From Patescibacteria group bacterium (lineage in GTDB: Bacteria > Patescibacteriota > Gracilibacteria > UBA1369): a DNA stretch of 64,000 nt. The DNA lies in NCBI GenBank assembly GCA_963169655.1, contig CAUJCM010000004.1, forward strand, positions 229,239-293,238. The letters run 5' to 3'. The position numbers and the translations under genes were made by a program. Positions 1 through 64,000 of the stretch are shown one piece after another (positions within the stretch are counted from its first letter, which is position 1; each line of letters opens with the position of its first letter). Below the pieces are notes generated by a model. The model had not been told where the DNA came from. It worked only from the letters and a program-made list of their open reading frames with translations, and did no database searches.

Positions 1-143
1 AGGTTGATAAAGATTTAACTGAAAAAGAAATAATAGAATTAGCTAAAAAACAAGAAAATGTAACTAAATTTTTGGATCAAAAGCAAATTATTAAAGAAAT
101 TTATGTAAAAGGAAAATTGATAAGCTTTGTTGTGAAAGATTAA
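1..143 (+). CDS. leuS: Leucyl-tRNA synthetase, C-terminal end (partial)
   Basis: Only the last 46 codons are inside the window; the frame is open from base 3 to a TAA at 141-143. The residues read as the extreme C-terminus of leucyl-tRNA synthetase: a helix (EIIELAKKQENVTKFLD) followed by the strand pair IIKEIYVKGKLISFVVKD, which matches the family's usual ending of the type 'I-K-x-V-x-V-x-G-K-L-V-N-x-V-V'. This tail contacts the tRNA elbow in LeuRS. The body of the gene lies upstream of the window. The pseudopilin genes start 19 bases later on the same strand, so they may be cotranscribed. Assignment rests on a short stretch, hence moderate confidence. Confidence 0.65.
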   Translation, partial: VDKDLTEKEIIELAKKQENVTKFLDQKQIIKEIYVKGKLISFVVKD

Positions 144-162
144 AGTCTTTGCTAATATCTCA

Positions 163-858
163 ATGAAAACAAAATTATTTAAAAAAGTGATTAAGTTTAA
201 ATATTTAAAAAATAAACAAAAAAAAGCTTTTACATTAGTTGAATTAATTATCGTAATGGCTATTTTAGTTGTTGTTTTTGGTATAGCTCTTGGATCTGTG
301 AATCAATCTCAATCTTTGCAGATTTTTAATAATAATTTTGATAAAATTATGTCGATGATTGGTACCATGAGAAGCCAGGCAATTACAGGAAAGGGACAAT
401 TAGATTATGTTGATTTTGATAATGATGGTTGTAATGAAAGTGGAGGAGATAATTGTGGTGGGCCTGACTTTGTAATTCCTGCACATTACGGTGTTTATTT
501 TGATGCAACAAATGGTAAAATAATAACTTTTGCGGATATGAATGTGCCAAAATCTGGGGCTATTGGTAAAGTTGGCAAGTTTGATGAAATTGGAAGTTAT
601 AAGACTGGTAAAGATCTTGTTTTAGAAACGAGAAGTTTACCTGAAAATTATCAATTAACTATTTTTGATAACGATGAAAATGCTCCTTTTACAAAGGGAG
701 GAATATTCTTTACTCCAAATTATGCTGATATTAGTTTTGAAAATTTTACTGCAAGCCCATTTTTAAATATCAAATTAATAGATACAAAGGCTAATCGATG
801 TAGGATGATTACCATTCATAAATTAGCAGGAATACCTGAAGTTAAATTTTGTAATTAA
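163..858 (+). CDS. Type IV pseudopilin-like protein (GspH/FimT type)
   Basis: A 231-residue protein with a basic leader (about 21 residues, Lys-rich) followed by the prepilin motif KKA|FTLVELIIVMAILVVV. Mature residue 1 would be Phe23 and the conserved Glu5 is Glu27; the usual Gly at -1 is Ala, which prepilin peptidases can tolerate. The hydrophobic helix runs to about residue 42, followed by a globular domain of about 185 residues with four cysteines (CNESGGDNC and the C-terminal RCRM and KFCN). It is likely a minor pilin of a type IV pilus or competence system, inserted in the membrane and processed by PilD. The stop overlaps the next start as TAATG, so translation is probably coupled. No Shine-Dalgarno is seen upstream. 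Confidence 0.8.
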   Translation: MKTKLFKKVIKFKYLKNKQKKAFTLVELIIVMAILVVVFGIALGSVNQSQSLQIFNNNFDKIMSMIGTMRSQAITGKGQLDYVDFDNDGCNESGGDNCGGPDFVIPAHYGVYFDATNGKIITFADMNVPKSGAIGKVGKFDEIGSYKTGKDLVLETRSLPENYQLTIFDNDENAPFTKGGIFFTPNYADISFENFTASPFLNIKLIDTKANRCRMITIHKLAGIPEVKFCN

Positions 859-1568
859 TGTTTTTAAAAAATTATAAAAAAAAGTTAAATAAAAAAGGAG
901 AAACTTTAATTGAAGTTTTAATAGCACTTTTTGTTGTAACACTTGGTGCTACTACTGCTACTAGCTTAATTGTTACAGCACTCAGATCTAATCAATTTAA
1001 TAAAGATTCTTTAATAGCCTTAAATTTAGCTCAAGAAGGTTTAGAATTTATGAGGAATTTAAGAGATAGTAATTGGTTAAGGTTTAGTGCTAATACACAA
1101 GGCTGTTGGAATATGAAACCTGGAGTTGAAACATGTAAAGACAGTGATATGCTTGAAGAGAATAATGATCAAAATGGATATACTTTAGGTTGGGATGCGG
1201 ACCAAATTGATGGTTTTTTTTTAGAGAAGTTAGATACAAAACTAAATCTAAAAGATGGAATTGATGAAGATGAAAAAAAATATCGTTTAAATCAATATGT
1301 GATTGATGAAGATACTGGAAATTTTTTTACAGGAAGCAGCTTTATTGGTAGTGATGGCAATCCTCTAACGGCTGATGCAGTAACTAAATTTTATAGAATG
1401 ATTGAGATAGATTATAAGACTATAAGTGCTTCTGCTCCTTGGAATATTTCTCCGGCAGCTAGTGCTCAAGTTGCTGATATGATGGTAGTAACTTCAACTA
1501 TCTATTGGATGGAAGGTGGCGCTCAGCATGAAGTAAAATTATCAAGTGCTTTGACTAGATATAAATAA
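858..1568 (+). CDS. Type IV pseudopilin-like protein (PilV type)
   Basis: A 236-residue protein with a short basic leader and the motif KKG|ETLIEVLIALFVVTLG. The glycine at -1 and the Glu5 equivalent (Glu19) are kept, but mature residue 1 is Glu rather than Phe or Met, which is uncommon. After the helix comes a stretch resembling minor pilin PilV/GspI (ALNLAQEGLEFMRNLRDSNW). It is probably a minor subunit that primes or caps the pilus. It overlaps the genes on both sides by one base (TAATG), making a tight three-gene pseudopilin operon. The exact subtype is an inference from order and motif. Confidence 0.8.
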   Translation: MFLKNYKKKLNKKGETLIEVLIALFVVTLGATTATSLIVTALRSNQFNKDSLIALNLAQEGLEFMRNLRDSNWLRFSANTQGCWNMKPGVETCKDSDMLEENNDQNGYTLGWDADQIDGFFLEKLDTKLNLKDGIDEDEKKYRLNQYVIDEDTGNFFTGSSFIGSDGNPLTADAVTKFYRMIEIDYKTISASAPWNISPAASAQVADMMVVTSTIYWMEGGAQHEVKLSSALTRYK

Positions 1569-2686
1569 TGAAATTAGAAAAAATAAAATTAGGTTTTACA
1601 TTAGTAGAAGTAATTGTTGCCGTGTCATTATTTGCAACTGTTGGACTATTAGTTTTAACGGTGTTTGTGAATATCACAAAGATCCAAGGAAGACTTGCAA
1701 TGGAAAACGCAATCTATGAAGATGCGAGATTTATGATGGAAAGAATTTCTCGTGAAATTAGAAATAATGCTATTAACTTTGAGGAATATTTTAATAAGGA
1801 TTTACAAGAGAACAATACTTATGGGGAGACTTTTGGATGTTATGCTGCTCAATTTTATAATCCAGGGTTAGATATAGATAATTCTTCCACTCCTAAATCA
1901 CCACCTGGTTCATTAGGAGCTTTTTGTAATAATGGAGATCCATATATTGGTCAAGATTGTGTAGTTTATAAACCTTCTGTGGACTTAAATACTGGCCAAT
2001 ACCCTTATTTAGGTGCTCCAAATCCTACATTATCAAATGCTTTCTGCCCTAAATATCCTACTTCTCTTGGTGCCGGAGGTAGTGCTTTAACTTGTAATCC
2101 AGAAAATTTAAATAGCACTGATGAGCTTTATTTAATCAATAAAGATGGAACTATAGCTACAATCTTTGCAAAAAAGAAAGTTACTGACGATCAATATGCT
2201 TTAGGAATGTTGAAATTAGCTGGGGAAGATCAAAATAAAGATGGAGTTTTTGAAACTTGGAAAGGATGCACCGGCAGAGATTTTTGTTGTGCTGATGGAT
2301 TTTCTTGCCCTTTTGGAGTTGGAGGACTTACTAAATTGGAAGATTCTTTAGACTTTTCAAAAGCTGGCAGTGGTATTTATACTGGATTTGTGCCTATCAG
2401 CCCTTTAAGAAGTAATATAGTTTCGCTTGAATTTATAGTCACACCTGGGGAAGACCCTAGAAAAGCTTTTGCAGAATTTGGCTCAATTACACAACCTATG
2501 GTGAGAATTTCTTTGACTGTTCAACCTTCAAAAGATCAACTAGCAAAATTTGGAAACCCAAGTGATGAAAATATACCTACAATTGTTTTACAAAACACAA
2601 TTTCTTCAAGAATACAAACTGAAGTTAAAAGTTATATCGGACCTGATACACAGAAGCTAGCTAAATGTAAATTGTCTAATTCATAG
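1568..2686 (+). CDS. Type IV pseudopilin-like protein (PilW/GspJ type)
   Basis: A 372-residue protein starting with an eight-residue leader and KLG|FTLVEVIVAVSLFATVG; cleavage would fall after Gly9, giving mature Phe1 and Glu5 (Glu14). The segment DARFMMERISREIRNNA after the helix is typical of PilW/GspJ-like minor pilins. The ectodomain is large and contains many cysteines clustered around residues 95-240 (for example GRDFCCADGFSCPFG), suggesting disulfide bonds outside the membrane. It is the last of the three coupled pseudopilin genes. tsaB follows after six bases, so the operon may continue into housekeeping genes. No main pilin, PilB, PilC or PilD gene is in the window. Confidence 0.8.
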   Translation: MKLEKIKLGFTLVEVIVAVSLFATVGLLVLTVFVNITKIQGRLAMENAIYEDARFMMERISREIRNNAINFEEYFNKDLQENNTYGETFGCYAAQFYNPGLDIDNSSTPKSPPGSLGAFCNNGDPYIGQDCVVYKPSVDLNTGQYPYLGAPNPTLSNAFCPKYPTSLGAGGSALTCNPENLNSTDELYLINKDGTIATIFAKKKVTDDQYALGMLKLAGEDQNKDGVFETWKGCTGRDFCCADGFSCPFGVGGLTKLEDSLDFSKAGSGIYTGFVPISPLRSNIVSLEFIVTPGEDPRKAFAEFGSITQPMVRISLTVQPSKDQLAKFGNPSDENIPTIVLQNTISSRIQTEVKSYIGPDTQKLAKCKLSNS

Positions 2687-2692
2687 TAACAA

Positions 2693-3118
2693 ATGATAAC
2701 TTTAATTATACAAACTATATTTGATAGAGCAGATTTAATTTTGCTGAGAGATGATAAAGTAATCAATTCTAAAAGCTGGAAATCTCAAAGAGATGAGATA
2801 AAAACTATTTTACCTGCAATTGAAAATTTATTGAAAGAAGAGGGCTTGGAATTTTTTGATTTAAAGAGAATTGTGATAACAGTTGGTATTGGTAATTTTT
2901 CTGCTACTAGAATTGGGGTGACAATTGGCAATACTTTAGCCAAAACTATCAATTCAGATATTTTTTCATTAAAATTGGAAGAAGAAATTAGTACTGAGGA
3001 ATTAATTAAATTAGTTATTGAAAAATTTAAAAATAATTGGCAGAAAGTGGATTTAGCAATTCCAGAATATCGTAGCGAGCCAATGATTTCTCAATCTAAA
3101 AAGAAAAAATTTACTTAA
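2693..3118 (+). CDS. tsaB: tRNA threonylcarbamoyladenosine biosynthesis protein TsaB (short form)
   Basis: A 141-residue ASKHA-fold protein with the TsaB signature near residues 65-76 (GIGNFSATRIGV, compare GPGSFTGLRIG in TsaB) followed by a helix (GNTLAKTIN). TsaB is the non-catalytic partner of TsaD in making t6A37 on ANN-decoding tRNAs. Full-length TsaB is about 220-230 residues; here only the N-terminal lobe is present, which fits the reduced proteins seen in Candidate Phyla Radiation bacteria. The C-terminus is basic (SQSKKKKFT). The gene sits 5 bases upstream of rsmI, another RNA modification gene. The truncation could also mean a paralog with another role. Confidence 0.7.
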   Translation: MITLIIQTIFDRADLILLRDDKVINSKSWKSQRDEIKTILPAIENLLKEEGLEFFDLKRIVITVGIGNFSATRIGVTIGNTLAKTINSDIFSLKLEEEISTEELIKLVIEKFKNNWQKVDLAIPEYRSEPMISQSKKKKFT

Positions 3119-3123
3119 AAATT

Positions 3124-3789
3124 ATGCTTTATATAGTCGCAACACCGATTGGAAATTTAGAAGATATTAGCCAAAGAGCTTTGAGAATTTTAAAAGAAGT
3201 AGATTTAATTGCCTGTGAAGATACTAGGACTTCAGGAATTATGCTTAAAAAATATCAAATAGAAACTGCAAAAATATCTTTTCATTCATATTCGGATCAA
3301 GGGAAAATTGACCAATTAATTGATTTATTAAAAGAAGGTAAAAATATAGCTTTAATATCAGATGCAGGAACTCCTGGTATTTCAGATCCAGGTTTTCTCC
3401 TAATACAAGCTGTTAGACAAGCTGGTATTGCTGTCTCCCCTATCCCAGGACCTTCTGCTTTTTTAACAGCACTTTCTGCTAGTGGCCTACCAATTAATCA
3501 CTTTTTATATTTAGGCTTTTTACCTGTTAAAAAAGGTAGACAAACATTACTTAAAAAATTACAAGAAGAAGAAAATACAATTGTATTTTACGAATCTCCA
3601 CATAGAATTTTAAAGACTTTAAAAGAATTTAATGAATATTTTCCAGAGAGGAAATTAGTTATTGCTAGAGAGTTAACTAAAATATATGAAGAATTTCAAA
3701 GTGGGTCAGCAAAGGAATTATTAGATTATTTTAGTAAAAAAACTCCTAAAGGGGAGTTTGTAGTTATTATGGCTGGTAAAGACTTTTAA
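3124..3789 (+). CDS. rsmI: 16S rRNA (cytidine1402-2'-O)-methyltransferase RsmI
   Basis: A 221-residue tetrapyrrole-methylase-fold enzyme that 2'-O-methylates C1402 in the 16S rRNA P site using SAM. Hallmarks are visible in order: LYIVATPIGNLEDIS at the N-terminus, ACEDTRTS near residue 35, the ISDAGTPGISDPG loop near residue 80, and PIPGPSAFLTALSASGLP near residue 110, then VFYESPHRI. The length is somewhat shorter than the roughly 280 residues of E. coli RsmI, with the small C-terminal extension missing. It is cotranscribed with tsaB. Its 3' end overlaps the convergent gene at 3786-4052 by four bases. Confidence 0.93.
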   Translation: MLYIVATPIGNLEDISQRALRILKEVDLIACEDTRTSGIMLKKYQIETAKISFHSYSDQGKIDQLIDLLKEGKNIALISDAGTPGISDPGFLLIQAVRQAGIAVSPIPGPSAFLTALSASGLPINHFLYLGFLPVKKGRQTLLKKLQEEENTIVFYESPHRILKTLKEFNEYFPERKLVIARELTKIYEEFQSGSAKELLDYFSKKTPKGEFVVIMAGKDF

Positions 3790-4052
3790 TTTCGTTTTTT
3801 ATTTTTCCTGCTTTGTTTAAATATTTCTTTTCTTTGAATATGAAGTGAAAGAACCTGATTCCTTGTGTCTTGTAATAATTGCATTACTTCCCTGTCTTTA
3901 ATATTCCCACTTTCTGCATATTGATTTAACCTTTTAGAAATTTTTTTAACTTCAACTTTAAGATTATCCAATTTGTTCTTAGGCTTTGGAGAATGTTTTT
4001 TCTGAATTTTTATTTTTATTGAAGAACTCTCTTCAAAAGGTAATGGTCTCAT
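3786..4052 (-). CDS. Small basic hypothetical protein
   Basis: An 88-residue Lys/Arg-rich protein that I do not recognise. The middle (about residues 28-75) is predicted by eye to be an amphipathic helix or coiled coil, flanked by Lys-rich ends (KKHSPKPKNK and QSRKNKKRN). It begins five bases downstream of the amidase-SpoIID gene, so the two are probably one transcript, and its end overlaps rsmI by four bases on the other strand. No signal peptide or membrane segment is seen. A nucleic-acid-binding or ribosome-associated role is possible but only a guess from charge. Confidence 0.5.
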   Translation of the reverse strand: MRPLPFEESSSIKIKIQKKHSPKPKNKLDNLKVEVKKISKRLNQYAESGNIKDREVMQLLQDTRNQVLSLHIQRKEIFKQSRKNKKRN

Positions 4053-4057
4053 ATTTT

Positions 4058-7000
4058 TTAATTTGAGCTTTTGGTTATTTCTACTCCTGAATAATAATGT
4101 TTAATAATTTGATCATAAGTATATCCCTGCTGAGCCATTGTATTAGCACCACAGCCAGAGAGACCTACTCCATGTCCTGCATATTCATTAGAATTACAGA
4201 AAGAGTCATCTACACTTTGTAAGAATGGAGTATCAGTCCAACCCCATTTATCTTTAGCAGAAATTGTTGTTTTACCATTTGATCTGCTGAAATATGGAGT
4301 TTTAATTAATTTGCCCTGGAAAGTTACATACATACCTTCAGTGGCTTTAACTTGAGCTACAGTTAATGGCATATTGATCTCATAACTATAACCTAAATAT
4401 TTTTGTGAATATTGAGGATCGTCATTTAAATCAAATGGTGCGCCTGGGAATTTTTTAGCTACTTCCATATAAAACCTAGCATAAGTTCTAGCGATAATCT
4501 GCATTGCTTTGATTTTTTCTACTGGTTCTCGATCATTTTCTTCTGCTAAACCTCGAAGATAATCTTCCATTGGCAATTCATTGACTAGATGTAATTCACC
4601 ATCATAAACTATTGCTTCCAAGACTCCTCTAAACTGATTATAAGTTATATTACTAGTAGTTTTTCTATCCCAATTATCTATTCTTAAAATTGAGTTAGAG
4701 GCTGGGATAAATCTTGGCTTAGCAGATATATTATAAGTTTTGGTGTTATCAACGGTGATGATGAAAGAACCATTTTCATATTTTACAGTAGCTTTTTGAT
4801 TTGCATTAAGATCTGTAATTTTAACCGCCCCTTGATATAAGCTATAAGGTCCTGATGAAGCGATTGTTGCTGGATTTCCACGATAAGAAAGGTCTATACG
4901 AATTGGTCTTAAATAAGCATTGGTATTTAAAGTAGTTGTTGCAATATTTACTGTATTTGAGCCAATAGGTGTTGGATTAACAGGTGCAGGAACTGAGGCT
5001 GGGGCTGGGGCTGGGGTTGGGGTAGGAGTTGGGTTTGCAGGTGCGGGGTTTTGGACATTTGTATTATTATTTACTCCTGTATTTCCAATTTGAATCAAAA
5101 TATAAGAATCATTATTATTCATCCATTGAATACCTTCTACTACTGGAGTGAAATATTCTTTATAAACTCCATCTTTCTCAGGGACTTTTATTTGGAAAGT
5201 AAATGTACCAATTTCACCTGAAGCGACTCTAGATTCTTGTAAAGTTGCATATCGATTTGATGGAGTGACTAATAAATTATTTTGATGATCTCTTGGCTTG
5301 TCTGCTCCCAAAGTGACTTTATTTTCTCCATTATTTAACCAAGGTTGAATGCCTATATTTCGTAGTTTAACTGTTGCTGTGACAATATCCCCTTTATTTA
5401 GTGTTTCCTTGCTATAAATAATACTCATTAATTTATAATCATATTTTACTTTTGGAGGAGGTGTATTGACTTTAAGACCAAAAGCAATTGAGCCTTCTTG
5501 TAATGATCCATTTATAATTGGTTGCAATTCAATTAAGCCAGAGCCACTTGTAACGGTAGTATTAAGTAAAACTTGAACTGTTGCTGATTCTCCGGGTTGC
5601 AAGTCTTTAGCCAAAATGCCAGTTAAAATATTATCTGAATTTCTTAAAAATGTTTTAGCATTTTGATTATTTTTTACTTTAAAATAAATATCTTTGCTTA
5701 AAACTTGAGTGCTACTATTTTTAATAGTTAAATTACCCATTTTCTTGCTACTTGGATTGATAGAAATGATTGGTGGAATATCACTATTCCATGCAAAGAG
5801 ACTTGATTTTGCTGAAGTTAAAGTATTGGTAGTGGAAACTTTGGACAATTCTCTAATTAATGGAATTAAGTCATAAAGTTTTTCTCCAGGACAAGCAGTA
5901 GACATGAAGTCTTTATGTCCCAAAATATTATAAGTAAACTCACCTCTAAACATAGAGCTTCCTGTCGTATCTATATTATAAAGTTGTGCTTTATTTTTGA
6001 TTAATTTGACTAAGGCATTAAGTACTTCTTCAGGTGGCTCATTATCTTGATAATTTCCTAAAAGCGCAATACCGATTGAGCCAAAATTACCAGTTCCTGA
6101 GTGAGCGCCGACAACCATTTCTCCACCAAATCTACCTTCATAAATATTTCCTTGTTGATCAATAATATAGTTATAACCTATATCTCCCCAACCTCTAGAT
6201 AAGGTATGCCACATATAAATATCTCTAATAGCTTTTTGTGGATCATCTAGATCTTTAGTTGTTGCTGTATGGTGAATGACAATTTTTTTAATTTCTTGTG
6301 GATAAGAAAGTGGCCAAGTTAGTTGATTCCCATTAGAATCTGATTCTACTCTTAAACTTTCCTGTAATTCATTAGCAAATCTTGTATAATAATCGTCTGG
6401 TAATTTAATTAATTCTGGATCCTTTAAATCTCCTTTATACAATCTTAAACTTTCATCAGCTCCCCACTCTGAGCGAGTAATAATATCTAATCCTGAAGCA
6501 GTAACAGCTGTTCCGGGACCAAAATTTGAAGTATTGATCGAATTATTTGTATAGGTTTTAACTGGAACTTTAATTGTTTTTTTGACTGAATCTGGGAAGA
6601 CAGTGATTGACTCTGCTTGTGATACTTGAGTTGTAGATTTAACTAAAGAATTATTAGGATTTGATATCTTTTTAAAATCAATTTTTGGTTCGTTAATAGT
6701 ATTTGCTTGATCTTTGGAAGCAATTAAAAGGGAAGTTTTTTCAGATGGTGAACCACCATTAATAAAAGTAAATTTTAAATTATCAAAAATTGGAGTTTTA
6801 CTATTTTCTTGAGATTTAAGTGTGACTCGGTATTGGTATCCGTCAGCGATATTTGTAGTTAAGAAAGAAGAAACTTTTGAATTGTCTAATATATTAAATT
6901 CATCGATTGAAGGTTCTAGTTGATACCATGATGAAAATTTACCTTTATTTTTAAGTCTAATTTCTAAAAGGATGGAAGTTTCTGGAGGTGTATATTGCTC

Positions 7001-7258
7001 CCATGTTGCTCCTATGCTAGAAAAAGAGATTGGAGCATCTTTTTCAGGTGATAGGTATGTGACTTGAGGCTCATAGAAAAAAAACTCGTTAGCTGGGATT
7101 TCCTGATAAAATGGTTCGACTGGCTTGGATGGAATTTTTTCATTCTGTTGAGCAAAAACTTGTGGAACAATAATTAAAAAAGCTGTAAAAAATGTAATTA
7201 TAAATGATGGAAATTTTACTGTTCGTTGATATTTGTTTTGTAAGATTGGATTTTTCAT
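4058..7258 (-). CDS. Secreted N-acetylmuramoyl-L-alanine amidase fused to a SpoIID/LytB domain
   Basis: A 1066-residue secreted cell-wall enzyme. A signal peptide spans about residues 16-37 (ending VFAQQ). An amidase_2/PGRP domain covers roughly 256-470: RSEWGADES, IHHTATT (first zinc His, near 327), GYNYIIDQQGNIYEGR, GHKDFMSTACPG (second His near 448, Cys near 455). Ig/CARDB-like segments follow (about 490-720), then a Pro/Thr/Ala linker near 736-760. The C-terminus (about 866-1060) is a SpoIID/LytB domain: LPMEDYLRGLAEEND with the candidate catalytic Glu, AMQIIARTYA, and GHGVGLSGCGANTMAQQG. SpoIID enzymes cut glycan strands already stripped of peptides by an amidase, so both steps sit in one chain. 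An extended -10 promoter lies 51 bases upstream of the start. Confidence 0.88.
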   Translation of the reverse strand: MKNPILQNKYQRTVKFPSFIITFFTAFLIIVPQVFAQQNEKIPSKPVEPFYQEIPANEFFFYEPQVTYLSPEKDAPISFSSIGATWEQYTPPETSILLEIRLKNKGKFSSWYQLEPSIDEFNILDNSKVSSFLTTNIADGYQYRVTLKSQENSKTPIFDNLKFTFINGGSPSEKTSLLIASKDQANTINEPKIDFKKISNPNNSLVKSTTQVSQAESITVFPDSVKKTIKVPVKTYTNNSINTSNFGPGTAVTASGLDIITRSEWGADESLRLYKGDLKDPELIKLPDDYYTRFANELQESLRVESDSNGNQLTWPLSYPQEIKKIVIHHTATTKDLDDPQKAIRDIYMWHTLSRGWGDIGYNYIIDQQGNIYEGRFGGEMVVGAHSGTGNFGSIGIALLGNYQDNEPPEEVLNALVKLIKNKAQLYNIDTTGSSMFRGEFTYNILGHKDFMSTACPGEKLYDLIPLIRELSKVSTTNTLTSAKSSLFAWNSDIPPIISINPSSKKMGNLTIKNSSTQVLSKDIYFKVKNNQNAKTFLRNSDNILTGILAKDLQPGESATVQVLLNTTVTSGSGLIELQPIINGSLQEGSIAFGLKVNTPPPKVKYDYKLMSIIYSKETLNKGDIVTATVKLRNIGIQPWLNNGENKVTLGADKPRDHQNNLLVTPSNRYATLQESRVASGEIGTFTFQIKVPEKDGVYKEYFTPVVEGIQWMNNNDSYILIQIGNTGVNNNTNVQNPAPANPTPTPTPAPAPASVPAPVNPTPIGSNTVNIATTTLNTNAYLRPIRIDLSYRGNPATIASSGPYSLYQGAVKITDLNANQKATVKYENGSFIITVDNTKTYNISAKPRFIPASNSILRIDNWDRKTTSNITYNQFRGVLEAIVYDGELHLVNELPMEDYLRGLAEENDREPVEKIKAMQIIARTYARFYMEVAKKFPGAPFDLNDDPQYSQKYLGYSYEINMPLTVAQVKATEGMYVTFQGKLIKTPYFSRSNGKTTISAKDKWGWTDTPFLQSVDDSFCNSNEYAGHGVGLSGCGANTMAQQGYTYDQIIKHYYSGVEITKSSN

Positions 7259-7308
7259 TATTAAACTATGCTTTAAAAAAAAGTTTCTTTAATTTATTTA
7301 TTCTGTAA

Positions 7309-7317
7309 ATTATATCA
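7309..7317 (-). promoter_or_regulatory. Extended -10 promoter of the amidase-SpoIID gene
   Basis: On the minus strand the sequence reads TGATATAAT, a perfect TATAAT with the TGn extension, about 50 bases upstream of the start codon at 7258. No good -35 box is seen at 16-18 bases, which is acceptable for an extended -10 promoter. Confidence 0.55.
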
Positions 7318-7446
7318 TAAAATTTAACACAAAATAATGGGCTATGGGCTTAATGAGCTTGACAGTTAAAAATAGTTGTTTTTGTGGGTATTGTAAAATG
7401 AAATAATATTTTTAAATAAAATTTTTGCATAATGATAATCCACTAT

Positions 7447-7480
7447 AGCCCTGCGGGATGCCACCCCTCAAGAGGGGAAT
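7447..7480. repeat. Dispersed palindromic repeat, family 1 (partial copy)
   Basis: This copy reads AGCCCTGCGGGATGCC followed by the conserved ACCCCTCAAGAGGGGAAT end. It lacks the CCACCCCGTC start found in the other copies. It lies just downstream of the terminator of the 7537-10956 surface protein gene. The CCCCTC-aa-GAGGGG arm is self-complementary. Confidence 0.75.
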
Positions 7481-7481
7481 T

Positions 7482-7517
7482 AAAAAAAATCCCGCTACTT
7501 ATTTTAGTAACGGGATT
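7482..7517 (-). terminator. Rho-independent terminator of surface protein A gene
   Basis: On the minus strand a 12-bp stem (AATCCCGTTACT / AGTAGCGGGATT, 7506-7517 with 7488-7499, one mismatch) with a six-base loop is followed by a run of eight U. It lies 20 bases past the stop of the 7537-10956 gene. A near-identical terminator follows the paralog at 11182-11215. Confidence 0.85.
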
Positions 7518-7536
7518 CTTCTCAAATATTTGTTTT

Positions 7537-10500
7537 TTATTTACCTCCAAGTAAAGCAGGATTTTCTTCGACTGCATCTTGGAAACGAGCAAGGAATCTT
7601 GCCATATCAGCTCTTGTTGCGTAATTTTGGATTGTTTTTGCATCAAACTCATTCTTTGAAATGATATTAAATTCAATTCCAAAGGCAATAGCTCTATACA
7701 TCCAAATTGTATCTGTATTATTTTTATAGGCTACTGCAAATGAAGGCATATCAATATCCTTAACTTTTGGAGTATAACCAATTACAGAAGAAACTCCTTG
7801 GTCTAATAATGCAAATACTTCTATATATTTAATTCTATCTAGTGGAGCTAAAGTGACTTCACTAGTATTAATATCTTTTCTTCCTCGAAGGATACTAGAT
7901 GAGTAAACAGCTTTAAAGTTACTCAATTCTTCAGGGGATGCAATAGCAATTTCTTTAGCATCAGCAAGAGTTTTATACCAATCATTTGGTAAATTTTTAA
8001 CCTTAATCTTAGAATTTAATTTTAATTTTTGAATAGTATCTGCAATTATTCTTTGAGTGAATAAAGCTGTTGTATATCTAACCTGAGGAGTTTCTGGAGC
8101 TTGATCACTACGAGCTACTGTACTTCCGAGTGACTGTAAATCTTTACAATATGCTGAGTTTGGACCTTCTGCCAAATAGAATGTTTTATCTCCTACAATA
8201 CAAGGTTGTGTTGATGGTTTTGTTTCCTTCAATTCAGGTTGAGTTGGTGTTTGATAGTAAGTGTAATAATTGTTTACCACAGTTGGGACTTCAATAGTTT
8301 TTTCAACTATCTTTTCAACTGGCACCTCTTTCACTACTACTACTTCTTCTTTATTTTGGGAGGTTGGAACTGGTTTAGGGGTTGGAGCTGGCGTTGGAGT
8401 TGGGGTTGATGTTGGAGTTGGGGTTGATGTTGGAGTCTCTACTTCATCAGCTAAATCTATGTTTTGAGACTGAGGGACTGCTTTAGGAATAATTTGAACT
8501 GTATATGATGAAATTGGAGAGTTTTCTACTTTTTTATCTTTACCAATTGCAAATAATTTAACTGTATAAGTCGTATATGCTTTTAACCCTAAACTATCTG
8601 TTTTCTCAAAATTATTGTTAAATACCAATCTTGTAATATTTGAAGTAGCATCAATACTTGGTTCAAAAGATACAAAATCATTTAATCCTTTGCCAGTAAA
8701 ACTGTTATTTGAAATAATATCTGAAGTTTGTGTCTTGAAACTATTACCTTCTATACTTAATCTAAACCCTCCTAAATTAGTAGGTAAATTTAATTTTGAT
8801 CTTAAGTTTTGACAGATATTATCAACTATACCTAACTCTTCTTTTCCTTTAAATGCAGATAACTGAGTTTTGAGTGTGGTAGGTGTAGGATTATTTAAAT
8901 CATAAGTTAAAGATGAAGGATTAAATTTAATATTATCAACTTCAGTACATTTTGTAATAACTGGTTTAGAAGTACTGTCAGTTAATGTTATTGCATAATA
9001 TGCATTTCCAATCTCTTGGCTATTCTCTGAGTTAATAAGCTTAATAGTATATTTTTTATTAAGATCTAATTTAAGTCTATCTTTAATTGACTGATTAATT
9101 GTAGTTGTAAATTTCAAACCTTGTTTATCTTCTGTTACTTTTAACAAACCTTCAAATCCTTCTTTTCCATCTATTAAATCTTTTAAATTAATAGATGGAA
9201 ATTGATTTGACTCATCATATAATCCAACTAAAGTTTTTTGTGGACCTTCTTCTGAAATATTTAATACTTTCAAATCATCAGCACACATTCCATCAGGAAT
9301 TCCATCATATTTTTGTTCTTTTTTATCGTACATTAATAAGGATGTAGTCTTAGAATCATTTTTAGCTACATCTAATGATAAAGAGTTAGGGTTAAATTCT
9401 ACTTTACCAATGTCCTTACATAGAATTATGAGTTGCGATTGTCCTGGATCTTTTGCTTTAAATTCTGCCTGGAAAACTAGAGCTGATTTTAGGTATCCTT
9501 TAGCATTTATTTGATATCCATCCTTGTACTCAGCTTTACTATAAGCAGATTGTGAAATTGTAACTGGTAATTCATAATTAGACTTGAGTGCTCTATTTCC
9601 ATTAATATTATTTGCTGATTTATCAGTATATTCAACTCCTTCTTCAAAATTATTTTCTGTTTTATAAGAAAAGTCTACATTAACTCCATTTACAGTGGCT
9701 TTTAGACTATCTACAAAATTAGCACAAATTGGATCATTATTTTTACTTTCTATAACTAGAGTATTTTTGATTTCTCCATTTTCTACTACAACTTCTGCAT
9801 CTTTAAATGTAGCTTTTACATCGTTTGTACAACTTTTAACTTCTTCATTTATTTTGAGTGTATAACTGGCAACTGGTTTTTGAGAAACCTGATTATTTTC
9901 ATCTACTACATATAATTCTACCGTATATTTTTTGTTAGCATCTAGCCATTTTAATAAACTGTCTAAATTATTAGTAAATTTAAATCTATTAATCTTATCG
10001 AGATTAGCTGTACTTGATGAAATTAAAATACTGTCATCATATAATCTAGTATTTTTATTTTCTGGTGTAATGAGTTGAGGTTTAGCAGCGTCTCTATTAT
10101 TTTCATCTTTCACTGCTAATTTAAATCCAGTTATTTTATTGGGTAATCCAAAGTTCTGTTTTGAAGAATCACAAATTTGCTGACCACTAAATCCAATCTC
10201 TCCTGAATTAGTATAAATAGACAGGGAAGTATCTTTACTTTTAATACTATCATTTTTATCAAAAACCAGTTCACTTGAGTCAAATTTAATTTGATTAATA
10301 TCTACACAGCTATCATCTTCAACTATAATTTTATAGGATGCAAAGATATAATCATAAGGGATAGTTTGACTACTTGCTGTAATATTATTATTAATATCTT
10401 TTATTAGAGCTTTTAAGTCTACTTTATATTCTCCAGCTATGGCTGAAAGTGGAAAATCATTTTCAGTGGATAGAGCTTTAAGATTATGGTTAAATGAAAT

Positions 10501-10956
10501 CGTTGAGCCTTTTTCTAACTTGAAAGTTAAAAATCCTTTAAACAATGATGTTGGAGGATTATTATATAAATAATTATCTACTTGAGTTGGAGTATCTGTT
10601 GCACCTATTTTGCTAACTAAAACTTGAAAACCTAGAGGAACAATTAAAGTATCTTCTTGGTTAAAATAAATTTTTAATAAATCTTTTAAACAAGGGTTAG
10701 CTATACTAAAGCCATTTGTGCCTCCATCTTTTGTTTTTAAAATTAAATTATTTTTTAAAGAATCATTTCTATTAGTATTATTAAATACTATACTTGGATT
10801 TTCAAAGTATATCTTTTCCATTCCAACACAATTAGACTGATTCGTAATATCTCCTTTAAATAATCCTCCATTTTGATTGGAATAAACAGCGAGTCCTATG
10901 ACTCCTACGACTAAAAATGCACCTAGTGCAATTAGCCATTTCTTTATATTTTTCAT
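7537..10956 (-). CDS. Large surface protein A with paralogous C-terminal domain
   Basis: An 1139-residue exported protein. The N-terminus (KKWLIALGAFLVVGVIGLAV, residues 5-24) is a signal peptide or signal anchor and is almost identical to that of the next gene upstream (11237-14065). Residues 40-830 hold about four similar modules, each starting near a motif of the type C-x-D-x-x-x-I-K-F-D/N-P-S-S-L and ending SYTV/YTLKI, so they are probably Ig-like beta domains. A Thr/Pro linker sits near 845-865, and then comes a conserved C-terminal domain of about 220 residues (CIVGDKTFYLAEGPNSAYCK to NPALLGGK). That domain has SLH-like pieces (RYTTALFTQRI, ATRADMARFLARFQ) and may attach the protein to the wall. 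It has its own promoter and terminator. I know no named family for it. Confidence 0.8.
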   Translation of the reverse strand: MKNIKKWLIALGAFLVVGVIGLAVYSNQNGGLFKGDITNQSNCVGMEKIYFENPSIVFNNTNRNDSLKNNLILKTKDGGTNGFSIANPCLKDLLKIYFNQEDTLIVPLGFQVLVSKIGATDTPTQVDNYLYNNPPTSLFKGFLTFKLEKGSTISFNHNLKALSTENDFPLSAIAGEYKVDLKALIKDINNNITASSQTIPYDYIFASYKIIVEDDSCVDINQIKFDSSELVFDKNDSIKSKDTSLSIYTNSGEIGFSGQQICDSSKQNFGLPNKITGFKLAVKDENNRDAAKPQLITPENKNTRLYDDSILISSSTANLDKINRFKFTNNLDSLLKWLDANKKYTVELYVVDENNQVSQKPVASYTLKINEEVKSCTNDVKATFKDAEVVVENGEIKNTLVIESKNNDPICANFVDSLKATVNGVNVDFSYKTENNFEEGVEYTDKSANNINGNRALKSNYELPVTISQSAYSKAEYKDGYQINAKGYLKSALVFQAEFKAKDPGQSQLIILCKDIGKVEFNPNSLSLDVAKNDSKTTSLLMYDKKEQKYDGIPDGMCADDLKVLNISEEGPQKTLVGLYDESNQFPSINLKDLIDGKEGFEGLLKVTEDKQGLKFTTTINQSIKDRLKLDLNKKYTIKLINSENSQEIGNAYYAITLTDSTSKPVITKCTEVDNIKFNPSSLTYDLNNPTPTTLKTQLSAFKGKEELGIVDNICQNLRSKLNLPTNLGGFRLSIEGNSFKTQTSDIISNNSFTGKGLNDFVSFEPSIDATSNITRLVFNNNFEKTDSLGLKAYTTYTVKLFAIGKDKKVENSPISSYTVQIIPKAVPQSQNIDLADEVETPTSTPTPTSTPTPTPAPTPKPVPTSQNKEEVVVVKEVPVEKIVEKTIEVPTVVNNYYTYYQTPTQPELKETKPSTQPCIVGDKTFYLAEGPNSAYCKDLQSLGSTVARSDQAPETPQVRYTTALFTQRIIADTIQKLKLNSKIKVKNLPNDWYKTLADAKEIAIASPEELSNFKAVYSSSILRGRKDINTSEVTLAPLDRIKYIEVFALLDQGVSSVIGYTPKVKDIDMPSFAVAYKNNTDTIWMYRAIAFGIEFNIISKNEFDAKTIQNYATRADMARFLARFQDAVEENPALLGGK

Positions 10957-10991
10957 TTTTATTTTGTTATTAGAAATAAAATTATCATTAT

Positions 10992-11019
10992 ATTATACAC
11001 TATTTTTAATTTTGGTCAA
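10992..11019 (-). promoter_or_regulatory. Promoter of surface protein A gene
   Basis: Reading the minus strand, TTGACC (11014-11019), a 16-base spacer and a perfect TATAAT (10992-10997) lie about 36 bases upstream of the ATG. The same promoter occurs at 14101-14128 in front of the paralog, within a duplicated block of about 247 bases. Confidence 0.8.
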
Positions 11020-11067
11020 AGCATTGGTTTAAGAAAATTTTATTTTCATTTATAGTCTCTAAGTAAT

Positions 11068-11099
11068 CCACCCCGTCAGCCCTGCAGGCTGCCACCCCT
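11068..11099. repeat. Dispersed palindromic repeat, family 1 (truncated copy)
   Basis: It starts CCACCCCGTCAGCCCTGC and forms the hairpin CAGCC-ctgca-GGCTG, but breaks off after CCACCCC. A second, complete copy starts four bases later, so the element looks interrupted by, or tandem with, another copy. Confidence 0.8.
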
Positions 11100-11102
11100 T
11101 GT

Positions 11103-11148
11103 CCACCCCGTCAAATTCTTCGAATTTGACACCCTCTAGAGGGGAATT
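11103..11148. repeat. Dispersed palindromic repeat, family 1 (complete copy)
   Basis: It runs from CCACCCCGTC to GAGGGGAATT. The first hairpin is GTCAAATTC-ttc-GAATTTGAC, different in sequence from the CAGCC/GGCTG arm of other copies but still perfectly paired. The second arm is CCCTCTAGAGGGG. Confidence 0.85.
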
Positions 11149-11181
11149 TTGTGCTCCGGAGAAATTATAAAGTTGCCCATC
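11147..11181. repeat. Dispersed repeat module 2, copy 1
   Basis: It begins TTTTGTGCTCCGGAG and ends GTTGCCCATC, directly abutting the family 1 copy. Related sequence is found at 49539-49571 and 49656-49682, the latter again just after a family 1 copy. Confidence 0.6.
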
Positions 11182-11215
11182 AAAAAATCCCGCTACTAGT
11201 TTAAGTAACGGGATT
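11182..11215 (-). terminator. Rho-independent terminator of surface protein B gene
   Basis: A minus-strand stem of 12 bp (AATCCCGTTACT / AGTAGCGGGATT) with a short loop is followed by six U, 22 bases after the stop of the 11237-14065 gene. It matches the terminator of its paralog at 7482-7517. Confidence 0.85.
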
Positions 11216-11236
11216 TTAACTTAAATATCTATTTTT

Positions 11237-14065
11237 TTATTTTCCTCCAAGTAATTTAGGATTTTTTTCGATAGCATTTTGGAATCTAGCCAAGAATCTT
11301 GCCATATCTTCTCTTGTTGCAAATTCTTGAATTGTATTTGAATTGAATTCATTCTTTGTAATAATGTTAAATTCAATTCCAAAGGCTATAGACCTGTACA
11401 TCCAAGCTGTATCTGGATTATTTCTGTATGCTAATGCAAATGGAGGCATACTACTGTCACTTACACTTGGTGTGTAGCCAATTACTGAAGTAATTGATTG
11501 ATCAAGAAGGGCTAAGATTTCAATATATTTAATTCTACCTAATGGTGCTAAAGTGACTGCTCCAGTTTTAGGATCTTTTCTTCCTCTTAAAATTCCTGAA
11601 GCATAAACTGCTTTGAAATTAGCTATTTCCTCATCACTCGATGCTTCAATTTCTTTAGCATCTGTAAGTGATTTATACCAATCATTTGGTAAATTCCTTA
11701 CCTTTATTCTTGTATTAAGTTTTAGTTTGGTAATTGTATCTGCCACAACTCTTTGAGCAAATAGAGCTGTAGTATATCTTACTTGTGGGGTTTCAGGAGC
11801 TTGATCTACTCTGGCAATTTTTTCTCCTAAAGCTTGTAAATCTTTACAGTAAGATGAATCAGGACCTTCGGCTAAGTAGAATTCTTGATCACCTACTTTA
11901 CAAGGAGTAATTGACACTTTTGTTACTACTGGGGTTGGAGTTGAAGTTGTGGTAGTGGTTGTGGTTGGTGTTGGAGTCGTAGTTGTTCCAGTGCCTTTAT
12001 TGCCAGTATCGTTGTTGTTTGTGCCAGAACCTCCTTTGTTGCCAGTGTCATTATTGCCTAAATCATCATCACTTTGAATTTGACTTGTCTTGAATGAGAA
12101 ACTAGCTTCTGCTTTACCAAAGCTCAATGAATATGTTTTTCCTTTTTCGATTCCTTGTGGTAAATGAGCTGGGTCAAGAGCAAATTGGATAAATTCCTTC
12201 TTCATTGTAATACCTAAAAAATCATTATAATAAGTTTTTTCATTGAGTTCGTCATAAGGGATTACTATTTTTGTATCAATAATTTTTGGAGATAAGGATG
12301 ACTCAATCAAGGTTTTTAAATTGCTGTCATTTTTATTGTCTCCAAACCATTTAATTAAACTAGAATAACAAGCTCCATCTATACTCAATCCTACTGGATT
12401 ATTATTTTTATCATAGAATTGATATGTGAAAGTAATTTTGTCAGTTGCATCTTTCTGAGAAGTTGGTGAAAATTTTGCAGAATCGAAAGCTATACATCCT
12501 GCTTTATCTTCAATATTATTGTCTTCTTGATTAAATTGATCTGCTTGCTCACTATTAGGATCTTCATCGTTACTATCAGGAATACTTTGAGCTTTATCGT
12601 CTTTTATTTTAAATAAATAAGCTAAATTTAATCTCTCATCATTTCCTTTTAATCCAATAATCTCCATTACATATAGAGTATTAGGATTCAATAATACATC
12701 TTCTGCTAATTTTAATTTATGAGTGGAGCTATCATAATATGTTTTAAAATTATTAACTAAAGCATAAGATCTACCGGATTTAGTGTTATCACTTGCTATG
12801 CTCTTTCTAGATATGAAACTATTTTGATTATATTTACTTGGATCTAAATTAAATGTATACAAAGTCTCTTTACCTTTTGTTTTGTTATATTCATCAAATA
12901 ATTTTATATTAAATTTAAATTGAGTAATTGTATCTTCACATAAAGCTACTCCCTTCTCCTTACTAACTACATTTAGAATATTTGTGATGGAATCTGATTG
13001 GCTACTTGAGTCATATTGCATAATCTTTGCATCTGGGGGGCTTTGTTTTTCTGTGAAAGAATAGTTATTTAGAGTTGGATAAATCTCATCTGTACATTTT
13101 GTCTCTATAATTGGTTCTACTTTCTTTTCTTCATCCTGAACATCAAAGCGTAAATTCATTAATATAGTTGGTGTACTATCTACTACATAACCAATACCTA
13201 AATCATAAATTTTATTTGTATCGTTTAAATTAATATTTAGATCTTTTAAATGAAAATAATTAATAGTTTTTGTAGGATCAATTTCTATTAATCTCATTGA
13301 TTTTAAAGAATCTAAAGGATTATTAGAATCTTCAGCAGCAAAAGCTTTTTCAAGATTCATAAAGTTAAATGAACTCTTGAATGTTCCTAAATTTTGTAAT
13401 TGGTTTGATAATCCATTTTGTAGCATTGTGCCTCCTAATGGTACTGTTCCAGGAGTTAGAGCTTTTCCATTTTGTGTTTTTGTTGATCCTGAGCCTGTTT
13501 GTGGTGCAGTCATACCTTCAAGACCAGAGAAATTTGGTGCCAAGTCATTTGATGTTGAACTACCTGCTATACCAAAATTAGTAGGGTTAACTTTTTCAAG
13601 TGTACCAGTTAGTGTATCATCTTCTTTAATAGAAAGAACAGGAGTTTTAACTATATCATTGCTGGGTAAAGTAACTATTGGTATCGTCTGGTTAATTGAC
13701 AAACTACTTTTATCAAGTTCAAATTTAAATAATAAATCATTGGTATCTTTTTTATTAATAATAGTAAATGCTGTATCCTTACCTGTGTTAATTTTAATTC
13801 TTCCATTATCAACATCATCTTTCCAGACTGATAATTTTGAATTACCTAACTCAGAGTTTTGTTCGCTTTTTATTTCATCAAAAACATAACTACTAAATGA
13901 AACTTTAGTGTTTTGGCTTTCAGAAAAAGGAATTTCTTGAGTAACTTCCTGTGTCGCCGCCCCCTTAAACAATCCTCCACTTTGATTGGAATAAACAGCG
14001 AGTCCTATGACTCCTACGACTAAAAATGCACCTAGTGCAATTAGCCATTTCTTTATATTTTTCAT
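11237..14065 (-). CDS. Large surface protein B, paralog of surface protein A
   Basis: A 942-residue exported protein whose first 35 residues equal those of surface protein A except for one N/S change near residue 29 and the end of the block. The middle (about 40-690) has only distant similarity, with Ig-like stretches, an inserted Gly/Thr/Asn-rich segment, and a DSNDEDPNSEQADQFNQED acidic stretch. A Gly/Asn/Thr-rich linker with poly-Thr is near 665-710. The last 220 residues (CKVGDQEFYLAEGPDSSYCK to NPKLLGGK) are strongly similar to the C-terminus of protein A, including RYTTALFAQRV and ATREDMARFLARFQ. Same-strand tandem arrangement, same promoter and same terminator show that the pair arose by duplication. 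Function is unknown; a surface layer or adhesive role is inferred. Confidence 0.8.
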   Translation of the reverse strand: MKNIKKWLIALGAFLVVGVIGLAVYSNQSGGLFKGAATQEVTQEIPFSESQNTKVSFSSYVFDEIKSEQNSELGNSKLSVWKDDVDNGRIKINTGKDTAFTIINKKDTNDLLFKFELDKSSLSINQTIPIVTLPSNDIVKTPVLSIKEDDTLTGTLEKVNPTNFGIAGSSTSNDLAPNFSGLEGMTAPQTGSGSTKTQNGKALTPGTVPLGGTMLQNGLSNQLQNLGTFKSSFNFMNLEKAFAAEDSNNPLDSLKSMRLIEIDPTKTINYFHLKDLNINLNDTNKIYDLGIGYVVDSTPTILMNLRFDVQDEEKKVEPIIETKCTDEIYPTLNNYSFTEKQSPPDAKIMQYDSSSQSDSITNILNVVSKEKGVALCEDTITQFKFNIKLFDEYNKTKGKETLYTFNLDPSKYNQNSFISRKSIASDNTKSGRSYALVNNFKTYYDSSTHKLKLAEDVLLNPNTLYVMEIIGLKGNDERLNLAYLFKIKDDKAQSIPDSNDEDPNSEQADQFNQEDNNIEDKAGCIAFDSAKFSPTSQKDATDKITFTYQFYDKNNNPVGLSIDGACYSSLIKWFGDNKNDSNLKTLIESSLSPKIIDTKIVIPYDELNEKTYYNDFLGITMKKEFIQFALDPAHLPQGIEKGKTYSLSFGKAEASFSFKTSQIQSDDDLGNNDTGNKGGSGTNNNDTGNKGTGTTTTPTPTTTTTTTSTPTPVVTKVSITPCKVGDQEFYLAEGPDSSYCKDLQALGEKIARVDQAPETPQVRYTTALFAQRVVADTITKLKLNTRIKVRNLPNDWYKSLTDAKEIEASSDEEIANFKAVYASGILRGRKDPKTGAVTLAPLGRIKYIEILALLDQSITSVIGYTPSVSDSSMPPFALAYRNNPDTAWMYRSIAFGIEFNIITKNEFNSNTIQEFATREDMARFLARFQNAIEKNPKLLGGK

Positions 14066-14208
14066 TTTTATTCTGTTATTAGAAATAAAATTATCATAAT
14101 ATTATACACTATTTTTAATTTTGGTCAAAGCATTGGTTTAAGAAAATTTTATTTTCATTTATAGTCTCTAAGTAATCCACCCCGTCAGCCCTGCAGGCTG
14201 CCACCCCT
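13962..14208 (-). repeat. Duplicated promoter plus signal-sequence block, copy 2
   Basis: Partner of 10853-11099, about 98% identical by eye. It includes the N-terminal codons, the promoter at 14101-14128 and the beginning of a family 1 repeat at 14177. Confidence 0.9.
14101..14128 (-). promoter_or_regulatory. Promoter of surface protein B gene
   Basis: On the minus strand TTGACC (14123-14128), a 16-base spacer and TATAAT (14101-14106) lie 35 bases upstream of the ATG at 14065. Sequence and spacing match the promoter of the paralog. Confidence 0.8.
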
Positions 14209-14220
14209 CAAGAGGGGAAT
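14177..14220. repeat. Dispersed palindromic repeat, family 1 (complete copy)
   Basis: It runs CCACCCCGTCAGCCCTGC to AAGAGGGGAAT, with the hairpin CAGCC-ctgca-GGCTG and a second arm CCCCTC-aa-GAGGGG. It lies between the divergent genes for surface protein B and the 14343-15653 protein. Confidence 0.85.
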
Positions 14221-14226
14221 GTAACT

Positions 14227-14260
14227 GTGGCTAAAGCCCCCTCTAAACCTCGCATTTTTT
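14227..14260 (+). repeat. Dispersed repeat module 3, copy 1
   Basis: It reads TGTGGCTAAAGCCCCCTCTA then AACCTCGCATTTTTT. A related sequence lies at 49397-49431 (GGGGATTAAAGCCCC, TTCTAGAACCC, T-run). The GGCTaaAGCC core is self-complementary and a T-run follows, so it could act as a weak terminator. Confidence 0.5.
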
Positions 14261-14342
14261 AAAATATTAATTTTTAATTTGCTTTTATATAATTTCTTTG
14301 TATATTTGTTTTGCAATCATTCTGATTAAGGAATTTTAATTT

Positions 14343-15653
14343 ATGGCAGTCACTTATAGTGTTAAGTTCAAAAAATTGAACTTTTCAGGTAAAGTCTTAG
14401 TTGAAAAAGAAGGAGAAGTTGTTTTTGACCGTAAATATTTGCGTCTTAAAGGTAAAGGTGCAAATGATCATGGTGAAATAGTTAACTTCACCGATATTAA
14501 AGAAACTAAGGCAGAAAAAGAAAAATTTATTTTTAATACTTTTAATAAAGAGCAATTTGAATTGTCGAGGTTTGGCGATAGCGTAGAGAATTTTTTAGTA
14601 GACTTCTATAAATTAAAAAATGAGTTTTTTGTAGAGAATATGTTTATGAGAATTGGTTCTTTATTATCTAGTTTTGATTGTAGTGTGGAAATAACTAATC
14701 AATTTGGTAAATCTATTAATAAAGGTTTATCTCAACTTCATATTTATGAAGGTAGTTTAGTTTTCATTCCAAAAATGTCTGATGCTTTTGCTGTGAACTA
14801 TAATTTTATGAAGAATCATCAATTTTTGGAAGATGAATATATTCTTCAACTTGAAAGTGATAGTGGAACAAAAATTAATATTTCAAGACTAGGTTCTCAC
14901 TTTGAAGAAGTTCAAGAAATAATTGAGGACTGTTTAGAAAAACTATATCAAAAAGTCTTAAATAATTTGAATCAAGTTCTTCCTGGATTCTCAATAGCTA
15001 CTTTGCTAAAACTTGCCTATTTAATCAAAGAAGGAAAAGCTATTGAATTAAATGTACTAAAAAAAATTGATGCCGGACTGCCTAGTAAAATTATGGAATT
15101 GGCAATTGAAGGGAATCAAGAACTAGCACAAAAAATTCAGTTTTTAAGAAGTTTAGATAAAGATGAAAAATTTTATCTTGGCTTTTCAATGCAAGAAGAT
15201 AAAGAAGCAAGAGAAATTAAAATAAAAGCTTGGTTTTTATGTGCTTTGCCTACATTAAATACAATGGCACTAGGTATCAGTAATGCTACAAATGATCATC
15301 GAGTATTCTTCTTTAGAATTGTGATGGAGCAAGGATTTGCAATAGAGAAAATGGAGGGAAAAGTTTTAGAAATTAATCAATGTATGGTTCTTTTTGATTA
15401 TGATTTAAGTCCACTTTTAAAAAATAAATTTGAGCTAAGGAAAACTAAATATAAAGTTGCAATTTTAAGAATGGCATTCTTGAGATTATTTAGAAGGTCA
15501 CTACTTGGTTTTAGCCAATCTAGTAATTTGGATCAATTTAAAGATGATGCAAATCGCTATTTTACTTTAGCTAAAGTAATGCAAAAACCAACAATGAGGC
15601 ATAGTCAAATTTTTAAACCTACTTTAAAGAATAAAAATCCTGATTTAGATTGA
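14343..15653 (+). CDS. Conserved-looking hypothetical protein, PH-like N-terminus
   Basis: A 436-residue soluble protein with no signal peptide or membrane segment. Residues 1-95 read as a seven-strand and one-helix pattern typical of PH-like barrels (KVLVEKEGEVVFDRKYLRLKG, IVNFTDIKET, then an amphipathic helix VENFLVDFYKLKNEF). A similar pattern seems to recur at 115-205. The rest is mixed alpha/beta with a basic C-terminal tail. It stands alone between the minus-strand surface block and trxA, and ends in TGA. I do not recognise the family; the PH-like reading is an inference from the strand pattern only. Confidence 0.6.
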   Translation: MAVTYSVKFKKLNFSGKVLVEKEGEVVFDRKYLRLKGKGANDHGEIVNFTDIKETKAEKEKFIFNTFNKEQFELSRFGDSVENFLVDFYKLKNEFFVENMFMRIGSLLSSFDCSVEITNQFGKSINKGLSQLHIYEGSLVFIPKMSDAFAVNYNFMKNHQFLEDEYILQLESDSGTKINISRLGSHFEEVQEIIEDCLEKLYQKVLNNLNQVLPGFSIATLLKLAYLIKEGKAIELNVLKKIDAGLPSKIMELAIEGNQELAQKIQFLRSLDKDEKFYLGFSMQEDKEAREIKIKAWFLCALPTLNTMALGISNATNDHRVFFFRIVMEQGFAIEKMEGKVLEINQCMVLFDYDLSPLLKNKFELRKTKYKVAILRMAFLRLFRRSLLGFSQSSNLDQFKDDANRYFTLAKVMQKPTMRHSQIFKPTLKNKNPDLD

Positions 15654-15707
15654 TAGATTTTTAAAAGATGTCTAAAATGTTATTGATATTTTTTAAACAA
15701 AATCTTT

Positions 15708-16028
15708 ATGGCACTAGAATTTACTGATCAAAATTGGGACAAGGAAGTGATGCAATCTGAACTTCCTATTCTTGTAGATTTTTTTGCAGAGTGGTGTGGA
15801 CCTTGCAAAATGATGGGACCAATCATTGAAAAATTAGCTACTGAATATCAAGGAAAAATAAAGATTGGAAAATTAAATATAGATGAAAATGAAAAACCGG
15901 CAGAATTTATGATTCAAAGTATTCCTACATTGATTTTCATTAAAAATGGTGAAGTAGCTCAAGCTCCACTTATTGGATACAAAAGTGAAGAAGAATTAAG
16001 GAGTCATATTGAAAAAATAATTGCTTAA
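15708..16028 (+). CDS. trxA: Thioredoxin
   Basis: A 106-residue thioredoxin, close to the standard 105-109 residues. The redox motif WCGPCK is at residues 29-34 (Cys30, Cys33), preceded by ILVDFFAE. The cis-proline loop is present as SIPTLIFIKNG. It acts as a cytosolic dithiol reductant, for example for ribonucleotide reductase and thiol peroxidases. The start is followed by the expected beta-alpha lead-in (ALEFTDQNWDKEV). A strong terminator hairpin at 16052-16077 follows, lying inside the end of the convergent rnhA gene. Confidence 0.95.
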   Translation: MALEFTDQNWDKEVMQSELPILVDFFAEWCGPCKMMGPIIEKLATEYQGKIKIGKLNIDENEKPAEFMIQSIPTLIFIKNGEVAQAPLIGYKSEEELRSHIEKIIA

Positions 16029-16037
16029 TCTATTCAA

Positions 16038-16535
16038 TTAAAACATAGAAGCCTGCTTATTTTTTTTAAGAAGCAGGTTTTTATTTTGTTTAGTTTTATT
16101 TTGTGATTTAGTTTTATTTTGAAATTCTTCAGCTTTTTTTAAAGCTAATTGGTCACAATAATTATTATATATATTCTTATGATGAGCTTTTACCCAATCA
16201 ATTTTAAAATTAATTTTTGGTAATATTTTATCTATCTCTAACCATAGATCTTGATTGGCTTTTTTCTTCCAACCCTGATTAATGGTTTGTACAATTAAAT
16301 TTGAATCTGAATAAATTTGTAATTTTTTATCCGGATATTTTTTTAAAAAATATTTTAAGGATTCTAAGAGAGCTGTCATTTCCATTCTATTATTTGTTGT
16401 ATCAACTTCTCCACCAGATTTTTGATCAAAAATATCTTTAAGATTATTATTTTGCTCCTTTAAAACAATAAAGGCCCAACCACCTGGTCCAGGATTGCCA
16501 ATACAACTACCATCTGTATAAACGATCATTTCCAA
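16038..16535 (-). CDS. rnhA: Ribonuclease HI
   Basis: A 165-residue RNase H that cleaves the RNA strand of RNA-DNA hybrids, for example at primers and R-loops. The four catalytic carboxylates are visible: Asp8 in YTDGSCIGNPGPGG, Glu52 in NRMEMTALL, Asp77 in YSDSNLIV, and Asp128 in NNYCDQLA. The C-terminal 25 residues form a Lys/Asn/Gln-rich tail, an extension beyond the E. coli length of 155. The end of the gene contains the terminator of the convergent trxA gene. A single-copy, free-standing gene. Confidence 0.95.
   Translation of the reverse strand: MEMIVYTDGSCIGNPGPGGWAFIVLKEQNNNLKDIFDQKSGGEVDTTNNRMEMTALLESLKYFLKKYPDKKLQIYSDSNLIVQTINQGWKKKANQDLWLEIDKILPKINFKIDWVKAHHKNIYNNYCDQLALKKAEEFQNKTKSQNKTKQNKNLLLKKNKQASMF
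16052..16083 (+). terminator. trxA terminator located inside rnhA coding sequence
   Basis: CCTGCTT (16052-16058) pairs with AAGCAGG (16071-16077), followed by TTTTTATTTT on the plus strand. It lies 24 bases past the trxA stop and encodes part of the C-terminal tail of the minus-strand RNase HI. The T-rich loop means it could work on the minus strand less well. Confidence 0.75.
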
Positions 16536-16721
16536 TGTTTTTTATTTTTTATAATATTTTTATTTATCACTCTTTTAATTTAACAGAAGATAAAACTTTT
16601 TTAAATTATAAAATATATTCGTATATTATTAGATAATTTTGTTGCTATTTTTGTCAAAGTTTTGGTATTATATATTTGTTTTGGAAAACCAAAATAAATA
16701 ATTATTTAAACACAAAAAATT

Positions 16722-16874
16722 ATGCCAGTAAAAAAGAAAGCAGTAAAAAAAGCTCCTGCTAAAAAAGTAGCTAAGAAAGTTGTAAAAAAGGCTCCTGCTA
16801 AAAAAGTAGCAAAGAAAGTTGTAAAGAAAGCTCCTGCTAAAAAGGTAGCCAAGAAAGCAACTAAAAAAAGATAA
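16722..16874 (+). CDS. Histone H1-like Lys/Ala/Pro-repeat protein (50 aa)
   Basis: A 50-residue protein made almost only of K, A, V and P. It contains three copies of the unit KKAPAKKVAKK separated by VV, with a short MPVKKKAV start and a KATKKR end. Such tails resemble eukaryotic histone H1 C-termini and bacterial H1-like proteins (AlgP, HctA/B and others), which bind and compact DNA. With about 24 lysines it must be strongly cationic. The start is chosen because the ATG follows an AT-rich leader and the whole frame is the repeat. A clear terminator follows at 16897, so it is a single-gene transcript. The nucleoid role is inferred from composition. Confidence 0.8.
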   Translation: MPVKKKAVKKAPAKKVAKKVVKKAPAKKVAKKVVKKAPAKKVAKKATKKR

Positions 16875-16896
16875 TTGAATTTTATCAAAAAAAATG

Positions 16897-16921
16897 AGCC
16901 CTAAAATAGGGCTTTTTTTTA
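16897..16921 (+). terminator. Terminator of the histone-like gene
   Basis: AGCCCTA (16897-16903), loop AAA, TAGGGCT (16907-16913), then eight further T. It sits 22 bases after the stop codon at 16872-16874. Confidence 0.9.
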
Positions 16922-16987
16922 TTTTCATTTTATGTGTTTCCTTGTATGCTAGGTAATAATAGAAAGTATTAGTGAAAAATAAATTAC

Positions 16988-19456
16988 ATGGCAAAGAAAA
17001 AAAAGAAAATTGAGAAGAGTAAAAAGAAAAATAAGTCTTTAAAAAAGCAGAAAAAAGTAGAAATAAAAAAACCATCACTAGAAGTAACTAATAGTGATAA
17101 AAAAGAAATTAAAAAAGATACAATAAAAGTATTGGACAGTGAACAATTACTACCTTTGAAGGTTGTGGGGACAATAGATAGTGAAAATCTATCTCCTAGT
17201 AAAAAGCCTGTGAGTAAATGGAGGAAATTATCTTCTAAAACTTATGAAAGATTAAAAAGTTTACTATTTCCTATAAAAATTATTTTAATAATTGTTCTCA
17301 TATTTATAGTCTTAATAGGAATTGGAGTATTTACAGTCTTTCATATTTGGGGGCAAGACTTACCAGATGTAAGAAGTTTAAAAGAAACAAATTTTGCAGA
17401 AACGACGACAATTTACGATAGGTCCGGGAATGTTTTATATAAGATTTTTGGAGAAGAAAACAGAACTTATTTACCTTTAAAATCTATAAATCAAAAAGTA
17501 ATAGATGCTACAATTTCAATTGAAGACAAGAAATTTTATAGTCATTTTGGATTTGATCCGATAGGTATTGTCAGAGCGCAATTAAATAATTTAAAAGAAG
17601 ATAGTAAGATTCAGGGAGCTTCTACTATCACACAACAATTAGCTAGAAATCTATATTTATCTCCCGAGCAAACTATTGATAGAAAAATTAAAGAATTACT
17701 TTTGTCATTACAAATCGAATGGTATTTCACAAAAGATGAAATTTTAGAAATGTATTTAAATAAAATTCCTTATGGATCTAATGCTTTTGGAATTGAGGCA
17801 GCTTCAAAAACTTTCTTTAATAAACCTTCTTCTCAATTAACATTACTTGAATCTGCGGTGCTAGCATCTCTACCGAAAGGAACTTCAAGATACTCACCTT
17901 ATGGGTCTCATGTACAAGATTTAATGGGATATTGTAAAGTTGAACAATGTAATTCGCCTGATGATACTAACTATGTTTGGGGAAGGAAAGATTTTGTTTT
18001 ACAAAGAATGCTTGAAGATAATAAAATAACTTTAGACCAATTTTTAGAAGCTTGGGAAGAAGGATTTGATTTAAAATTTGAAGTATTAAAACAAACTATT
18101 GTGGCTCCTCACTTTGTATTTTATGTAAAAGACTATTTAGAAAAAAAATATGGTCAAGAAATGGTAGAAAGTGGTGGCTTAACTGTAATCACAACTTTAG
18201 ACCCTACTTTACAAGAGAATGCTGAAAGAATTATTAATGAAAAATATGAAAGTAATATTAAAAAATATGGAGCTAATAATGCAGCTTTAGTTTCATTAGA
18301 TCCTAAAACAGGAGGTGTACTTGCTATGGTTGGATCAGTTGATTATTGGAATAATGATATTGATGGACAAGTCAATGTAACAACAAGTTTGAGACAACCT
18401 GGATCTGCATTTAAGCCATTAGTATATGCTAATGCTATAAATTCTTCTGGAATGGGATCTGGAACAATTTTGGCTGACTATAAAACTAAATTTGCAGACA
18501 ATTATATTCCTGTGAACTCAGATAATACATATCAAGGTAGAATGACCATTAGAAAAGCATTGGCCACTTCAAGGAATATCCCTGCAGTTAAAGCTTGGTT
18601 TATTGGTGGTGGTGAAGAAAAATTATTGGAATTTTTAAATAAAGTAGGCGTTAAAAGTTTGCAAGAATATAAAGATAAATATAATAGTAATCCTGAACGA
18701 AAATGGGATTTTGCTTATGGACCTTCCATGGCTTTAGGTAGTGGAGAAGTAAAATTGTTGGATTTGGTTGGGGCTTTTGCAACCTTTGCTAATAATGGAA
18801 GATATAATCCAGTTAATCCAATTTTAGAAATTAGAGATAGAAATGGAAATGTGATTGAAAAACAAGAAGATAAGGGTGAACAAGTAATATCTTCTGAAAC
18901 TGCATTTATTATTAATTCTATTTTATCTGATGTTAGTGCTAGACCTGCTGGTTCATGGAGAAATAATTTAACTATTGCAGGTCAAAATATAGCTGTAAAA
19001 ACTGGTACTTCTAATAAAAAAATTGGCAAAACTAATTACCCTAATAATTTACTAACAATTGGCTATACTCCCACTATTATTTCTGGAACTTGGGTTGGTA
19101 ATTCTAATGGGAAACAAACTTTTTTAAGTGCCTGGGGACTTTATACTGCTGCACCAATTAATACTGCTTTCCTTGCTGCTGCCCTAGAAGGTAAAGAAAT
19201 GGTTCCATTTGATCAACCAGAGGGAATTATAAAAGTAGGAAATGACTTCTACCCTCCAAATTGGGAAAAAAATAAAACTTATGATACATTCAAACCTTTA
19301 GTTTTAAAGGATTGTAGCGATGAAGATAGGAAAAAAGATCCTGTAGCATGTAAATCTGCTGAACAACAGGCTAAAGATGATGCGGCTAAAAAGGCTACTG
19401 AAGATGCAGCTGCCCAAGCGAGAGGACCTGAAAGACCTTTAAATACAGGAGAGTAA
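16988..19456 (+). CDS. Class A penicillin-binding protein (PBP1A type)
   Basis: An 822-residue bifunctional peptidoglycan synthase. The cytosolic N-terminus is extremely Lys-rich (residues 2-45); the single membrane helix is at about 94-119. The GT51 glycosyltransferase domain shows IEDKKFYSHFGFDPIG with catalytic Glu179, QGASTITQQLARNLYL (209-224), and EILEMYLNKIPYGSNAFGIE (251-270). The transpeptidase has SAFK (Ser473-Lys476), SRN at 528-530 and KTGTS from Lys671. The Ala/Lys-rich tail is probably disordered. It polymerises lipid II and crosslinks strands at the outer face of the membrane. It shows that the organism makes its own peptidoglycan wall, in keeping with the amidase and SLH genes in the window. 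Confidence 0.95.
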   Translation: MAKKKKKIEKSKKKNKSLKKQKKVEIKKPSLEVTNSDKKEIKKDTIKVLDSEQLLPLKVVGTIDSENLSPSKKPVSKWRKLSSKTYERLKSLLFPIKIILIIVLIFIVLIGIGVFTVFHIWGQDLPDVRSLKETNFAETTTIYDRSGNVLYKIFGEENRTYLPLKSINQKVIDATISIEDKKFYSHFGFDPIGIVRAQLNNLKEDSKIQGASTITQQLARNLYLSPEQTIDRKIKELLLSLQIEWYFTKDEILEMYLNKIPYGSNAFGIEAASKTFFNKPSSQLTLLESAVLASLPKGTSRYSPYGSHVQDLMGYCKVEQCNSPDDTNYVWGRKDFVLQRMLEDNKITLDQFLEAWEEGFDLKFEVLKQTIVAPHFVFYVKDYLEKKYGQEMVESGGLTVITTLDPTLQENAERIINEKYESNIKKYGANNAALVSLDPKTGGVLAMVGSVDYWNNDIDGQVNVTTSLRQPGSAFKPLVYANAINSSGMGSGTILADYKTKFADNYIPVNSDNTYQGRMTIRKALATSRNIPAVKAWFIGGGEEKLLEFLNKVGVKSLQEYKDKYNSNPERKWDFAYGPSMALGSGEVKLLDLVGAFATFANNGRYNPVNPILEIRDRNGNVIEKQEDKGEQVISSETAFIINSILSDVSARPAGSWRNNLTIAGQNIAVKTGTSNKKIGKTNYPNNLLTIGYTPTIISGTWVGNSNGKQTFLSAWGLYTAAPINTAFLAAALEGKEMVPFDQPEGIIKVGNDFYPPNWEKNKTYDTFKPLVLKDCSDEDRKKDPVACKSAEQQAKDDAAKKATEDAAAQARGPERPLNTGE

Positions 19457-19481
19457 AAATATTATTTAGATTAAATTATTT

Positions 19482-19793
19482 ATGAAAGATATAGGGGTTA
19501 TAAGTAAAGATATTATTACCAAAAATAGAATTATTTCAGCATTAAAAGAACAAGATTATAATGTGACTGTGATAAATGGGGCTATATTTGATGAAAATGC
19601 ATTTGACTATATTTTATTAGATTTAAATGATCCAATGGCTGATTTAATTATTAAAAATTATGCCAAAAAAATTATTGCTTTTGGTTCGGCAAGTGATGAT
19701 AAGAAGTTAAAGATGGCAAAAGATGGAGGAAGTTATCGTGTCTATAAAAATGGAGAATTTTTTAAGAAAATCTTACTGAATTTTAAATTATAG
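19482..19793 (+). CDS. Small receiver-like hypothetical protein
   Basis: A 103-residue alpha/beta protein. The pattern IGVISKDIITKNRIISALKEQDYNVTVI then FDYILLDLND resembles the first half of a CheY-like receiver, with an Asp (in LLDLND) at the usual phosphorylation strand, followed by IIAFGSAS and a basic end (SYRVYKNGEF). It is shorter than a standard receiver (about 120), and the acidic pair near the N-terminus is not clear. It lies 25 bases after the PBP gene and four bases before the methyltransferase gene, so it is probably part of that operon. The receiver reading is tentative. Confidence 0.5.
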   Translation: MKDIGVISKDIITKNRIISALKEQDYNVTVINGAIFDENAFDYILLDLNDPMADLIIKNYAKKIIAFGSASDDKKLKMAKDGGSYRVYKNGEFFKKILLNFKL

Positions 19794-19797
19794 TAAG

Positions 19798-20781
19798 ATG
19801 ATAAGTGATTTAATTCAAAAAGCTTGGTTAAAAAGAAAAGATTATATTGAGAAAAACAAGATTAATACTTTTAGACTAATTATAAAAGAGGAATTAAACT
19901 TGCCTATTGCTGTCGATATTTATCAGAATTTAGAGAGGAAAATTGCAATTTTACAAATCTATCAACCAGATATTGACCAGAAAGCTTTGCGGAATTTAAA
20001 AGAAATCTTGAAAGTTAAATTTGATATTAGTGAATTCTTTGAGAAGAAAAGATATAAGGTTGAGAAAAAAGATATTTTTGGAGGAAATTTAAAGGAAGAA
20101 GCTGAAGAAATGATTATTGAAGAATATGGTCAGAAATTTATTATTAATTTAAATAATTATTTAGATACAGGGCTTTTTTTGGACCATAGAGAAACTAGGA
20201 AAATGGTTAAAGACTTTTGTGAGGAATTTGTAAAAAAAAATAATAGGAAGGCTACAATTTTAAATTTATTTGCATATACTGGATCTTTTTCAGTGTATGC
20301 TTGTAAAGGAGGAGCAGAAATGACACATACCGTAGATTTATCTAAAACATATTGTGATTGGGCGAGGAGAAATTTAGATTTAAATAAATGTCCAAGTGAT
20401 AAAAACTGGATTTATAAAATGGATAGCTTTGAATTTTTTAAATATGCTGAGAAAAAAGGTTTGAGTTTTGACTTAATAATAATTGACCCACCAACTTTTG
20501 CGAGAAATAAAAGTATTAATTTCTCTGTACAGAGAGATCATAAAAAATTAATTTTAGAAGCAAGTAAGCTTTTGAAAAATGGGGGTAAAATTATTTTTTC
20601 TAATAATTGTTTGGATTTTATATTAGCTCGAGATTTAAGAGAAAAATTTAGAATTACAAATATACAAAAGAAAACAATACCTATTGATTTTTATATTGAG
20701 GAGAAAGATTTAGACTTGAGTGGATTCAGAGAATCAACTTTTATAAATCAAATACACAATGCTTTTTTGATAGAAAGGTGA
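19798..20781 (+). CDS. RlmK/RlmI-like 23S rRNA methyltransferase
   Basis: A 327-residue SAM-dependent methyltransferase like the C-terminal half of E. coli RlmKL (m7G2069) and RlmI. Visible motifs are YLDTGLFLDHRETRKMV (about 120-136), the SAM loop LNLFAYTGSFSVYACKGGA (about 157-175), VDLSKTYCDWARRNLDLN, the catalytic-type IIDPPTFAR (about 229-237), and FSNNC followed by a basic end. The N-terminal 100 residues correspond to the substrate-binding region. The DPPTF motif fits RlmK better than RlmI but the exact target is uncertain. It ends in TGA. It joins three other rRNA methyltransferase genes in this window (rsmI, rlmH, RlmD type). Confidence 0.82.
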   Translation: MISDLIQKAWLKRKDYIEKNKINTFRLIIKEELNLPIAVDIYQNLERKIAILQIYQPDIDQKALRNLKEILKVKFDISEFFEKKRYKVEKKDIFGGNLKEEAEEMIIEEYGQKFIINLNNYLDTGLFLDHRETRKMVKDFCEEFVKKNNRKATILNLFAYTGSFSVYACKGGAEMTHTVDLSKTYCDWARRNLDLNKCPSDKNWIYKMDSFEFFKYAEKKGLSFDLIIIDPPTFARNKSINFSVQRDHKKLILEASKLLKNGGKIIFSNNCLDFILARDLREKFRITNIQKKTIPIDFYIEEKDLDLSGFRESTFINQIHNAFLIER

Positions 20782-20943
20782 GAAGATTAATGGACTTTTT
20801 ATCATTTATTAAATAAAAAAGCTTAATTTTATATATATTTATTTATTTGTTAAGAGCTCCACTTTTTTAAGAATTTTTTAACCTATTTTAAAAAAAGATT
20901 GAAAAAATGAATTTTTCCAGTAAAATCCAGTAAGTAAATAGAT

Positions 20944-21018
20944 GCGGGTGTAGTATAGTGGCTATTATCACAGCCTTCCAAGCTGAGGACAGGGGTTCGA
21001 TTCCCCTCACCCGCTCCA
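20944..21018 (+). tRNA. tRNA-Gly (anticodon UCC), CCA encoded
   Basis: The acceptor stem GCGGGTG (20944-20950) pairs with CACCCGC (21008-21014), the anticodon loop is CTTCCAA giving UCC, and the T-arm is AGGGGTTCGATTCCCCT. CCA is encoded at 21016-21018. It reads GGA/GGG glycine codons. The anticodon is not UCA, so there is no sign here of a UGA-decoding glycine tRNA. Confidence 0.95.
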
Positions 21019-21037
21019 GAATTTGACGCTAAAATTT

Positions 21038-21394
21038 ATGAATAAAACAATTTCAATATTGATGGTTATTGTTTTACCTTTTATAGTTGGTTGTAAAAAT
21101 CAAGATTTTCAATCTGGATATCAATGGGCACAGAATAATGATATTCAATCTTTTGATGTATGTCAGAAAGAATTTGGAACTGGAGATAAGGAAGATGGAT
21201 GTAATGAATATATTAAAAAAAATTATACAGGATATCAAAAGTTTAAAGGAAAAGATTGTACAGAAGACTGTAGTGGTCATATAGCTGGTTATGAATGGGC
21301 AAAAAAGAAAGACATTAGTACAATAAATTCTTGTAATGGTAATTCAATTTCTTTTAAAGAAGGATGTGAATCTTATGTAAGAGAAAACTATTAA
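21038..21394 (+). CDS. Small cysteine-rich lipoprotein with two internal repeats
   Basis: A 118-residue lipoprotein. I start it at the ATG at 21038 rather than an upstream TTG, because this gives a compact signal peptide (NKTISILMVIVLPFIVGC) with a lipobox cysteine at residue 19. The mature part contains two related units: SGYQWAQNNDIQSFDVC...DGCNEYIKKNY and AGYEWAKKKDISTINSC...EGCESYVRENY, joined by DCTEDCSGH. Each unit has G-Y-x-W-A and paired cysteines, suggesting two small disulfide-bonded domains. It is anchored on the outer face of the membrane. Function is unknown. It lies between tRNA-Gly and a second small lipoprotein, probably as one transcript. Confidence 0.75.
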   Translation: MNKTISILMVIVLPFIVGCKNQDFQSGYQWAQNNDIQSFDVCQKEFGTGDKEDGCNEYIKKNYTGYQKFKGKDCTEDCSGHIAGYEWAKKKDISTINSCNGNSISFKEGCESYVRENY

Positions 21395-21407
21395 TTAATA
21401 AAAACTT

Positions 21408-21575
21408 ATGAAAACCAAATTTTTTAAAAATCCTATATTTCCAATAATATTAATTTTAGGTGGAGTATTATTAGGTTGTGACTTAAACAAAAATATTAGT
21501 GATGAGGATAAAACTACTGTTGATGTTACTGAAGTTAAAGTAGATGAAAAAGCCCCTCAAAATAATGAAGGTTGA
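21408..21575 (+). CDS. Very small lipoprotein (55 aa)
   Basis: A 55-residue protein with a signal peptide and lipobox (ILILGGVLLGC, Cys24) followed by only about 31 mature residues rich in Asp, Glu, Lys and Thr. It begins 13 bases after the preceding lipoprotein gene and ends with TGA. The mature part has no recognisable fold and is probably a disordered tether or peptide. I include it because the signal sequence and lipobox are clear and because it continues a two-lipoprotein unit. No family is recognised. Confidence 0.55.
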   Translation: MKTKFFKNPIFPIILILGGVLLGCDLNKNISDEDKTTVDVTEVKVDEKAPQNNEG

Positions 21576-21757
21576 AACAAAATCTGACTTAAAATTATTT
21601 ACTCTAGATTAATAAGAAGACTACAGTATCGGTTAATATACATAGACTGACTAAGTAAAATTGTAGTAAGAAGCATATAAAGAAATTGTTTAAATTAGTA
21701 CAATAGATGAGAAGTTTTTATACTTCATAAACTTATCTTGTTTATTTTATAAAAAAC

Positions 21758-22543
21758 TTAAATTTTTAAATGAATTGGGTCTGTTATGCCAATTATTACT
21801 TTATCAATATTTTTTCTTACTACATCTTCCATGACTGTTTGTATTAGTAAATCCTTTGTTTTTATACCTTTTTTCTTTTTAAATTCTTCTAGTTTTTCCC
21901 AGAAAACATTATCTACTTTATGACTCCTTTGATCTTGTGCATTAAAATTATAATTTCTTTCCTTTAGAATCATTCCATGATAAAAGATACTTCTTACCCA
22001 AATTTCTCCAGAAAAATTGGATATATATGAAGGCATTGGTAAACTGATTATGTTATATGGTATTTGAATGCTATCAAAATATTTAGGTACCTTACCAGGA
22101 AAATACTCTGGTAATGAAACCCCTATTTTCTGAAAATGTCCATCTTTTTTGTAAGGTTCTAATTCCTTGCAAATATAATTTATATCAAAAGATTGATGCC
22201 AATTATGTAATTGAAAAGTATGTATATTTTGAGAGGTATAACGTTTTAAGCAATTATATATTTTTTCTTTAATATATTTTGAAGGATAATATTCTCTTAT
22301 ATCCAGTTTTGATGTCATTAAATCTGGTTTTGTAATTGCTGGTAATTTTGTTGCAATTTTTAAAACGCCATCTTTAAAGTTACCAAGCTCGGCTTCGACT
22401 TTTCCATCTCCATACACCATGGCAGTATCATACTGATTAAAACCGTCTTCAAAAGCTTTTTTTATTATTACTTTAATGTCAACTTTTTTTCCAAAATCTC
22501 CACTCATGCCCCAAGTACCAATAATTATTTTGTCTTTATTCAT
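21758..22543 (-). CDS. Aldo/keto reductase family protein
   Basis: A 261-residue TIM-barrel oxidoreductase of the AKR superfamily. The catalytic tetrad is complete: Asp39 and Tyr44 in YDTAMVYGDGK, Lys66 in ATKLP, and His113 in LHNW. The N-terminus IIIGTWGMSGDFG is the typical first strand. It should reduce a carbonyl with NADPH. The C-terminal cofactor-binding end (KVIIGITDP) is present but short. It is the last gene of a three-gene minus-strand operon, overlapping the radical SAM gene by eight bases. The substrate is unknown; the linkage suggests that it acts on the product of the radical SAM enzyme. Confidence 0.85.
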   Translation of the reverse strand: MNKDKIIIGTWGMSGDFGKKVDIKVIIKKAFEDGFNQYDTAMVYGDGKVEAELGNFKDGVLKIATKLPAITKPDLMTSKLDIREYYPSKYIKEKIYNCLKRYTSQNIHTFQLHNWHQSFDINYICKELEPYKKDGHFQKIGVSLPEYFPGKVPKYFDSIQIPYNIISLPMPSYISNFSGEIWVRSIFYHGMILKERNYNFNAQDQRSHKVDNVFWEKLEEFKKKKGIKTKDLLIQTVMEDVVRKNIDKVIIGITDPIHLKI

Positions 22544-23780
22544 AGTATCGAGTTTCTATTATATTAGCTAAAGTTTTTAATATAGTAGTCCTTGCTGAAA
22601 AAGGCAAACTTTCAAATGCAGGTTTAGAAATTACTTTACCATCTGGAGTTACTTGTTTAATGTCAATACTGATATTTAATGATTGAAGATCTTCTCTAAC
22701 TTTTGCCAAGGTTTTGTTTAAGTCTTCTAATTTTAGCTTAGAAGCCATGCAGGTCTCTCTTTGTTCTTTAGAACATTTAGAAATATGACAATCATTTTCA
22801 TTAATTGCATAGGTTATGAGTCTATCAGAACACTTAAGAATATGAGCTAAAGCACAAGAAGAATGTTTAACTATAGGGATATGAGGTATAAGCTCTTGAC
22901 AGATTGACTTTACTTCTTCGTATAAATCATCCGGTAAATCCTTATGATTATCTTTTTTTTCTAAATCTGAGGGCCAAATTAAATTTCTATTTTGCAGACC
23001 ATATTCAATTCCCTCTGTCCATCTCAATCCACCAATAACAATTGCAGATACAGTTTTGCTGTTTAAATCTTTGGATGCCTGTTTTATAGCCGTCTTAATT
23101 TTTTCTGCTGTTGTCCCCCATTGTTTAACTAAAGGTCTTAAGTATAGAATAATTTTTGCCCCGAGAATACTTGCATTTTTTAGATTTAAAAATCTGTTAT
23201 TTTGAATTGGCTCTATTTCCTTATTTAAGGCTCCATAAGTAGGTGAGAATATTAGTGATTTTATCTTGGGTGTGATTTGAGCTATGCGTGGTAAAGCCTG
23301 ATTAGGAATACCAGCTTTGGTTACAATCCAAACTGGATTTTTAAAATTTCGTTTTATTAACTCATCTATTATTGTAAAAGTACTATTTAATACTTGGCCT
23401 ACTGCTAGTGGCTCAGTACTTGTGGTGCCAATACTTATTATAGTTTCATCTTTGATAAATATAGGAGTTCTAATAAGTGCTTCTACTATTTGAGCTTCAG
23501 TAAATTTTTTATAAGGTTCTGCTTTAATGGGCATATAACCATCTTTATCTAAATTTCTTTTTGAACCCTGCACATGGCAATAAGCACACTGCCAGCGGCA
23601 CCCTTTCCATAAGTCTATACTTAAAGATGAACTTGCAATACTAATACAAGAAAGAGGATCGTTTTCATCTTCTACCAATGATGCAAAATTTTCTTTGAAA
23701 AGTTCAAACTCTTGTTTAGTAACAGGATTTTTAACTATCACTTTACTTTGTTGATTAAGAATTTCTAATTTTTTCTTCAT
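22536..23780 (-). CDS. Radical SAM protein with extra cysteine-rich region
   Basis: A 414-residue radical SAM enzyme. The SAM cluster motif is C61-RWQ-C65-AY-C68 (CxxxCxxC) in IDLWKGCRWQCAYCHVQG. The GTTSTEPLAVGQ region corresponds to the GGE-type segment, and the barrel continues to about residue 300. A second cysteine group (C294, C309, C317, C331, C336, C344) follows, including HSSCALAHILKC and CHISKC, and could bind an auxiliary Fe-S cluster. The layout is similar to spore-photoproduct-lyase-like (SPL-like) radical SAM proteins, but the substrate cannot be told. The start ATG overlaps the end of the nucleotidyltransferase gene by four bases (translational coupling). Confidence 0.85.
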   Translation of the reverse strand: MKKKLEILNQQSKVIVKNPVTKQEFELFKENFASLVEDENDPLSCISIASSSLSIDLWKGCRWQCAYCHVQGSKRNLDKDGYMPIKAEPYKKFTEAQIVEALIRTPIFIKDETIISIGTTSTEPLAVGQVLNSTFTIIDELIKRNFKNPVWIVTKAGIPNQALPRIAQITPKIKSLIFSPTYGALNKEIEPIQNNRFLNLKNASILGAKIILYLRPLVKQWGTTAEKIKTAIKQASKDLNSKTVSAIVIGGLRWTEGIEYGLQNRNLIWPSDLEKKDNHKDLPDDLYEEVKSICQELIPHIPIVKHSSCALAHILKCSDRLITYAINENDCHISKCSKEQRETCMASKLKLEDLNKTLAKVREDLQSLNISIDIKQVTPDGKVISKPAFESLPFSARTTILKTLANIIETRYYE

Positions 23781-24505
23781 ATAAACTTACTTTTTAGATA
23801 TTCACACAGTTTGTCCAATTCATCTAATTTTGTATTTTTAATTAAGTCAAGCGATGTTTGCAATAAAATTTCAATATCTTTATTGTATACTAATGATTTT
23901 GATCCTTGAAAATATTTTCTTTGTTGAGAATAAGTTAGACGAATGATAAGAAATAGTATTTGTCCTTTTAATATTAATATTGAATTTAAATCAGCTCTTT
24001 TGATAGCTTGTTCCAATTGAGTAATACGCATTGATAAATCCTTTTTACAATAAGAAATAATGTAAGTGCGTAAACTTTCAGGATAAGGTATTACTAATTC
24101 CTTTAAACATTTAAGATCCTCTTCAGGAGTATCACTAATTATTTTCCCATTAGCTATATCTCCTAATAAACCTTCAGGGCACTCTGCCCCTATTGCCCAA
24201 GACTTATATATAGGGTCAATAGCTCCTAATAAAACATTATTTACTCTATTTTTGAGCTCTAAAATAGTACAAGGTGAAATGCCTATTTCAATTTTTTCAG
24301 AAGTGAATCTTAATGAACCGTCAATTTGCTGTTTATATCCATCCATTTCTTTTAAAATCTCTTTTATATGATGCTTGTTACTTAAAAGGATTAAATCAAG
24401 ATCTTTTAACATATCTGAATCCTTTTGAACAGCAGATCCTACCATTAATATTCCAGAATCTTTATCTATATTACAAATCTCTTTTGTGAAAAGATCTACT
24501 TCCAT
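23777..24505 (-). CDS. Nucleotidyltransferase-fold protein
   Basis: A 242-residue protein with an N-terminal nucleotidyltransferase (pol beta) signature: VGSAVQKDSDMLKDLDLILL at residues 22-41, with GS and the D-x-D pair (Asp35, Asp37), and a third acidic candidate in EKIEIGISP (near residue 73). The C-terminal half is helical (about 140-240), like the helical domains of minimal nucleotidyltransferases and aminoglycoside nucleotidyltransferases. It would transfer NMP to a small molecule, tRNA or protein. It is the first gene of the operon with the radical SAM and AKR genes, and its start lies 53 bases from the divergent AlaRS-like gene. Confidence 0.7.
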   Translation of the reverse strand: MEVDLFTKEICNIDKDSGILMVGSAVQKDSDMLKDLDLILLSNKHHIKEILKEMDGYKQQIDGSLRFTSEKIEIGISPCTILELKNRVNNVLLGAIDPIYKSWAIGAECPEGLLGDIANGKIISDTPEEDLKCLKELVIPYPESLRTYIISYCKKDLSMRITQLEQAIKRADLNSILILKGQILFLIIRLTYSQQRKYFQGSKSLVYNKDIEILLQTSLDLIKNTKLDELDKLCEYLKSKFI

Positions 24506-24558
24506 AATTATAAAATATTAAGTATTTTTGACTAAAATTTAATTTATTTTTTAATAAA

Positions 24559-25731
24559 ATGCTAGATAAAATAGAAAACACTTATAAATCAGATAAACTT
24601 ATAGAAAAACTTAATGTAAGACTGGGGTTTAATTTATTTCATTTTCTAAATGTAAAACCTGAACCTGAATATAGTAATTATAGTGCTGTATTTATGAGTG
24701 CAATGCAAAAGCCTTTAATTTGGCTCTATAAAGGTATTACCCCCGAAAATATTTCTTCCTCAATATCTACTGGTTTTTGTATACGATCTGAAAAAGGGTT
24801 TACTAACGCAGGTTCTAGTAATAGACATTTAAAATGTTTTGAAATGCTAACTATAGCTGGACAAATGCATGAAGAGCAAATGTTAGCCTTAATTGTCCAA
24901 CTTTTAAAAGATAATATGCCAAATAATGTTAATATAATAGCACATGTATACCCTAATGATAGAATTGCTCAAAACTTTTTTATGAAACATAACATTTCAT
25001 TTATATTAAAAGATGAATGTTATTTTAAAGAACCTGATAAAACTGATCGGGAGGGACATCGAGTTGAATTAAACTTGATGGTTCAAAATGTAGAGGAAGA
25101 AATTTGTTGGGAGATTTTTAACTGTGTTTTTATAACAGCTACCAATTATGGGGAAAATAAGCTTAATCTTCCTTTGGTTGAAGCCTCAGGGAGTCTAGAA
25201 AGATTCTTAGTTTTCTCAGAAGGAAAAGATCATGTTCTTAAAACAAGTAGATTTGATATAGATTCTGTTACTGCAATTTTACAAAATGTAAATATTAACG
25301 TTATATATAAATTCACCGATCTTTTAAGAACGGTTATTATCTTAAGTCAAAGTGGTTACAATTTAGGCCAGAGTATAAGAAAATCTGATAAGTTGCAAAT
25401 ACTTTACACTACCGCTTGTAATGAATTTATGCTGCATTGTCTGATAAATAATATCTCCTTTGAGATAATCATAAACTTGATACAAAGAGATTTTGAATTA
25501 ATAAAAAGTTTTGGTTATGATTGTGAAGAAATTGGACTTCAAAGATTGATTCTAGAGTTGGCAGAAATATTTCAAAAGTTAAATAAAAAAATTGAAAATA
25601 TTAAAAACTATATTAGATCTAATGTTGCTAAACTTGGCACAAACAAATCCATAGAAAGAGCTCTTAGACTTCATGATGGAGATGCAAAAAGACTGCTACC
25701 TATTATAGAAAAATTAAATAAAGATATATAG
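24559..25731 (+). CDS. Alanyl-tRNA synthetase catalytic-core paralog without editing domain
   Basis: A 390-residue class II synthetase-like protein. Against AlaRS I can line up SAVFMSAMQK with the LLFTNAGM strand (42-51), FCIR with QRCVR (73-76), RHLKCFEML (89-97) with motif 2 RHHTFFEML, AHVYPND with VTVYESD (128-134), WEIFNCVF (184-191) with EIWNIVF, and VEASGSLER (207-215) with motif 3 VDTGMGLER. Spacings between these landmarks are within a few residues of E. coli AlaRS. The ATP-contacting arginines of motifs 2 and 3 are kept. The GGKHNDL and GPCGPC loops are replaced and the substrate-contacting Asp is Glu208. Helical middle-domain sequence follows; editing and C-Ala domains are absent. 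It probably activates an amino acid for something other than ordinary tRNA-Ala charging. Confidence 0.7.
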   Translation: MLDKIENTYKSDKLIEKLNVRLGFNLFHFLNVKPEPEYSNYSAVFMSAMQKPLIWLYKGITPENISSSISTGFCIRSEKGFTNAGSSNRHLKCFEMLTIAGQMHEEQMLALIVQLLKDNMPNNVNIIAHVYPNDRIAQNFFMKHNISFILKDECYFKEPDKTDREGHRVELNLMVQNVEEEICWEIFNCVFITATNYGENKLNLPLVEASGSLERFLVFSEGKDHVLKTSRFDIDSVTAILQNVNINVIYKFTDLLRTVIILSQSGYNLGQSIRKSDKLQILYTTACNEFMLHCLINNISFEIIINLIQRDFELIKSFGYDCEEIGLQRLILELAEIFQKLNKKIENIKNYIRSNVAKLGTNKSIERALRLHDGDAKRLLPIIEKLNKDI

Positions 25732-26292
25732 ATTTAATAATACTATTAGGATATACTTTGGTATTAAAATATAAAAAAAACAAGTCCAATACAATATTTG
25801 ATAAATGAAGAAGGAGACATATATTTAAACAACTGTCTTTATGTTTCTAACGATGAAGAAAGATTGGAGTGTTAATTAATAAAAGTTTTTAAAATTATTA
25901 ACTATATCTTCAAGAGAGTTTATGAATAATATGTTTTTAATAATTTATATTTATATGGTCTAAAATAATCCAAAATACTTAATTGTAATATTAAAAGAAT
26001 GAGATATATTAAAATTTTTAATAGATAAACTTAAAAAATTAATATAATATTTGGATAATTATTATTTTAAAATATTATTGGTATTAAGTGTAAGAAAAAT
26101 AGCTTAATAATTCTAGAGGGCCTTATAATTAGAAATGAAAAAAGTGTCTATTTTAAATTTATTAAATTAGTTTTATTAAGGTTAACATTTAATCAACTTT
26201 TAAAAAGTTTGATAATTTCATTTAACAAGTAATCTGTTTAAATATGGCTTCTTTAATGATATCTTCTGTTCATATTAATTAAATCAAAATTT
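25732..26292. other. 561-base gene-free stretch, possible decayed gene
   Basis: The stretch is extremely AT-rich and has stops in all frames. The only protein-like piece is an open frame at 25768-25875 reading SPIQYLINEEGDIYLNNC and more, which lacks a start codon and follows an A8 run; it may be the tail of a decayed gene. I see no tRNA, terminator of note or repeat family here. Confidence 0.4.
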
Positions 26293-26919
26293 ATGGAACT
26301 TTTACTCACATCTTCAGGTATTTATGATCAAAGTATTTTTAGTTTCATTAAGAAAAGACTTGCTATGCTGATAAACCCAAGGATTGCTGTTTTACATACG
26401 ATTAGGAAGCCAACTGATAAAGTATGGCTTGCTGAACATGAAAAAGAGTTAAGCCCTTTGGGTTTAGCTTATGATTTTATTAATATATCTGAAAATCAAG
26501 ATCTTTCTGATAAAAACTTTTATGATGTATATTATGTTGTTGGTGGAAACACATTTTATATTTTAGATAGACTCAAGAAAACTGGACTTTTTGATATTAT
26601 TAAAAAATCTATTAATCAAGGAAAATTATATATAGGTTTGAGTGCAGGCAGTATTATTGCTGGTCCTGACATAAAAATTGCTGGCTATGGTTGTAATGCA
26701 GATAAAAATGATATTGGACTTAAAGATTTTTCAGCTCTCGGTGTAGTTGAATTTAATATTTATCCACATTATCAAATTGATGATGAAAAATTTGTAAAAG
26801 AATTTTATAAAGATCAAAATAAGCCTGTTATAACTTTAGCTGATAAACAAGCATTAATAGTAAGTAATGGTAAGCTACAATTAGTAGGAAATGGACAAAG
26901 TTTTAAAATTGGGTTTTAA
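26293..26919 (+). CDS. Peptidase E-like serine peptidase (family S51)
   Basis: A 208-residue protein of the S51 family, a class-I-glutamine-amidotransferase-like fold. The nucleophile elbow GLSAGSIIAG (Ser near residue 118) is clear, preceded by YYVVGGNTFYILDRL, which is the conserved GG-N-T-F motif. The His candidate is in FNIYPHYQ. PepE releases Asp-Xaa dipeptides in the cytosol; other S51 members are cyanophycinases. There is no signal peptide. The 3' end overlaps a convergent truncated phosphatase gene by 17 bases. Length is close to E. coli PepE (229). Confidence 0.85.
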   Translation: MELLLTSSGIYDQSIFSFIKKRLAMLINPRIAVLHTIRKPTDKVWLAEHEKELSPLGLAYDFINISENQDLSDKNFYDVYYVVGGNTFYILDRLKKTGLFDIIKKSINQGKLYIGLSAGSIIAGPDIKIAGYGCNADKNDIGLKDFSALGVVEFNIYPHYQIDDEKFVKEFYKDQNKPVITLADKQALIVSNGKLQLVGNGQSFKIGF

Positions 26920-27292
26920 AAAAAATTTTAACTTCTTGAAAACTTTTGCCATTAAGATGTTTTCTATTTTCTAAAGTTTTAGACTCATATGTTATCCAAT
27001 TGACTTCACTTTCTTTTTTACCTTCTATATCTCCAGCACTTCTTTCTCTAACTAATTTTTCTATTTCAATAGGAATATTTAATTTTTGAGAAATGATTTT
27101 AGCGGTTTGATATGCTCTATTAAGATCACTAGTAATTATTTTAGAGATAAAAATATTATTATTATTAAAAAAATTAGCAATTTTTTGTGAATATTTTATG
27201 CCATTATCATTTAATTCTCCCCCGATAGAACCTAAAATGATATTTTCTACACTTTCTTTAGTTTCTCCATGTCTAATTAAATAGATTTTCAT
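26903..27292 (-). pseudogene. Histidine phosphatase, C-terminally truncated
   Basis: A 129-residue protein beginning IYLIRHGETKESVEN, the RHG motif of the phosphoglycerate-mutase-like phosphatases (nucleophile His8), with SDLNRAYQTAKIISQKL and LVRERSAGDIEGKKESEVN, the acid-site region. Full-length members have about 200 residues and a second catalytic His in a late V-x-x-H-G motif; here the chain stops right before that region, at the point where it runs into the convergent peptidase E gene. It is therefore probably inactive, or a fragment created by a past deletion. The N-terminal half is intact and well conserved. Confidence 0.65.
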
Positions 27293-27414
27293 TGTGGACT
27301 AATGAGTTTTACTAATTTTGATCTTATAGCATCTTTAATGGCATTGCTATGAGAATAATTTTTTTCATCATTATTTATCTTAATTGTCTAATAAACTCTC
27401 AATTATAAAGATTT

Positions 27415-27460
27415 AAAATAGCTATTTCTAAGTTAACTAAATCTTATTGATAGCTATTTT
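27415..27460. other. 11-bp inverted repeat in intergenic region
   Basis: AAAATAGCTAT (27415-27425) is the exact inverse complement of ATAGCTATTTT (27450-27460), separated by 24 bases. On the plus strand it is followed by CTTTTAAAA, so it could be a weak terminator; it could also be an operator for the transporter gene downstream. The gene-free stretch is 27293-27560. Confidence 0.45.
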
Positions 27461-27509
27461 CTTTTAAAATAATAAAACTTTTTCTTAAATAAACAGTTCC
27501 CCCTCCCTC

Positions 27510-27538
27510 TCGACTAAACTCCAGTTTTATTGTATAAT
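27510..27538 (+). promoter_or_regulatory. Promoter of the half-MFS gene
   Basis: TCGACT (27510-27515), a 17-base spacer and TATAAT (27533-27538) lie 22 bases before the ATG at 27561. The unusually C-rich run CCCCCTCCCTCTC lies just upstream of the -35 box. Confidence 0.55.
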
Positions 27539-27560
27539 TTAAAGATTAATTTATTTCTAA

Positions 27561-28184
27561 ATGTCTTTAAAAGGTATCAATAAAACTATTATTGCTTTGA
27601 TTTTATCAGACTGTTTTATGCTAACAGGTTTTGGTTTGATATCCCCAATTTTTGCTATTTATATCAATAACCATATTGATGGTGGGAGTATTTTTATGGC
27701 TGGGATGGCAAGTACAATTTTTTGGATAGTTCGTAGTATGGTGCAATTACCTTTGTCTGTCCATGTCGACAATTTCCCAAATCGTACAGGGCTACTTTTA
27801 ACTGGAGTATTTTTGACAGTGCTTGTTCCTTTTTTATATATGTTTGCTCATAATATTTGGATGATCTTTTTTGCTCAAATTATTTATGGTGTTGGAAATG
27901 GTCTCTCTTACCCAACTTGGGTTGGAATATGGACTGATCATTTAGATAAAGGAAGAGAAACGTTTGAATGGAGTGTTTATTCCACGACGGTTGGGCTTGG
28001 TACTGCAATTTCTGCAACGATTGGTGCTGCTATCGCTGATTTTATTGGATTTTACTATACTTTTATGTTGGTAACATTCTTATCAATCTTGGGACTTTTA
28101 ATTCTTTTCTTCCATACCCAGAGATTTAAACCTCAGAAAAAATTTAATATCAACTTAAACAATTCCTTTACTAAAAAAGATTAA
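27561..28184 (+). CDS. Half-length MFS transporter (six membrane segments)
   Basis: A 207-residue membrane protein with six hydrophobic segments (about residues 10-34, 42-68, 77-96, 98-122, 144-165, 167-190). The sequence matches the N-terminal half of an MFS permease: LTGFGLISPIFAIYI in helix 1, DNFPNRTGLLLTG in the loop 2-3 position where MFS proteins carry G-x-x-x-D-R-x-G-R, and a helix 4-5 YGVGNGLSYPTWVGIW. A standard MFS has 12 helices and about 400 residues; this one ends with a basic tail after helix 6 and a proper stop, with the next gene 40 bases on. It may work as a dimer or be a remnant. Confidence 0.75.
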   Translation: MSLKGINKTIIALILSDCFMLTGFGLISPIFAIYINNHIDGGSIFMAGMASTIFWIVRSMVQLPLSVHVDNFPNRTGLLLTGVFLTVLVPFLYMFAHNIWMIFFAQIIYGVGNGLSYPTWVGIWTDHLDKGRETFEWSVYSTTVGLGTAISATIGAAIADFIGFYYTFMLVTFLSILGLLILFFHTQRFKPQKKFNINLNNSFTKKD

Positions 28185-28223
28185 AAGACTAATCTTGTCT
28201 TAATAATTTTTTAGTAATTTTTT

Positions 28224-28796
28224 ATGTCAAAAATACAAATTATTTTAGGTAGTACAAGACAAAATCGTCTTAGTGAAAAAGTTGGTAAATGGTTACTAAA
28301 ACTTTTAAATGAAAAAGAAAATATAGAAGCTGAAATCTTAGATTTAAGAGAATATCCTTTACCTTTCTATAATGAACCAGCTCCTGCTGCAGCATTAAAT
28401 AGAAATTATTCAAATCCAGAAGTTCAAAAATGGTCACAAAAAGTTATGGAAGGAGATGGCTATATTATTATTTCTCCTGAGTATAATCATAGTTTTCCTG
28501 CAGTACTTAAAAATGCTTTAGACTCTTTATATTCTGAGTGGAATCATAAACCTGTTGGAATTGTTTCTTATGGAGGAGTTGGAGGAGCTAGATCAATTGA
28601 ACATTTAAGAGGAGTATTGAGTGTTTTAGATATGATAGCTCTTTCAAAACATTTAACTATATTTAACGCCCATCAAATTTTTGAAAATGATCAGCCTCAA
28701 ATAGATGAGAAATTAGCTCAATTTGCAGACACTTTAATTAAAGATTTGATAGATTATACTGAATTATTTAAAGAATTTAGAGCTAAAAGATCATAA
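28224..28796 (+). CDS. NAD(P)H-dependent FMN reductase
   Basis: A 190-residue flavodoxin-like reductase of the FMN_red family. The phosphate loop is IILGSTRQNRLSEKVG (6-21), and the second flavin loop ISPEYNHSFPAVLKNALDSL (about 93-112) is canonical, followed by VGIVSYGGVGGARSIEHLR. It reduces FMN or quinone-like substrates with NAD(P)H in the cytosol. It follows the half-MFS gene by 40 bases, so they may be cotranscribed, but no pathway is evident from this. Length is typical for the family (180-200). Confidence 0.9.
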   Translation: MSKIQIILGSTRQNRLSEKVGKWLLKLLNEKENIEAEILDLREYPLPFYNEPAPAAALNRNYSNPEVQKWSQKVMEGDGYIIISPEYNHSFPAVLKNALDSLYSEWNHKPVGIVSYGGVGGARSIEHLRGVLSVLDMIALSKHLTIFNAHQIFENDQPQIDEKLAQFADTLIKDLIDYTELFKEFRAKRS

Positions 28797-28875
28797 ATAT
28801 TTAAGAGCTTAGTTTTAATTATCAAGATTATTTGCTAGAATAAGTTTAATTAAACAAAAATAAAAGCTAATAAAT

Positions 28876-31416
28876 ATGTATGTAAATAAGACATTAAATG
28901 AATGGTCTGTTTTAAAAACTAAAACTGTACTTAAGTATTTGAAATCATCTTTATCTGGTTTAAGTGATAAAGAATTTGAAATAAGATTAAAAAAATATGG
29001 CAAGAACATTTTAGTAGAAGAAAGAAAAACTCATTGGATTTTTGATTTATTAGTACACTTTAATAATCCCTTAGTTTTGGTCTTGGTTGGTGCTGCTATT
29101 ATTTCAGCCATTTTTGGAGAGCAAATTAATGCTTTAATCATTTTAATAATTATTATATTTAGTACTTTACTGAATTTTTTCCAAGAAAGAAAAGCTGGTA
29201 ATGCTGCAAGAAAATTAAAGGAAGGTTTAAAAACTACTGTAACTGTTATTAGAAATCATAAAAAAAAGGAAGTAAAAATTGAAAATATTGTACCTGGGGA
29301 TATTATTTTTTTAAGCGCTGGAGATTTAGTTCCAGCAGATGCTTTAGTAATTGAAGCAAAAGACTTTTTTATAAATCAATCTGCTTTAACAGGTGAATCT
29401 TTCCCTGTTGAAAAGACATATTTAACTTCCAGAACTTTAAATAAAACTCTAACCGAACTTGATAATATAGTATTTTCTGGGACAAATGTTGAAACTGGAA
29501 CTGCAAAGGTAATTGCTCTTAAAACTGATGCTCATACTGAAATTGGTAAGATTGCTCAAACTCTCAAAAAACCAGAACAACAAACTAGTTTTACTTTAGG
29601 GGTAAATAACTTTAGCCATTTAATAATGAGGACTACTTTAATAGTAGTTTTCTTAGTATTTTTTATAAATATAGTTCTTAAAAGAGATGTTTTTGATTCA
29701 TTTCTCTTTGCAATTGCAATTGCGGTTGGGCTAACTCCTGAATTACTACCTATGATTCTTTCTGTGACAATGGGAAGAGGATCTTTGGAAATGGCAAAAA
29801 GAGGTGTAATTGTAAAAAAACTTTCATCTATTCCTAGTTTTGGAAGTATGGATATTTTATGTACAGACAAAACAGGAACTTTAACCAAAGATCATATTGA
29901 ATTAATTCAATATAATGATGTTCACGGCAATAAATCTGAAGAAGTACTTTTATATGCCTATCTAAACAGTATTCATCAAACAGGAATTGTGAATCCAATG
30001 GATAATGCCGTGAGAAATTATAAAAAACTAAATACTAAAGGTTTTAAAAAGATAGATGAGATTCCTTTTGATTTCATGAGAAAAAGAATGTCAGTGATAA
30101 TTGAAAAACAAAATAAAAGAACTTTAGTTTGTAAAGGTGCGCCTGAAGAGGTATTTAAAGTTTGTAAAAGTGTAATTCATGGTGGAGATAATCTTAAATT
30201 TGATGATAAAAAGAAACTTGAAGCAATTGAATTGTATGAAGAATTAAGTAGAGATGGATATAGAGTTTTGGCTATTGCTATTAAAGATATTAAATCTCAA
30301 CATAGAATTTATCCTGTTTCTGAAGAAAAAGATTTAACCTTAATAGGATTTATTTCTTTTTTAGATCCACCAAAAGAAAGTGTTAAGAAAGTTGTAAAAG
30401 AACTAGATCAAGCTGGTATACAAATAAAAATTATTACTGGAGACAATGAATTTGTCACAAAGAAAATTTGTGAAAAATTAGGTATTAAGGTTGAAGGGAT
30501 TCTACTTAGTTCACAAATAGATGGATTAACAGATGATGCTTTAAAAATTGCTGCTCATAATAATACTATCTTTGCTCGTTTTTCACCTGATGAAAAAAAT
30601 AGGATTATAAGGGCTTTGCAGTCTGGAGGTCATACTGTTGGTTATATGGGTGATGGAATTAATGATGCTCCATCACTTAAAACTGCTGATATTGGAATTT
30701 CTGTAAATAATGCAGTGGATGTAGCAAAAGAGTCTGCAGATATGGTATTAACTCAAAAAGATTTACGGGTTTTGTATCATGGTGTTTTGGAAGGTAGAAA
30801 GACTTTTGGTAATTCGATGAAATATATCATGATGGGAATTAGTTCTAATTTTGGTAATATGTTTAGTGTGATTGGAGCTGTTCTTTATCTCCCCTATTTG
30901 CCAATGTTGCCTCTACAAATACTTTTAAATAATTTACTGTATGATATTTCTCAAATAACAATTCCCACAGATAAAGTAGACCAAGAATATATCGAAAGAC
31001 CAAGGAAATGGGATATGCCATTTGTACAAAAATTTATGGTAGTATTTGGTTTGATTAGTTCTGCTTTTGATTTTTTAACTTTTTTTGTGCTTTATCAAGT
31101 TTTTTCTCTACAAGAAGGTGCTTTTCAAACTGGATGGTTTATTGAATCTCTGGCAACACAGACTTTAATTATCCATTTCATAAGAACAAAAAAAATTCCA
31201 TTTTTGCAAAGTAATGCCTCAAAGGGTCTGACAATTTCAACTATTTTGATTGTTCTAATAGGTTGGTTAATTCCATTTAGTCCAATTGCACATATATTTG
31301 GTTTTGTACCACTTTCAAAACAAATACTCTTGGCAATTGCAGGTATAATCTTGCTTTATTTAATTACAATTGAATTTGCTAAAAGAATATTTTATTTAAA
31401 AGTTAAAGAAGCTTAA
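28876..31416 (+). CDS. Magnesium-type P-type ATPase (MgtA/MgtB family)
   Basis: An 846-residue P3B-type ATPase. Motifs in order: N-terminal cation ATPase domain; TGES (in ALTGESFPVEK, about 171-178); AIAVGLTPELLPMIL in membrane helix 4, which is specific to MgtA-like pumps; phosphorylated Asp331 in CTDKTGTLT; KGAPEEV in the nucleotide domain; ITGDN; and GDGINDAPSLKTADIGISV. About ten membrane helices. It would import Mg2+ into the cytosol. MgtA is usually near 900 residues, so it is nearly full length. I see no leader resembling an mgtA riboswitch in the 79 bases upstream. It overlaps the next convergent gene by four bases. Confidence 0.9.
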   Translation: MYVNKTLNEWSVLKTKTVLKYLKSSLSGLSDKEFEIRLKKYGKNILVEERKTHWIFDLLVHFNNPLVLVLVGAAIISAIFGEQINALIILIIIIFSTLLNFFQERKAGNAARKLKEGLKTTVTVIRNHKKKEVKIENIVPGDIIFLSAGDLVPADALVIEAKDFFINQSALTGESFPVEKTYLTSRTLNKTLTELDNIVFSGTNVETGTAKVIALKTDAHTEIGKIAQTLKKPEQQTSFTLGVNNFSHLIMRTTLIVVFLVFFINIVLKRDVFDSFLFAIAIAVGLTPELLPMILSVTMGRGSLEMAKRGVIVKKLSSIPSFGSMDILCTDKTGTLTKDHIELIQYNDVHGNKSEEVLLYAYLNSIHQTGIVNPMDNAVRNYKKLNTKGFKKIDEIPFDFMRKRMSVIIEKQNKRTLVCKGAPEEVFKVCKSVIHGGDNLKFDDKKKLEAIELYEELSRDGYRVLAIAIKDIKSQHRIYPVSEEKDLTLIGFISFLDPPKESVKKVVKELDQAGIQIKIITGDNEFVTKKICEKLGIKVEGILLSSQIDGLTDDALKIAAHNNTIFARFSPDEKNRIIRALQSGGHTVGYMGDGINDAPSLKTADIGISVNNAVDVAKESADMVLTQKDLRVLYHGVLEGRKTFGNSMKYIMMGISSNFGNMFSVIGAVLYLPYLPMLPLQILLNNLLYDISQITIPTDKVDQEYIERPRKWDMPFVQKFMVVFGLISSAFDFLTFFVLYQVFSLQEGAFQTGWFIESLATQTLIIHFIRTKKIPFLQSNASKGLTISTILIVLIGWLIPFSPIAHIFGFVPLSKQILLAIAGIILLYLITIEFAKRIFYLKVKEA

Positions 31417-31871
31417 ATTTCTTCATCAAACCAGTTAGTTCTGTAAGTTTCCAGAATATCTCTCGAATTGTTAAAAGTATAGTGATGAGCGATTGGAAAG
31501 CCATTTTCAGAGCTATTACTTACTGCAAGGGTGTTTCCAATATAAAAGCCAATATGTAAATGATTATAAGATTTATCTTTGGGAATATCCCAAATAATAA
31601 TATCCCCTATTTCAAGATTTTGATTATTATTTTTTTGCCAATTGTATTTTTGTAAAGCTTTGATGGTTCCTTCTACTGTAGCATGTCTACCATCAATTTT
31701 TTTAAATTGAGAAAGTATTGATGTTACAAAAATTGCACAACTTAGATTTCCATTTTCCATAACATCAATTTTTTGCCCTTGATCATCTAAAATATATAAA
31801 TTGCGAAACATATTAGTCCCACAAGAGTTTTTGATTGTAGTTAAATAATTTTCAAAATTAAGTCTTTTCAT
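31413..31871 (-). CDS. NlpC/P60- or CHAP-like cysteine peptidase-fold protein
   Basis: A 152-residue protein with Cys45 in GNLSCAIFVTSIL, GDIIIWD at 89-95, and His104/His106 in NHLHIGFYIGN, the Cys-His arrangement and GD-x-x-x-W spacer of NlpC/P60 and CHAP amidases. There is no signal peptide or wall-binding domain, which is unusual, since these enzymes normally act on exported peptidoglycan. It starts five bases after gltX and is probably cotranscribed with it. It may act on a cytosolic substrate, on imported muropeptides, or leave the cell by another route. The family call is from motif order only. Confidence 0.6.
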   Translation of the reverse strand: MKRLNFENYLTTIKNSCGTNMFRNLYILDDQGQKIDVMENGNLSCAIFVTSILSQFKKIDGRHATVEGTIKALQKYNWQKNNNQNLEIGDIIIWDIPKDKSYNHLHIGFYIGNTLAVSNSSENGFPIAHHYTFNNSRDILETYRTNWFDEEI

Positions 31872-31875
31872 TAAA

Positions 31876-33540
31876 TTAAGAATTTAAATATTTTTCTAAT
31901 CTCTCAATTACTTTTTCCTGTCCCAATACTTTCATTATTTCATATAGATCAGGAGACTGTGCTCGACCTGTTAAAATAATTCTGTAAATTTGAGTTATTT
32001 CTCCAAAATGACCTAAATATTTATCTGGTTCTTGTTTGTAATCTTTTACTTCTCTAGCAAAATTTAATCCCTCTGCAATATTTTTAATATTTTCGAGCCA
32101 TACCTCTTTACCTAAATCTAAATTCAAGGATTTAATTAATTTTTGACATGCTTCTATTTTTACTTGTTTTTCAACATTAGGTAAAAACTCTTCTAAATTA
32201 AATTCTAAATTTTGATAAATTGGATCAAAGAAAAATCCATAATAAGATTTAAGCATAGACCATTTTGATAAATCTTTTCTTTGATTGAGATTATCTCTTT
32301 CCATTGAAAAAATACTAATCCACAAATCTTTATTTTTTTCTAATAAATCTTTTAATTCTAAATCATACTTATTTGCCCACTCCAAACTAAATTGATAAAT
32401 CTGATCTACTGTTAACTGGCTCATAAAAAGAGTGCATACATGATTTAATTTTTGAAAATCTAGTAATGCTCCACTTTTCCCTAAATGTTTAATTTCTAAA
32501 TTATATTCATTAAATGATGTTGATGGGTTTTTTCTTCTCCAAGGTTCAAAATTAGAATCAGCAATAGTAAGGAGATAATCTAAAATTCCTCCAATTGGAA
32601 AACCTTCTTCAAAATAATAAGTAATTCCTGCTTCTGGGTCTTTTCTTTTACTTAATTTTCTACGACTATCATTTTCTAATTTCTGTATTGGGGCTATATG
32701 AGCATATTTAGGAGCTTCCCAACCTGCAGCTTTAAATAATTGTAAATGTAAAGCGAGAGAAGAATACCATTCATCCCCACGAATTACATGAGTAGTTCTC
32801 ATTAAATGATCATCAATTAAATGAGCAAAATGATAAGTTGGAATTCCATCAGATTTTAAAATAACAATATCATTGTCATTTTCTGGAAGTTCTGATTTAC
32901 CTTTAACTAAATCCTGAACTTTAATCCTCTTAGCTGAATGACCTTCATTTCGAAAACGGATAACAGGGGTTAGACCTTTGTCTAAAGACTCTTTAACTTC
33001 TTCAAGAGATTTATTTCTCCAAATAGCAAATTCTTTATAATAACCAGGTCTTAATTTCATTTGATTTTGTCTATTGGTCATTTCTTCAAGCTCTTCTGGG
33101 CTTGCAAAACATGGATAAGCTTTTCCTTCCATTACCCATTTTTTAGCAAAAGCTTGGTAAATATCTTTTCTTAAACTTTGAATATAAGGCCCATAATTAC
33201 CTTTCTGAGATCCATTAAGTAAAGGACCTTCATCATAATCTAATTGGAATGTTTCAAGACCATCAATAACTAATTGATTTGCACCTTCCACTTCTCTTTT
33301 TTTGTCAGTATCTTCAAGTCTCAAAAAGAAAATACCACTACTTTGCTTAGCAAGTTTCCAACAAATTAAAGCGGTATAAACTGTTCCTATATGCATAAAA
33401 CCTGTTGGACTTGGTGCAACTCTAGTGACTATAGCTCCTTCTGGTAAATTTCTTTGTGGATATTTATTTTCAAGTTCTTCTGTATTTGGTAAAGGATTTG
33501 GAAATAAAAGTTCAGCTAGTTTTAGATTGTCTTCATTCAT
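31876..33540 (-). CDS. gltX: Glutamyl-tRNA synthetase
   Basis: A 554-residue class I synthetase charging tRNA-Glu (and perhaps tRNA-Gln). The HIGH motif is in VAPSPTGFMHIGTVYTAL (HIG at 50-52), followed by FFLRLEDTDKKREVEG. Further on are FAHLIDDHLMRTTHVIRGDEW and the KMSKS-type motif KLSKRKDPE (near residue 293), then the helical anticodon-binding domain to the end. The N-terminal 30 residues before the Rossmann fold are an extra segment. No gatCAB or glnS gene is in view, so discrimination cannot be assessed. It leads a two-gene operon with the NlpC-like gene. Confidence 0.95.
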   Translation of the reverse strand: MNEDNLKLAELLFPNPLPNTEELENKYPQRNLPEGAIVTRVAPSPTGFMHIGTVYTALICWKLAKQSSGIFFLRLEDTDKKREVEGANQLVIDGLETFQLDYDEGPLLNGSQKGNYGPYIQSLRKDIYQAFAKKWVMEGKAYPCFASPEELEEMTNRQNQMKLRPGYYKEFAIWRNKSLEEVKESLDKGLTPVIRFRNEGHSAKRIKVQDLVKGKSELPENDNDIVILKSDGIPTYHFAHLIDDHLMRTTHVIRGDEWYSSLALHLQLFKAAGWEAPKYAHIAPIQKLENDSRRKLSKRKDPEAGITYYFEEGFPIGGILDYLLTIADSNFEPWRRKNPSTSFNEYNLEIKHLGKSGALLDFQKLNHVCTLFMSQLTVDQIYQFSLEWANKYDLELKDLLEKNKDLWISIFSMERDNLNQRKDLSKWSMLKSYYGFFFDPIYQNLEFNLEEFLPNVEKQVKIEACQKLIKSLNLDLGKEVWLENIKNIAEGLNFAREVKDYKQEPDKYLGHFGEITQIYRIILTGRAQSPDLYEIMKVLGQEKVIERLEKYLNS

Positions 33541-33625
33541 ATTTTTAAGAAAAATTCGGCTGGGATTGTAGCATAAAGTTTAAAAATACGCTATAATTTA
33601 AAGATTTATTTAAAATTTTTAAATT

Positions 33626-34180
33626 ATGCTTTTTGCTGAATCCGAAAATAAAAATGTGTTAGATGAATTATTTGGTTATAACGACAATAAGTTAGAAAAT
33701 TTTATTGATTCTGAAAGATTAAGTCTTAATTTAGTTTCTGTTGAGTGGTTAGATGAAATTTTTGAGGAAAATAGAGGAAATGTAAAAGAATATTTTGTAG
33801 AATTTAAAGAAAAAAGTGAAGTTCAAACTTGGATAAATGAAAATCGAAGGCTTTTTGAAAAAGGTCAAAAAATGGAAATGGTTATTTTAAATAAAAAAGA
33901 CAATCAATTTACAGGGATGGTTTCACTTCAAAATATGGCCATACAACCTGAGATAGGGCTTTGGATTAAAGAAGAAGCACAAGGACAAGGCTATGGTAGT
34001 GAAGCTGTTCAAGTAATTAGTAATTGGTATAAAGAAAAATTTGGAAAAGATGAAAAAATTAAATACTTAGTTGAAACTGGAAATTTAAGAAGTATTAATT
34101 TAGCAAAAGGTTTTGGGATGGAAAAAATTCAAAATATCAAAAATTACGAAGGGAAAGAATTTGAAGAATATCAATTTTAA
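33626..34180 (+). CDS. GNAT-family N-acetyltransferase (RimJ/RimL type)
   Basis: A 184-residue acetyltransferase. The acetyl-CoA pyrophosphate loop is EEAQGQGYGSEAVQVISNW (Q-G-x-G motif, about 124-142), preceded by strand EIGLWI and followed by YLVETGNLRSINLAKGFGM, as in RimJ/RimL enzymes that acetylate ribosomal proteins or small molecules. The first 40 residues are an unusual acidic extension (NKNVLDELFGYNDNKLENF). A TATAAT box at 33592-33597 precedes the start by 28 bases. The mpg gene follows after 51 bases. The substrate is unknown. Confidence 0.8.
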   Translation: MLFAESENKNVLDELFGYNDNKLENFIDSERLSLNLVSVEWLDEIFEENRGNVKEYFVEFKEKSEVQTWINENRRLFEKGQKMEMVILNKKDNQFTGMVSLQNMAIQPEIGLWIKEEAQGQGYGSEAVQVISNWYKEKFGKDEKIKYLVETGNLRSINLAKGFGMEKIQNIKNYEGKEFEEYQF

Positions 34181-34231
34181 GCTATACTTTTTTCTTATTT
34201 AAAATTTGAAATAAAAGTATAAAATTAGCTT

Positions 34232-34801
34232 ATGAAGAGATTAAATGAAGATTTTTTTTCACGCCCTGCTTTAGAAGTCGCTCAGGATTTGTTGGGAAAA
34301 TATTTAGTGAGAAAAACAAATGACGGTGTGATGATTGGAGAAATTAATGAAGTTGAAGCTTATCGTGGGGAGGATGATCCTGCTAGTCATGCAGTTTCAG
34401 GTAGAACAAAAAGAAATGAAGTGATGTTTTGGCGTGGAGGACATGCTCACGTTTATTTTACTTATGGAATGTATCATTGTATGAATTTAGTTTGTGAAAA
34501 AAAAGATTTTGCAGCTGGAATTTTAATTAGATCAATTATTCCAATTGATGGTAAGGATTTAATGTTAAAAAACCGTTTAAAAAATAGTAAGACTAAAAAT
34601 ATTAAAGATGAAAATTTAGTTAATGGGCCTGCCAAAATTTGTTTAGCTTATGATTTGACATTAAAAGATGATGGAATTGATATTGTAAATAGTGAAGAAC
34701 TTTATGTGACAGAAGGAAATAAAAAGAAAATTAAATTTAAAAAAACTTCAAGGATTGGGATTAGTAAAGGGAAAGATTTGATGTGGAGATTTTTTTATTA
34801 A
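34232..34801 (+). CDS. 3-methyladenine DNA glycosylase (AAG/MPG family)
   Basis: A 189-residue DNA repair glycosylase of the AAG fold. It begins with FFSRPALEVAQDLLGKYLVR, then EINEVEAYRGEDDPASHA with the catalytic Glu in VEAY, then RNEVMFWRGGHAHVYFTYGMYHCMNLVC, all diagnostic. NGPAKICLAYDLTLKDDGIDI corresponds to the base-flipping and helix-capping region. It excises alkylated purines and hypoxanthine from DNA. Length is typical for bacterial members (about 190-200). It may be cotranscribed with the GNAT gene. Confidence 0.93.
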   Translation: MKRLNEDFFSRPALEVAQDLLGKYLVRKTNDGVMIGEINEVEAYRGEDDPASHAVSGRTKRNEVMFWRGGHAHVYFTYGMYHCMNLVCEKKDFAAGILIRSIIPIDGKDLMLKNRLKNSKTKNIKDENLVNGPAKICLAYDLTLKDDGIDIVNSEELYVTEGNKKKIKFKKTSRIGISKGKDLMWRFFY

Positions 34802-34892
34802 AATTTTAATTTTACATCACCTAAAAATAATAGGAAAAAATAAAGTTCTATGATAAAATAATTAAGTATACAAAAATCAAAAATAGACCAAT

Positions 34893-37808
34893 ATGATGCT
34901 AATCTTGAAACCTTTAAAATTTTTTAAAAGACTATTTTTTTTAAGTTTTGTTTTCAGTGCTTTTTTAATTACTAATCAAAGAAGTTTTGCAACTATTCTT
35001 TATGATGGAGATCAAACAGGTGGAGTGACAGTTGATGACTCTTTTACAATTGATTTTGACCAAACTTCTGTGGACAGAGAACTTAGGTTTGGAGACTCAA
35101 CTATTTACTTTAAATGGAATGGTAGCCAATTCCAAGTTTCTAATGATTTAGACCTGCAATCCAATCAATTAAAAACTGCTAGAGTTGAAAATGTAATGTC
35201 TTTGCCTGGAGGAGCTGGAGGACTTGGAGTGGCTGGAACTGGTAGAATTGTTCAACTGACAGCGATTGATGCTATTGCACCTGGATGTACTGGGCCAACA
35301 TGCTCTCCAGGTACTTATTCTTGGGATGGAACAATATGGAGATCACTTCAAGGTAGTATTAATATTTCAAATGCCACTAAAATAGTGACAGTTGGACCAG
35401 TTGGTAGAGATTATACTAATATTCCGGCAGCTGCTGCATATTTAAACACTTTGTCTGGTGGAGAAATGTGGATAGATCCAGGAAAATATGTAATTAAAGG
35501 TAAATTAGATTTGAGAAATATTAGGTTAATTGGAGCAGATACAGCATTAACTTTAGTTGTCTTTACTGATAAATCTTTTGCACTCTCAGACAATACTGAT
35601 TTTGAAACTTTATCTTTAATGACTGATCATTTGGTTACAGATTTTATTTTGGACGCCTATAATAATATTGATCACCAAGCTTCGCTGTCGTTTGATAGAG
35701 TAAATCTAGCAATTGAAGCGAATAAGGTTTTAGTTAATTCATCTTCTGCTGTTTTCCCAAAAACATACTTAAGTTTTATTAATTCCACAGCAGATGATTT
35801 AGGTGGAACAATTGTTTACCCATTATCTTCATCAAAATTAGATAGTAGTTCTAGTTTTCTTATTACAAATTTGAGTAATACAAAACCACTTAGATTTGAA
35901 GATTGGCCTGTTACAATTGTTGGAGGTAGCAATGTTGTTACAAGCGGTAAAATTACAGCTATTCCTGATAGAACTATTGTGGTATCTCCTGGGATGAATA
36001 TTCAAGGAGCAATTTATAGTTTAGGCTCAGGTGGTGGAGTTATTAAACTTTTAATTGGGGAACATATTATAAATCGACCTATTAATTTCAAATATGGTAA
36101 TATAGAGATTGTAGGTGATGGATCGGGATCTATAATTAAAACTGACTCTAATTGGTTGGGTGGAAATGGAGCAAAAGATTGTGTAATTGAAGTAGGAGAT
36201 CAAACTGGTAGTAATAATCCTTTAAGTAATGTAGTTCTTAGAAACTTTACTGTGGATGTAGGCACAGATGTCCATGGTGTATGTATCTATGGTGGAAATG
36301 AAAATAAGGTAATAGATATGACAGTTACTTCAACTAGCAAAAAAACTACTACTCACACGGGAATAGTGTTTACTGATGGAGGAGCCTCACAAGGAGCTAG
36401 ATTTACTGCAAGTAGAAATACTATTAACTCTAATGATCCATCACATCGTTGGGTTGATGGGATTCATTTTGATGGAACAAATGCTGGACCAAGCGGTTTA
36501 CAAGGTTTTGGAAATGGAATTGTGGATAGCATTATTTCTGAAAATATTGTTTATGAAGCTCAACAAACTTGTTTTGCTTTTGCAAAGGTTTCTGCTTCTG
36601 GAATATTTTCTAATAGGGCAAGAGATATTGGGTATGATAATGGGTCTTTAGGTATGTTTTTTATGGATAGTACAGATGTGACGACAATTAATAATTCAAT
36701 GGAAGGTAATAATAATCCCAATGTTACCGGAATTTCATTATATGATGATGTAAGAAAATCTTCTTTTATAGGTAATGTTGTGACAGGAGGGCCAATTGAT
36801 TTTGCTAATGGAATATATGTAAGGACAAATACAAATGTAAGTAATATTTTTGATGGTAATCAATTTACAAATGTAAATAATCCTCCAATCAATAATCAAG
36901 GTTTAAATTCTAAATTTGAAACAAATCATGTAAGAGATATTTCAGATCCAACAGTTAATGATGATATCAGTAAAGATTTTGATATAGGCACAATGTGGAT
37001 TAATACTTTAACTCAAGAAGTTTTTGCTTCCGCTGATAGTACGATAGGTAGTGCTAAATGGGTTAGTTTAAGTAATTTAACAGGAACTCCTTCAAATACC
37101 TTTACTTTAGATAATGATAATACGGGTGGAGATATTGCTTTGATTTTTGGACAAGCTTTAGGAAAAAGTTTGAGATGGGATAGTGCTAATTCTAAATTTG
37201 TTTTAAATGCTCCTTTAAAAGTTCAAGGAAATGTTGAAGTAGACGGAACCTTGAAAGTACTTGAAGGTGGAGCTTCTCCACAATATTACACTAATTTCAG
37301 TGGAGCAGATCAAACTGGAAATATTAATTATACCCTACCTAATGCACAAGGTGGTGGAAGCACAATGCTATTTAATGATGGAAGTGGAAATTTAAGTTGG
37401 AAAAGAGGTGTGGGACAGATGCTAACATTCTTGGCAGGAAATGGAAATGTTAATTGGGGGATACCAACTTCCTTAACTGAATTTGCTGGAAATACTAGTA
37501 GAAGAATAAGAGTGGATTTAAGTAATGTTACTGAAGCTAGATTACATGCAAATGTTGTTACTGGATCAGGTGGTACAAATCCTCAACTAAGTGTACAATA
37601 TTCAACTGATGGAATTACTTGGAATTATTTAGTAGGAGCGAATCAACCAACTATAAATGTTGGAACATCGAATACATTATCTTCTTCAGCTTGGGGAACT
37701 ATTAATGCTGGTGCAAGAGGAGATATCTATTTGAGGGTTGTAGGAATTAGAAGTACTACAGGTGGAAGCAATCTTATCGTAAATAAAGTCCAAATAGAAG
37801 TTAGATAG
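34893..37808 (+). CDS. Secreted right-handed beta-helix surface protein
   Basis: A 971-residue exported protein. A signal peptide covers about residues 1-33 (KRLFFLSFVFSAFLITNQ). Residues 35-160 form a beta-rich head (including LRFGDSTIYFKWNGSQF and a PGCTGPTCSPG loop). Two pectate-lyase-like beta-helix regions follow (about 165-330 and 365-690), recognisable by repeated short strands with Asn ladders, for example GNENKVIDMTV and GFGNGIVDSIISENIVYEA. A tail-fibre-like segment (LRWDSANSKFVLNAPLKVQGNVEVDG) repeats the head pattern, and the last 110 residues look like a beta sandwich (receptor-binding or carbohydrate-binding by analogy). No wall anchor is seen. It is convergent with another beta-helix gene. 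Confidence 0.75.
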   Translation: MMLILKPLKFFKRLFFLSFVFSAFLITNQRSFATILYDGDQTGGVTVDDSFTIDFDQTSVDRELRFGDSTIYFKWNGSQFQVSNDLDLQSNQLKTARVENVMSLPGGAGGLGVAGTGRIVQLTAIDAIAPGCTGPTCSPGTYSWDGTIWRSLQGSINISNATKIVTVGPVGRDYTNIPAAAAYLNTLSGGEMWIDPGKYVIKGKLDLRNIRLIGADTALTLVVFTDKSFALSDNTDFETLSLMTDHLVTDFILDAYNNIDHQASLSFDRVNLAIEANKVLVNSSSAVFPKTYLSFINSTADDLGGTIVYPLSSSKLDSSSSFLITNLSNTKPLRFEDWPVTIVGGSNVVTSGKITAIPDRTIVVSPGMNIQGAIYSLGSGGGVIKLLIGEHIINRPINFKYGNIEIVGDGSGSIIKTDSNWLGGNGAKDCVIEVGDQTGSNNPLSNVVLRNFTVDVGTDVHGVCIYGGNENKVIDMTVTSTSKKTTTHTGIVFTDGGASQGARFTASRNTINSNDPSHRWVDGIHFDGTNAGPSGLQGFGNGIVDSIISENIVYEAQQTCFAFAKVSASGIFSNRARDIGYDNGSLGMFFMDSTDVTTINNSMEGNNNPNVTGISLYDDVRKSSFIGNVVTGGPIDFANGIYVRTNTNVSNIFDGNQFTNVNNPPINNQGLNSKFETNHVRDISDPTVNDDISKDFDIGTMWINTLTQEVFASADSTIGSAKWVSLSNLTGTPSNTFTLDNDNTGGDIALIFGQALGKSLRWDSANSKFVLNAPLKVQGNVEVDGTLKVLEGGASPQYYTNFSGADQTGNINYTLPNAQGGGSTMLFNDGSGNLSWKRGVGQMLTFLAGNGNVNWGIPTSLTEFAGNTSRRIRVDLSNVTEARLHANVVTGSGGTNPQLSVQYSTDGITWNYLVGANQPTINVGTSNTLSSSAWGTINAGARGDIYLRVVGIRSTTGGSNLIVNKVQIEVR

Positions 37809-38018
37809 GAAATTAGATTTTCTTTAAAAAATATTTTTTGAAGTATAAATAAATATTTTAAGGAAGATAGTACTTATAAATCTAAATTATCTTTCTATAA
37901 ATGACAAATTTTGAAAATTTTAAATTATGTAATTTTTTGTAAACCCCTTAATTCTTTAAATTATTATCAATTTTCATAATTATTGTTGATTATCTTTTAA
38001 ATTATTAATCTCAACAAA

Positions 38019-41000
38019 CTATTTATCTAATTGATCTATTATTTTAGCTGCCAATGCCCTAGTAATTGGATCAGCATATTTATCAATTAAATCAGGATAT
38101 TTTGGTTTCTCTCCTTGTGTAGCAGCCCAAAGAATATATTTGGCATACCATGATTTTCTATCTAAATTAGGTAAAATGTCTTTGGATACTGAATCAAGGT
38201 CGAAAGATTGAATTTCTTGTTGGCGATTTTGGCTGTGCAAAATCATTTTCATTGCTTCAGCACCTATAATAGTTTGATCAGGTCTAAATAAACTATCTGA
38301 GTAACCTTCTATGATCTTTTTATTTTTACTAGCTTGTAATGTTGAATTATACCAGCTTTCAATATTAACATCTGGAAATGAAGCTTCTTTTAACATAGGT
38401 AGATTACTTGACTGCTCTGGATATAAACTTCTAAAAATAAATGTAGCAAATTCAGCTCTCGTAATGCCAATATTAGGTCTATAAGTTTTATCTGGATAGC
38501 CTTTAGCTATCCCCTTTCTTGCTAAATTATTTATATGATCTCTTGCCCAATTATATTTAATATCAATAAAATAATCTTGATCAGTATCGGAATGAATAAT
38601 ATTTTCAGTTTGAGGATATTCACATTGCTTTCCACTACATGACTGTCGTCCATAAGGTCCACCTGCCCCAATACCTCCATTACTACTATTTCCTCCATTA
38701 TTATTATTTTGGGTTAGAATTAAATTTACTACCTGATTAGGATGACTTATTGCTTGAGTTAAATTAGCTGTGATAGAATCTTGTGAAGCACTAAATTTAA
38801 AAGGACTAATATTTCCAGCAGTTAATGATGTGGGATCTGCTAAACTTAAAATTTGAGTTTTGATAAGCGTGGTTAATGGAGTGTCACCTGTAATCTGAGT
38901 TATTAAATCATCAATATTATTATTGTTTGTATCTTTAATATTAACATTAACATTATTTAATGGACTGCCATTTCCATCTTTAAGATTAACTAAAAACTTA
39001 AAGAATATTTCCAAATTCCCAGTGCTCTCAATTTTAGTTTTAGCAAAATCAAAACTTGAATTTTCTATATAATTATCAAGTGTAGATGAAGACCATAAAT
39101 CACTTATAAAATTATTGTTAAATATAGAATCCTTGACAGTATTTTGAAAGGAACCATTTTGAAATTTTATGCCAATATTATTGTCTGAGAAAATAATATT
39201 AGTTAAAGTATTGCTTTTAGAATTATCTAATAAAATACCGCTTCCATCGCCATTGTTTGTATTAATTACTGGATTAGGAGATCCTCCAGTTGGGAAAAAT
39301 CCAGCATTTATAATATCAGTATCATTATAAACATATTCATTTCCATTCAATACAAAAACAGAGTCAAAATATTGTTCTATAAAAGAAACTGGTATTCCAC
39401 ATACAGCAACTACATCTGAGGGATCATTTAACAAAGCTTTTGAAGCATAAACAGTATAAAAGTCACTAGGATTTGGGTTAGGAATACTTATTAAAAATAG
39501 AGAAATGTTTGAAGTACCTACCCCATTAATAGCAGAGATATCAGTTGCTCCAAATATTGGAATAGCATTACAGCCTGTATCTAAGAAAATAGGTCCTGAA
39601 GATGTATTATAGTCTTGGGTGATACTGGAAAAAGAATCACTATTCATTATGTATTCAAGCTGAGTAATTACTGAGTTTTTTACTGTTAAATTTTCTATTA
39701 AAGAATTACCTACAGAGTGTAATAAAATTGCAAAAGAATTAGAGCTACCATCTATGACGGTTGAAGGTCCAGAACCGCTGATGTGAATATTATCTAGCGG
39801 TTCAACAACTTTAATTGGCTCATAAGTTCCGCTACCAATTTGGACCGTATCATTATGTATTAATGTGTGCTCCAATATACTTGTAAAATGGGAAAAACAA
39901 GTTAAATAATCAACAATACAGTTTTTATCAATTACCGCATTCGGTTCTCTTACATCTGGAAAAGCACCAATATCTAGAGGTCCACTAATATCTAAGTAAC
40001 TACTGATGGGATTTAAATGATAATCATCATTTGTATCAATATTTTCATCTTTAAAAATTGGTTTTCGAGTGATATCTGTTAATGACGGGCTAAAATAAAT
40101 ACCAACTATATCATTAATTATATTTTGAAATCCCCATATTCCGTTAAAACTTTCGGAAAAAAGTAAATTACTACTACCTGGTTGCCAATATAAATTAAAG
40201 GCATTTCCTGAAAAAGGATAGATGTTAGGGTGATAACAAATGTTGAACTGCAAATTTATTTCTATTGTTTCACCTGTACCAAGACCATCGTCATAATAAA
40301 AAAAGCAAGCATCATCAGATGCGTGAGATTGTTGTGAGTTTAGTATTACTGTATTATTTAGATAAAAAATATTAGCGTCATAAAAATCTCTTTTTATATA
40401 AAAAGCCAAAGTTCCATTAATGGATCCTGGATCTTTTTCTGGGGCTATAATTAGATTATTTTTGACTTCTACTTGTGAATTAGCAAATGATAACATAACT
40501 ATATATGAATCAACTAAAACAGCTGATGAATAAACAGTATTATTTGTAAACTCAATATCTTTTCCAGCATAGATATTTACCCATTCACTAGTATTATAAG
40601 CTACTGAATTTACTATTTCATTATTATCAATTTTTACAAAATTTGGGATTTTAGCATCTACGCCAAAGTCGGAAGGCAATACAATATTGCCCCATGTTGT
40701 GATGGCACTGTAATAAGGATTATTTATAACTATTTTATTATTTTGAATTAATCCATTGTCACTTGCTCCAATATTTATTTGATTGATATTTTGATTTCCA
40801 GTGATAATAAAGCCATCATTTACATTTAAATCTATTGTAGATTTGCCACTTCCAAAAAATGTATTATTTGTAATATTAATATTTCCACTACCAAAATTTG
40901 TGGCGAAATTGGCATATTCAAAAGTACAATTATCAATTGTAGTGTTAGAATTTATTAATAATTGATATGTACCAAAAGTGTCATCTCCAATAGAATCAGC

Positions 41001-41264
41001 ACCTGGTAAACAAATTAAAGATACTGTAGGACTTAAAGTGTTGTTGAAAACTTCAGTATTATTATCAAAAATATAATCAGCAGTAGGCTGAATAATATCA
41101 TTAGATAGTCCTGGTGTAGCTAAAGCGTCAGTTAAGGTTGTAAAATCACAACCTACAGGACAAACCGTATAGGTGGTATTTAATGCTTTAGTACTTTGAA
41201 CACCAATAAATAGTAATGCAGATATTAGAATAAAATTGGAGATTTTTTTCAAAGATGGAATCAT
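38019..41264 (-). CDS. Beta-helix surface protein with three S-layer homology domains
   Basis: A 1081-residue exported protein. Signal peptide near residues 5-28 (LILISALLFIGVQSTKA style, ending KAL). Residues 30-760 contain parallel beta-helix repeats (INITNNTFFGSG, VKIDNNEIVNSV, IEFTNNTVYSS). After a Gly/Asn-rich hinge (NNNGGNSSNGGIGAGG) come three SLH domains from about 895 to 1078: WARDHINNLARKGIAKGYPD with ITRAEFATFIFR; FPDVNIESWYNSTLQASKNK with IIGAEAMKMIL; and a more divergent third with ITRALAAKIIDQL. SLH domains bind pyruvylated wall polysaccharide, so this is a wall-attached S-layer or adhesin-like protein and implies a thick wall polymer on the cell surface. Confidence 0.85.
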   Translation of the reverse strand: MIPSLKKISNFILISALLFIGVQSTKALNTTYTVCPVGCDFTTLTDALATPGLSNDIIQPTADYIFDNNTEVFNNTLSPTVSLICLPGADSIGDDTFGTYQLLINSNTTIDNCTFEYANFATNFGSGNINITNNTFFGSGKSTIDLNVNDGFIITGNQNINQINIGASDNGLIQNNKIVINNPYYSAITTWGNIVLPSDFGVDAKIPNFVKIDNNEIVNSVAYNTSEWVNIYAGKDIEFTNNTVYSSAVLVDSYIVMLSFANSQVEVKNNLIIAPEKDPGSINGTLAFYIKRDFYDANIFYLNNTVILNSQQSHASDDACFFYYDDGLGTGETIEINLQFNICYHPNIYPFSGNAFNLYWQPGSSNLLFSESFNGIWGFQNIINDIVGIYFSPSLTDITRKPIFKDENIDTNDDYHLNPISSYLDISGPLDIGAFPDVREPNAVIDKNCIVDYLTCFSHFTSILEHTLIHNDTVQIGSGTYEPIKVVEPLDNIHISGSGPSTVIDGSSNSFAILLHSVGNSLIENLTVKNSVITQLEYIMNSDSFSSITQDYNTSSGPIFLDTGCNAIPIFGATDISAINGVGTSNISLFLISIPNPNPSDFYTVYASKALLNDPSDVVAVCGIPVSFIEQYFDSVFVLNGNEYVYNDTDIINAGFFPTGGSPNPVINTNNGDGSGILLDNSKSNTLTNIIFSDNNIGIKFQNGSFQNTVKDSIFNNNFISDLWSSSTLDNYIENSSFDFAKTKIESTGNLEIFFKFLVNLKDGNGSPLNNVNVNIKDTNNNNIDDLITQITGDTPLTTLIKTQILSLADPTSLTAGNISPFKFSASQDSITANLTQAISHPNQVVNLILTQNNNNGGNSSNGGIGAGGPYGRQSCSGKQCEYPQTENIIHSDTDQDYFIDIKYNWARDHINNLARKGIAKGYPDKTYRPNIGITRAEFATFIFRSLYPEQSSNLPMLKEASFPDVNIESWYNSTLQASKNKKIIEGYSDSLFRPDQTIIGAEAMKMILHSQNRQQEIQSFDLDSVSKDILPNLDRKSWYAKYILWAATQGEKPKYPDLIDKYADPITRALAAKIIDQLDK

Positions 41265-41464
41265 TTATTTTGGTGTTAGTTTTTAAATTTTTTGTTAGTT
41301 TAACATATATATGTATTTTTCAACAAAAATATTTTTATAATGTAATTTTTAATTATTTATTAAATAATCATTTTTTAATAAATATTTTTGACAAAATGAT
41401 AATTTTGTTGACTATTATAACTTTTATCTATAAGATGCGTTTCATATTCAGGTATTAGATTGCA

Positions 41465-41515
41465 TTAGCTTTAAGCTAAGTAGAGGTAACTCAAGCGATT
41501 TAAACCCTACTTTTT
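41465..41515 (+). promoter_or_regulatory. Structured 5' leader of the DEAD-box helicase gene
   Basis: Two hairpins precede the start codon at 41528: TTAGCTT-T-AAGCTAA (41465-41479) and AAGTAG-a-GG (41478-41486) with CC-CTACTT (41506-41512), followed by a T5 run. They overlap by two bases, so they could be alternative structures, and the second resembles a short attenuator. The location just before an RNA helicase gene fits cold-shock or autoregulatory leaders, but this is inference. Confidence 0.5.
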
Positions 41516-41527
41516 AAAGCTAAAAAT

Positions 41528-42772
41528 ATGTATAGAAATAGAAGGAGTAAATCTAAGTCATCTAGATTTTCAAATGGAGATCATCAAAGATCTCACAAAA
41601 AAATTAGTAATAATCATCAGAACTTTAATAAACCGAGAAAAAGTCCTCGACTGCAAGGGACTAATTTAAGTATTGAACAATTAATTAATAAAGTTAAAAG
41701 TGAAGCAGAAATTGAACAAGTTGAGTATAAAATAGCTCATAAATTTAATGATTTTCATTTTAACGAAAAATTAAATAATAATATTCAACAAAAAGGTTAT
41801 TTTATACCTACTCCTATTCAAGACCAAGCCATCCCTTTTCTTCTTGAAGGAAGAGATGTAATTGGACTTGCCAATACTGGTACTGGTAAAACTGCCGCAT
41901 TTTTATTACCCATTATCAATAAAATTTTAGCAGATAGGAATCAAAAGGCTTTAATTCTTGCGCCAACTCGTGAACTTGCTGTTCAAATTCAAGAAGAATT
42001 ATATAGTTTTATTAAAGGGATGAATTTGAATGCTATTTTATGTATTGGAGGAACAAATATTTTCAATCAAGCTAAAAAAATTAAAGCTCCATTTAACTTT
42101 TTGATTGGAACTCCAGGGCGCGTCATTGATTTGTATAAAAGAAGATGGCTATATTTAGATAGATTTCAAAATATGGTGCTTGATGAAGCTGATAGGATGG
42201 TAGATATGGGATTTATTAATGATATCAAATTAATTTTTAGCCAATTGCCAAAAAATAGGCAAACCAGTTTTTTCACTGCTACATTCGATAAACATATAGA
42301 TAATTTAGTACAGCAATTTCTAAATAGTCCTAAAACTGTTTCTGTAATTCAAAGACAAACTTCAGCAAATATTGAGCAAGATATCATTAGATTTAAAGGA
42401 AAAGATGATAAGATGAATATACTTACTGAACTTTTAAATAAGCCTGAATTTAATCGTGTGTTAGTTTTTGGTAGAACAAAATTTGGAGTAGAAAGACTTA
42501 CAAAAAATTTATCTGCAAATGGATTTAGAGTGGATTCGATTCATGGGGATAAATCACAAAATTATAGGCTTAGAGCTTTAAATGCTTTCAAGTCTGGACA
42601 GGTCAATGTCTTAATAGCTACTGATATTGCAGCACGCGGATTGGATATTAATGAGGTTAGCCATGTGATTAACTATGATTTGCCAGCAAATTATGAAGAT
42701 TATGTCCATAGAATTGGACGAACAGGCCGCGCCGACAAAAGAGGAATCGCTTTGAGTTTAGTGGCGATGTAA
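41528..42772 (+). CDS. DEAD-box RNA helicase (RhlE type)
   Basis: A 414-residue ATP-dependent RNA helicase. A basic, Ser/Arg/Asn-rich N-terminal tail of about 50 residues precedes the core. Motifs: Q motif GYFIPTPIQDQAIP, Walker A ANTGTGKT (about 115-122), PTRELAVQI, GTPGR, DEAD (near 218), TAT in place of SAT (FFTATFDKH), ARGLDI, and HRIGRTGR (near 394-401). The chain stops directly after the last core strand, with no C-terminal RNA-binding extension. It would unwind short RNA duplexes, for example in ribosome assembly or cold adaptation. A structured leader precedes it. Confidence 0.93.
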   Translation: MYRNRRSKSKSSRFSNGDHQRSHKKISNNHQNFNKPRKSPRLQGTNLSIEQLINKVKSEAEIEQVEYKIAHKFNDFHFNEKLNNNIQQKGYFIPTPIQDQAIPFLLEGRDVIGLANTGTGKTAAFLLPIINKILADRNQKALILAPTRELAVQIQEELYSFIKGMNLNAILCIGGTNIFNQAKKIKAPFNFLIGTPGRVIDLYKRRWLYLDRFQNMVLDEADRMVDMGFINDIKLIFSQLPKNRQTSFFTATFDKHIDNLVQQFLNSPKTVSVIQRQTSANIEQDIIRFKGKDDKMNILTELLNKPEFNRVLVFGRTKFGVERLTKNLSANGFRVDSIHGDKSQNYRLRALNAFKSGQVNVLIATDIAARGLDINEVSHVINYDLPANYEDYVHRIGRTGRADKRGIALSLVAM

Positions 42773-42851
42773 TTTGACTTCGATTAACTTGATAAAGTAA
42801 TTGAAAAATTCAAAATTTAGCTTTAGTAAAAGAAAGTATATTTTTTAAATT

Positions 42852-42925
42852 TGGAGCGACACACGGGAATCGAACCCGTGTCTCCGCCTTGGCAAGGCGG
42901 CGTACTACCATTGTACTAGTATCGC
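42852..42925 (-). tRNA. tRNA-Gly (anticodon GCC), CCA encoded
   Basis: On the minus strand the gene begins GCGATAC (42925-42919) and the matching 3' strand is GTGTCGC, then T and CCA (to 42852). The anticodon loop TTGCCAA gives GCC, and the T-arm is ACGGGTTCGATTCCCGT. It reads GGC/GGU. With the UCC isoacceptor at 20944 the glycine codons GGN are all covered. It sits between the helicase and valS genes. Confidence 0.95.
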
Positions 42926-43069
42926 AAATATCAAAGGGACTTGAAGAAAATTTAAGAGAAATTTTCTAAGCAAAAGGAATATAACAAAAAATTTTAAAAT
43001 TTCAAAAAGTATTTTGTTTAGCAAATAAATAAGCTACAATCCCTCTAGTTTATTGATAATTACTAGATT

Positions 43070-45937
43070 ATGTTAGATAAATATTTTGATTTTTCTAAAA
43101 AAGAAAAAGAAATTTATCAGAGATGGGAAAAAGCTGGAGTTTTCAGATTAGACCAAGAAAAAGTTAAAGAAGGTAAAAAGGTTTTTGATATAACAATGCC
43201 TCCTCCTAATGCCAATGGAGAACTTCATTTAGGACATTGTTATGGACATACAATGATGGATATTTTGGGTAGATATCAGAGACTTAATGGCCGACCTGTT
43301 TGGCTTATTCCAGGAAAAGACCATGCTGGTATTCAGACACAAGTAGTTTATGAAAGAAAATTAACTGCTGAAGGAGTTGATATTAAAAAGATGTCTAGAA
43401 AGGAATTCTGGGATAGTTGTTATGATTTTTGTATGGATAGATCGAATTATATGAGAGAACAGGAAAAATTAATTGGTATTGGAGCTGATTTTGAAAATGA
43501 GGTTTTTACTTTAAATCCAAAAGTTAGCAAAATTGTTTATGAAACTTTTGAAAAGATGTGGAATGATGGACTTGTTTATCGAGGTGATCGAATAATTCAC
43601 TGGTCTGTTTATTCTCAAACTTCAATTTCAGATGTGGAAGTAGAATATAAAGAAGCAAAAGGACATTTATGGCATATTAAATATCCTTTAGTTGAAAAGG
43701 TGGAAAGAATTTTTGGTGAAGAGAAAAATATTAATGATTTTAATTTTATTAAATCTGAAATTATTGATGGAGTAAAAATTTTTGATATTCAAGAATTAAA
43801 TGAATTTTTTAAAGTTGGAAATATTTTAATAGAAAAAAGTCAGAAAGATGAAGAAGTAGATAAAAAATGGGTAATCTTTAAAATAGAAAAAAATCAAGAA
43901 GGTATTTGGCAAATTTTTACTGTTAATGATAACACAAAATTTGATGATGCTATTGTAATTGCAACAACTAGACCTGAAACCATGCTTGGAGATAGTGCAA
44001 TTGCAGTCCATCCATTAGACCCTCGCTATAGTCATTTAGTCGGGAAAAAAGTTATTATTCCAATTGCAAACCGTGAAATAGAAATTATTGCAGATGATAG
44101 AGTTGAAATAGGATTTGGAAGTGGAGCTGTTAAAATAACTCCGGCTCATGATTTTTTAGATTATGATATCGGAAAAGATCATCATTTAGAGCAAATTCAA
44201 GTGATTGATAAATTTGGAAAAATGACAAGTATTGCTGGAGAAAAATTTGTGGGTTTAACTACTCAAGAATGTCGTGAAAAAATTATTAAAGAATTAGAAG
44301 AAAGTGGAAATTTAATTTTAACTGAAGAAATTACTCATAAAGTTCCAATTTCAGAAAGAGGTAAAGATGTGATTGAGCCATTAATTTCTACTCAATGGTT
44401 TATAAAAGTAGATAAAAGTGAGTTTAATTTAAAACAAAGAGCATTAGATTTATTAAATTCTGGAAAAATTAAAATCTTTCCAGAAAGAATGCGAAATCAA
44501 ATTGCTCAATGGCTTGAAAACTTAAATGACTGGAATATTTCTAGACAAATTCTTTGGGGGCATCAAATGCCTGTTTGGTATAAAAATAAAGGTGAGGCAA
44601 ATGAGGAAATTAAAGTATCTTTAAATTCACCAGGAGAAAATTGGGAACAAGAAACAGATACTTTTGATACATGGTTTTCGTCTGGACAATGGCCTTTTTC
44701 TACTTTAAGTAGTTTAGGATTTTTAGATTTAGATGATATTGAAAATAATCCTTACTTCCCTACTGATACTATGGTAATGGGAAGAGATATTTTGTTTTTC
44801 TGGGCTTGTAGAATGCTTCTTTTGAGTGCTTACCGATTTAATGAAGTACCTTGGAAAAATATTTTATTTACAGGTCTTATTCGTGATTCACAAGGTCAAA
44901 AGATGTCTAAATCTAAAGGCAATGGAGTTGAGCCAAAAGAAATGCTACAAAAATATGGAGCTGATGCTTTGAGAATTGGTTTAATCGTTGGCTCATCTGC
45001 TGGACTTGATATTAAGTTTAATGAAAAAAAACTAGAAACATATTCTAAGTACTTAAATAAGATTTGGAATGCAGGAAAGTTGTTAGAGATGAAAATAGAA
45101 AATGATTTTGAGGATTTAAATTTTAGTGTGGAAGATCTTAAACTTGCAAGTTCAAGCTGGATTTTGAGTCTACTTGGTAAAGCTCAAGAAGAATTTAAAA
45201 ATAAATTAGATAATTATGAGATTAGTAATGCTTTTGATGTAATTTATCATTTTAGTTGGGATATTTTCTGCTCTTGGTATTTGGAAATTTCAAAAATAGA
45301 ATTGGACCTAGTAAAAGAGAACTCCAAAGAAATTAAGTGGGTAATGCAGACTAGCTTTTTAGAAATTTTAAAAATGTTACATCCTTTTATGCCCTTTTTC
45401 ACTGAAGAAATCTACTTTTCAATGAATCAGTTTAATAATCAAAAGTTACTCGCTCAATTTGAATTTAGAGATTTTAGTCAATTTACAAAGAGATTTACTC
45501 AAGAATCAAAAGAATATATTAAAATACAGAAGTTAATTGATACTATTTCCTTTGTGAGAGAATTTAGAATTAATTTAGAAAAACCATTTAGTGAAAGATT
45601 AAATGTTTATAGTGAAAAATTAGATAATGATCACTACTTGGAATTAATACAAAAAATGGTAAATATTTGTTTTGTTGATTCAGCAAATGGAGTTTCTAAG
45701 CCTTATCTCACTGGATTAAATACTATTGAAGCAAGTGAAGAAGATAGTAAAAAATTTAGAGATAATTTGGAGAAATTACTGGATAAAAAGAAAAAAGAAT
45801 TAGAAACGATTGAAAAGATATTAACACCTGGATTTAAAGCTAAGGCTGATCCTGAACTAGTTGAAGAAAGAGAAAAACAATATAAAGAAGTGAAAGAGAT
45901 TATCGAAAATTTAGAAAGAGACTTAAAAATAAATTAA
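43070..45937 (+). CDS. valS: Valyl-tRNA synthetase
   Basis: A 955-residue class I synthetase. The HIGH motif is in PPPNANGELHLGHCYGH (47-63), the editing domain spans about 190-430 (TTRPETMLGDSAIAVHP), and the KMSKS motif is in GQKMSKSKGNGVEPKEM (near residue 610). The anticodon-binding helical domain includes WDIFCSWYLEISK. It ends with the family's coiled-coil arm, LEKLLDKKKKELETIEKIL to LERDLKIN, which contacts the tRNA elbow. An insertion rich in Glu/Lys at about 210-285 within the editing region is longer than in E. coli. It is convergent with a structured RNA whose terminator hairpin starts five bases after the stop. Confidence 0.95.
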   Translation: MLDKYFDFSKKEKEIYQRWEKAGVFRLDQEKVKEGKKVFDITMPPPNANGELHLGHCYGHTMMDILGRYQRLNGRPVWLIPGKDHAGIQTQVVYERKLTAEGVDIKKMSRKEFWDSCYDFCMDRSNYMREQEKLIGIGADFENEVFTLNPKVSKIVYETFEKMWNDGLVYRGDRIIHWSVYSQTSISDVEVEYKEAKGHLWHIKYPLVEKVERIFGEEKNINDFNFIKSEIIDGVKIFDIQELNEFFKVGNILIEKSQKDEEVDKKWVIFKIEKNQEGIWQIFTVNDNTKFDDAIVIATTRPETMLGDSAIAVHPLDPRYSHLVGKKVIIPIANREIEIIADDRVEIGFGSGAVKITPAHDFLDYDIGKDHHLEQIQVIDKFGKMTSIAGEKFVGLTTQECREKIIKELEESGNLILTEEITHKVPISERGKDVIEPLISTQWFIKVDKSEFNLKQRALDLLNSGKIKIFPERMRNQIAQWLENLNDWNISRQILWGHQMPVWYKNKGEANEEIKVSLNSPGENWEQETDTFDTWFSSGQWPFSTLSSLGFLDLDDIENNPYFPTDTMVMGRDILFFWACRMLLLSAYRFNEVPWKNILFTGLIRDSQGQKMSKSKGNGVEPKEMLQKYGADALRIGLIVGSSAGLDIKFNEKKLETYSKYLNKIWNAGKLLEMKIENDFEDLNFSVEDLKLASSSWILSLLGKAQEEFKNKLDNYEISNAFDVIYHFSWDIFCSWYLEISKIELDLVKENSKEIKWVMQTSFLEILKMLHPFMPFFTEEIYFSMNQFNNQKLLAQFEFRDFSQFTKRFTQESKEYIKIQKLIDTISFVREFRINLEKPFSERLNVYSEKLDNDHYLELIQKMVNICFVDSANGVSKPYLTGLNTIEASEEDSKKFRDNLEKLLDKKKKELETIEKILTPGFKAKADPELVEEREKQYKEVKEIIENLERDLKIN

Positions 45938-45963
45938 AAAAACACGGTACCGAAATACCGTGT
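45936..45963 (-). terminator. Rho-independent terminator of the minus-strand RNA
   Basis: ACACGGTA (45942-45949) pairs perfectly with TACCGTGT (45956-45963) around a six-base loop. On the minus strand it is followed by seven U; on the plus strand no U run follows. It therefore primarily ends a minus-strand transcript, directly convergent with valS. Confidence 0.9.
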
Positions 45964-46374
45964 CCAAATCTCGATGCTAATGGGTTCTCAAGATGTAAGT
46001 AGTGAGAACTCTAGCTTTTTGTTTTTGTTTTTGTTGGAGATTTGTAGATTGACCTATCCTTCTCAATGCCTAGGCTTTGGCTGTTTTTTTCAGTCCTGCC
46101 ACGGACCACCCGCTAATCACTGAAGACTAGTAGCGAAAGTAGAAGTCATAAAGACTAAAGTACCACGCCAGATCGCTTTGAACGGAATCAAATTTGGTCA
46201 GAAAATGAATCCATCGCCTAGCAAAGATTGAGAGAGGTAAAAATGTTCTAGGGCGTTGTGACTCTAAGCATTTTGCTTTTTTATTGAGGCAACCACTTTC
46301 TCCCCTCATCAATCTTCACTTTTAGAAATGAACTTTATTGTTCATTGGTCTAATTCTATTTGTGAATGTTCTGA

Positions 46375-46393
46375 ATTTCTTAACTTAAGAAAT
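46375..46393. other. Perfect 9-bp palindrome at the presumed RNA start
   Basis: ATTTCTTAA-C-TTAAGAAAT is an exact inverted repeat with a single central base. It begins about seven bases after the predicted -10 box on the minus strand, so it is either an operator or the first hairpin of the RNA. A second hairpin, ATGAAC/GTTCAT, lies at 46328-46345. Confidence 0.6.
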
Positions 46394-46399
46394 CATAAC

Positions 46400-46427
46400 A
46401 TTGTATCAAGTATTTCTATGAATGCAA
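46400..46427 (-). promoter_or_regulatory. Promoter of the minus-strand structured RNA
   Basis: Reading the minus strand: TTGCAT (46422-46427), a 16-base spacer and TACAAT (46400-46405) with a TGa extension just before it. Start of transcription would be near 46393, giving an RNA of about 455 bases to the terminator. Confidence 0.6.
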
Positions 46428-46899
46428 GAATCACTGGTGGACAGCGACTAATTTTGATTGTAAAATATACTTTGCAAGAATTTTGACAGATAGTCAATAA
46501 ACACAAATAACCCAATTGCTTGGGCTTTGTATTAATGCTTTCTAGTGCATTATGTTTGCTTCTATAAAGAAACTTTTTTGTACACTCATTTAGCTTTGGA
46601 ATTTCTTCCCTATTTAATATATTTGTTTCCTAAATTGTTTCCTCAGAAGACAATAAAATTAGAAACTTTTATTTGTTGTGTCGGAAGAGATGATAAAGCT
46701 ATGAGTTTTTAATGATCTTTTGAAGCTTTTTTTGTTAGGTTGATAACTTTTGTTTTTTGTTTTTGTTTTTCCTAAATCCGAGCTTCATAGTATCTTATCA
46801 AAATAATTAATTTAATCAAATTTAATATATATACCAAATCTTGAAATATTTTATAATTTAGATTATTTAATAATTAACATTTTTTTATAATAATAAATT
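46428..46899. other. Gene-free stretch between the RNA promoter and the 46900 gene
   Basis: No coding frame is seen. It contains the hairpins CCCAA-ttgc-TTGGG (46510-46523) and TAATGC/GCATTA (46532-46551), and a T/G-rich run TTTTGTTTTTTGTTTTTG (about 46748-46765) that resembles the one inside the RNA gene at about 46016-46033. It might hold a second small RNA or a longer 5' part of the same RNA; I cannot decide. Confidence 0.4.
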
Positions 46900-47607
46900 A
46901 TGTCTATTGAAAGAAGAGAAGGTGGTTTCACTGAGCCTTTTGATCATTTACAAGTTATTAACTATTTACAAGATAGTGAAAGCCGTGAGATTGAAGCTTT
47001 TGATGAGGCAACTGGGGAAATTATCATTTTAACACTAAATTTTAATCAAGAAGTTTGTATAAAAAAAGGTAATAATTTAATTTTAGTAGGGAATCAAAAA
47101 ATCCTCATTCCTAAATTAGAGTCAGCAAAGACCAATTCTATGAAAGGAAACACGGAAGAATCCAAAAATGCATATCAATACAACTTGATTGCACAAGGAT
47201 TAAATGCAATGGTAAATTCAGTTTTAGAAAAGGATGTTCATCCAGAAGTTATTAAAAAAAGGCCTTCAAAATCTAAGCTAAATTCTGAAAAAGAGGTATC
47301 TGGGTATGATTGGATCACTAAATTTAATATTAATATACCTGTTTATTACCAACCTGAAGACTTGGCAGATTTATATATAGAATCAATTATGGATAGTTTG
47401 AAGGAATTAGAGTTAGTTGTTACACCTCCTAAAGATGAAAATGATATGGTACTTCTTGCTACTGAAGGATTTGTAAAAAATGAAGTAAAAGTTATGAATC
47501 TCTTAAATAAAATGTTAAGAGAATATGACTTGGAATATATTTATCATGTGAAAGAAAGAAAGCTACCATTTATCAAATTAGTAGTATGGAAGATTATTAA
47601 TGAATAA
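46900..47607 (+). CDS. Hypothetical protein, soluble
   Basis: A 235-residue protein that I do not recognise. The first 75 residues look beta-rich (IIILTLNFNQEVCIKKGNNLILVGNQKILIP). A hydrophilic linker with Lys/Ser (KKRPSKSKLNSEKE) separates this from a C-terminal alpha/beta part with long helices (YQPEDLADLYIESIMDSLKEL and EVKVMNLLNKMLREY). No signal peptide, membrane helix or catalytic motif stands out. It is followed after 61 bases by the YvlD-type gene on the same strand. The start is the first ATG after a long AT-rich leader. Confidence 0.6.
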   Translation: MSIERREGGFTEPFDHLQVINYLQDSESREIEAFDEATGEIIILTLNFNQEVCIKKGNNLILVGNQKILIPKLESAKTNSMKGNTEESKNAYQYNLIAQGLNAMVNSVLEKDVHPEVIKKRPSKSKLNSEKEVSGYDWITKFNINIPVYYQPEDLADLYIESIMDSLKELELVVTPPKDENDMVLLATEGFVKNEVKVMNLLNKMLREYDLEYIYHVKERKLPFIKLVVWKIINE

Positions 47608-47668
47608 TTAGTAAATTGAAAAATTTATAAAGTTTAGTTAATCTAGAATTACTATTAACTAAATATTT

Positions 47669-48016
47669 ATGAGAATAATTACTAATTGGATTTTATTTTC
47701 AATTGCGATTTATATTACAGCTTACCTTCTTCCAGGTATTCAACTTAATGATTTTATCACAGCTTTAATAGCAGCAGTGGTACTTGGCCTAATCAACGCA
47801 ATAGTTCGTCCAATTATTTTACTTTTAACTCTCCCAGTAAATTTTATAACTTTAGGGTTATTTACATTTGTAATTAATGCTTTAATGGTACTACTCGCAG
47901 CAGAATTTGTAGATGGACTTTTTGTTCAAGGGTTTTGGTGGGCATTACTATTTAGTTTAGTGCTAGCAGTGATAAATGGGCTTTTACAGTCTATGTTTGG
48001 TAATAAAAATAAATAA
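47669..48016 (+). CDS. YvlD/phage-holin-like four-helix membrane protein
   Basis: A 115-residue membrane protein of the 'phage holin family 4 superfamily IV' (YvlD, DUF360) type. The four hydrophobic segments are at about 3-22, 27-49, 56-80 and 88-108, with the conserved N-A-x-V-R-P-I-x-x-x-L-x-x-P sequence seen as NAIVRPIILLLTLPVNFITLG. Despite the holin name these are chromosomal proteins of unknown function; in Bacillus YvlD belongs to a cell-envelope stress operon. The next gene starts on the last base of its stop codon (TAATG), so the two are translationally coupled. Confidence 0.85.
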   Translation: MRIITNWILFSIAIYITAYLLPGIQLNDFITALIAAVVLGLINAIVRPIILLLTLPVNFITLGLFTFVINALMVLLAAEFVDGLFVQGFWWALLFSLVLAVINGLLQSMFGNKNK

Positions 48017-49293
48017 TGATAAATCCAATTTGGAACCCTTTTTCTCATTATGCAGATAAATTAGAAAAACAAGTTGAAAATGTATTGAAGAAAGTAAATA
48101 GGCTTGGAGCCTTAGCTACTCAAAAAGAAATTTTGGCTTTAATGCAAAAGAATTTAGTAATAGTAAATCTATTTATTGAAGCAAAATTTAAAGGTTATAA
48201 ATATTTAAGTAGAGTAGCAAGAAAAAAACGCTATCTAAATAATGAAAAAATAGCTCATAATTTTAACCAATTTTTGAATAACTTTCATATATCTGATGAA
48301 TTATTAGTCGAATATTTAAAAAAATTGGAACTAAATATCCCTAGTACTCAAGAAAATGTTGAGAGATTAAAATATATAATTGGAATTATGGAATTTTTAA
48401 AACCTGGAGCTGGCAGATTTGAATATTTGGAGGGAGCTTCTTTTGGTAAATTGTTAACTGACCCTGATAAAAATCAAAAAATGATTGGTGACTGTAATCA
48501 AATAGTGACTTATTATACTTTTTTATATTCTCTAAAGTATTCTATTAATGATTTGCAAATCAAAATTTTGCCTGAACATGTTTGCCTATATTTTGACAAT
48601 ATTGATATAGAAGCCACAAGTGGAAGTCTGGCAAAATACAAAGAATTTGTACATATTTTGCCAATTGTAGAGCTTATTTCTACAAATTTACTTGATGTAT
48701 CTGATTTTAGAGATAAACAATTGAAAATTAATTCGAGAGAGTTTTTGAAAGGAGCAACTCTTGCTTATAATATTTCTTCTGAAAGGGATATTGTCACCAG
48801 AAATTTAAGAATTTCTTATCGAAATGTAGCTATTGATGCTTTGAATAATAATCAATTTGAAACTGCGGAGTTTTATATATTGAAAGTGGGCATTAAAGAT
48901 GAAGAAAATAAGCATTTTTTACAAAACATTTACCACAATGCAGTTATTTATTATGTAAATAATAAAAATTTTAATAAAGCTCGATTTTTTGCAGATAAAA
49001 AGGCAGATATAGAGTTAAAAAAATATGTAGATGAAAAAGAAGGCTTTTACTATTTTGAAAATAATCAATTGAGTAGAGCAAAAGAAATATTTTATAGAGT
49101 TGGAAACCAACAAATGTTAAAAGCAATTTATGGTAGAGAATTTAACCAAATTCAAAATAAAGTTTCTGGACTTAAAGATTTAGCTAAAATGAAAGCTTAT
49201 AAAAATGATTATAGAAAAATGCGGGATTTAGCCGTTAAGATGGGAGATGATAATTTAGTAAGTCAATTGGATAATATTTTAAGACAACTTTAA
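48016..49293 (+). CDS. Transglutaminase-like protein with TPR-like C-terminus
   Basis: A 425-residue protein. The N-terminal 130 residues are helical. A transglutaminase-core pattern follows: Cys in IGDCNQIVTYYTFLYSLKY (near residue 158), His in ILPEHVCLYFDN (near 188) and an acidic residue in IDIEATSG, the Cys-His-Asp order of papain-like transglutaminases. The C-terminal part (about 260-425) is a string of paired helices (AIDALNNNQFETAEFYILKVG, AVIYYVNNKNFNKARFFADK, GFYYFENNQLSRAKEIFYRVG), like TPR repeats. No signal peptide. It is coupled to the YvlD-like gene, which hints at work near the membrane. The catalytic reading is by pattern only. Confidence 0.6.
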   Translation: MINPIWNPFSHYADKLEKQVENVLKKVNRLGALATQKEILALMQKNLVIVNLFIEAKFKGYKYLSRVARKKRYLNNEKIAHNFNQFLNNFHISDELLVEYLKKLELNIPSTQENVERLKYIIGIMEFLKPGAGRFEYLEGASFGKLLTDPDKNQKMIGDCNQIVTYYTFLYSLKYSINDLQIKILPEHVCLYFDNIDIEATSGSLAKYKEFVHILPIVELISTNLLDVSDFRDKQLKINSREFLKGATLAYNISSERDIVTRNLRISYRNVAIDALNNNQFETAEFYILKVGIKDEENKHFLQNIYHNAVIYYVNNKNFNKARFFADKKADIELKKYVDEKEGFYYFENNQLSRAKEIFYRVGNQQMLKAIYGREFNQIQNKVSGLKDLAKMKAYKNDYRKMRDLAVKMGDDNLVSQLDNILRQL

Positions 49294-49396
49294 AATTTTA
49301 TACTTTTTAATAGAAAGTTAAGTATAAAAAAATATTGTTTTTCTTTTAATGGCACTTTTACTAAGAGATAATAATTTCTTTATTTTTGTATTCATT

Positions 49397-49431
49397 CGGG
49401 GATTAAAGCCCCTTCTAGAACCCTATTTTTT
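49397..49431 (+). repeat. Dispersed repeat module 3, copy 2
   Basis: It reads CGGGGATTAAAGCCCC, TTCTAGAACCC and then a T-run, related to 14227-14260. GGGG and CCCC can pair across the ATTAAAG loop. It lies about 100 bases past the transglutaminase-like gene, where a terminator would be expected. Confidence 0.5.
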
Positions 49432-49538
49432 TTACTCTATTCTGTATTCAATGCTTATTTAATTCTGTTCAACAAAGGTATATAAACTTTTTTTGTTTTT
49501 ATCTTTTATATGCTTTATCTTTCTTTTTTATCCAAGAA

Positions 49539-49571
49539 TGTGCTCCGGAGCTAAAGCTATGTCGCCCATTC
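49539..49571. repeat. Dispersed repeat module 2, copy 2, inside an 11-bp inverted repeat
   Basis: TGTGCTCCGGAGCTAAAG leads to GTCGCCCATTC. The copy is enclosed by ATCCAAGAATG (49530-49540) and CATTCTTGGAT (49567-49577), exact inverse complements. Confidence 0.6.
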
Positions 49572-49608
49572 TTGGATTGATAAACTTTTTTGTAATTTCT
49601 AAGGATGT

Positions 49609-49650
49609 CCACCCCGTCAGCCTTTGGCTGCCACCCCTCAAGAGGGGAAG
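49609..49650. repeat. Dispersed palindromic repeat, family 1 (complete copy)
   Basis: It runs CCACCCCGTCAGCCTTTGG to AAGAGGGGAAG with the hairpin CAGCC-ttt-GGCTG. Module 2 sequence follows at 49656-49682 (TTTTGTGCCTCGGAACTAAAG). This 49294-49688 spacer holds no gene, only the three repeat modules. Confidence 0.85.
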
Positions 49651-49655
49651 GGAAA

Positions 49656-49682
49656 TTTTGTGCCTCGGAACTAAAGATATGT
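49656..49682. repeat. Dispersed repeat module 2, copy 3
   Basis: TTTTGTGCCTCGGAACTAAAG, a diverged version of TTTTGTGCTCCGGAG-TAAAG, placed 5 bases after a family 1 copy as at 11147. It ends at the 3' end of folA. Confidence 0.5.
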
Positions 49683-49688
49683 ATCTAC

Positions 49689-50267
49689 TCACTCTTCCTC
49701 TGTATTAAAATCAAAATATTGATCATTTGAGTGGTCAACTGATCTTTCAAGAATTAAAAAGCTATATTCTAAACCATCACTTTCCATTAAATCAGATGTT
49801 GAGGCCACTTCAAAATCTTCAGGAATATCCTTTGGAAAAAATAAATCGCTTTTAAAAGATGATTCTACATTTGTGAGATAAATTCTTTCTAAATCTGTAT
49901 GTAAAATAGCTTCTTTAAATATCTCTCCCCCACCTAATACAAAAATCTGATCTATGTCATTATGATCAGACAACTCAAATAAAGTATCATCTAAAGACTC
50001 AAATCTTAAAACATTTTGTGGCAAGCTTAAATCCTTATTTTTACTTAAAACAATAACTAATCTATTATCAAAATTTTCACCTTGAGAATGAAAGTACTCC
50101 CAAGTTTTTCTCCCCATAATAATGGCATTTTTTAAGTTTTTATTTTCTGTTTGTGTGGTCAAATCGTGAAGATTGGCAAAATGCTCTGGCAAGAACCAAG
50201 GGATCTCACCTTTTCGTGCAATTCCCATATCTTGATCTACAGAAACAATGATTGAAAAATTGGCCAT
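49689..50267 (-). CDS. folA: Dihydrofolate reductase
   Basis: A 192-residue DHFR that reduces dihydrofolate to tetrahydrofolate with NADPH. The sequence begins FSIIVSVDQDMGIARKGEIPWFLPEH, with the W-x-L-P-x loop; the acidic substrate residue of DHFR is represented in the helix after it. Then come NAIIMGRKTWEYF, RLVIVLSKN and FVLGGGEIFKEAI, all diagnostic. The acidic C-terminal tail (about 18 residues) is extra. It starts on the base after the thyX stop codon, so it is translated from the same mRNA. Pairing of DHFR with ThyX is noteworthy, since ThyX does not itself oxidise folate to DHF. Confidence 0.93.
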   Translation of the reverse strand: MANFSIIVSVDQDMGIARKGEIPWFLPEHFANLHDLTTQTENKNLKNAIIMGRKTWEYFHSQGENFDNRLVIVLSKNKDLSLPQNVLRFESLDDTLFELSDHNDIDQIFVLGGGEIFKEAILHTDLERIYLTNVESSFKSDLFFPKDIPEDFEVASTSDLMESDGLEYSFLILERSVDHSNDQYFDFNTEEE

Positions 50268-51641
50268 TTATTTTAAGGTAATATCTTGTGTTCCTCTTCT
50301 TATATCCCAGTCATCTTGATCTAAGTCAAGATGCATTACTAAATTTTCAATATTATTAGTTAAAGCCTGGCCCATTTGTTGAGCTCTTTTTCGAAGTGTA
50401 GGGTGAACTGTTTTTCCACTTCTTAATTCTGCCAAGTAAACAGAAGCAGGTAATTTATAAGTGATATCTACTGCTACTGTATACCCCATAGGGATATAAT
50501 ATTGTTGGATTAATTTATCTGTTGTTAATTTATTAATTGCTTCTTCTTGCTCACTTAATAAATCTAAAGCCTTTTGCCTTAAATTATCTGGCAATTGGTC
50601 TAAATACCATTGATAAAATCCAAAATTAAAAGTTAAAAGTGGCATTAAACACTCGCCATTTCTATGTCTCTGAATATCTCTGAATGAACCAAAATCTAAT
50701 TTAAATTTGAAATTACATTGGCCAAATTTACCCAAGAAATTAGGTAAGTTAGTTTTAATTGGTCTTGTAGAAAGTAAGTCTTTGTAATTTTGTAAAAAAT
50801 CTTGTTTTATGTTGTGAGAAAACTCAAAGTCTGGGTGTTCTGCTGGATTAAAATAAGAATATTGAGATACCCATTGCTCAAAATAAGCTTCTTGAGTTGA
50901 ATATTTTTTGTGTGAAAAAGAATTTGCATATTGTTTGGTTAATTCTTCTCTTAATTTAATAGCTAAGTTTTTAACTTCATTTAAAGGATGATGTTCTAAT
51001 AATGCTAAATGCTCATGAGCTTGGCGAAGATTAGTATGCCATGAGAGATATGTTGTGCAACCAGCTGGTAAAAATCCTCTTAAAATATCAAAACTTCGAG
51101 CTTGAATTGCTTTTTGATAAATACTGTCCTTTTCACCTTCTTTTTGTGGATATCTTTGAGTTAAAAAACTAATTAATTCTTCTTTTGCCTGATTATAAAA
51201 TTCTAGCCACTTATGCTGGATGATATCCCCTTCTTCTGTACCTACAGGATTTAAAATTTTCTGGTTTGCATAATCGATATAGCGAGTGCTGGCTTCTTGA
51301 CCATTGTATAAAGGCCAATCTTGAATTGCCTTTGCTACTAACATACTTACATTTTCAATAAAAATAGTAGTTGATCCACAATCTGCAATTGAATTATGGC
51401 CATATCCTACATAAAATTTTTCCATAAAACTTCCTGAGTCTGCACTTCTGACTTTATCAATATGTTGCAAAACACCTTTTGGAGAACGGCTATATAATGA
51501 TTGCAACATTGCATTATCCTCTGGATGTAAGTCATGAAAAATATAAATCTGATTATCATTAATATCATAGTTATGAATATGTCTATTTGGGCTTATTTCA
51601 GTATTATTTTCGATATCTGTTTTTTGTTCAATAATAGACAT
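50268..51641 (-). CDS. Tandem ThyX-like thymidylate synthase
   Basis: A 457-residue protein made of two ThyX-like halves. The first half has GYGHNSIADCGSTTIFIENVSMLVAKAIQ and ends EASTRYIDY, the S-x-R-Y end of the ThyX signature, but the RHR part reads DWPLYNG. The second half has FKFKLDFGSFRDIQRHRNGE, keeping RHR, but the N-E-x-S-x-R-Y part is replaced by LMPLLTFNFG. The halves are thus complementary, and one site could be built from both. ThyX makes dTMP from dUMP using FAD and methylene-THF. Normal ThyX is about 220-250 residues and tetrameric. It leads the folA operon. The duplication is seen directly; activity is inferred. Confidence 0.8.
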   Translation of the reverse strand: MSIIEQKTDIENNTEISPNRHIHNYDINDNQIYIFHDLHPEDNAMLQSLYSRSPKGVLQHIDKVRSADSGSFMEKFYVGYGHNSIADCGSTTIFIENVSMLVAKAIQDWPLYNGQEASTRYIDYANQKILNPVGTEEGDIIQHKWLEFYNQAKEELISFLTQRYPQKEGEKDSIYQKAIQARSFDILRGFLPAGCTTYLSWHTNLRQAHEHLALLEHHPLNEVKNLAIKLREELTKQYANSFSHKKYSTQEAYFEQWVSQYSYFNPAEHPDFEFSHNIKQDFLQNYKDLLSTRPIKTNLPNFLGKFGQCNFKFKLDFGSFRDIQRHRNGECLMPLLTFNFGFYQWYLDQLPDNLRQKALDLLSEQEEAINKLTTDKLIQQYYIPMGYTVAVDITYKLPASVYLAELRSGKTVHPTLRKRAQQMGQALTNNIENLVMHLDLDQDDWDIRRGTQDITLK

Positions 51642-51755
51642 AAAAATATATTAAAAAATAAATTCTTTAGTTATGTTAAAGTTTATTTTTTAAATTTGAA
51701 AGTTTTTAGTACTGACTAGGACTTTAAAAAGGTGACTAGTTACATTTAAAAATGT

Positions 51756-53186
51756 CTATTCTGGCTTAGAATCTTCTTCTACATAAAAAGTTTCTCCTAG
51801 AGATGGAGTTTCCACATCTTTAATTCCACTTTCATTTAAGAAATCCTTTAAGCTTAGACCTTGGCTTTCTTCTCCATGAACTAAAAAGACTTTTTTTAAA
51901 TCCTTTACATTAGTAATAAAATCTAATAAATCTGATCTATCTGCATGACCAGAGAAAGCATTCATAACAGCTACTTCAGCTTTTAAGCGATATTCCTGGT
52001 CAAATATTTTTACAACTGGTTGTTTTTCTAAAATTCTTCTACCTAAAGTATTTTGTGCCATATAACCCACTATCAATACTAAATTTCTACTATCTTCAAT
52101 ATTATTTTTAAGGTGATGTAAAATTCTTCCATTTTCACACATTCCTGAAGATGAAATAATAATTGCAGGACCATTTAAACCATTTAAAGCTTTGGACTCA
52201 TCCACACTGTGAATATATTGTAATCTACCAAAACCAAATGGATTTTTTCTGTTATTAATAAATTCATCATAAACTTCTTTGTCAAAGCATTCTGGATGAT
52301 TAATAAAGACTTCACTAATATTTACAGATAATGGACTATCTACAAAAATTGGAATATCTGGGATTTCTTCATTTTGCCATAAAACATTTAAGTGATAAAC
52401 CATTTCTTGTGTTCTTTCTACTGAGAAAGCAGGAACAATAATTTTTCCACCACGACCAGCTACCCTATTAACTATTTCTTTTAATTGACTACCAACATCA
52501 AGCATAGATTCATGGAAACGATTGCCATAAGTAGATTCAATCAATAAGTATTCAGTTGGAGGCATTGGAGTTGGGTCTTTCAAAATTGGCAAATTCTTTC
52601 TACCTAAATCTCCTGTATAACCAACTCTAAATGTCTTGCCAGTCTTTTGATCTTTTATCAGTAAATGGATGAGAGCGGATCCAAGAATGTGGCCTGCATT
52701 ATAAAATGAGCAAATTATTCCATCGCCTATAACAAAGGCTGTTTCATAACCAATGCCAAAGAATTGAAATAAAGTTTGTTTAGCATCTTCTACACCATAA
52801 AGTGGGGTAATTAAATCTTCCTGTTTAAAATCTGGATTTTTCATCCTCTTTTTATTAATGTACTCAGCATCTTTTTCTTGGATATAAGCTGAATCCATTA
52901 ACATATAATTACATAAATCTCTTGTTGCAAAAGTACTATAAATTGGTCCCTTAAATCCTTGTTTTACAAGTAAAGGTAAACCACCAGAATGATCAATATG
53001 AGCATGCGATAAAATTACTGCATCAATAGTTTTAGGATCAAAACCAAAATCTTTATTTTTAGCTTCAGCTTCCTTTCTATTACCTTGAAACATTCCACAA
53101 TCAAGAAGGATTCTTTTGCCATTTACCTCGATCAGATGTCTTGAACCTGTAACTTCTTTTGCAGCTCCCCAAAATTGAAATTTCAT
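51756..53186 (-). CDS. MBL-fold beta-CASP ribonuclease-like protein
   Basis: A 476-residue metallo-beta-lactamase-fold nuclease. The zinc motif HAHIDH is at residues 61-66, preceded by RILLDCGMFQG, with further ligands in NAGHILGSALIHL and GYTGDLGRKNLPILKD. The beta-CASP domain contains STYGNRFHE, the FSVERTQEMVYHL segment and, later, ISSSGMCENGRILHHL, then FSGHADRSDLLDF and VHGEE, the RNA-specific CPSF/Ysh1-like signatures. No KH domains. It probably processes or degrades RNA in the cytosol. Length is typical for bacterial RNA-type beta-CASP proteins (about 450-470). Confidence 0.92.
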   Translation of the reverse strand: MKFQFWGAAKEVTGSRHLIEVNGKRILLDCGMFQGNRKEAEAKNKDFGFDPKTIDAVILSHAHIDHSGGLPLLVKQGFKGPIYSTFATRDLCNYMLMDSAYIQEKDAEYINKKRMKNPDFKQEDLITPLYGVEDAKQTLFQFFGIGYETAFVIGDGIICSFYNAGHILGSALIHLLIKDQKTGKTFRVGYTGDLGRKNLPILKDPTPMPPTEYLLIESTYGNRFHESMLDVGSQLKEIVNRVAGRGGKIIVPAFSVERTQEMVYHLNVLWQNEEIPDIPIFVDSPLSVNISEVFINHPECFDKEVYDEFINNRKNPFGFGRLQYIHSVDESKALNGLNGPAIIISSSGMCENGRILHHLKNNIEDSRNLVLIVGYMAQNTLGRRILEKQPVVKIFDQEYRLKAEVAVMNAFSGHADRSDLLDFITNVKDLKKVFLVHGEESQGLSLKDFLNESGIKDVETPSLGETFYVEEDSKPE

Positions 53187-53247
53187 TTTTGTTTTTATTA
53201 AATCATTTTATTATATCAAAATTCCTCTTTATTTAAAAGATGGTAAT

Positions 53248-55239
53248 TTAATTTATTACAACTGTCACTGTAATAGTCCCTATATAATTTCCCGGTGGAA
53301 TTGGTTCATTGATATTTCCACTAAATACTGGAGTGTTGGAATGAGGACTTGCTTTTTGTATTCCATCTTTAAAGACTTTTAATACATTGATTAAATCTAT
53401 CTCTAAATCTCCAAAAAAGGCATCACTCGAACTTAAAAGATCTACTGAGCTTGTGATTTTTTCACGACTTAATGCTTGGATAGTTTCTACTGTTACTAAA
53501 TTTCCAATCAATGTTGCTGGTGATGAAGTTAAAATATTTTTATCTTCACTTACTTTATTTTCATCAAAGTCTCCAAGTCCCAATTCAAGATTATAATCTG
53601 TATCTCCTATATCTAATAATCTTAAACCGTCACTTTGTATGGATAATGTAAATCCATTTCCACATGCATGACTATCTGGATCATACCCTCTATCATCTTT
53701 AACAATTATTGAGGCATCATTTGGATCATCTATTTCTGCATCTGTTTCATTATGAAAATTAGTTGTTCTTCCTTCAAAAATTAAATTACTTGGTACTGTA
53801 AGTGTCACTCCTCCTAAAATGTCATTACATGTGATTTCTTGTTCAGCGTTGACATCTTTTCCGTTGTCTATTCCTGTACAATCTTTACCTCCATCTAAAA
53901 TTGTCCAATTAAAATTATCTATAATTGATTGTCTATCTGCTTGCGAATTACAATATTTACTACTTCCCCCATTAAAATTAACATTAGATTTCAGATTTTG
54001 AGTTGACCAAGCCGATAAAGTTTGATCATAGTTTGAGGTGGATATGCCAGCATTAGCAAACATTAGAAGCATATTGCTCACTTGCTCAATATTCCATTGA
54101 CTAAGTGATTGATCAAAAGATGTAGCTAAATAAAACATAGCATACATATTGGTTACACTGTTGGTTGTCCAAGAATTTAATGGTCTATTAAATGCTGTTG
54201 CTCCTGCAAACATTATGGACATATTTGTCACACTTGATACATCCCAATCATTTAATGGCTGATTAAATGAACTGGCTCCTGCAAACATTGTGGACATATT
54301 TGTCACACTTGATACATCCCAATTATTAATCGATTGATTAAAATCACTAGCTTCATTAAACATTGTAGCCATATTTGTGACACTTGATACATCCCAATTA
54401 TTTAGCGGTTGATTAAAATCACTAGCTTTGTAAAACATTTGTTCCATTGAAGTTACACTTGATACATCCCAATTGTTTAGCGGTTGATTAAATGCACTAG
54501 CTTCTCGAAACATTGAACTCATATCCGACACAGCAGATACATCCCAATTGTTTAGCGGTTGATTAAATGCACTAGCTTCTCGAAACATTAAACTCATATC
54601 CGATACAGAAGATACATCCCAATTATTAATTGATTGATTAAAAGTCGATGCTTTATAAAATGTTTGATGCATAGATGTAACATTACTGGTATCCCAACTA
54701 TTGATGCTAGAATTAGAATAAAAGCCAGTTGCATTTTTAAACATATAGTTCATATCATTTACCAAACCTAATTCGGGGGCGTCAGTAGCAGTAATATTTA
54801 AATCTGTAGCACAAGCAAAAGATGATGTCATACTTTCCCATGCTATTGATCCCCATTGCTTAATTTCTTTTAAATGATCTGGATTATTAAAAACATCAGT
54901 ACATCCATAACTTAAAGGATCACTTAACAGAAAATGTGGAAAATCACCTGTTATTTTAACTGTATAATCTGTGTCATTAGCAGGAAAAAGGTGAGAAATT
55001 GTACTAGTTTGATTTGTTTCAATTGGACTACCGTCACCCCAATCAATGTCAAAATCATATTGCCCAGCAAATGCTGCATCGGTGTAAATATAAATTGTAG
55101 GTGAAGAGGGCCCTTCTACATTCCAAGTAGTAATAAATTCAGGAGTATCATGATAGCCTGCTTTTACTTCAGGAAGATTTTGTATAAAAGTAAATACTAA
55201 AGCTAAAGAAAATAGAATTTTAAATATATTGTTTTTCAT
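53248..55239 (-). CDS. Secreted BspA-like DUF285 repeat protein
   Basis: A 663-residue exported protein. A signal peptide spans residues 1-27. After a PKD-like or lead-in domain (to about 175) there are about nine 25-residue DUF285/BspA-like repeats of the form L-N-N-W-D-V-S-S-V-x-x-M-x-x-M-F-x-x-A-S-x-F-N-Q-P (about 178-405). Such repeats form leucine-rich-repeat-like solenoids in surface proteins of Mycoplasma, Bacteroidetes and others. Two neighbouring repeats are nearly identical in DNA (about 54475-54605), showing recent expansion. The C-terminal 190 residues are beta-rich, with no obvious anchor. It likely binds ligands on the cell surface. Confidence 0.85.
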   Translation of the reverse strand: MKNNIFKILFSLALVFTFIQNLPEVKAGYHDTPEFITTWNVEGPSSPTIYIYTDAAFAGQYDFDIDWGDGSPIETNQTSTISHLFPANDTDYTVKITGDFPHFLLSDPLSYGCTDVFNNPDHLKEIKQWGSIAWESMTSSFACATDLNITATDAPELGLVNDMNYMFKNATGFYSNSSINSWDTSNVTSMHQTFYKASTFNQSINNWDVSSVSDMSLMFREASAFNQPLNNWDVSAVSDMSSMFREASAFNQPLNNWDVSSVTSMEQMFYKASDFNQPLNNWDVSSVTNMATMFNEASDFNQSINNWDVSSVTNMSTMFAGASSFNQPLNDWDVSSVTNMSIMFAGATAFNRPLNSWTTNSVTNMYAMFYLATSFDQSLSQWNIEQVSNMLLMFANAGISTSNYDQTLSAWSTQNLKSNVNFNGGSSKYCNSQADRQSIIDNFNWTILDGGKDCTGIDNGKDVNAEQEITCNDILGGVTLTVPSNLIFEGRTTNFHNETDAEIDDPNDASIIVKDDRGYDPDSHACGNGFTLSIQSDGLRLLDIGDTDYNLELGLGDFDENKVSEDKNILTSSPATLIGNLVTVETIQALSREKITSSVDLLSSSDAFFGDLEIDLINVLKVFKDGIQKASPHSNTPVFSGNINEPIPPGNYIGTITVTVVIN

Positions 55240-55269
55240 TATTTATTTTTTATTTTAATAAATCTCTTA

Positions 55270-55297
55270 ATTATAACATATTTATACACACTGTAAA
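55270..55297 (-). promoter_or_regulatory. Promoter of the DUF285 gene
   Basis: On the minus strand TTTACA (55292-55297), a 16-base spacer and a perfect TATAAT (55270-55275) lie 31 bases upstream of the start at 55239. Confidence 0.65.
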
Positions 55298-55326
55298 AGC
55301 CTATCTTTTTATAAAAATATAGGCTT
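55297..55326 (-). terminator. Hairpin terminator after the 55371-56531 gene
   Basis: AAGCCTAT (55297-55304) pairs perfectly with ATAGGCTT (55319-55326); on the minus strand it is followed by a short U run (UUUUAC). It lies 45 bases past the stop and abuts the promoter of the DUF285 gene. Confidence 0.6.
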
Positions 55327-55370
55327 AAAACCTAAGTAATAAATATAATTTGTATTACAGTTCTCCTTTA

Positions 55371-56531
55371 TTAAGAATATTTAATTTGAGTATGAACAGA
55401 GTATGAATGTCTGAGACATAGATCCCAGTATTTTTGATATAAATTTAATTTATTTGCTGAACTCAATTCATTATCTGAGAATAAACCAATTTCAAGAATT
55501 AAAGGTTTAATAAAATTTTGGAATTTAACTAAATCTGCGTATCCATTAAAAGCTCTTAAAGCGTTTTCTAAAATATGAATCTGAAATATAACACTATTTT
55601 GGAAAACATCCTTTTCAAGAATATTATTTTCTAAAAAGTATTTGATAGATTCAAAATAAGTATTTGAATGATTGTTGTGCATTTCTATTAATAATTTATT
55701 GAAAAACTTATAAGTGAAAAAATTTTTCTTTTCTTTATCAGTAAAAATAGGAAAATTTAAACCTACAAGATATTCATTAAATCTATCAAAAGTAGATAAT
55801 TCATTAATTGCTATATTTTGTATCATAAAATAATATAGCTCCTCTCTAAACTTTTTATGTTTAAAAAATTTAGGAGAAATTTTATTTAGAAAAATTATTA
55901 ATGGTTCTTGTAAATCAACATCTAAATGACTATTACAAAGGAAACTAATTAGATCTTTCCAATTTTCATTTTTTATTAGAAGGAAAATATAATTCCTTAA
56001 ATTACAGTACAATAAGTCTTGAATATCTGTTTTTATTTCATTAATTATAACTAAGCAATCTTCTGACTCTTCGTTAAATTTTAATCGATCAATTATCTTA
56101 ATGTCTTTAAATTCATTATGTTTATAGGAATGATAAATTGATTTAAACTTAAAGTAATGTTCAATCAAAGATTCTAATTTTATAATATTCTCTGTGCTAT
56201 GAGGATTTTGTAATCTTATATCAGGTTCATTGTATAATTGAGTTAGTAAGTTATTTTCAGATATTAAATCTAACTCTGAATAAGAATTTGCTAACCACAA
56301 AAAATGATCAATTTGCCTGTCTTTTTCTTTTAAAATTGGATGAGTTAAAAAACCTGCTTGGATTAATAGTTGCCCGATTGATGTATCCATTAACAAATTA
56401 TTAAACTTAGACCTGAGGCGAGCTCGAGTTTCCCAAACTGGCTTATAAACTTCCAGAGGAAATGTATTATTAATGTCAAAACTATTATCTTGAAGTTTTT
56501 CTCTTCCTCCCAATACTTCTTTTTTTTTCAT
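55371..56531 (-). CDS. Hypothetical alpha-helical protein
   Basis: A 386-residue protein with no recognised family. It appears almost wholly helical, rich in Phe, Tyr, Asn and Leu, without signal peptide or membrane segment. Repeated helical pairs of the type LIKNENWKDLISFLCNSHLDVDLQEPLIIFLNKI and YFMIQNIAINELSTFDRFNEYLVGL suggest a HEAT- or TPR-like solenoid. It stands alone: 84 bases separate the hairpin at 55297-55326 and the upstream lipoprotein gene is 119 bases away. It may be lineage-specific. Confidence 0.55.
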   Translation of the reverse strand: MKKKEVLGGREKLQDNSFDINNTFPLEVYKPVWETRARLRSKFNNLLMDTSIGQLLIQAGFLTHPILKEKDRQIDHFLWLANSYSELDLISENNLLTQLYNEPDIRLQNPHSTENIIKLESLIEHYFKFKSIYHSYKHNEFKDIKIIDRLKFNEESEDCLVIINEIKTDIQDLLYCNLRNYIFLLIKNENWKDLISFLCNSHLDVDLQEPLIIFLNKISPKFFKHKKFREELYYFMIQNIAINELSTFDRFNEYLVGLNFPIFTDKEKKNFFTYKFFNKLLIEMHNNHSNTYFESIKYFLENNILEKDVFQNSVIFQIHILENALRAFNGYADLVKFQNFIKPLILEIGLFSDNELSSANKLNLYQKYWDLCLRHSYSVHTQIKYS

Positions 56532-56650
56532 ATACTTGTAATAACTACTTAATTGATTAAAAGAGTTTTATTTTAAGTCTATTGTTAAAACTGTCAAGAA
56601 TAAATATCGACTATCTTTTAATAGGTTAATAGTTGGTAAATTTATTAAAC

Positions 56651-57166
56651 TTAATTATGGCAAATAGCTGTAAAGAAGTCGCCTGATAGATTTAATTGTT
56701 CACTTTGAATATTTAAAACACCTCTTAAAATAGCATTATTTAAGTCGGTAAAACTCAAATCTTGAAATTGATCTTGGCTTAATTCAATTCTTTGATCTTT
56801 CATTTCCAATAATGCTTTTATTTCTAATTGAGTATTTCCTGTTTGTGATCCTAATTGAAGTGGCTGATTATCTTTATTGGAAATATTAATTGTTAAAAAT
56901 TTATCATTTTCAGAAAGCTCAGGCTTTTGATTGTCACAAAAAGCTAGTCTTGAATTTGTTAAAGTGATTTCAACTGTACTTTTGTTGTCATTTAAAAATT
57001 TAGAAGTTTGGCTTCTTAAAGCAAATTTACTAATTTCACCATTAATATTTAAACTTAATTCAGGTAAAACCTCTTTAACTTCAGTATCCGTGGAATTTGA
57101 ACAAGCTACAAAGAATAAAGCAGATATAATTACAAGAAAAATTGATAATCTTTGAATATTTCTCAT
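56651..57166 (-). CDS. Lipoprotein, hypothetical
   Basis: A 171-residue lipoprotein with a signal peptide ending in the lipobox FFVAC (Cys22), followed by SNSTDTEVKE. The mature part is predicted beta-rich with alternating hydrophobic residues (LSLNINGEISKFALRSQTSK, VEITLTNSRLAFC, LTINISNKDN) and ends with a Cys in FFTAICHN that may pair with the one in LAFCDN. No known domain is evident. It lies 64 bases downstream of the CapA-like gene on the same strand and may share its transcript. Confidence 0.65.
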   Translation of the reverse strand: MRNIQRLSIFLVIISALFFVACSNSTDTEVKEVLPELSLNINGEISKFALRSQTSKFLNDNKSTVEITLTNSRLAFCDNQKPELSENDKFLTINISNKDNQPLQLGSQTGNTQLEIKALLEMKDQRIELSQDQFQDLSFTDLNNAILRGVLNIQSEQLNLSGDFFTAICHN

Positions 57167-57230
57167 ATAATAAATATATTTTATAATTTTAGGTTTATAG
57201 AGTCTAAATTACTAATAATTAAAAATTAAA

Positions 57231-58859
57231 TCAATCATTAGAAAGGTTTCTGACAATTTTTCCCTTTAAAATTTGTTCTTTTATGGAATTATCATATTCT
57301 CCCCATGATGCTAGTTTTGCTAAAAAATTTACTTTTTCGTTTGGATTCATTAACTGTACTTGGCTCATTACGCTTTTTGTTGGAAATAAATAAAAAGCCA
57401 TTTGATTTGCGGTAATTTGTAAAGTGACAGCCAAACCTTCTTGTGTATCCTCTGAAAAATATTGATCAAAAACTGTATTTCCAAGTGAATAGAAAATTGG
57501 TTTACCGTCATAAATTTCAATACTTTGAACAACATGCGGATGCATTCCAATTACAGCTATTGCACCAGCATCAATAAATTGGTGAGCTAAACTGATTTGC
57601 TCATTATTTGGCTTATGTACATATTCAATACCCCAGTGAATATATGGAATTACTAAATAATTTTCCTCTGTTAATTCACGGATTGATGTAATCACAGCTG
57701 ATTTATTTAATTTAAAATCTGTATGATTTAAACCTATTAATGCAAGTTTATGATTATTAATCTCAAACTTAGCTATTCTTGAATTATCCATACCTCTTGG
57801 ATTGCCAAAAGCGACAATATTTGCTTCATCTAAAAATTGATAAGTTTCTTCTAAAGCATTTTGTCCCATATCTAAAGCGTGATTATTGGCTATAGACAAA
57901 GCATCAAAATGATATTTTTTCAGTAAATCGAGAATGTCAGGGGCAAATCTAAAGGCGATACTTTTAGTAGTATTAATTCTTTGAGAAGCAATTGGACCTT
58001 CTAAATTTCCCACTAATAAATTATTCATCTGTAAAAATGATTTATTTAGCTTTTCAAAAGGATAATCTATTGAATTTCTGTCCATTAATTTTCTTACATG
58101 ACGATCTAACATAATATCGCTTAAAAAAGTGATAGTTAAATTAGAGCTACCTGGACTTTTACCTTCAACTAAGAACTTAATTTGATAATTAAAAGTGTCA
58201 TCACTTAAAGTAGGTAAACTTTTTAAAAAGCTATTTTCCTTGTTTATTTGATAAAGAGCTTTAACAGCTTCAGTATCACTAAATGAAATACTATTTAATG
58301 AACTTTTAGTTAAATTATTAAAAGAATTTTCATAATGTAGCTTTTGTATTTCAAGTAAATCAGCATCAAAATCAGTATAATTCAAATAACTTTGTAAAAT
58401 GAAAACAGATTGGTCGAATGGATAATTTTTGAGTAATTGATAAATTTCTAATTCATTTTGATTTTCTTGAAGATGAATTAAATCTATTTTTGCCTTGGGG
58501 AAGACAAATTGCGCCTGATTTAGTAAAAAACTTTCACTTTTAGCAGGAAATTTTGGATCTAGTAAATAAATAATATTTTGATAAGTATTAGAGCCATTAA
58601 TTTCCTTTTGATTATTTTTTAAAGAATTAAATAAAGTAATAATACTTTGATTTAAGTTTTCATTATTCAAATTCTCAATATTTGTTTCTTTTAAACTTAA
58701 AAATGCAGTATGAATCGATCTTGAAGATGTAAAATAAGGTTTTGGAGTGTTTAAAATATCAACTTGAATATTGAGTTTTGAACTATATTTCAAAAATAAA
58801 ATTCCCGAGATAATTAAAATGAAAATAATTGATATTATTAATATAATTTTTTTTCTCAT
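57231..58859 (-). CDS. CapA/PgsA-like membrane-anchored metallophosphatase-fold protein
   Basis: A 542-residue protein with an N-terminal membrane anchor (KIILIISIIFILIISGILFL). Residues about 40-230 are a variable, Asn/Leu-rich ectodomain. The C-terminal half is a CapA domain (poly-gamma-glutamate capsule family, calcineurin-like phosphoesterase fold): TFLSDIMLDRH, LLVGNLEGPI, FDALSIANNHALDMG, VIPYIHWGIEY, VIGMHPHVVQSIEIYDGKPIFYSLGN. The metal ligands (D, N, H, H-x-H) are present. CapA proteins act outside the membrane on capsule or wall polymers. No capB or capC homologs are nearby, so the polymer is unknown. Confidence 0.87.
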   Translation of the reverse strand: MRKKIILIISIIFILIISGILFLKYSSKLNIQVDILNTPKPYFTSSRSIHTAFLSLKETNIENLNNENLNQSIITLFNSLKNNQKEINGSNTYQNIIYLLDPKFPAKSESFLLNQAQFVFPKAKIDLIHLQENQNELEIYQLLKNYPFDQSVFILQSYLNYTDFDADLLEIQKLHYENSFNNLTKSSLNSISFSDTEAVKALYQINKENSFLKSLPTLSDDTFNYQIKFLVEGKSPGSSNLTITFLSDIMLDRHVRKLMDRNSIDYPFEKLNKSFLQMNNLLVGNLEGPIASQRINTTKSIAFRFAPDILDLLKKYHFDALSIANNHALDMGQNALEETYQFLDEANIVAFGNPRGMDNSRIAKFEINNHKLALIGLNHTDFKLNKSAVITSIRELTEENYLVIPYIHWGIEYVHKPNNEQISLAHQFIDAGAIAVIGMHPHVVQSIEIYDGKPIFYSLGNTVFDQYFSEDTQEGLAVTLQITANQMAFYLFPTKSVMSQVQLMNPNEKVNFLAKLASWGEYDNSIKEQILKGKIVRNLSND

Positions 58860-58867
58860 ATAAGATT

Positions 58868-59344
58868 TTAATAATGGTAGGTTTTATTGTTAATAATGGT
58901 AAATGAGCGATAAATTTGTTCTAAAAGTAAAATACGAATATGCTCATGTGTAAAAGTAAATTTAGAAAAACTTAAAATTAGATTAGCATATTTTTTAACT
59001 TCTTCTGAAAGTCCAAAGGATCCTCCAATGATAAAATCAATCTTCCCTCCTTGGAAATCCCGAATATCTTGAATTTTTGAAGCAAAATCTTTGGAAGTAA
59101 ATTGTTGCCCTTTTTCGTCTAAAATAATTGTGAAGTGATTTGTCTTTAAATTTTCAATAATGGTTTTTCCCTCTTCAATCTGTGCTACTTTCCTCTCACT
59201 TTCTGAATTTGAGTTGAGACCTGACTCTTTAATTGTAATTATTTCTAAATCAGCGAAGGATTGGATTCTTTTTAAGTATTCTCTTTCAGCATCTTGAAGA
59301 TATTGTTTTTTAGTTTTACCAATTTGAATAATTCTGATTTTCAT
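58868..59344 (-). CDS. rlmH: 23S rRNA (pseudouridine1915-N3)-methyltransferase RlmH
   Basis: A 158-residue SPOUT methyltransferase, close to the 155 of E. coli. It starts KIRIIQIGKTK, has YLKRIQSFADLEIITIKES, then the SAM-binding knot DFIIGGSFGLSEEVKK and the C-terminal LSFSKFTFTHEHIRILLLEQIYRSFTIINNKTYHY, which is diagnostic. It methylates pseudouridine 1915 in helix 69 of 23S rRNA on the assembled ribosome. It precedes the CapA-like gene by eight bases on the same strand and is divergent from yajQ. Confidence 0.96.
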   Translation of the reverse strand: MKIRIIQIGKTKKQYLQDAEREYLKRIQSFADLEIITIKESGLNSNSESERKVAQIEEGKTIIENLKTNHFTIILDEKGQQFTSKDFASKIQDIRDFQGGKIDFIIGGSFGLSEEVKKYANLILSFSKFTFTHEHIRILLLEQIYRSFTIINNKTYHY

Positions 59345-59351
59345 AAGTTAT

Positions 59352-59379
59352 TTGCTGATTTCATTCTTATTGTTATAAT
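59352..59379 (+). promoter_or_regulatory. Promoter of yajQ and the RlmD-type gene
   Basis: TTGCTG (59352-59357), a 16-base spacer and a perfect TATAAT (59374-59379) lie 34 bases before the ATG at 59414, in the short divergent spacer with rlmH. Confidence 0.7.
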
Positions 59380-59413
59380 AAAGCGGAAATTTATCATTTA
59401 ATCAAGCAGACAA

Positions 59414-59911
59414 ATGGCATCAGAATATTCATTTGATATAGTAGCCCAATTCGATATGCAAGAAGTAAGAAATGCGGTTGATCAAACTAAAAGAGAAATC
59501 AGTACTAGATATGATTTTAAAGATATTAAAGCAAGTATAGAATTGGAAGATGAATTAATTGCTATTATTGCCCCTAGTGAAATGCAAGTAAATCAAGTTT
59601 GGGATGTACTTTTACAAAAAGTAATTAATAGAAAACAATCTGCAAAAATTTTAGATAAAAATGAAATCAAACCTATTGGCGGTATGAATCATAAAATGGA
59701 GATCAAACTGGTTAAGGCTTTAACTCAAGAAAAATGCAAAGAAATTACTGCATTCATCAAAAACAATTTTGGAAAAGTAAAGTCCAATATTAATGGAACA
59801 ACAGTTAGAGTTGTTGGAAAAGATAAAGATGAGTTGCAGCAAGTGATAGCAGGACTTCGTAAAGAGGAGGAAAAGATGGGACTTGCTCTAACATTTCAAA
59901 ATTACAGATAA
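59414..59911 (+). CDS. yajQ: YajQ family nucleotide-binding protein
   Basis: A 165-residue UPF0234/YajQ protein, matching the usual 160-165. The start SEYSFDIVAQFDMQEVRNAVDQ and ISTRYDFK are diagnostic, and the second ferredoxin-like domain ends VRVVGKDKDELQQVIAGLRK. Family members bind nucleotides; in Xanthomonas YajQ proteins bind cyclic di-GMP and interact with a transcription factor. The role here is not known. It is followed after four bases by the RlmD-type methyltransferase gene, probably in one operon from the promoter at 59352. Confidence 0.95.
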   Translation: MASEYSFDIVAQFDMQEVRNAVDQTKREISTRYDFKDIKASIELEDELIAIIAPSEMQVNQVWDVLLQKVINRKQSAKILDKNEIKPIGGMNHKMEIKLVKALTQEKCKEITAFIKNNFGKVKSNINGTTVRVVGKDKDELQQVIAGLRKEEEKMGLALTFQNYR

Positions 59912-59915
59912 ATAA

Positions 59916-61364
59916 ATGTATAAAAAAGGAGATATTTTAACTGTGACTGTTGAGAATATGGCTTTTGGAGGCGATGGGATTGCTAAAGTGGAAAATGAAT
60001 ATGGGAAATTAGTGATATTTATTGAAAATACCGCTCCACAAGAAATTGTGGAAATTGAAATAATCTCATTGAAAAGGAATTTAGCAAAAGGGAAATTATT
60101 AAAAATTATTCAAAAATCTCCTGATAGAATTGCGCCAAGATGTCCGCATAGTGGGCCAGTAATTAACAGTGATGGAGTTATTAATTACTTTAATGAAAAA
60201 GGTGAAATAAATTTAGAAAAAAACTGTGGAGGTTGTGCTTGGCAATATATTGATTATTTTAAACAATTGGAAATTAAAGAGAAAGAAGTGTGGGATAGTT
60301 TGGTGAGGATAGGTGAGATTGATGCAGATTACCTAAATAAAATTTTTCATAAAATTATACCAGCTCAGAGTCCTTGGTTTTATAGAAATAAAATGGATTT
60401 TAGTGTTGTTCGAGATAAAAAAACTGGAAAAAGGCATTTTGGTTTGCATATGAAGGGGAAATTTTGGCAAGTAACTGAAATTAAGGAGTGTCATTTATTT
60501 AGGCCTTGGATAAAAAATTTTTTACAACCAATGAGGGAATTTTTGACTAATTTAGAATTGAAAGAAGGTGAAATTCAGTCTTTGGTGACTAGGTGTGGAG
60601 TTAATACTGGTGAAGTGATGATAAATTTGATTGTAGAAAATGATCAAATTTTATGGAGTCATGAATTTTTGCAACAGGTACAGAAAATTAATTATGGTGA
60701 TGATAAATTAACTTCAGTTTATATTACCAAAATTGTCAATAAAAAAGGACAAAAGAAAAAATTTGAAGAAGAGCTTTTGTGGGGGGAATCGATTATTAAT
60801 GAAAAATTGAAATTAGAAGATGAACAAGAGTTAAATTTTGAGATAGCACCAAGTGCTTTTTTCCAACCTAATACCCATCAAGCTGAAAAAATCTATTCTT
60901 TAGTAAAAAACTTAGCAGAATTAACAGGTAATGAAATTATTTTTGATTTATTTTGTGGAACAGGAACGATTGGACTGACATTAGCCGGAAATTCACAAAA
61001 GATAATTGGAGTTGAGCTAAATGAATTTGCAGTACAAAACGCAAAACAAAATGCAGAATTAAATAATATTAAAAATACTGAATATTTGGTTGGTGATGCA
61101 ACAAAAATTTTGAAAGAGATGAAAAAGGAAGCAGATATTTTGGTAGTAGATCCTCCGAGAGCTGGCTTAAACAATCAAATAATTGAATTAATTTCTTCAA
61201 TGAAAGTTAAAAAAGTAATTTATGTTTCTTGTAATCCAACAACTTTAGCTAGAGATTTAAAAGAATTTAATAGACTTGGTTGGCGATTAGATTTTGTGCA
61301 AGCAATTGACCAATTTAGTCATACATATCGTATTGAAACTGTCACTCGTTTAATTCGAAATTAA
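59916..61364 (+). CDS. RlmD/TrmA-family RNA uracil-C5 methyltransferase
   Basis: A 482-residue SAM-dependent m5U methyltransferase. A TRAM domain is at residues 1-65 (ILTVTVENMAFGGDGIAKVE). The [4Fe-4S] ligands appear as Cys near 76 and CGGC near 104-107, with a later Cys in IKECHLF. The methylase domain has SAFFQPNTHQAEK, FDLFCGTGTIGLTL, VDPPRAGLN and the catalytic YVSCNPTTLARDL (Cys near 440). It methylates U1939 or U747 of 23S rRNA, or U54 of tRNA; the target cannot be told from sequence reading. The 3' end overlaps the convergent CCA gene by 15 bases. Confidence 0.92.
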   Translation: MYKKGDILTVTVENMAFGGDGIAKVENEYGKLVIFIENTAPQEIVEIEIISLKRNLAKGKLLKIIQKSPDRIAPRCPHSGPVINSDGVINYFNEKGEINLEKNCGGCAWQYIDYFKQLEIKEKEVWDSLVRIGEIDADYLNKIFHKIIPAQSPWFYRNKMDFSVVRDKKTGKRHFGLHMKGKFWQVTEIKECHLFRPWIKNFLQPMREFLTNLELKEGEIQSLVTRCGVNTGEVMINLIVENDQILWSHEFLQQVQKINYGDDKLTSVYITKIVNKKGQKKKFEEELLWGESIINEKLKLEDEQELNFEIAPSAFFQPNTHQAEKIYSLVKNLAELTGNEIIFDLFCGTGTIGLTLAGNSQKIIGVELNEFAVQNAKQNAELNNIKNTEYLVGDATKILKEMKKEADILVVDPPRAGLNNQIIELISSMKVKKVIYVSCNPTTLARDLKEFNRLGWRLDFVQAIDQFSHTYRIETVTRLIRN

Positions 61365-62672
61365 ATATTTTTCTTTAACCCATTTCTGTGCTGACTTTTT
61401 AGATTTAATTTTTTTGATAATTTGTAAATCTAAAAGTTTTTCTTTTATTTTACCAACTTTTGGACCTGGACTTAAACCAGTTAATTCGATGATTTCAATG
61501 CCAGAAAGAAATGGCTTCGGAGGTTTTGGAGTTTTTCTTAAATTAAGGCGATATAATCTTTCAATTTTTTTATATAAAGATAAGTCGGTTGGGATTGTCC
61601 CTTCTGCATCAGCCTTCATCAAAATTAAAAGATTTTCCATTTGTGGATGATGTAACCATTGTCTTAATTTTTTATCTTTCATTTTCAAAAAGTCCATCAT
61701 ATTCATATGATATTTTATACACCAAGTTACAGCTTCAATTTGTTTTTTACTGAACTTAAGCCTTTTCATAATTTGTTCAGTAACTTCTGCACCAGTTGGA
61801 GCATGAGTATCAAATCTAATTCTTTCTTTACGGCTATAAGTATAAGCTTTACCTATATCGTGAAATAAAGTGGCTAGACGAGCAATTAATGGAGCTTCAG
61901 CTGGTAGTGAATCAATTGCTCCCATTGTATGATCCCAAACATCGCCTTCTTGATGATATTTATAAGGCTGAGCCATACCTTTTAATTGTTCAAGTTCTGG
62001 AATAATTAAATCTAAAATTCCTAAATTACTCATATCTGTAAAAGCTGTTGATGGTTTGGGAGAGTATAAAAGCATTTTACAAATTTCTTCTCTAATTCTT
62101 TCGCTGGAAACCTTTTGCAAAATTAATTGTGAATATCTTTTAATTGCATCATAAGTTTCTGGATCATATTGAAAATGAAATTGATTTTTAAACCTAATTG
62201 CACGAAGTAATCTTAAATGATCTTCTTCAATTCTCTTTTCTGGATTACCAATAAAGCGAATTAATCTCTCTTTTAAATCTTTTTGGCCTCCAACAAAATC
62301 TAAATACTGATCTGCAACTGGATCATAAAACATACCATTAATGGTAAAATCTCTCCTTTTTGCATCTTCCTCTGGGCTAGTAAATGTGACTGAATCTGGA
62401 TGCCTTCCATCGCTATAATTTGCATCAGATCTAAAAGTAGCAACCTCAAAAATATATTTTTTATGCTTTACCAAAATTACACCAAACTTTTTCCCCACGG
62501 ATACACAACAAGCAAATATTCTTTCAATTTGATCAGGTGTTGCATCAGTTGCAATATCAATATCCTTTGGGTAGATACCCATAATCATATCTCGAACACA
62601 ACCACCTGCATAATAAGCTTTAAAACCTTTTTTCTGCAAAATTCTAACTACATCGATGGCGTATAATTGCAT
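61350..62672 (-). CDS. CCA-adding tRNA nucleotidyltransferase
   Basis: A 440-residue class II CCA transferase/poly(A) polymerase-family enzyme. Motif A is YAGGCVRDMIMGIYPKDIDIAT (residues 21-41; Asp37, Asp39), then RRDFTINGMFYDP (motif B), and the RNA-binding domain LRLLRAIRFKNQF. An HD phosphohydrolase domain follows (LFHDIGKAYTYSRKERIRFDTHAPTGAEV), as in bacterial two-domain enzymes. It repairs or adds the 3' CCA of tRNA; both tRNA genes in this window already encode CCA, so repair would be the main job. The start follows a short AT-rich leader. Confidence 0.93.
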   Translation of the reverse strand: MQLYAIDVVRILQKKGFKAYYAGGCVRDMIMGIYPKDIDIATDATPDQIERIFACCVSVGKKFGVILVKHKKYIFEVATFRSDANYSDGRHPDSVTFTSPEEDAKRRDFTINGMFYDPVADQYLDFVGGQKDLKERLIRFIGNPEKRIEEDHLRLLRAIRFKNQFHFQYDPETYDAIKRYSQLILQKVSSERIREEICKMLLYSPKPSTAFTDMSNLGILDLIIPELEQLKGMAQPYKYHQEGDVWDHTMGAIDSLPAEAPLIARLATLFHDIGKAYTYSRKERIRFDTHAPTGAEVTEQIMKRLKFSKKQIEAVTWCIKYHMNMMDFLKMKDKKLRQWLHHPQMENLLILMKADAEGTIPTDLSLYKKIERLYRLNLRKTPKPPKPFLSGIEIIELTGLSPGPKVGKIKEKLLDLQIIKKIKSKKSAQKWVKEKYLISN

Positions 62673-62756
62673 TTTTATTTTTACTGACTAATAAGTGTAT
62701 TTTAGCATAAAAACTCATATTTTGGTACAAAATTTAGTGTTTTTTTATAAAGCGTT

Positions 62757-62798
62757 CCACCCCGTCAGCTTCGTCGCCGCCACCCCTCAAGAGGAGAA
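62757..62798. repeat. Dispersed palindromic repeat, family 1 (diverged copy)
   Basis: It runs CCACCCCGTCAGCTTCG, TCGCCGCCACCCCTC, AAGAGGAGAA; the first arm has changed to GCTTCGTCGCC and the second arm has one mismatch (GAGGAG). TCTACCCATC follows, similar to the end of module 2. It lies at the edge of the base-composition change. Confidence 0.75.
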
Positions 62799-62856
62799 AG
62801 TCTACCCATCAGCGTTTTATCTAATCTACTCAAGATGGGAAATTATAGGAAACCCT

Positions 62857-62885
62857 TTGACAAAAGCTATATTTTATTGTATTAA
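62857..62885 (+). promoter_or_regulatory. Promoter of the GC-rich secreted protein gene
   Basis: A perfect TTGACA (62857-62862), a 17-base spacer and TATTAA (62880-62885) precede the start codon by 80 bases. The long leader is unlike the short leaders of the other genes here. Confidence 0.65.
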
Positions 62886-62950
62886 ATAAGTAATTTTTAG
62901 GTGGGGAAATTCAATTCTGAAATTCTTAGCTTAAAAGGGACTTTAACAAC

Positions 62951-62960
62951 AAGGAGATAA
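62951..62960 (+). promoter_or_regulatory. Strong Shine-Dalgarno site before the GC-rich gene
   Basis: AAGGAGATAA ends five bases before the ATG at 62966. It is the clearest ribosome-binding site in the window and decides the start; most other genes have none. Confidence 0.85.
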
Positions 62961-62965
62961 GAGCC

Positions 62966-64000
62966 ATGAAGGTGTTTCATATTGTGGCGGCCTTCGTGGC
63001 CGTTTTTTTCTCATTTTTCGCCACGGAGGCGCTGGCCCTTCCAGTTGAGCAGCCCCAAACGGGTGGAGATTTCGTGGTTACTTCAGTAGTAGAAAATCCC
63101 CCACAAGAGGGAGAGGATCAGCCGGAGATTTTCCTGCTGGGCAAGAGTGGCCGCGCAAGCAAGGGCTATGCGGAATTTGGTGTAGTAAATAGTCAAGATG
63201 GCTTTGCGACGACTGCCACTTGGCAGGCGTTCAGTGGTGTTGTGGGCTATGAGCCTGGGGCGCAGGGGGCGATTGTCACTTGTCCTTCGGGGCATAGCTG
63301 TGGAGGCTATCAAGCCTTCTATACAATGTCCAGACCAAGTGCAGGTTCAGCAGTAGACCTCTATCGCTGCGACAGCGTGGACCTTGAGACAGCTACCCTA
63401 GGTGGATGCGTGAAATGGGAGGTGCCAAACCTCTTGACACACTCTTTTCTCGGTATTAGCATCGATCAATCAGGTGAGAACCTGATTGTTAGTGCTGATA
63501 TGCAAGGAGATACAGTGATGTCCATTTTTTCCATTCATCTTGTAACGGGTGTTGCCACCAAATTGGCAGCTTGCAGTAGCCCGTCAGTACAAGTACTCCC
63601 CAATGGCCCCGTCGTAAAGATGGGATCAAAGTCATACCTGATGGTGTCATTCCAAAATGATCACTATCGGCATGAGTGGAATGGCACCACTTGTACTGGG
63701 TCGCGGCAGAAAGTTAACACATCGATGGGCTATGACAATAATGTCAATTGGCCCACTGATAACAACTTTTACGCCGCAGTAGGTGCCCTCACCGGCACCT
63801 TCTACCACACTCGGAATAACGGTCAGGTCTACATGTCACGCAAGTCGGTGGCCTGCGGCGACGGGTTCATCACTTTGAACTCGAGCGAGAAATGTGACTT
63901 CAACCAATCCCTCTTCCCCCTCAATGGACAGTCCTGTACTTCCATTGGGCAGGGTTTCACGGGCGGCGCCCTCGCCTGTAACCCTGTAAGCTGCGATTGG
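62966..64000 (+). CDS. Secreted cysteine-rich protein with myxococcal-type Cys repeat (partial, runs off the end)
   Basis: The frame is open from ATG 62966 through base 64000 (345 codons) without a stop. Residues 1-25 are a signal peptide (FHIVAAFVAVFFSFFATEALA). The next 260 residues look like a beta-rich, possibly propeller-like domain (FLGISIDQSGENLIVSAD, YLMVSFQNDHYRHEW). Near residue 300 begins CGDGFITLNSSEKCDF, then GQSCTSIGQGFTGGALAC and SCDW, the Cys-rich repeat found in surface proteins of Myxococcota and of several candidate phyla, where it often precedes wall-anchoring tails. G+C is about half, against about 30% elsewhere, and codons such as CTC, GTG, GCC and GGC are common. Recent transfer or an assembly join are both possible. 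Confidence 0.85.
   Translation, partial: MKVFHIVAAFVAVFFSFFATEALALPVEQPQTGGDFVVTSVVENPPQEGEDQPEIFLLGKSGRASKGYAEFGVVNSQDGFATTATWQAFSGVVGYEPGAQGAIVTCPSGHSCGGYQAFYTMSRPSAGSAVDLYRCDSVDLETATLGGCVKWEVPNLLTHSFLGISIDQSGENLIVSADMQGDTVMSIFSIHLVTGVATKLAACSSPSVQVLPNGPVVKMGSKSYLMVSFQNDHYRHEWNGTTCTGSRQKVNTSMGYDNNVNWPTDNNFYAAVGALTGTFYHTRNNGQVYMSRKSVACGDGFITLNSSEKCDFNQSLFPLNGQSCTSIGQGFTGGALACNPVSCDW

Follow-up and report, generated by a model that had tools for sequence, protein, structure and literature searches.

The window, meaning the whole 64,000-nucleotide stretch of DNA analyzed here, comes from a bacterium with a one-million-base genome and contains five clustered genes, which encode an alanyl-tRNA synthetase (AlaRS)-like protein, an aldo-keto reductase (AKR), a radical SAM enzyme, a nucleotidyltransferase (NTase), and an S51 peptidase. 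The features, with positions numbered along the window, are as follows:

21758–22543, minus strand: AKR, a member of the constant trio (PF00248, E 1.7e-18)
22536–23780, minus strand: constant-trio radical SAM enzyme carrying a CX3CX2C motif and four invariant C-terminal cysteines
23777–24505, minus strand: NTase of the constant trio, with an aminoglycoside-nucleotidyltransferase (ANT) fold
24506–24558, no strand: divergent intergenic gap of 53 bases, a presumed promoter region
24559–25731, plus strand: AlaRS-like mini-synthetase (AlaRS-I) without an editing or C-Ala domain
26293–26919, plus strand: S51 peptidase (PepE/cyanophycinase family; PF03575, E 9.9e-30; GxSAG), a proposed self-protection enzyme

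The AKR and radical SAM genes overlap by 8 bases and the radical SAM and NTase genes by 4 bases, and the AlaRS-like gene diverges from the trio across the 53-base gap, which confirms the layout given in the sequence-only reading (an overlapping trio head to head with an AlaRS-like core). No clear exporter is encoded in the window; a partial MFS protein of 207 aa lies at 27561–28184. A scan of positions 25700 to 26300 for a peptide gene returned just open reading frames of 22 to 28 aa without support, and the small reading frames in 25732–26292 are unconvincing as a peptide product gene.

Related loci were sampled by the radical SAM protein alone, which gave 18 loci besides the window in Patescibacteria, Rickettsiales, Bacilli, and Clostridia. 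Short partial matches (L021 to L023), loci repeating the window, L007, or L011 (L024, L025, L030, and L033), and a distant radical SAM protein (G263/L031, E 1.6e-37) for which no match to AKR, NTase, synthetase, or S51 appeared were excluded. In a leave-one-out test that kept near-copies of a locus in the profile and included the fused L017/L018 proteins in the NTase and AKR sets, 18/18 of the other loci had both an AKR and an NTase gene no more than 3 kb from the radical SAM gene. Gene fusions within the trio were also seen (NTase-AKR and radical SAM-NTase), and the trio distances correlated across 16 of the 19 loci (rho 0.74, 0.49, and 0.56, with values as high in 1, 7, and 0 of 2000 permutations), the near-copies L008, L010, and L018 being omitted from this and from the motif comparison. 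The genes thus constitute one conserved system, as had been suggested from the window alone. Conservation of the neighbors, the check proposed for that suggestion, fails among close relatives, where the AlaRS-like protein was found in 0/147 and the radical SAM protein in 0/194 other genomes, but holds across very distant ones. This combination indicates a patchy accessory cluster rather than chance neighbors.

Several vehicles and contexts for such a cluster were considered, none with convincing support. Insertion at tRNA-Gly was discarded because the last 20 bases of the tRNA occur once in the window and a step in G+C content is absent, and no tRNA gene is constantly present beside the cluster across loci. 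Scans of viral contigs and phage records returned no relative, and eight plasmid records had 22 to 26% identity, with other contexts in the three that were inspected. PADLOC models gave no convincing match to a defense system: eight of nine proteins were unmatched, and the S51 protein was a marginal CARF match (E 0.0047).

The trio is constant in its presence and, for two of its members, in its motifs. AKRs use a catalytic tetrad of Asp, Tyr, Lys, and His, and the D..Y, K, and H motifs are kept in all 16 loci compared; the window AKR passes the PF00248 cutoff. The CX3CX2C motif of the radical SAM enzyme is likewise found in 16/16 loci compared, with the window protein scoring under the PF04055 cutoff, and C309, C331, C336, and C344 are invariant in 26 aligned sequences. 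The enzyme resembles the PA0069 family through a weak match (NF033668, E 1.6e-4). A weak match of its C terminus to the N domain of pyrrolysyl-tRNA synthetase (E 0.075) was rejected, and a search of the radical SAM family profile against the PDB yielded nothing up to E 1 and did not recover that match. Two PHROGs families of unknown function match the AKR and the radical SAM protein. The NTase has an ANT-type fold, that of enzymes adenylating small amino-sugars, with a GS...DxD metal site. Unlike ANT(4'')/kanamycin nucleotidyltransferase, to which it is 12% identical, it lies in a biosynthetic-looking operon, and the motif is lost in 8/16 loci compared. Nucleotidyl transfer is therefore not a universal step of the system, unless it is carried out by something else.

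Profile searches and the predicted fold both identify the 390-aa protein as an AlaRS paralogue, upholding the earlier assignment. The class II catalytic core and the middle domain of AlaRS are present, and the protein stops after this core at 390 aa, compared with 638 aa for the alaS product of the same genome; the reported absence of the editing and C-Ala domains is likewise borne out, the protein being the core alone. It shares with AlaRS the motif 2 and motif 3 arginines, whereas the GP pocket segment before a conserved acidic residue, the motif 3 Asp (which is replaced by Glu), and the RR-RR tRNA motif are lost or changed. Among 14 alaS controls, the motif 3 Asp and RR-RR are present in 14/14 and the GP segment in 13/14 (GS in one). 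In AlaRS-I, the motif 2 Arg is kept and the pocket segment and RR-RR motif are gone in 9/9 rows; in AlaRS-II, the pocket is kept in 5/5 rows (the AlaRS tree took in 9/15 AlaRS-I and 5/7 AlaRS-II rows). A four-residue deletion in motif 2 relative to Escherichia coli AlaRS was discarded as a sign of lost tRNA contact because it also occurs in the genome's own alaS and in 12/13 other alaS controls. The AlaRS-I group offers an example from nature of a synthetase core that is probably no longer used for tRNA charging. The window protein is the most divergent member of its group and could serve another function.

A synthetase-like gene adjoins the trio in all 19 loci, window included, and its type differs between them. 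An AlaRS-like module is present in 14/19 loci, the window among them, a class I LysRS-like module in two, an IleRS/MetRS-like core with an extra MetRS in one (L019), and, in two (L011 and L035), a carrier-protein ligase of the SerRS-like type accompanied by carrier and ATP-grasp genes. The AlaRS-based system envisaged earlier is amended in that the module is exchangeable and not always of the AlaRS type. AlaRS-II, the 528-aa LysRS in L020, and the additional MetRS in L019 appear to be near-normal synthetases. The gene content of L011 and L035, which includes genes for a carrier protein and for ATP-grasp, condensation-like, and MFS proteins, looks like that of complete biosynthetic clusters. 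Nucleotide-handling neighbors recur as well: NUDIX proteins in L004, L005, and L013, a metallophosphatase in L020, and MazG in L035.

A peptidase gene accompanies most loci, with S51 in 13 of the 19, S66 in two (L017 and L018), and neither in the fetched flanks of the remaining four (L005, L007, L010, and L019). The window S51 gene (26293–26919) is the only one in its genome; in L035, the S51 gene is 6.9 kb from the radical SAM gene. The 13/19 loci compare with 0.46 expected, and 7/11 lineages with 0.29 expected, for a 16-kb span and rounded genome sizes, loci of one lineage not being independent. The genes of the four-gene system proposed earlier do belong together, and the system has at least one part more, a peptidase. 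Both peptidase families include enzymes (S51, MccG; S66, MccF) that hydrolyze the carboxamide bond of aminoacyl-nucleotides and confer self-immunity (PMC9239234). Nucleotide substrates are not singled out by these matches, since S51 and S66 peptidases also cleave dipeptides and cell-wall peptides and the matches are family level (window S51, PepE, E 1.4e-18; L017 S66, muramoyltetrapeptide carboxypeptidase).

Because the S51 and S66 families are known to inactivate aminoacyl-nucleotides like those of microcin C, we propose a natural-product cluster with peptidase self-protection. Tentatively, and with real room for doubt, we regard the five genes as a member of a patchy cluster family making a small amino acid–nucleotide compound, with attachment of the amino acid assigned to the AlaRS-like protein and its removal, for self-protection, to the S51 peptidase; the product and every reaction are inferred from genes, predicted folds, motifs, and co-occurrence. 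Under this proposal, the AKR and the radical SAM enzyme would build a nucleotide-like amine, joined by the ANT-fold NTase at loci that retain its motif. The mini-synthetase would form an aminoacyl-AMP and then move the amino acid onto this amine instead of onto tRNA, and a swapped module would supply another amino acid at each locus (Ala, Lys, Ile/Met, or that of the carrier-protein ligase). At loci with a second, near-normal synthetase (AlaRS-II, second class I LysRS, or extra MetRS), this enzyme could be a resistant copy of the target or could provide aminoacyl-tRNA. By mimicking an aminoacyl-adenylate, the compound would inhibit the corresponding tRNA synthetase and so likely disturb protein synthesis, and the S51 peptidase would protect the producer by removing the amino acid again. 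Counting against the amino acid–nucleotide proposal are the loss of the NTase motif in 8/16 loci, the 4/19 loci without S51 or S66 in the fetched flanks, the other substrates of the S51 and S66 families, the lack of a clear exporter in the window, and the position of the window's AlaRS-like protein as the most divergent of its group. The earlier idea that four proteins make or attach a modified amino acid survives as far as a single system is concerned; an aminoacyl-nucleotide product fits better.

The genomes of Patescibacteria are very small, and the group is generally considered poor in secondary metabolites. It would be surprising to meet here a mobile biosynthetic cluster whose composition points to tRNA synthetases as its targets, and such a cluster would offer a handle on how Patescibacteria act on their neighbors. 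In its broadest form, the proposal describes a natural-product family in which an unchanging AKR/radical SAM/NTase set builds the warhead and the amino acid is selected by swapping entire synthetase cores, class I as well as class II (Ala, Lys, Ile/Met, and SerRS-like), while immunity comes from a matched second synthetase and an S51 or S66 peptidase, so that Patescibacteria would carry and pass on made-to-measure tRNA synthetase inhibitors, possibly against hosts or rivals; this extended version is speculative, and we consider it somewhat unlikely. If the core is constant and the synthetase modules are exchangeable, the amino acid, and perhaps the target enzyme, could be predicted from genes alone, and such clusters would be a guide to new antibiotics of the aminoacyl-nucleotide type.

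The trio combined with a synthetase was not found described in the literature searched, which lay mostly or wholly outside subscription journals and preprints. Microcin C-type clusters (PMC9239234) share the S51/S66 peptidase, a nucleotide-related enzyme, and, with L011 and L035, an MFS protein. They differ in that a ThiF-like MccB is absent here (Pfam scan of seven window proteins around the cluster), no convincing reading frame for a precursor peptide was seen in 25700–26300, and the genes present are instead those of a synthetase-like protein, an AKR, a radical SAM enzyme, and an ANT-fold NTase. The amino acid:carrier protein ligases of the SerRS-like type (NF005479), one of which occurs in L011, likewise rely on a synthetase core for tRNA-independent activation of an amino acid, but they are SerRS related and load a carrier protein, whereas the window protein is AlaRS related. 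According to the sections of PMC9113183 drawn on here, in ascamycin (acm) and SB-203208 (sbz) an amino acid is linked to a nucleoside or to an amine resembling one, and dedicated synthetase-like genes stand beside tailoring genes as in our loci: two tRNA-synthetase genes beside acmE in acm and one self-resistance IleRS in sbz. Those sections describe Streptomyces sulfamate/sulfonamide chemistry and not the AKR/radical SAM/ANT trio, and the synthetases considered here vary in type between loci and are truncated. No sulfotransferase was seen in the general scan of the cluster neighbors.

Among the alternatives, a widened form of the sequence-only reading has the cluster making a modified amino acid or short peptide with no nucleotide part, the peptidase trimming or recycling a peptide. 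The ATP-grasp ligases, carrier protein, and condensation-like proteins of L011 and L035 and the S51 membership of the dipeptidase PepE are in its favor, but the ANT-type fold and the NUDIX, metallophosphatase, and MazG neighbors are not, and we judge it improbable, if worth keeping in view. That the synthetase-like genes are all resistant or decoy target copies, with the trio alone making an aminoacyl-adenylate mimic of the Ala, Lys, or Ile/Met type, would suit the three near-normal synthetases and has a precedent in the SB-203208 IleRS (PMC9113183). However, the only synthetase in the window's cluster is an AlaRS-I protein, which without pocket segment and tRNA motif could hardly stand in for AlaRS in translation, and the carrier-protein ligase of L011 and L035 is a biosynthetic type of enzyme; this explanation is unlikely.

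A system that modifies tRNA or RNA, with the AlaRS-like protein putting an amino acid on RNA or on a modified base that the trio produces, draws on the AlaRS core fold, the recurrence of class I and class II cores, and the earlier analogy to synthetase paralogues, of which GluQ-RS and PoxA are examples. It is distinctly unlikely given the inconstant tRNA neighbor, the patchiness in close relatives, and the carrier protein, ATP-grasp, condensation-like, and MFS genes of L011 and L035, and it leaves the peptidase enrichment without a role. Still harder to sustain is a cluster that makes nothing and detoxifies a foreign aminoacyl-nucleotide antibiotic: S51 and S66 peptidases do give resistance (PMC9239234) and ANT-fold NTases include aminoglycoside resistance enzymes, but a radical SAM enzyme and an AKR together with carrier, condensation-like, and ATP-grasp genes exceed what resistance needs. 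Chance adjacency, to which the absence from close relatives might point, is already refuted by the 18/18 co-occurrence across phyla, the gene fusions, and the S51 enrichment.

The neighbors of the radical SAM gene are a fair test of co-occurrence because loci were picked with the radical SAM protein alone. With leave-one-out profiles, genes for the aldo-keto reductase (AKR) and the ANT-fold nucleotidyltransferase (NTase) were found ≤3 kb from the radical SAM gene in 18/18 loci other than the window (L004 to L020 and L035), and the same profiles found neither within 3 kb of the distant radical SAM gene of locus L031. The NTase and AKR are fused in a single protein in L017 and L018, as well as in eight related proteins (P0123 to P0130) that also contain an AKR domain and were retrieved through their NTase portion; in P0037, judged by eye, the radical SAM and NTase parts are fused. 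The pairwise distances of the trio proteins were correlated across 16 loci (rho 0.74, 0.49, and 0.56), with values as high in 1, 7, and 0 of 2000 permutations.

The synthetase accompanying this trio is exchangeable. An AlaRS-like core of ∼365 to 390 aa (AlaRS-I) is present in 14/19 loci, the window counted, and 7 of the 14 carry a second AlaRS-like core of ∼430 aa (AlaRS-II), which is split in L006 and truncated where the contig stops in L009. In L005, from Rickettsiales (1911-3108, plus strand), the AlaRS-like gene, which is of the window type, is split between two open reading frames, and the NTase, the radical SAM protein, and an AKR-NUDIX fusion are intact. Locus L004 encodes one class I LysRS-like protein, and L020 encodes two, whose genes flank the trio (5217-13499, plus strand), one of them being fused to a calcineurin-like metallophosphatase. 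In L019, from Dojkabacteria (6155-9095, minus strand), an IleRS/MetRS-like core of 394 aa, too short for a CP1 editing domain, and an extra 573-aa MetRS are encoded divergently from the AKR, with another MetRS elsewhere in the genome. Loci L011 and L035 possess a SerRS-like protein along with genes for a small carrier-like protein, an ATP-grasp protein, a condensation-like protein (weak match), and an MFS protein; for L035, the assignment of the carrier and ATP-grasp proteins was by eye. Elsewhere in 16/17 genomes there is another AlaRS frame (583 to 920 aa), and none was found elsewhere in the remaining one, G547.

The two AlaRS-like groups were compared in an alignment and tree of 28 rows (9 AlaRS-I, 5 AlaRS-II, and 14 alaS controls). 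All AlaRS-I rows fall to one side of a branch supported at 94/97, and a long branch leads to the window type; AlaRS-II is a single clade (100/100) beside the Patescibacteria-type alaS. The motif 2 arginine is kept in 28/28 rows. The controls retain the RR-RR motif and the motif 3 Asp in 14/14 rows and the GP pocket segment in 13/14; AlaRS-II retains the pocket segment and the motif 3 Asp in 5/5 and RR-RR in 4/5. AlaRS-I has lost both the GP segment and RR-RR in 9/9 rows and keeps the motif 3 Asp in 7/9, with Glu in the window protein and its homolog P0002. Given this pattern of losses and retention, and the roles of these segments in AlaRS, AlaRS-I seems to be a core no longer engaged in tRNA charging, and AlaRS-II seems to be a functional AlaRS core that lacks editing.

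The cluster also includes a peptidase gene, which in the window is as follows:
26293-26919, plus strand: S51 peptidase gene, the only S51 of its genome

An S51 gene lies in the cluster in 13/19 loci, 1.4 to 6.9 kb from the radical SAM gene, versus 0.46 loci expected by chance (by lineage, 7/11 versus 0.29 expected; P about 9e-10). The GxSAG serine motif is kept in 12/12 S51 proteins examined. L017 and L018 have an S66 peptidase in place of S51, and neither family was found in the fetched flanks of L005, L007, L010, and L019, S66 being judged from the proteins scanned. According to Yagmurov et al. 2022 (PMC9239234), peptidases of both families, S51 (MccG) and S66 (MccF), cleave the carboxamide bond of aminoacyl-nucleotides and confer self-immunity. 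Mainly because two families sharing that activity replace each other, we propose that the product is aminoacyl-nucleotide-like. Both families also include ordinary peptidases, and the best score of the window S51 protein is to the dipeptidase PepE (E 1.4e-18), below the PepE cutoff. The S51 gene shares its final bases with a histidine phosphatase gene (26903-27292, minus strand; 129 aa, PF00300), which may belong to the cluster or not, as may the 207-aa partial MFS protein that follows it (27561-28184, plus strand).

Under the proposed mechanism, the AKR, the radical SAM protein, and the NTase, where intact, would make a nucleotide-like amine, to which the synthetase module would attach an amino acid after activating it. 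The peptidase would remove the amino acid inside the producer, and a second synthetase, where present, would be a resistant target copy or a supplier of aminoacyl-tRNA. Nucleotide-handling genes nearby encode NUDIX (L004, L005, and L013), metallophosphatase (L020), and MazG (L035) proteins. Two observations argue against this mechanism: the NTase motif is lost in 8/16 loci compared, and among the proteins scanned a full-length MFS gene was present only in L011 and L035. Literature searches found no paper on the trio with a synthetase. By its likely working, we file the cluster family under aminoacyl-nucleotide natural products. We do not count it among microcin C clusters, which have a ThiF enzyme and a precursor peptide; the scan of seven window proteins around the cluster showed no ThiF enzyme, and no convincing open reading frame for such a peptide was seen in 25700-26300.

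The cluster is missing from close relatives: the AlaRS-like protein was found in 0/147 others and the radical SAM protein in 0/194. The radical SAM profile matched 3/379 genomes of a phylum sample (the genome with the window, the L007 genome, and one distant relative) and 2/398 of a class sample around a Thermoactinomyces genome (that genome and G696). The protein database contained 204 homologs, and the 120 matches listed include entries named Bacillus thuringiensis, Priestia, Thermoactinomyces, Saccharibacteria, and Rickettsiales; the genome collection yielded 20 radical SAM loci, 17 with a match over most of the protein. This distribution suggests a horizontally moving accessory cluster. 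P0002 (AlaRS-like) and P0004 (radical SAM) are 69% and 72% identical to their window counterparts. The entries of both give the same longest contig, 58,163 bases, so the nearest relative probably carries both genes.

Directly behind a tRNA-Gly gene, the window encodes a small cysteine-containing protein (21023-21394, plus strand) with a lipoprotein-like N terminus by eye and no family over the cutoff. In L028 (6628-10125) and L029 (6643-10062), on Streptomyces plasmids, genes for distant radical SAM relatives (for L028, 24% identical across 306 residues) with a C-terminal cysteine pattern similar to that of the trio protein adjoin murA-like and class II aldolase genes, neighbors that recall nucleoside-antibiotic enolpyruvyl chemistry. 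In L027 (7881-12392), on a plasmid from Sinorhizobium, the gene for a distant radical SAM protein has exonuclease, AAA ATPase, and HD-domain genes as neighbors; Shedu and ABC-three-component genes occur in the region, and the radical SAM protein may belong to an unnamed defense system.
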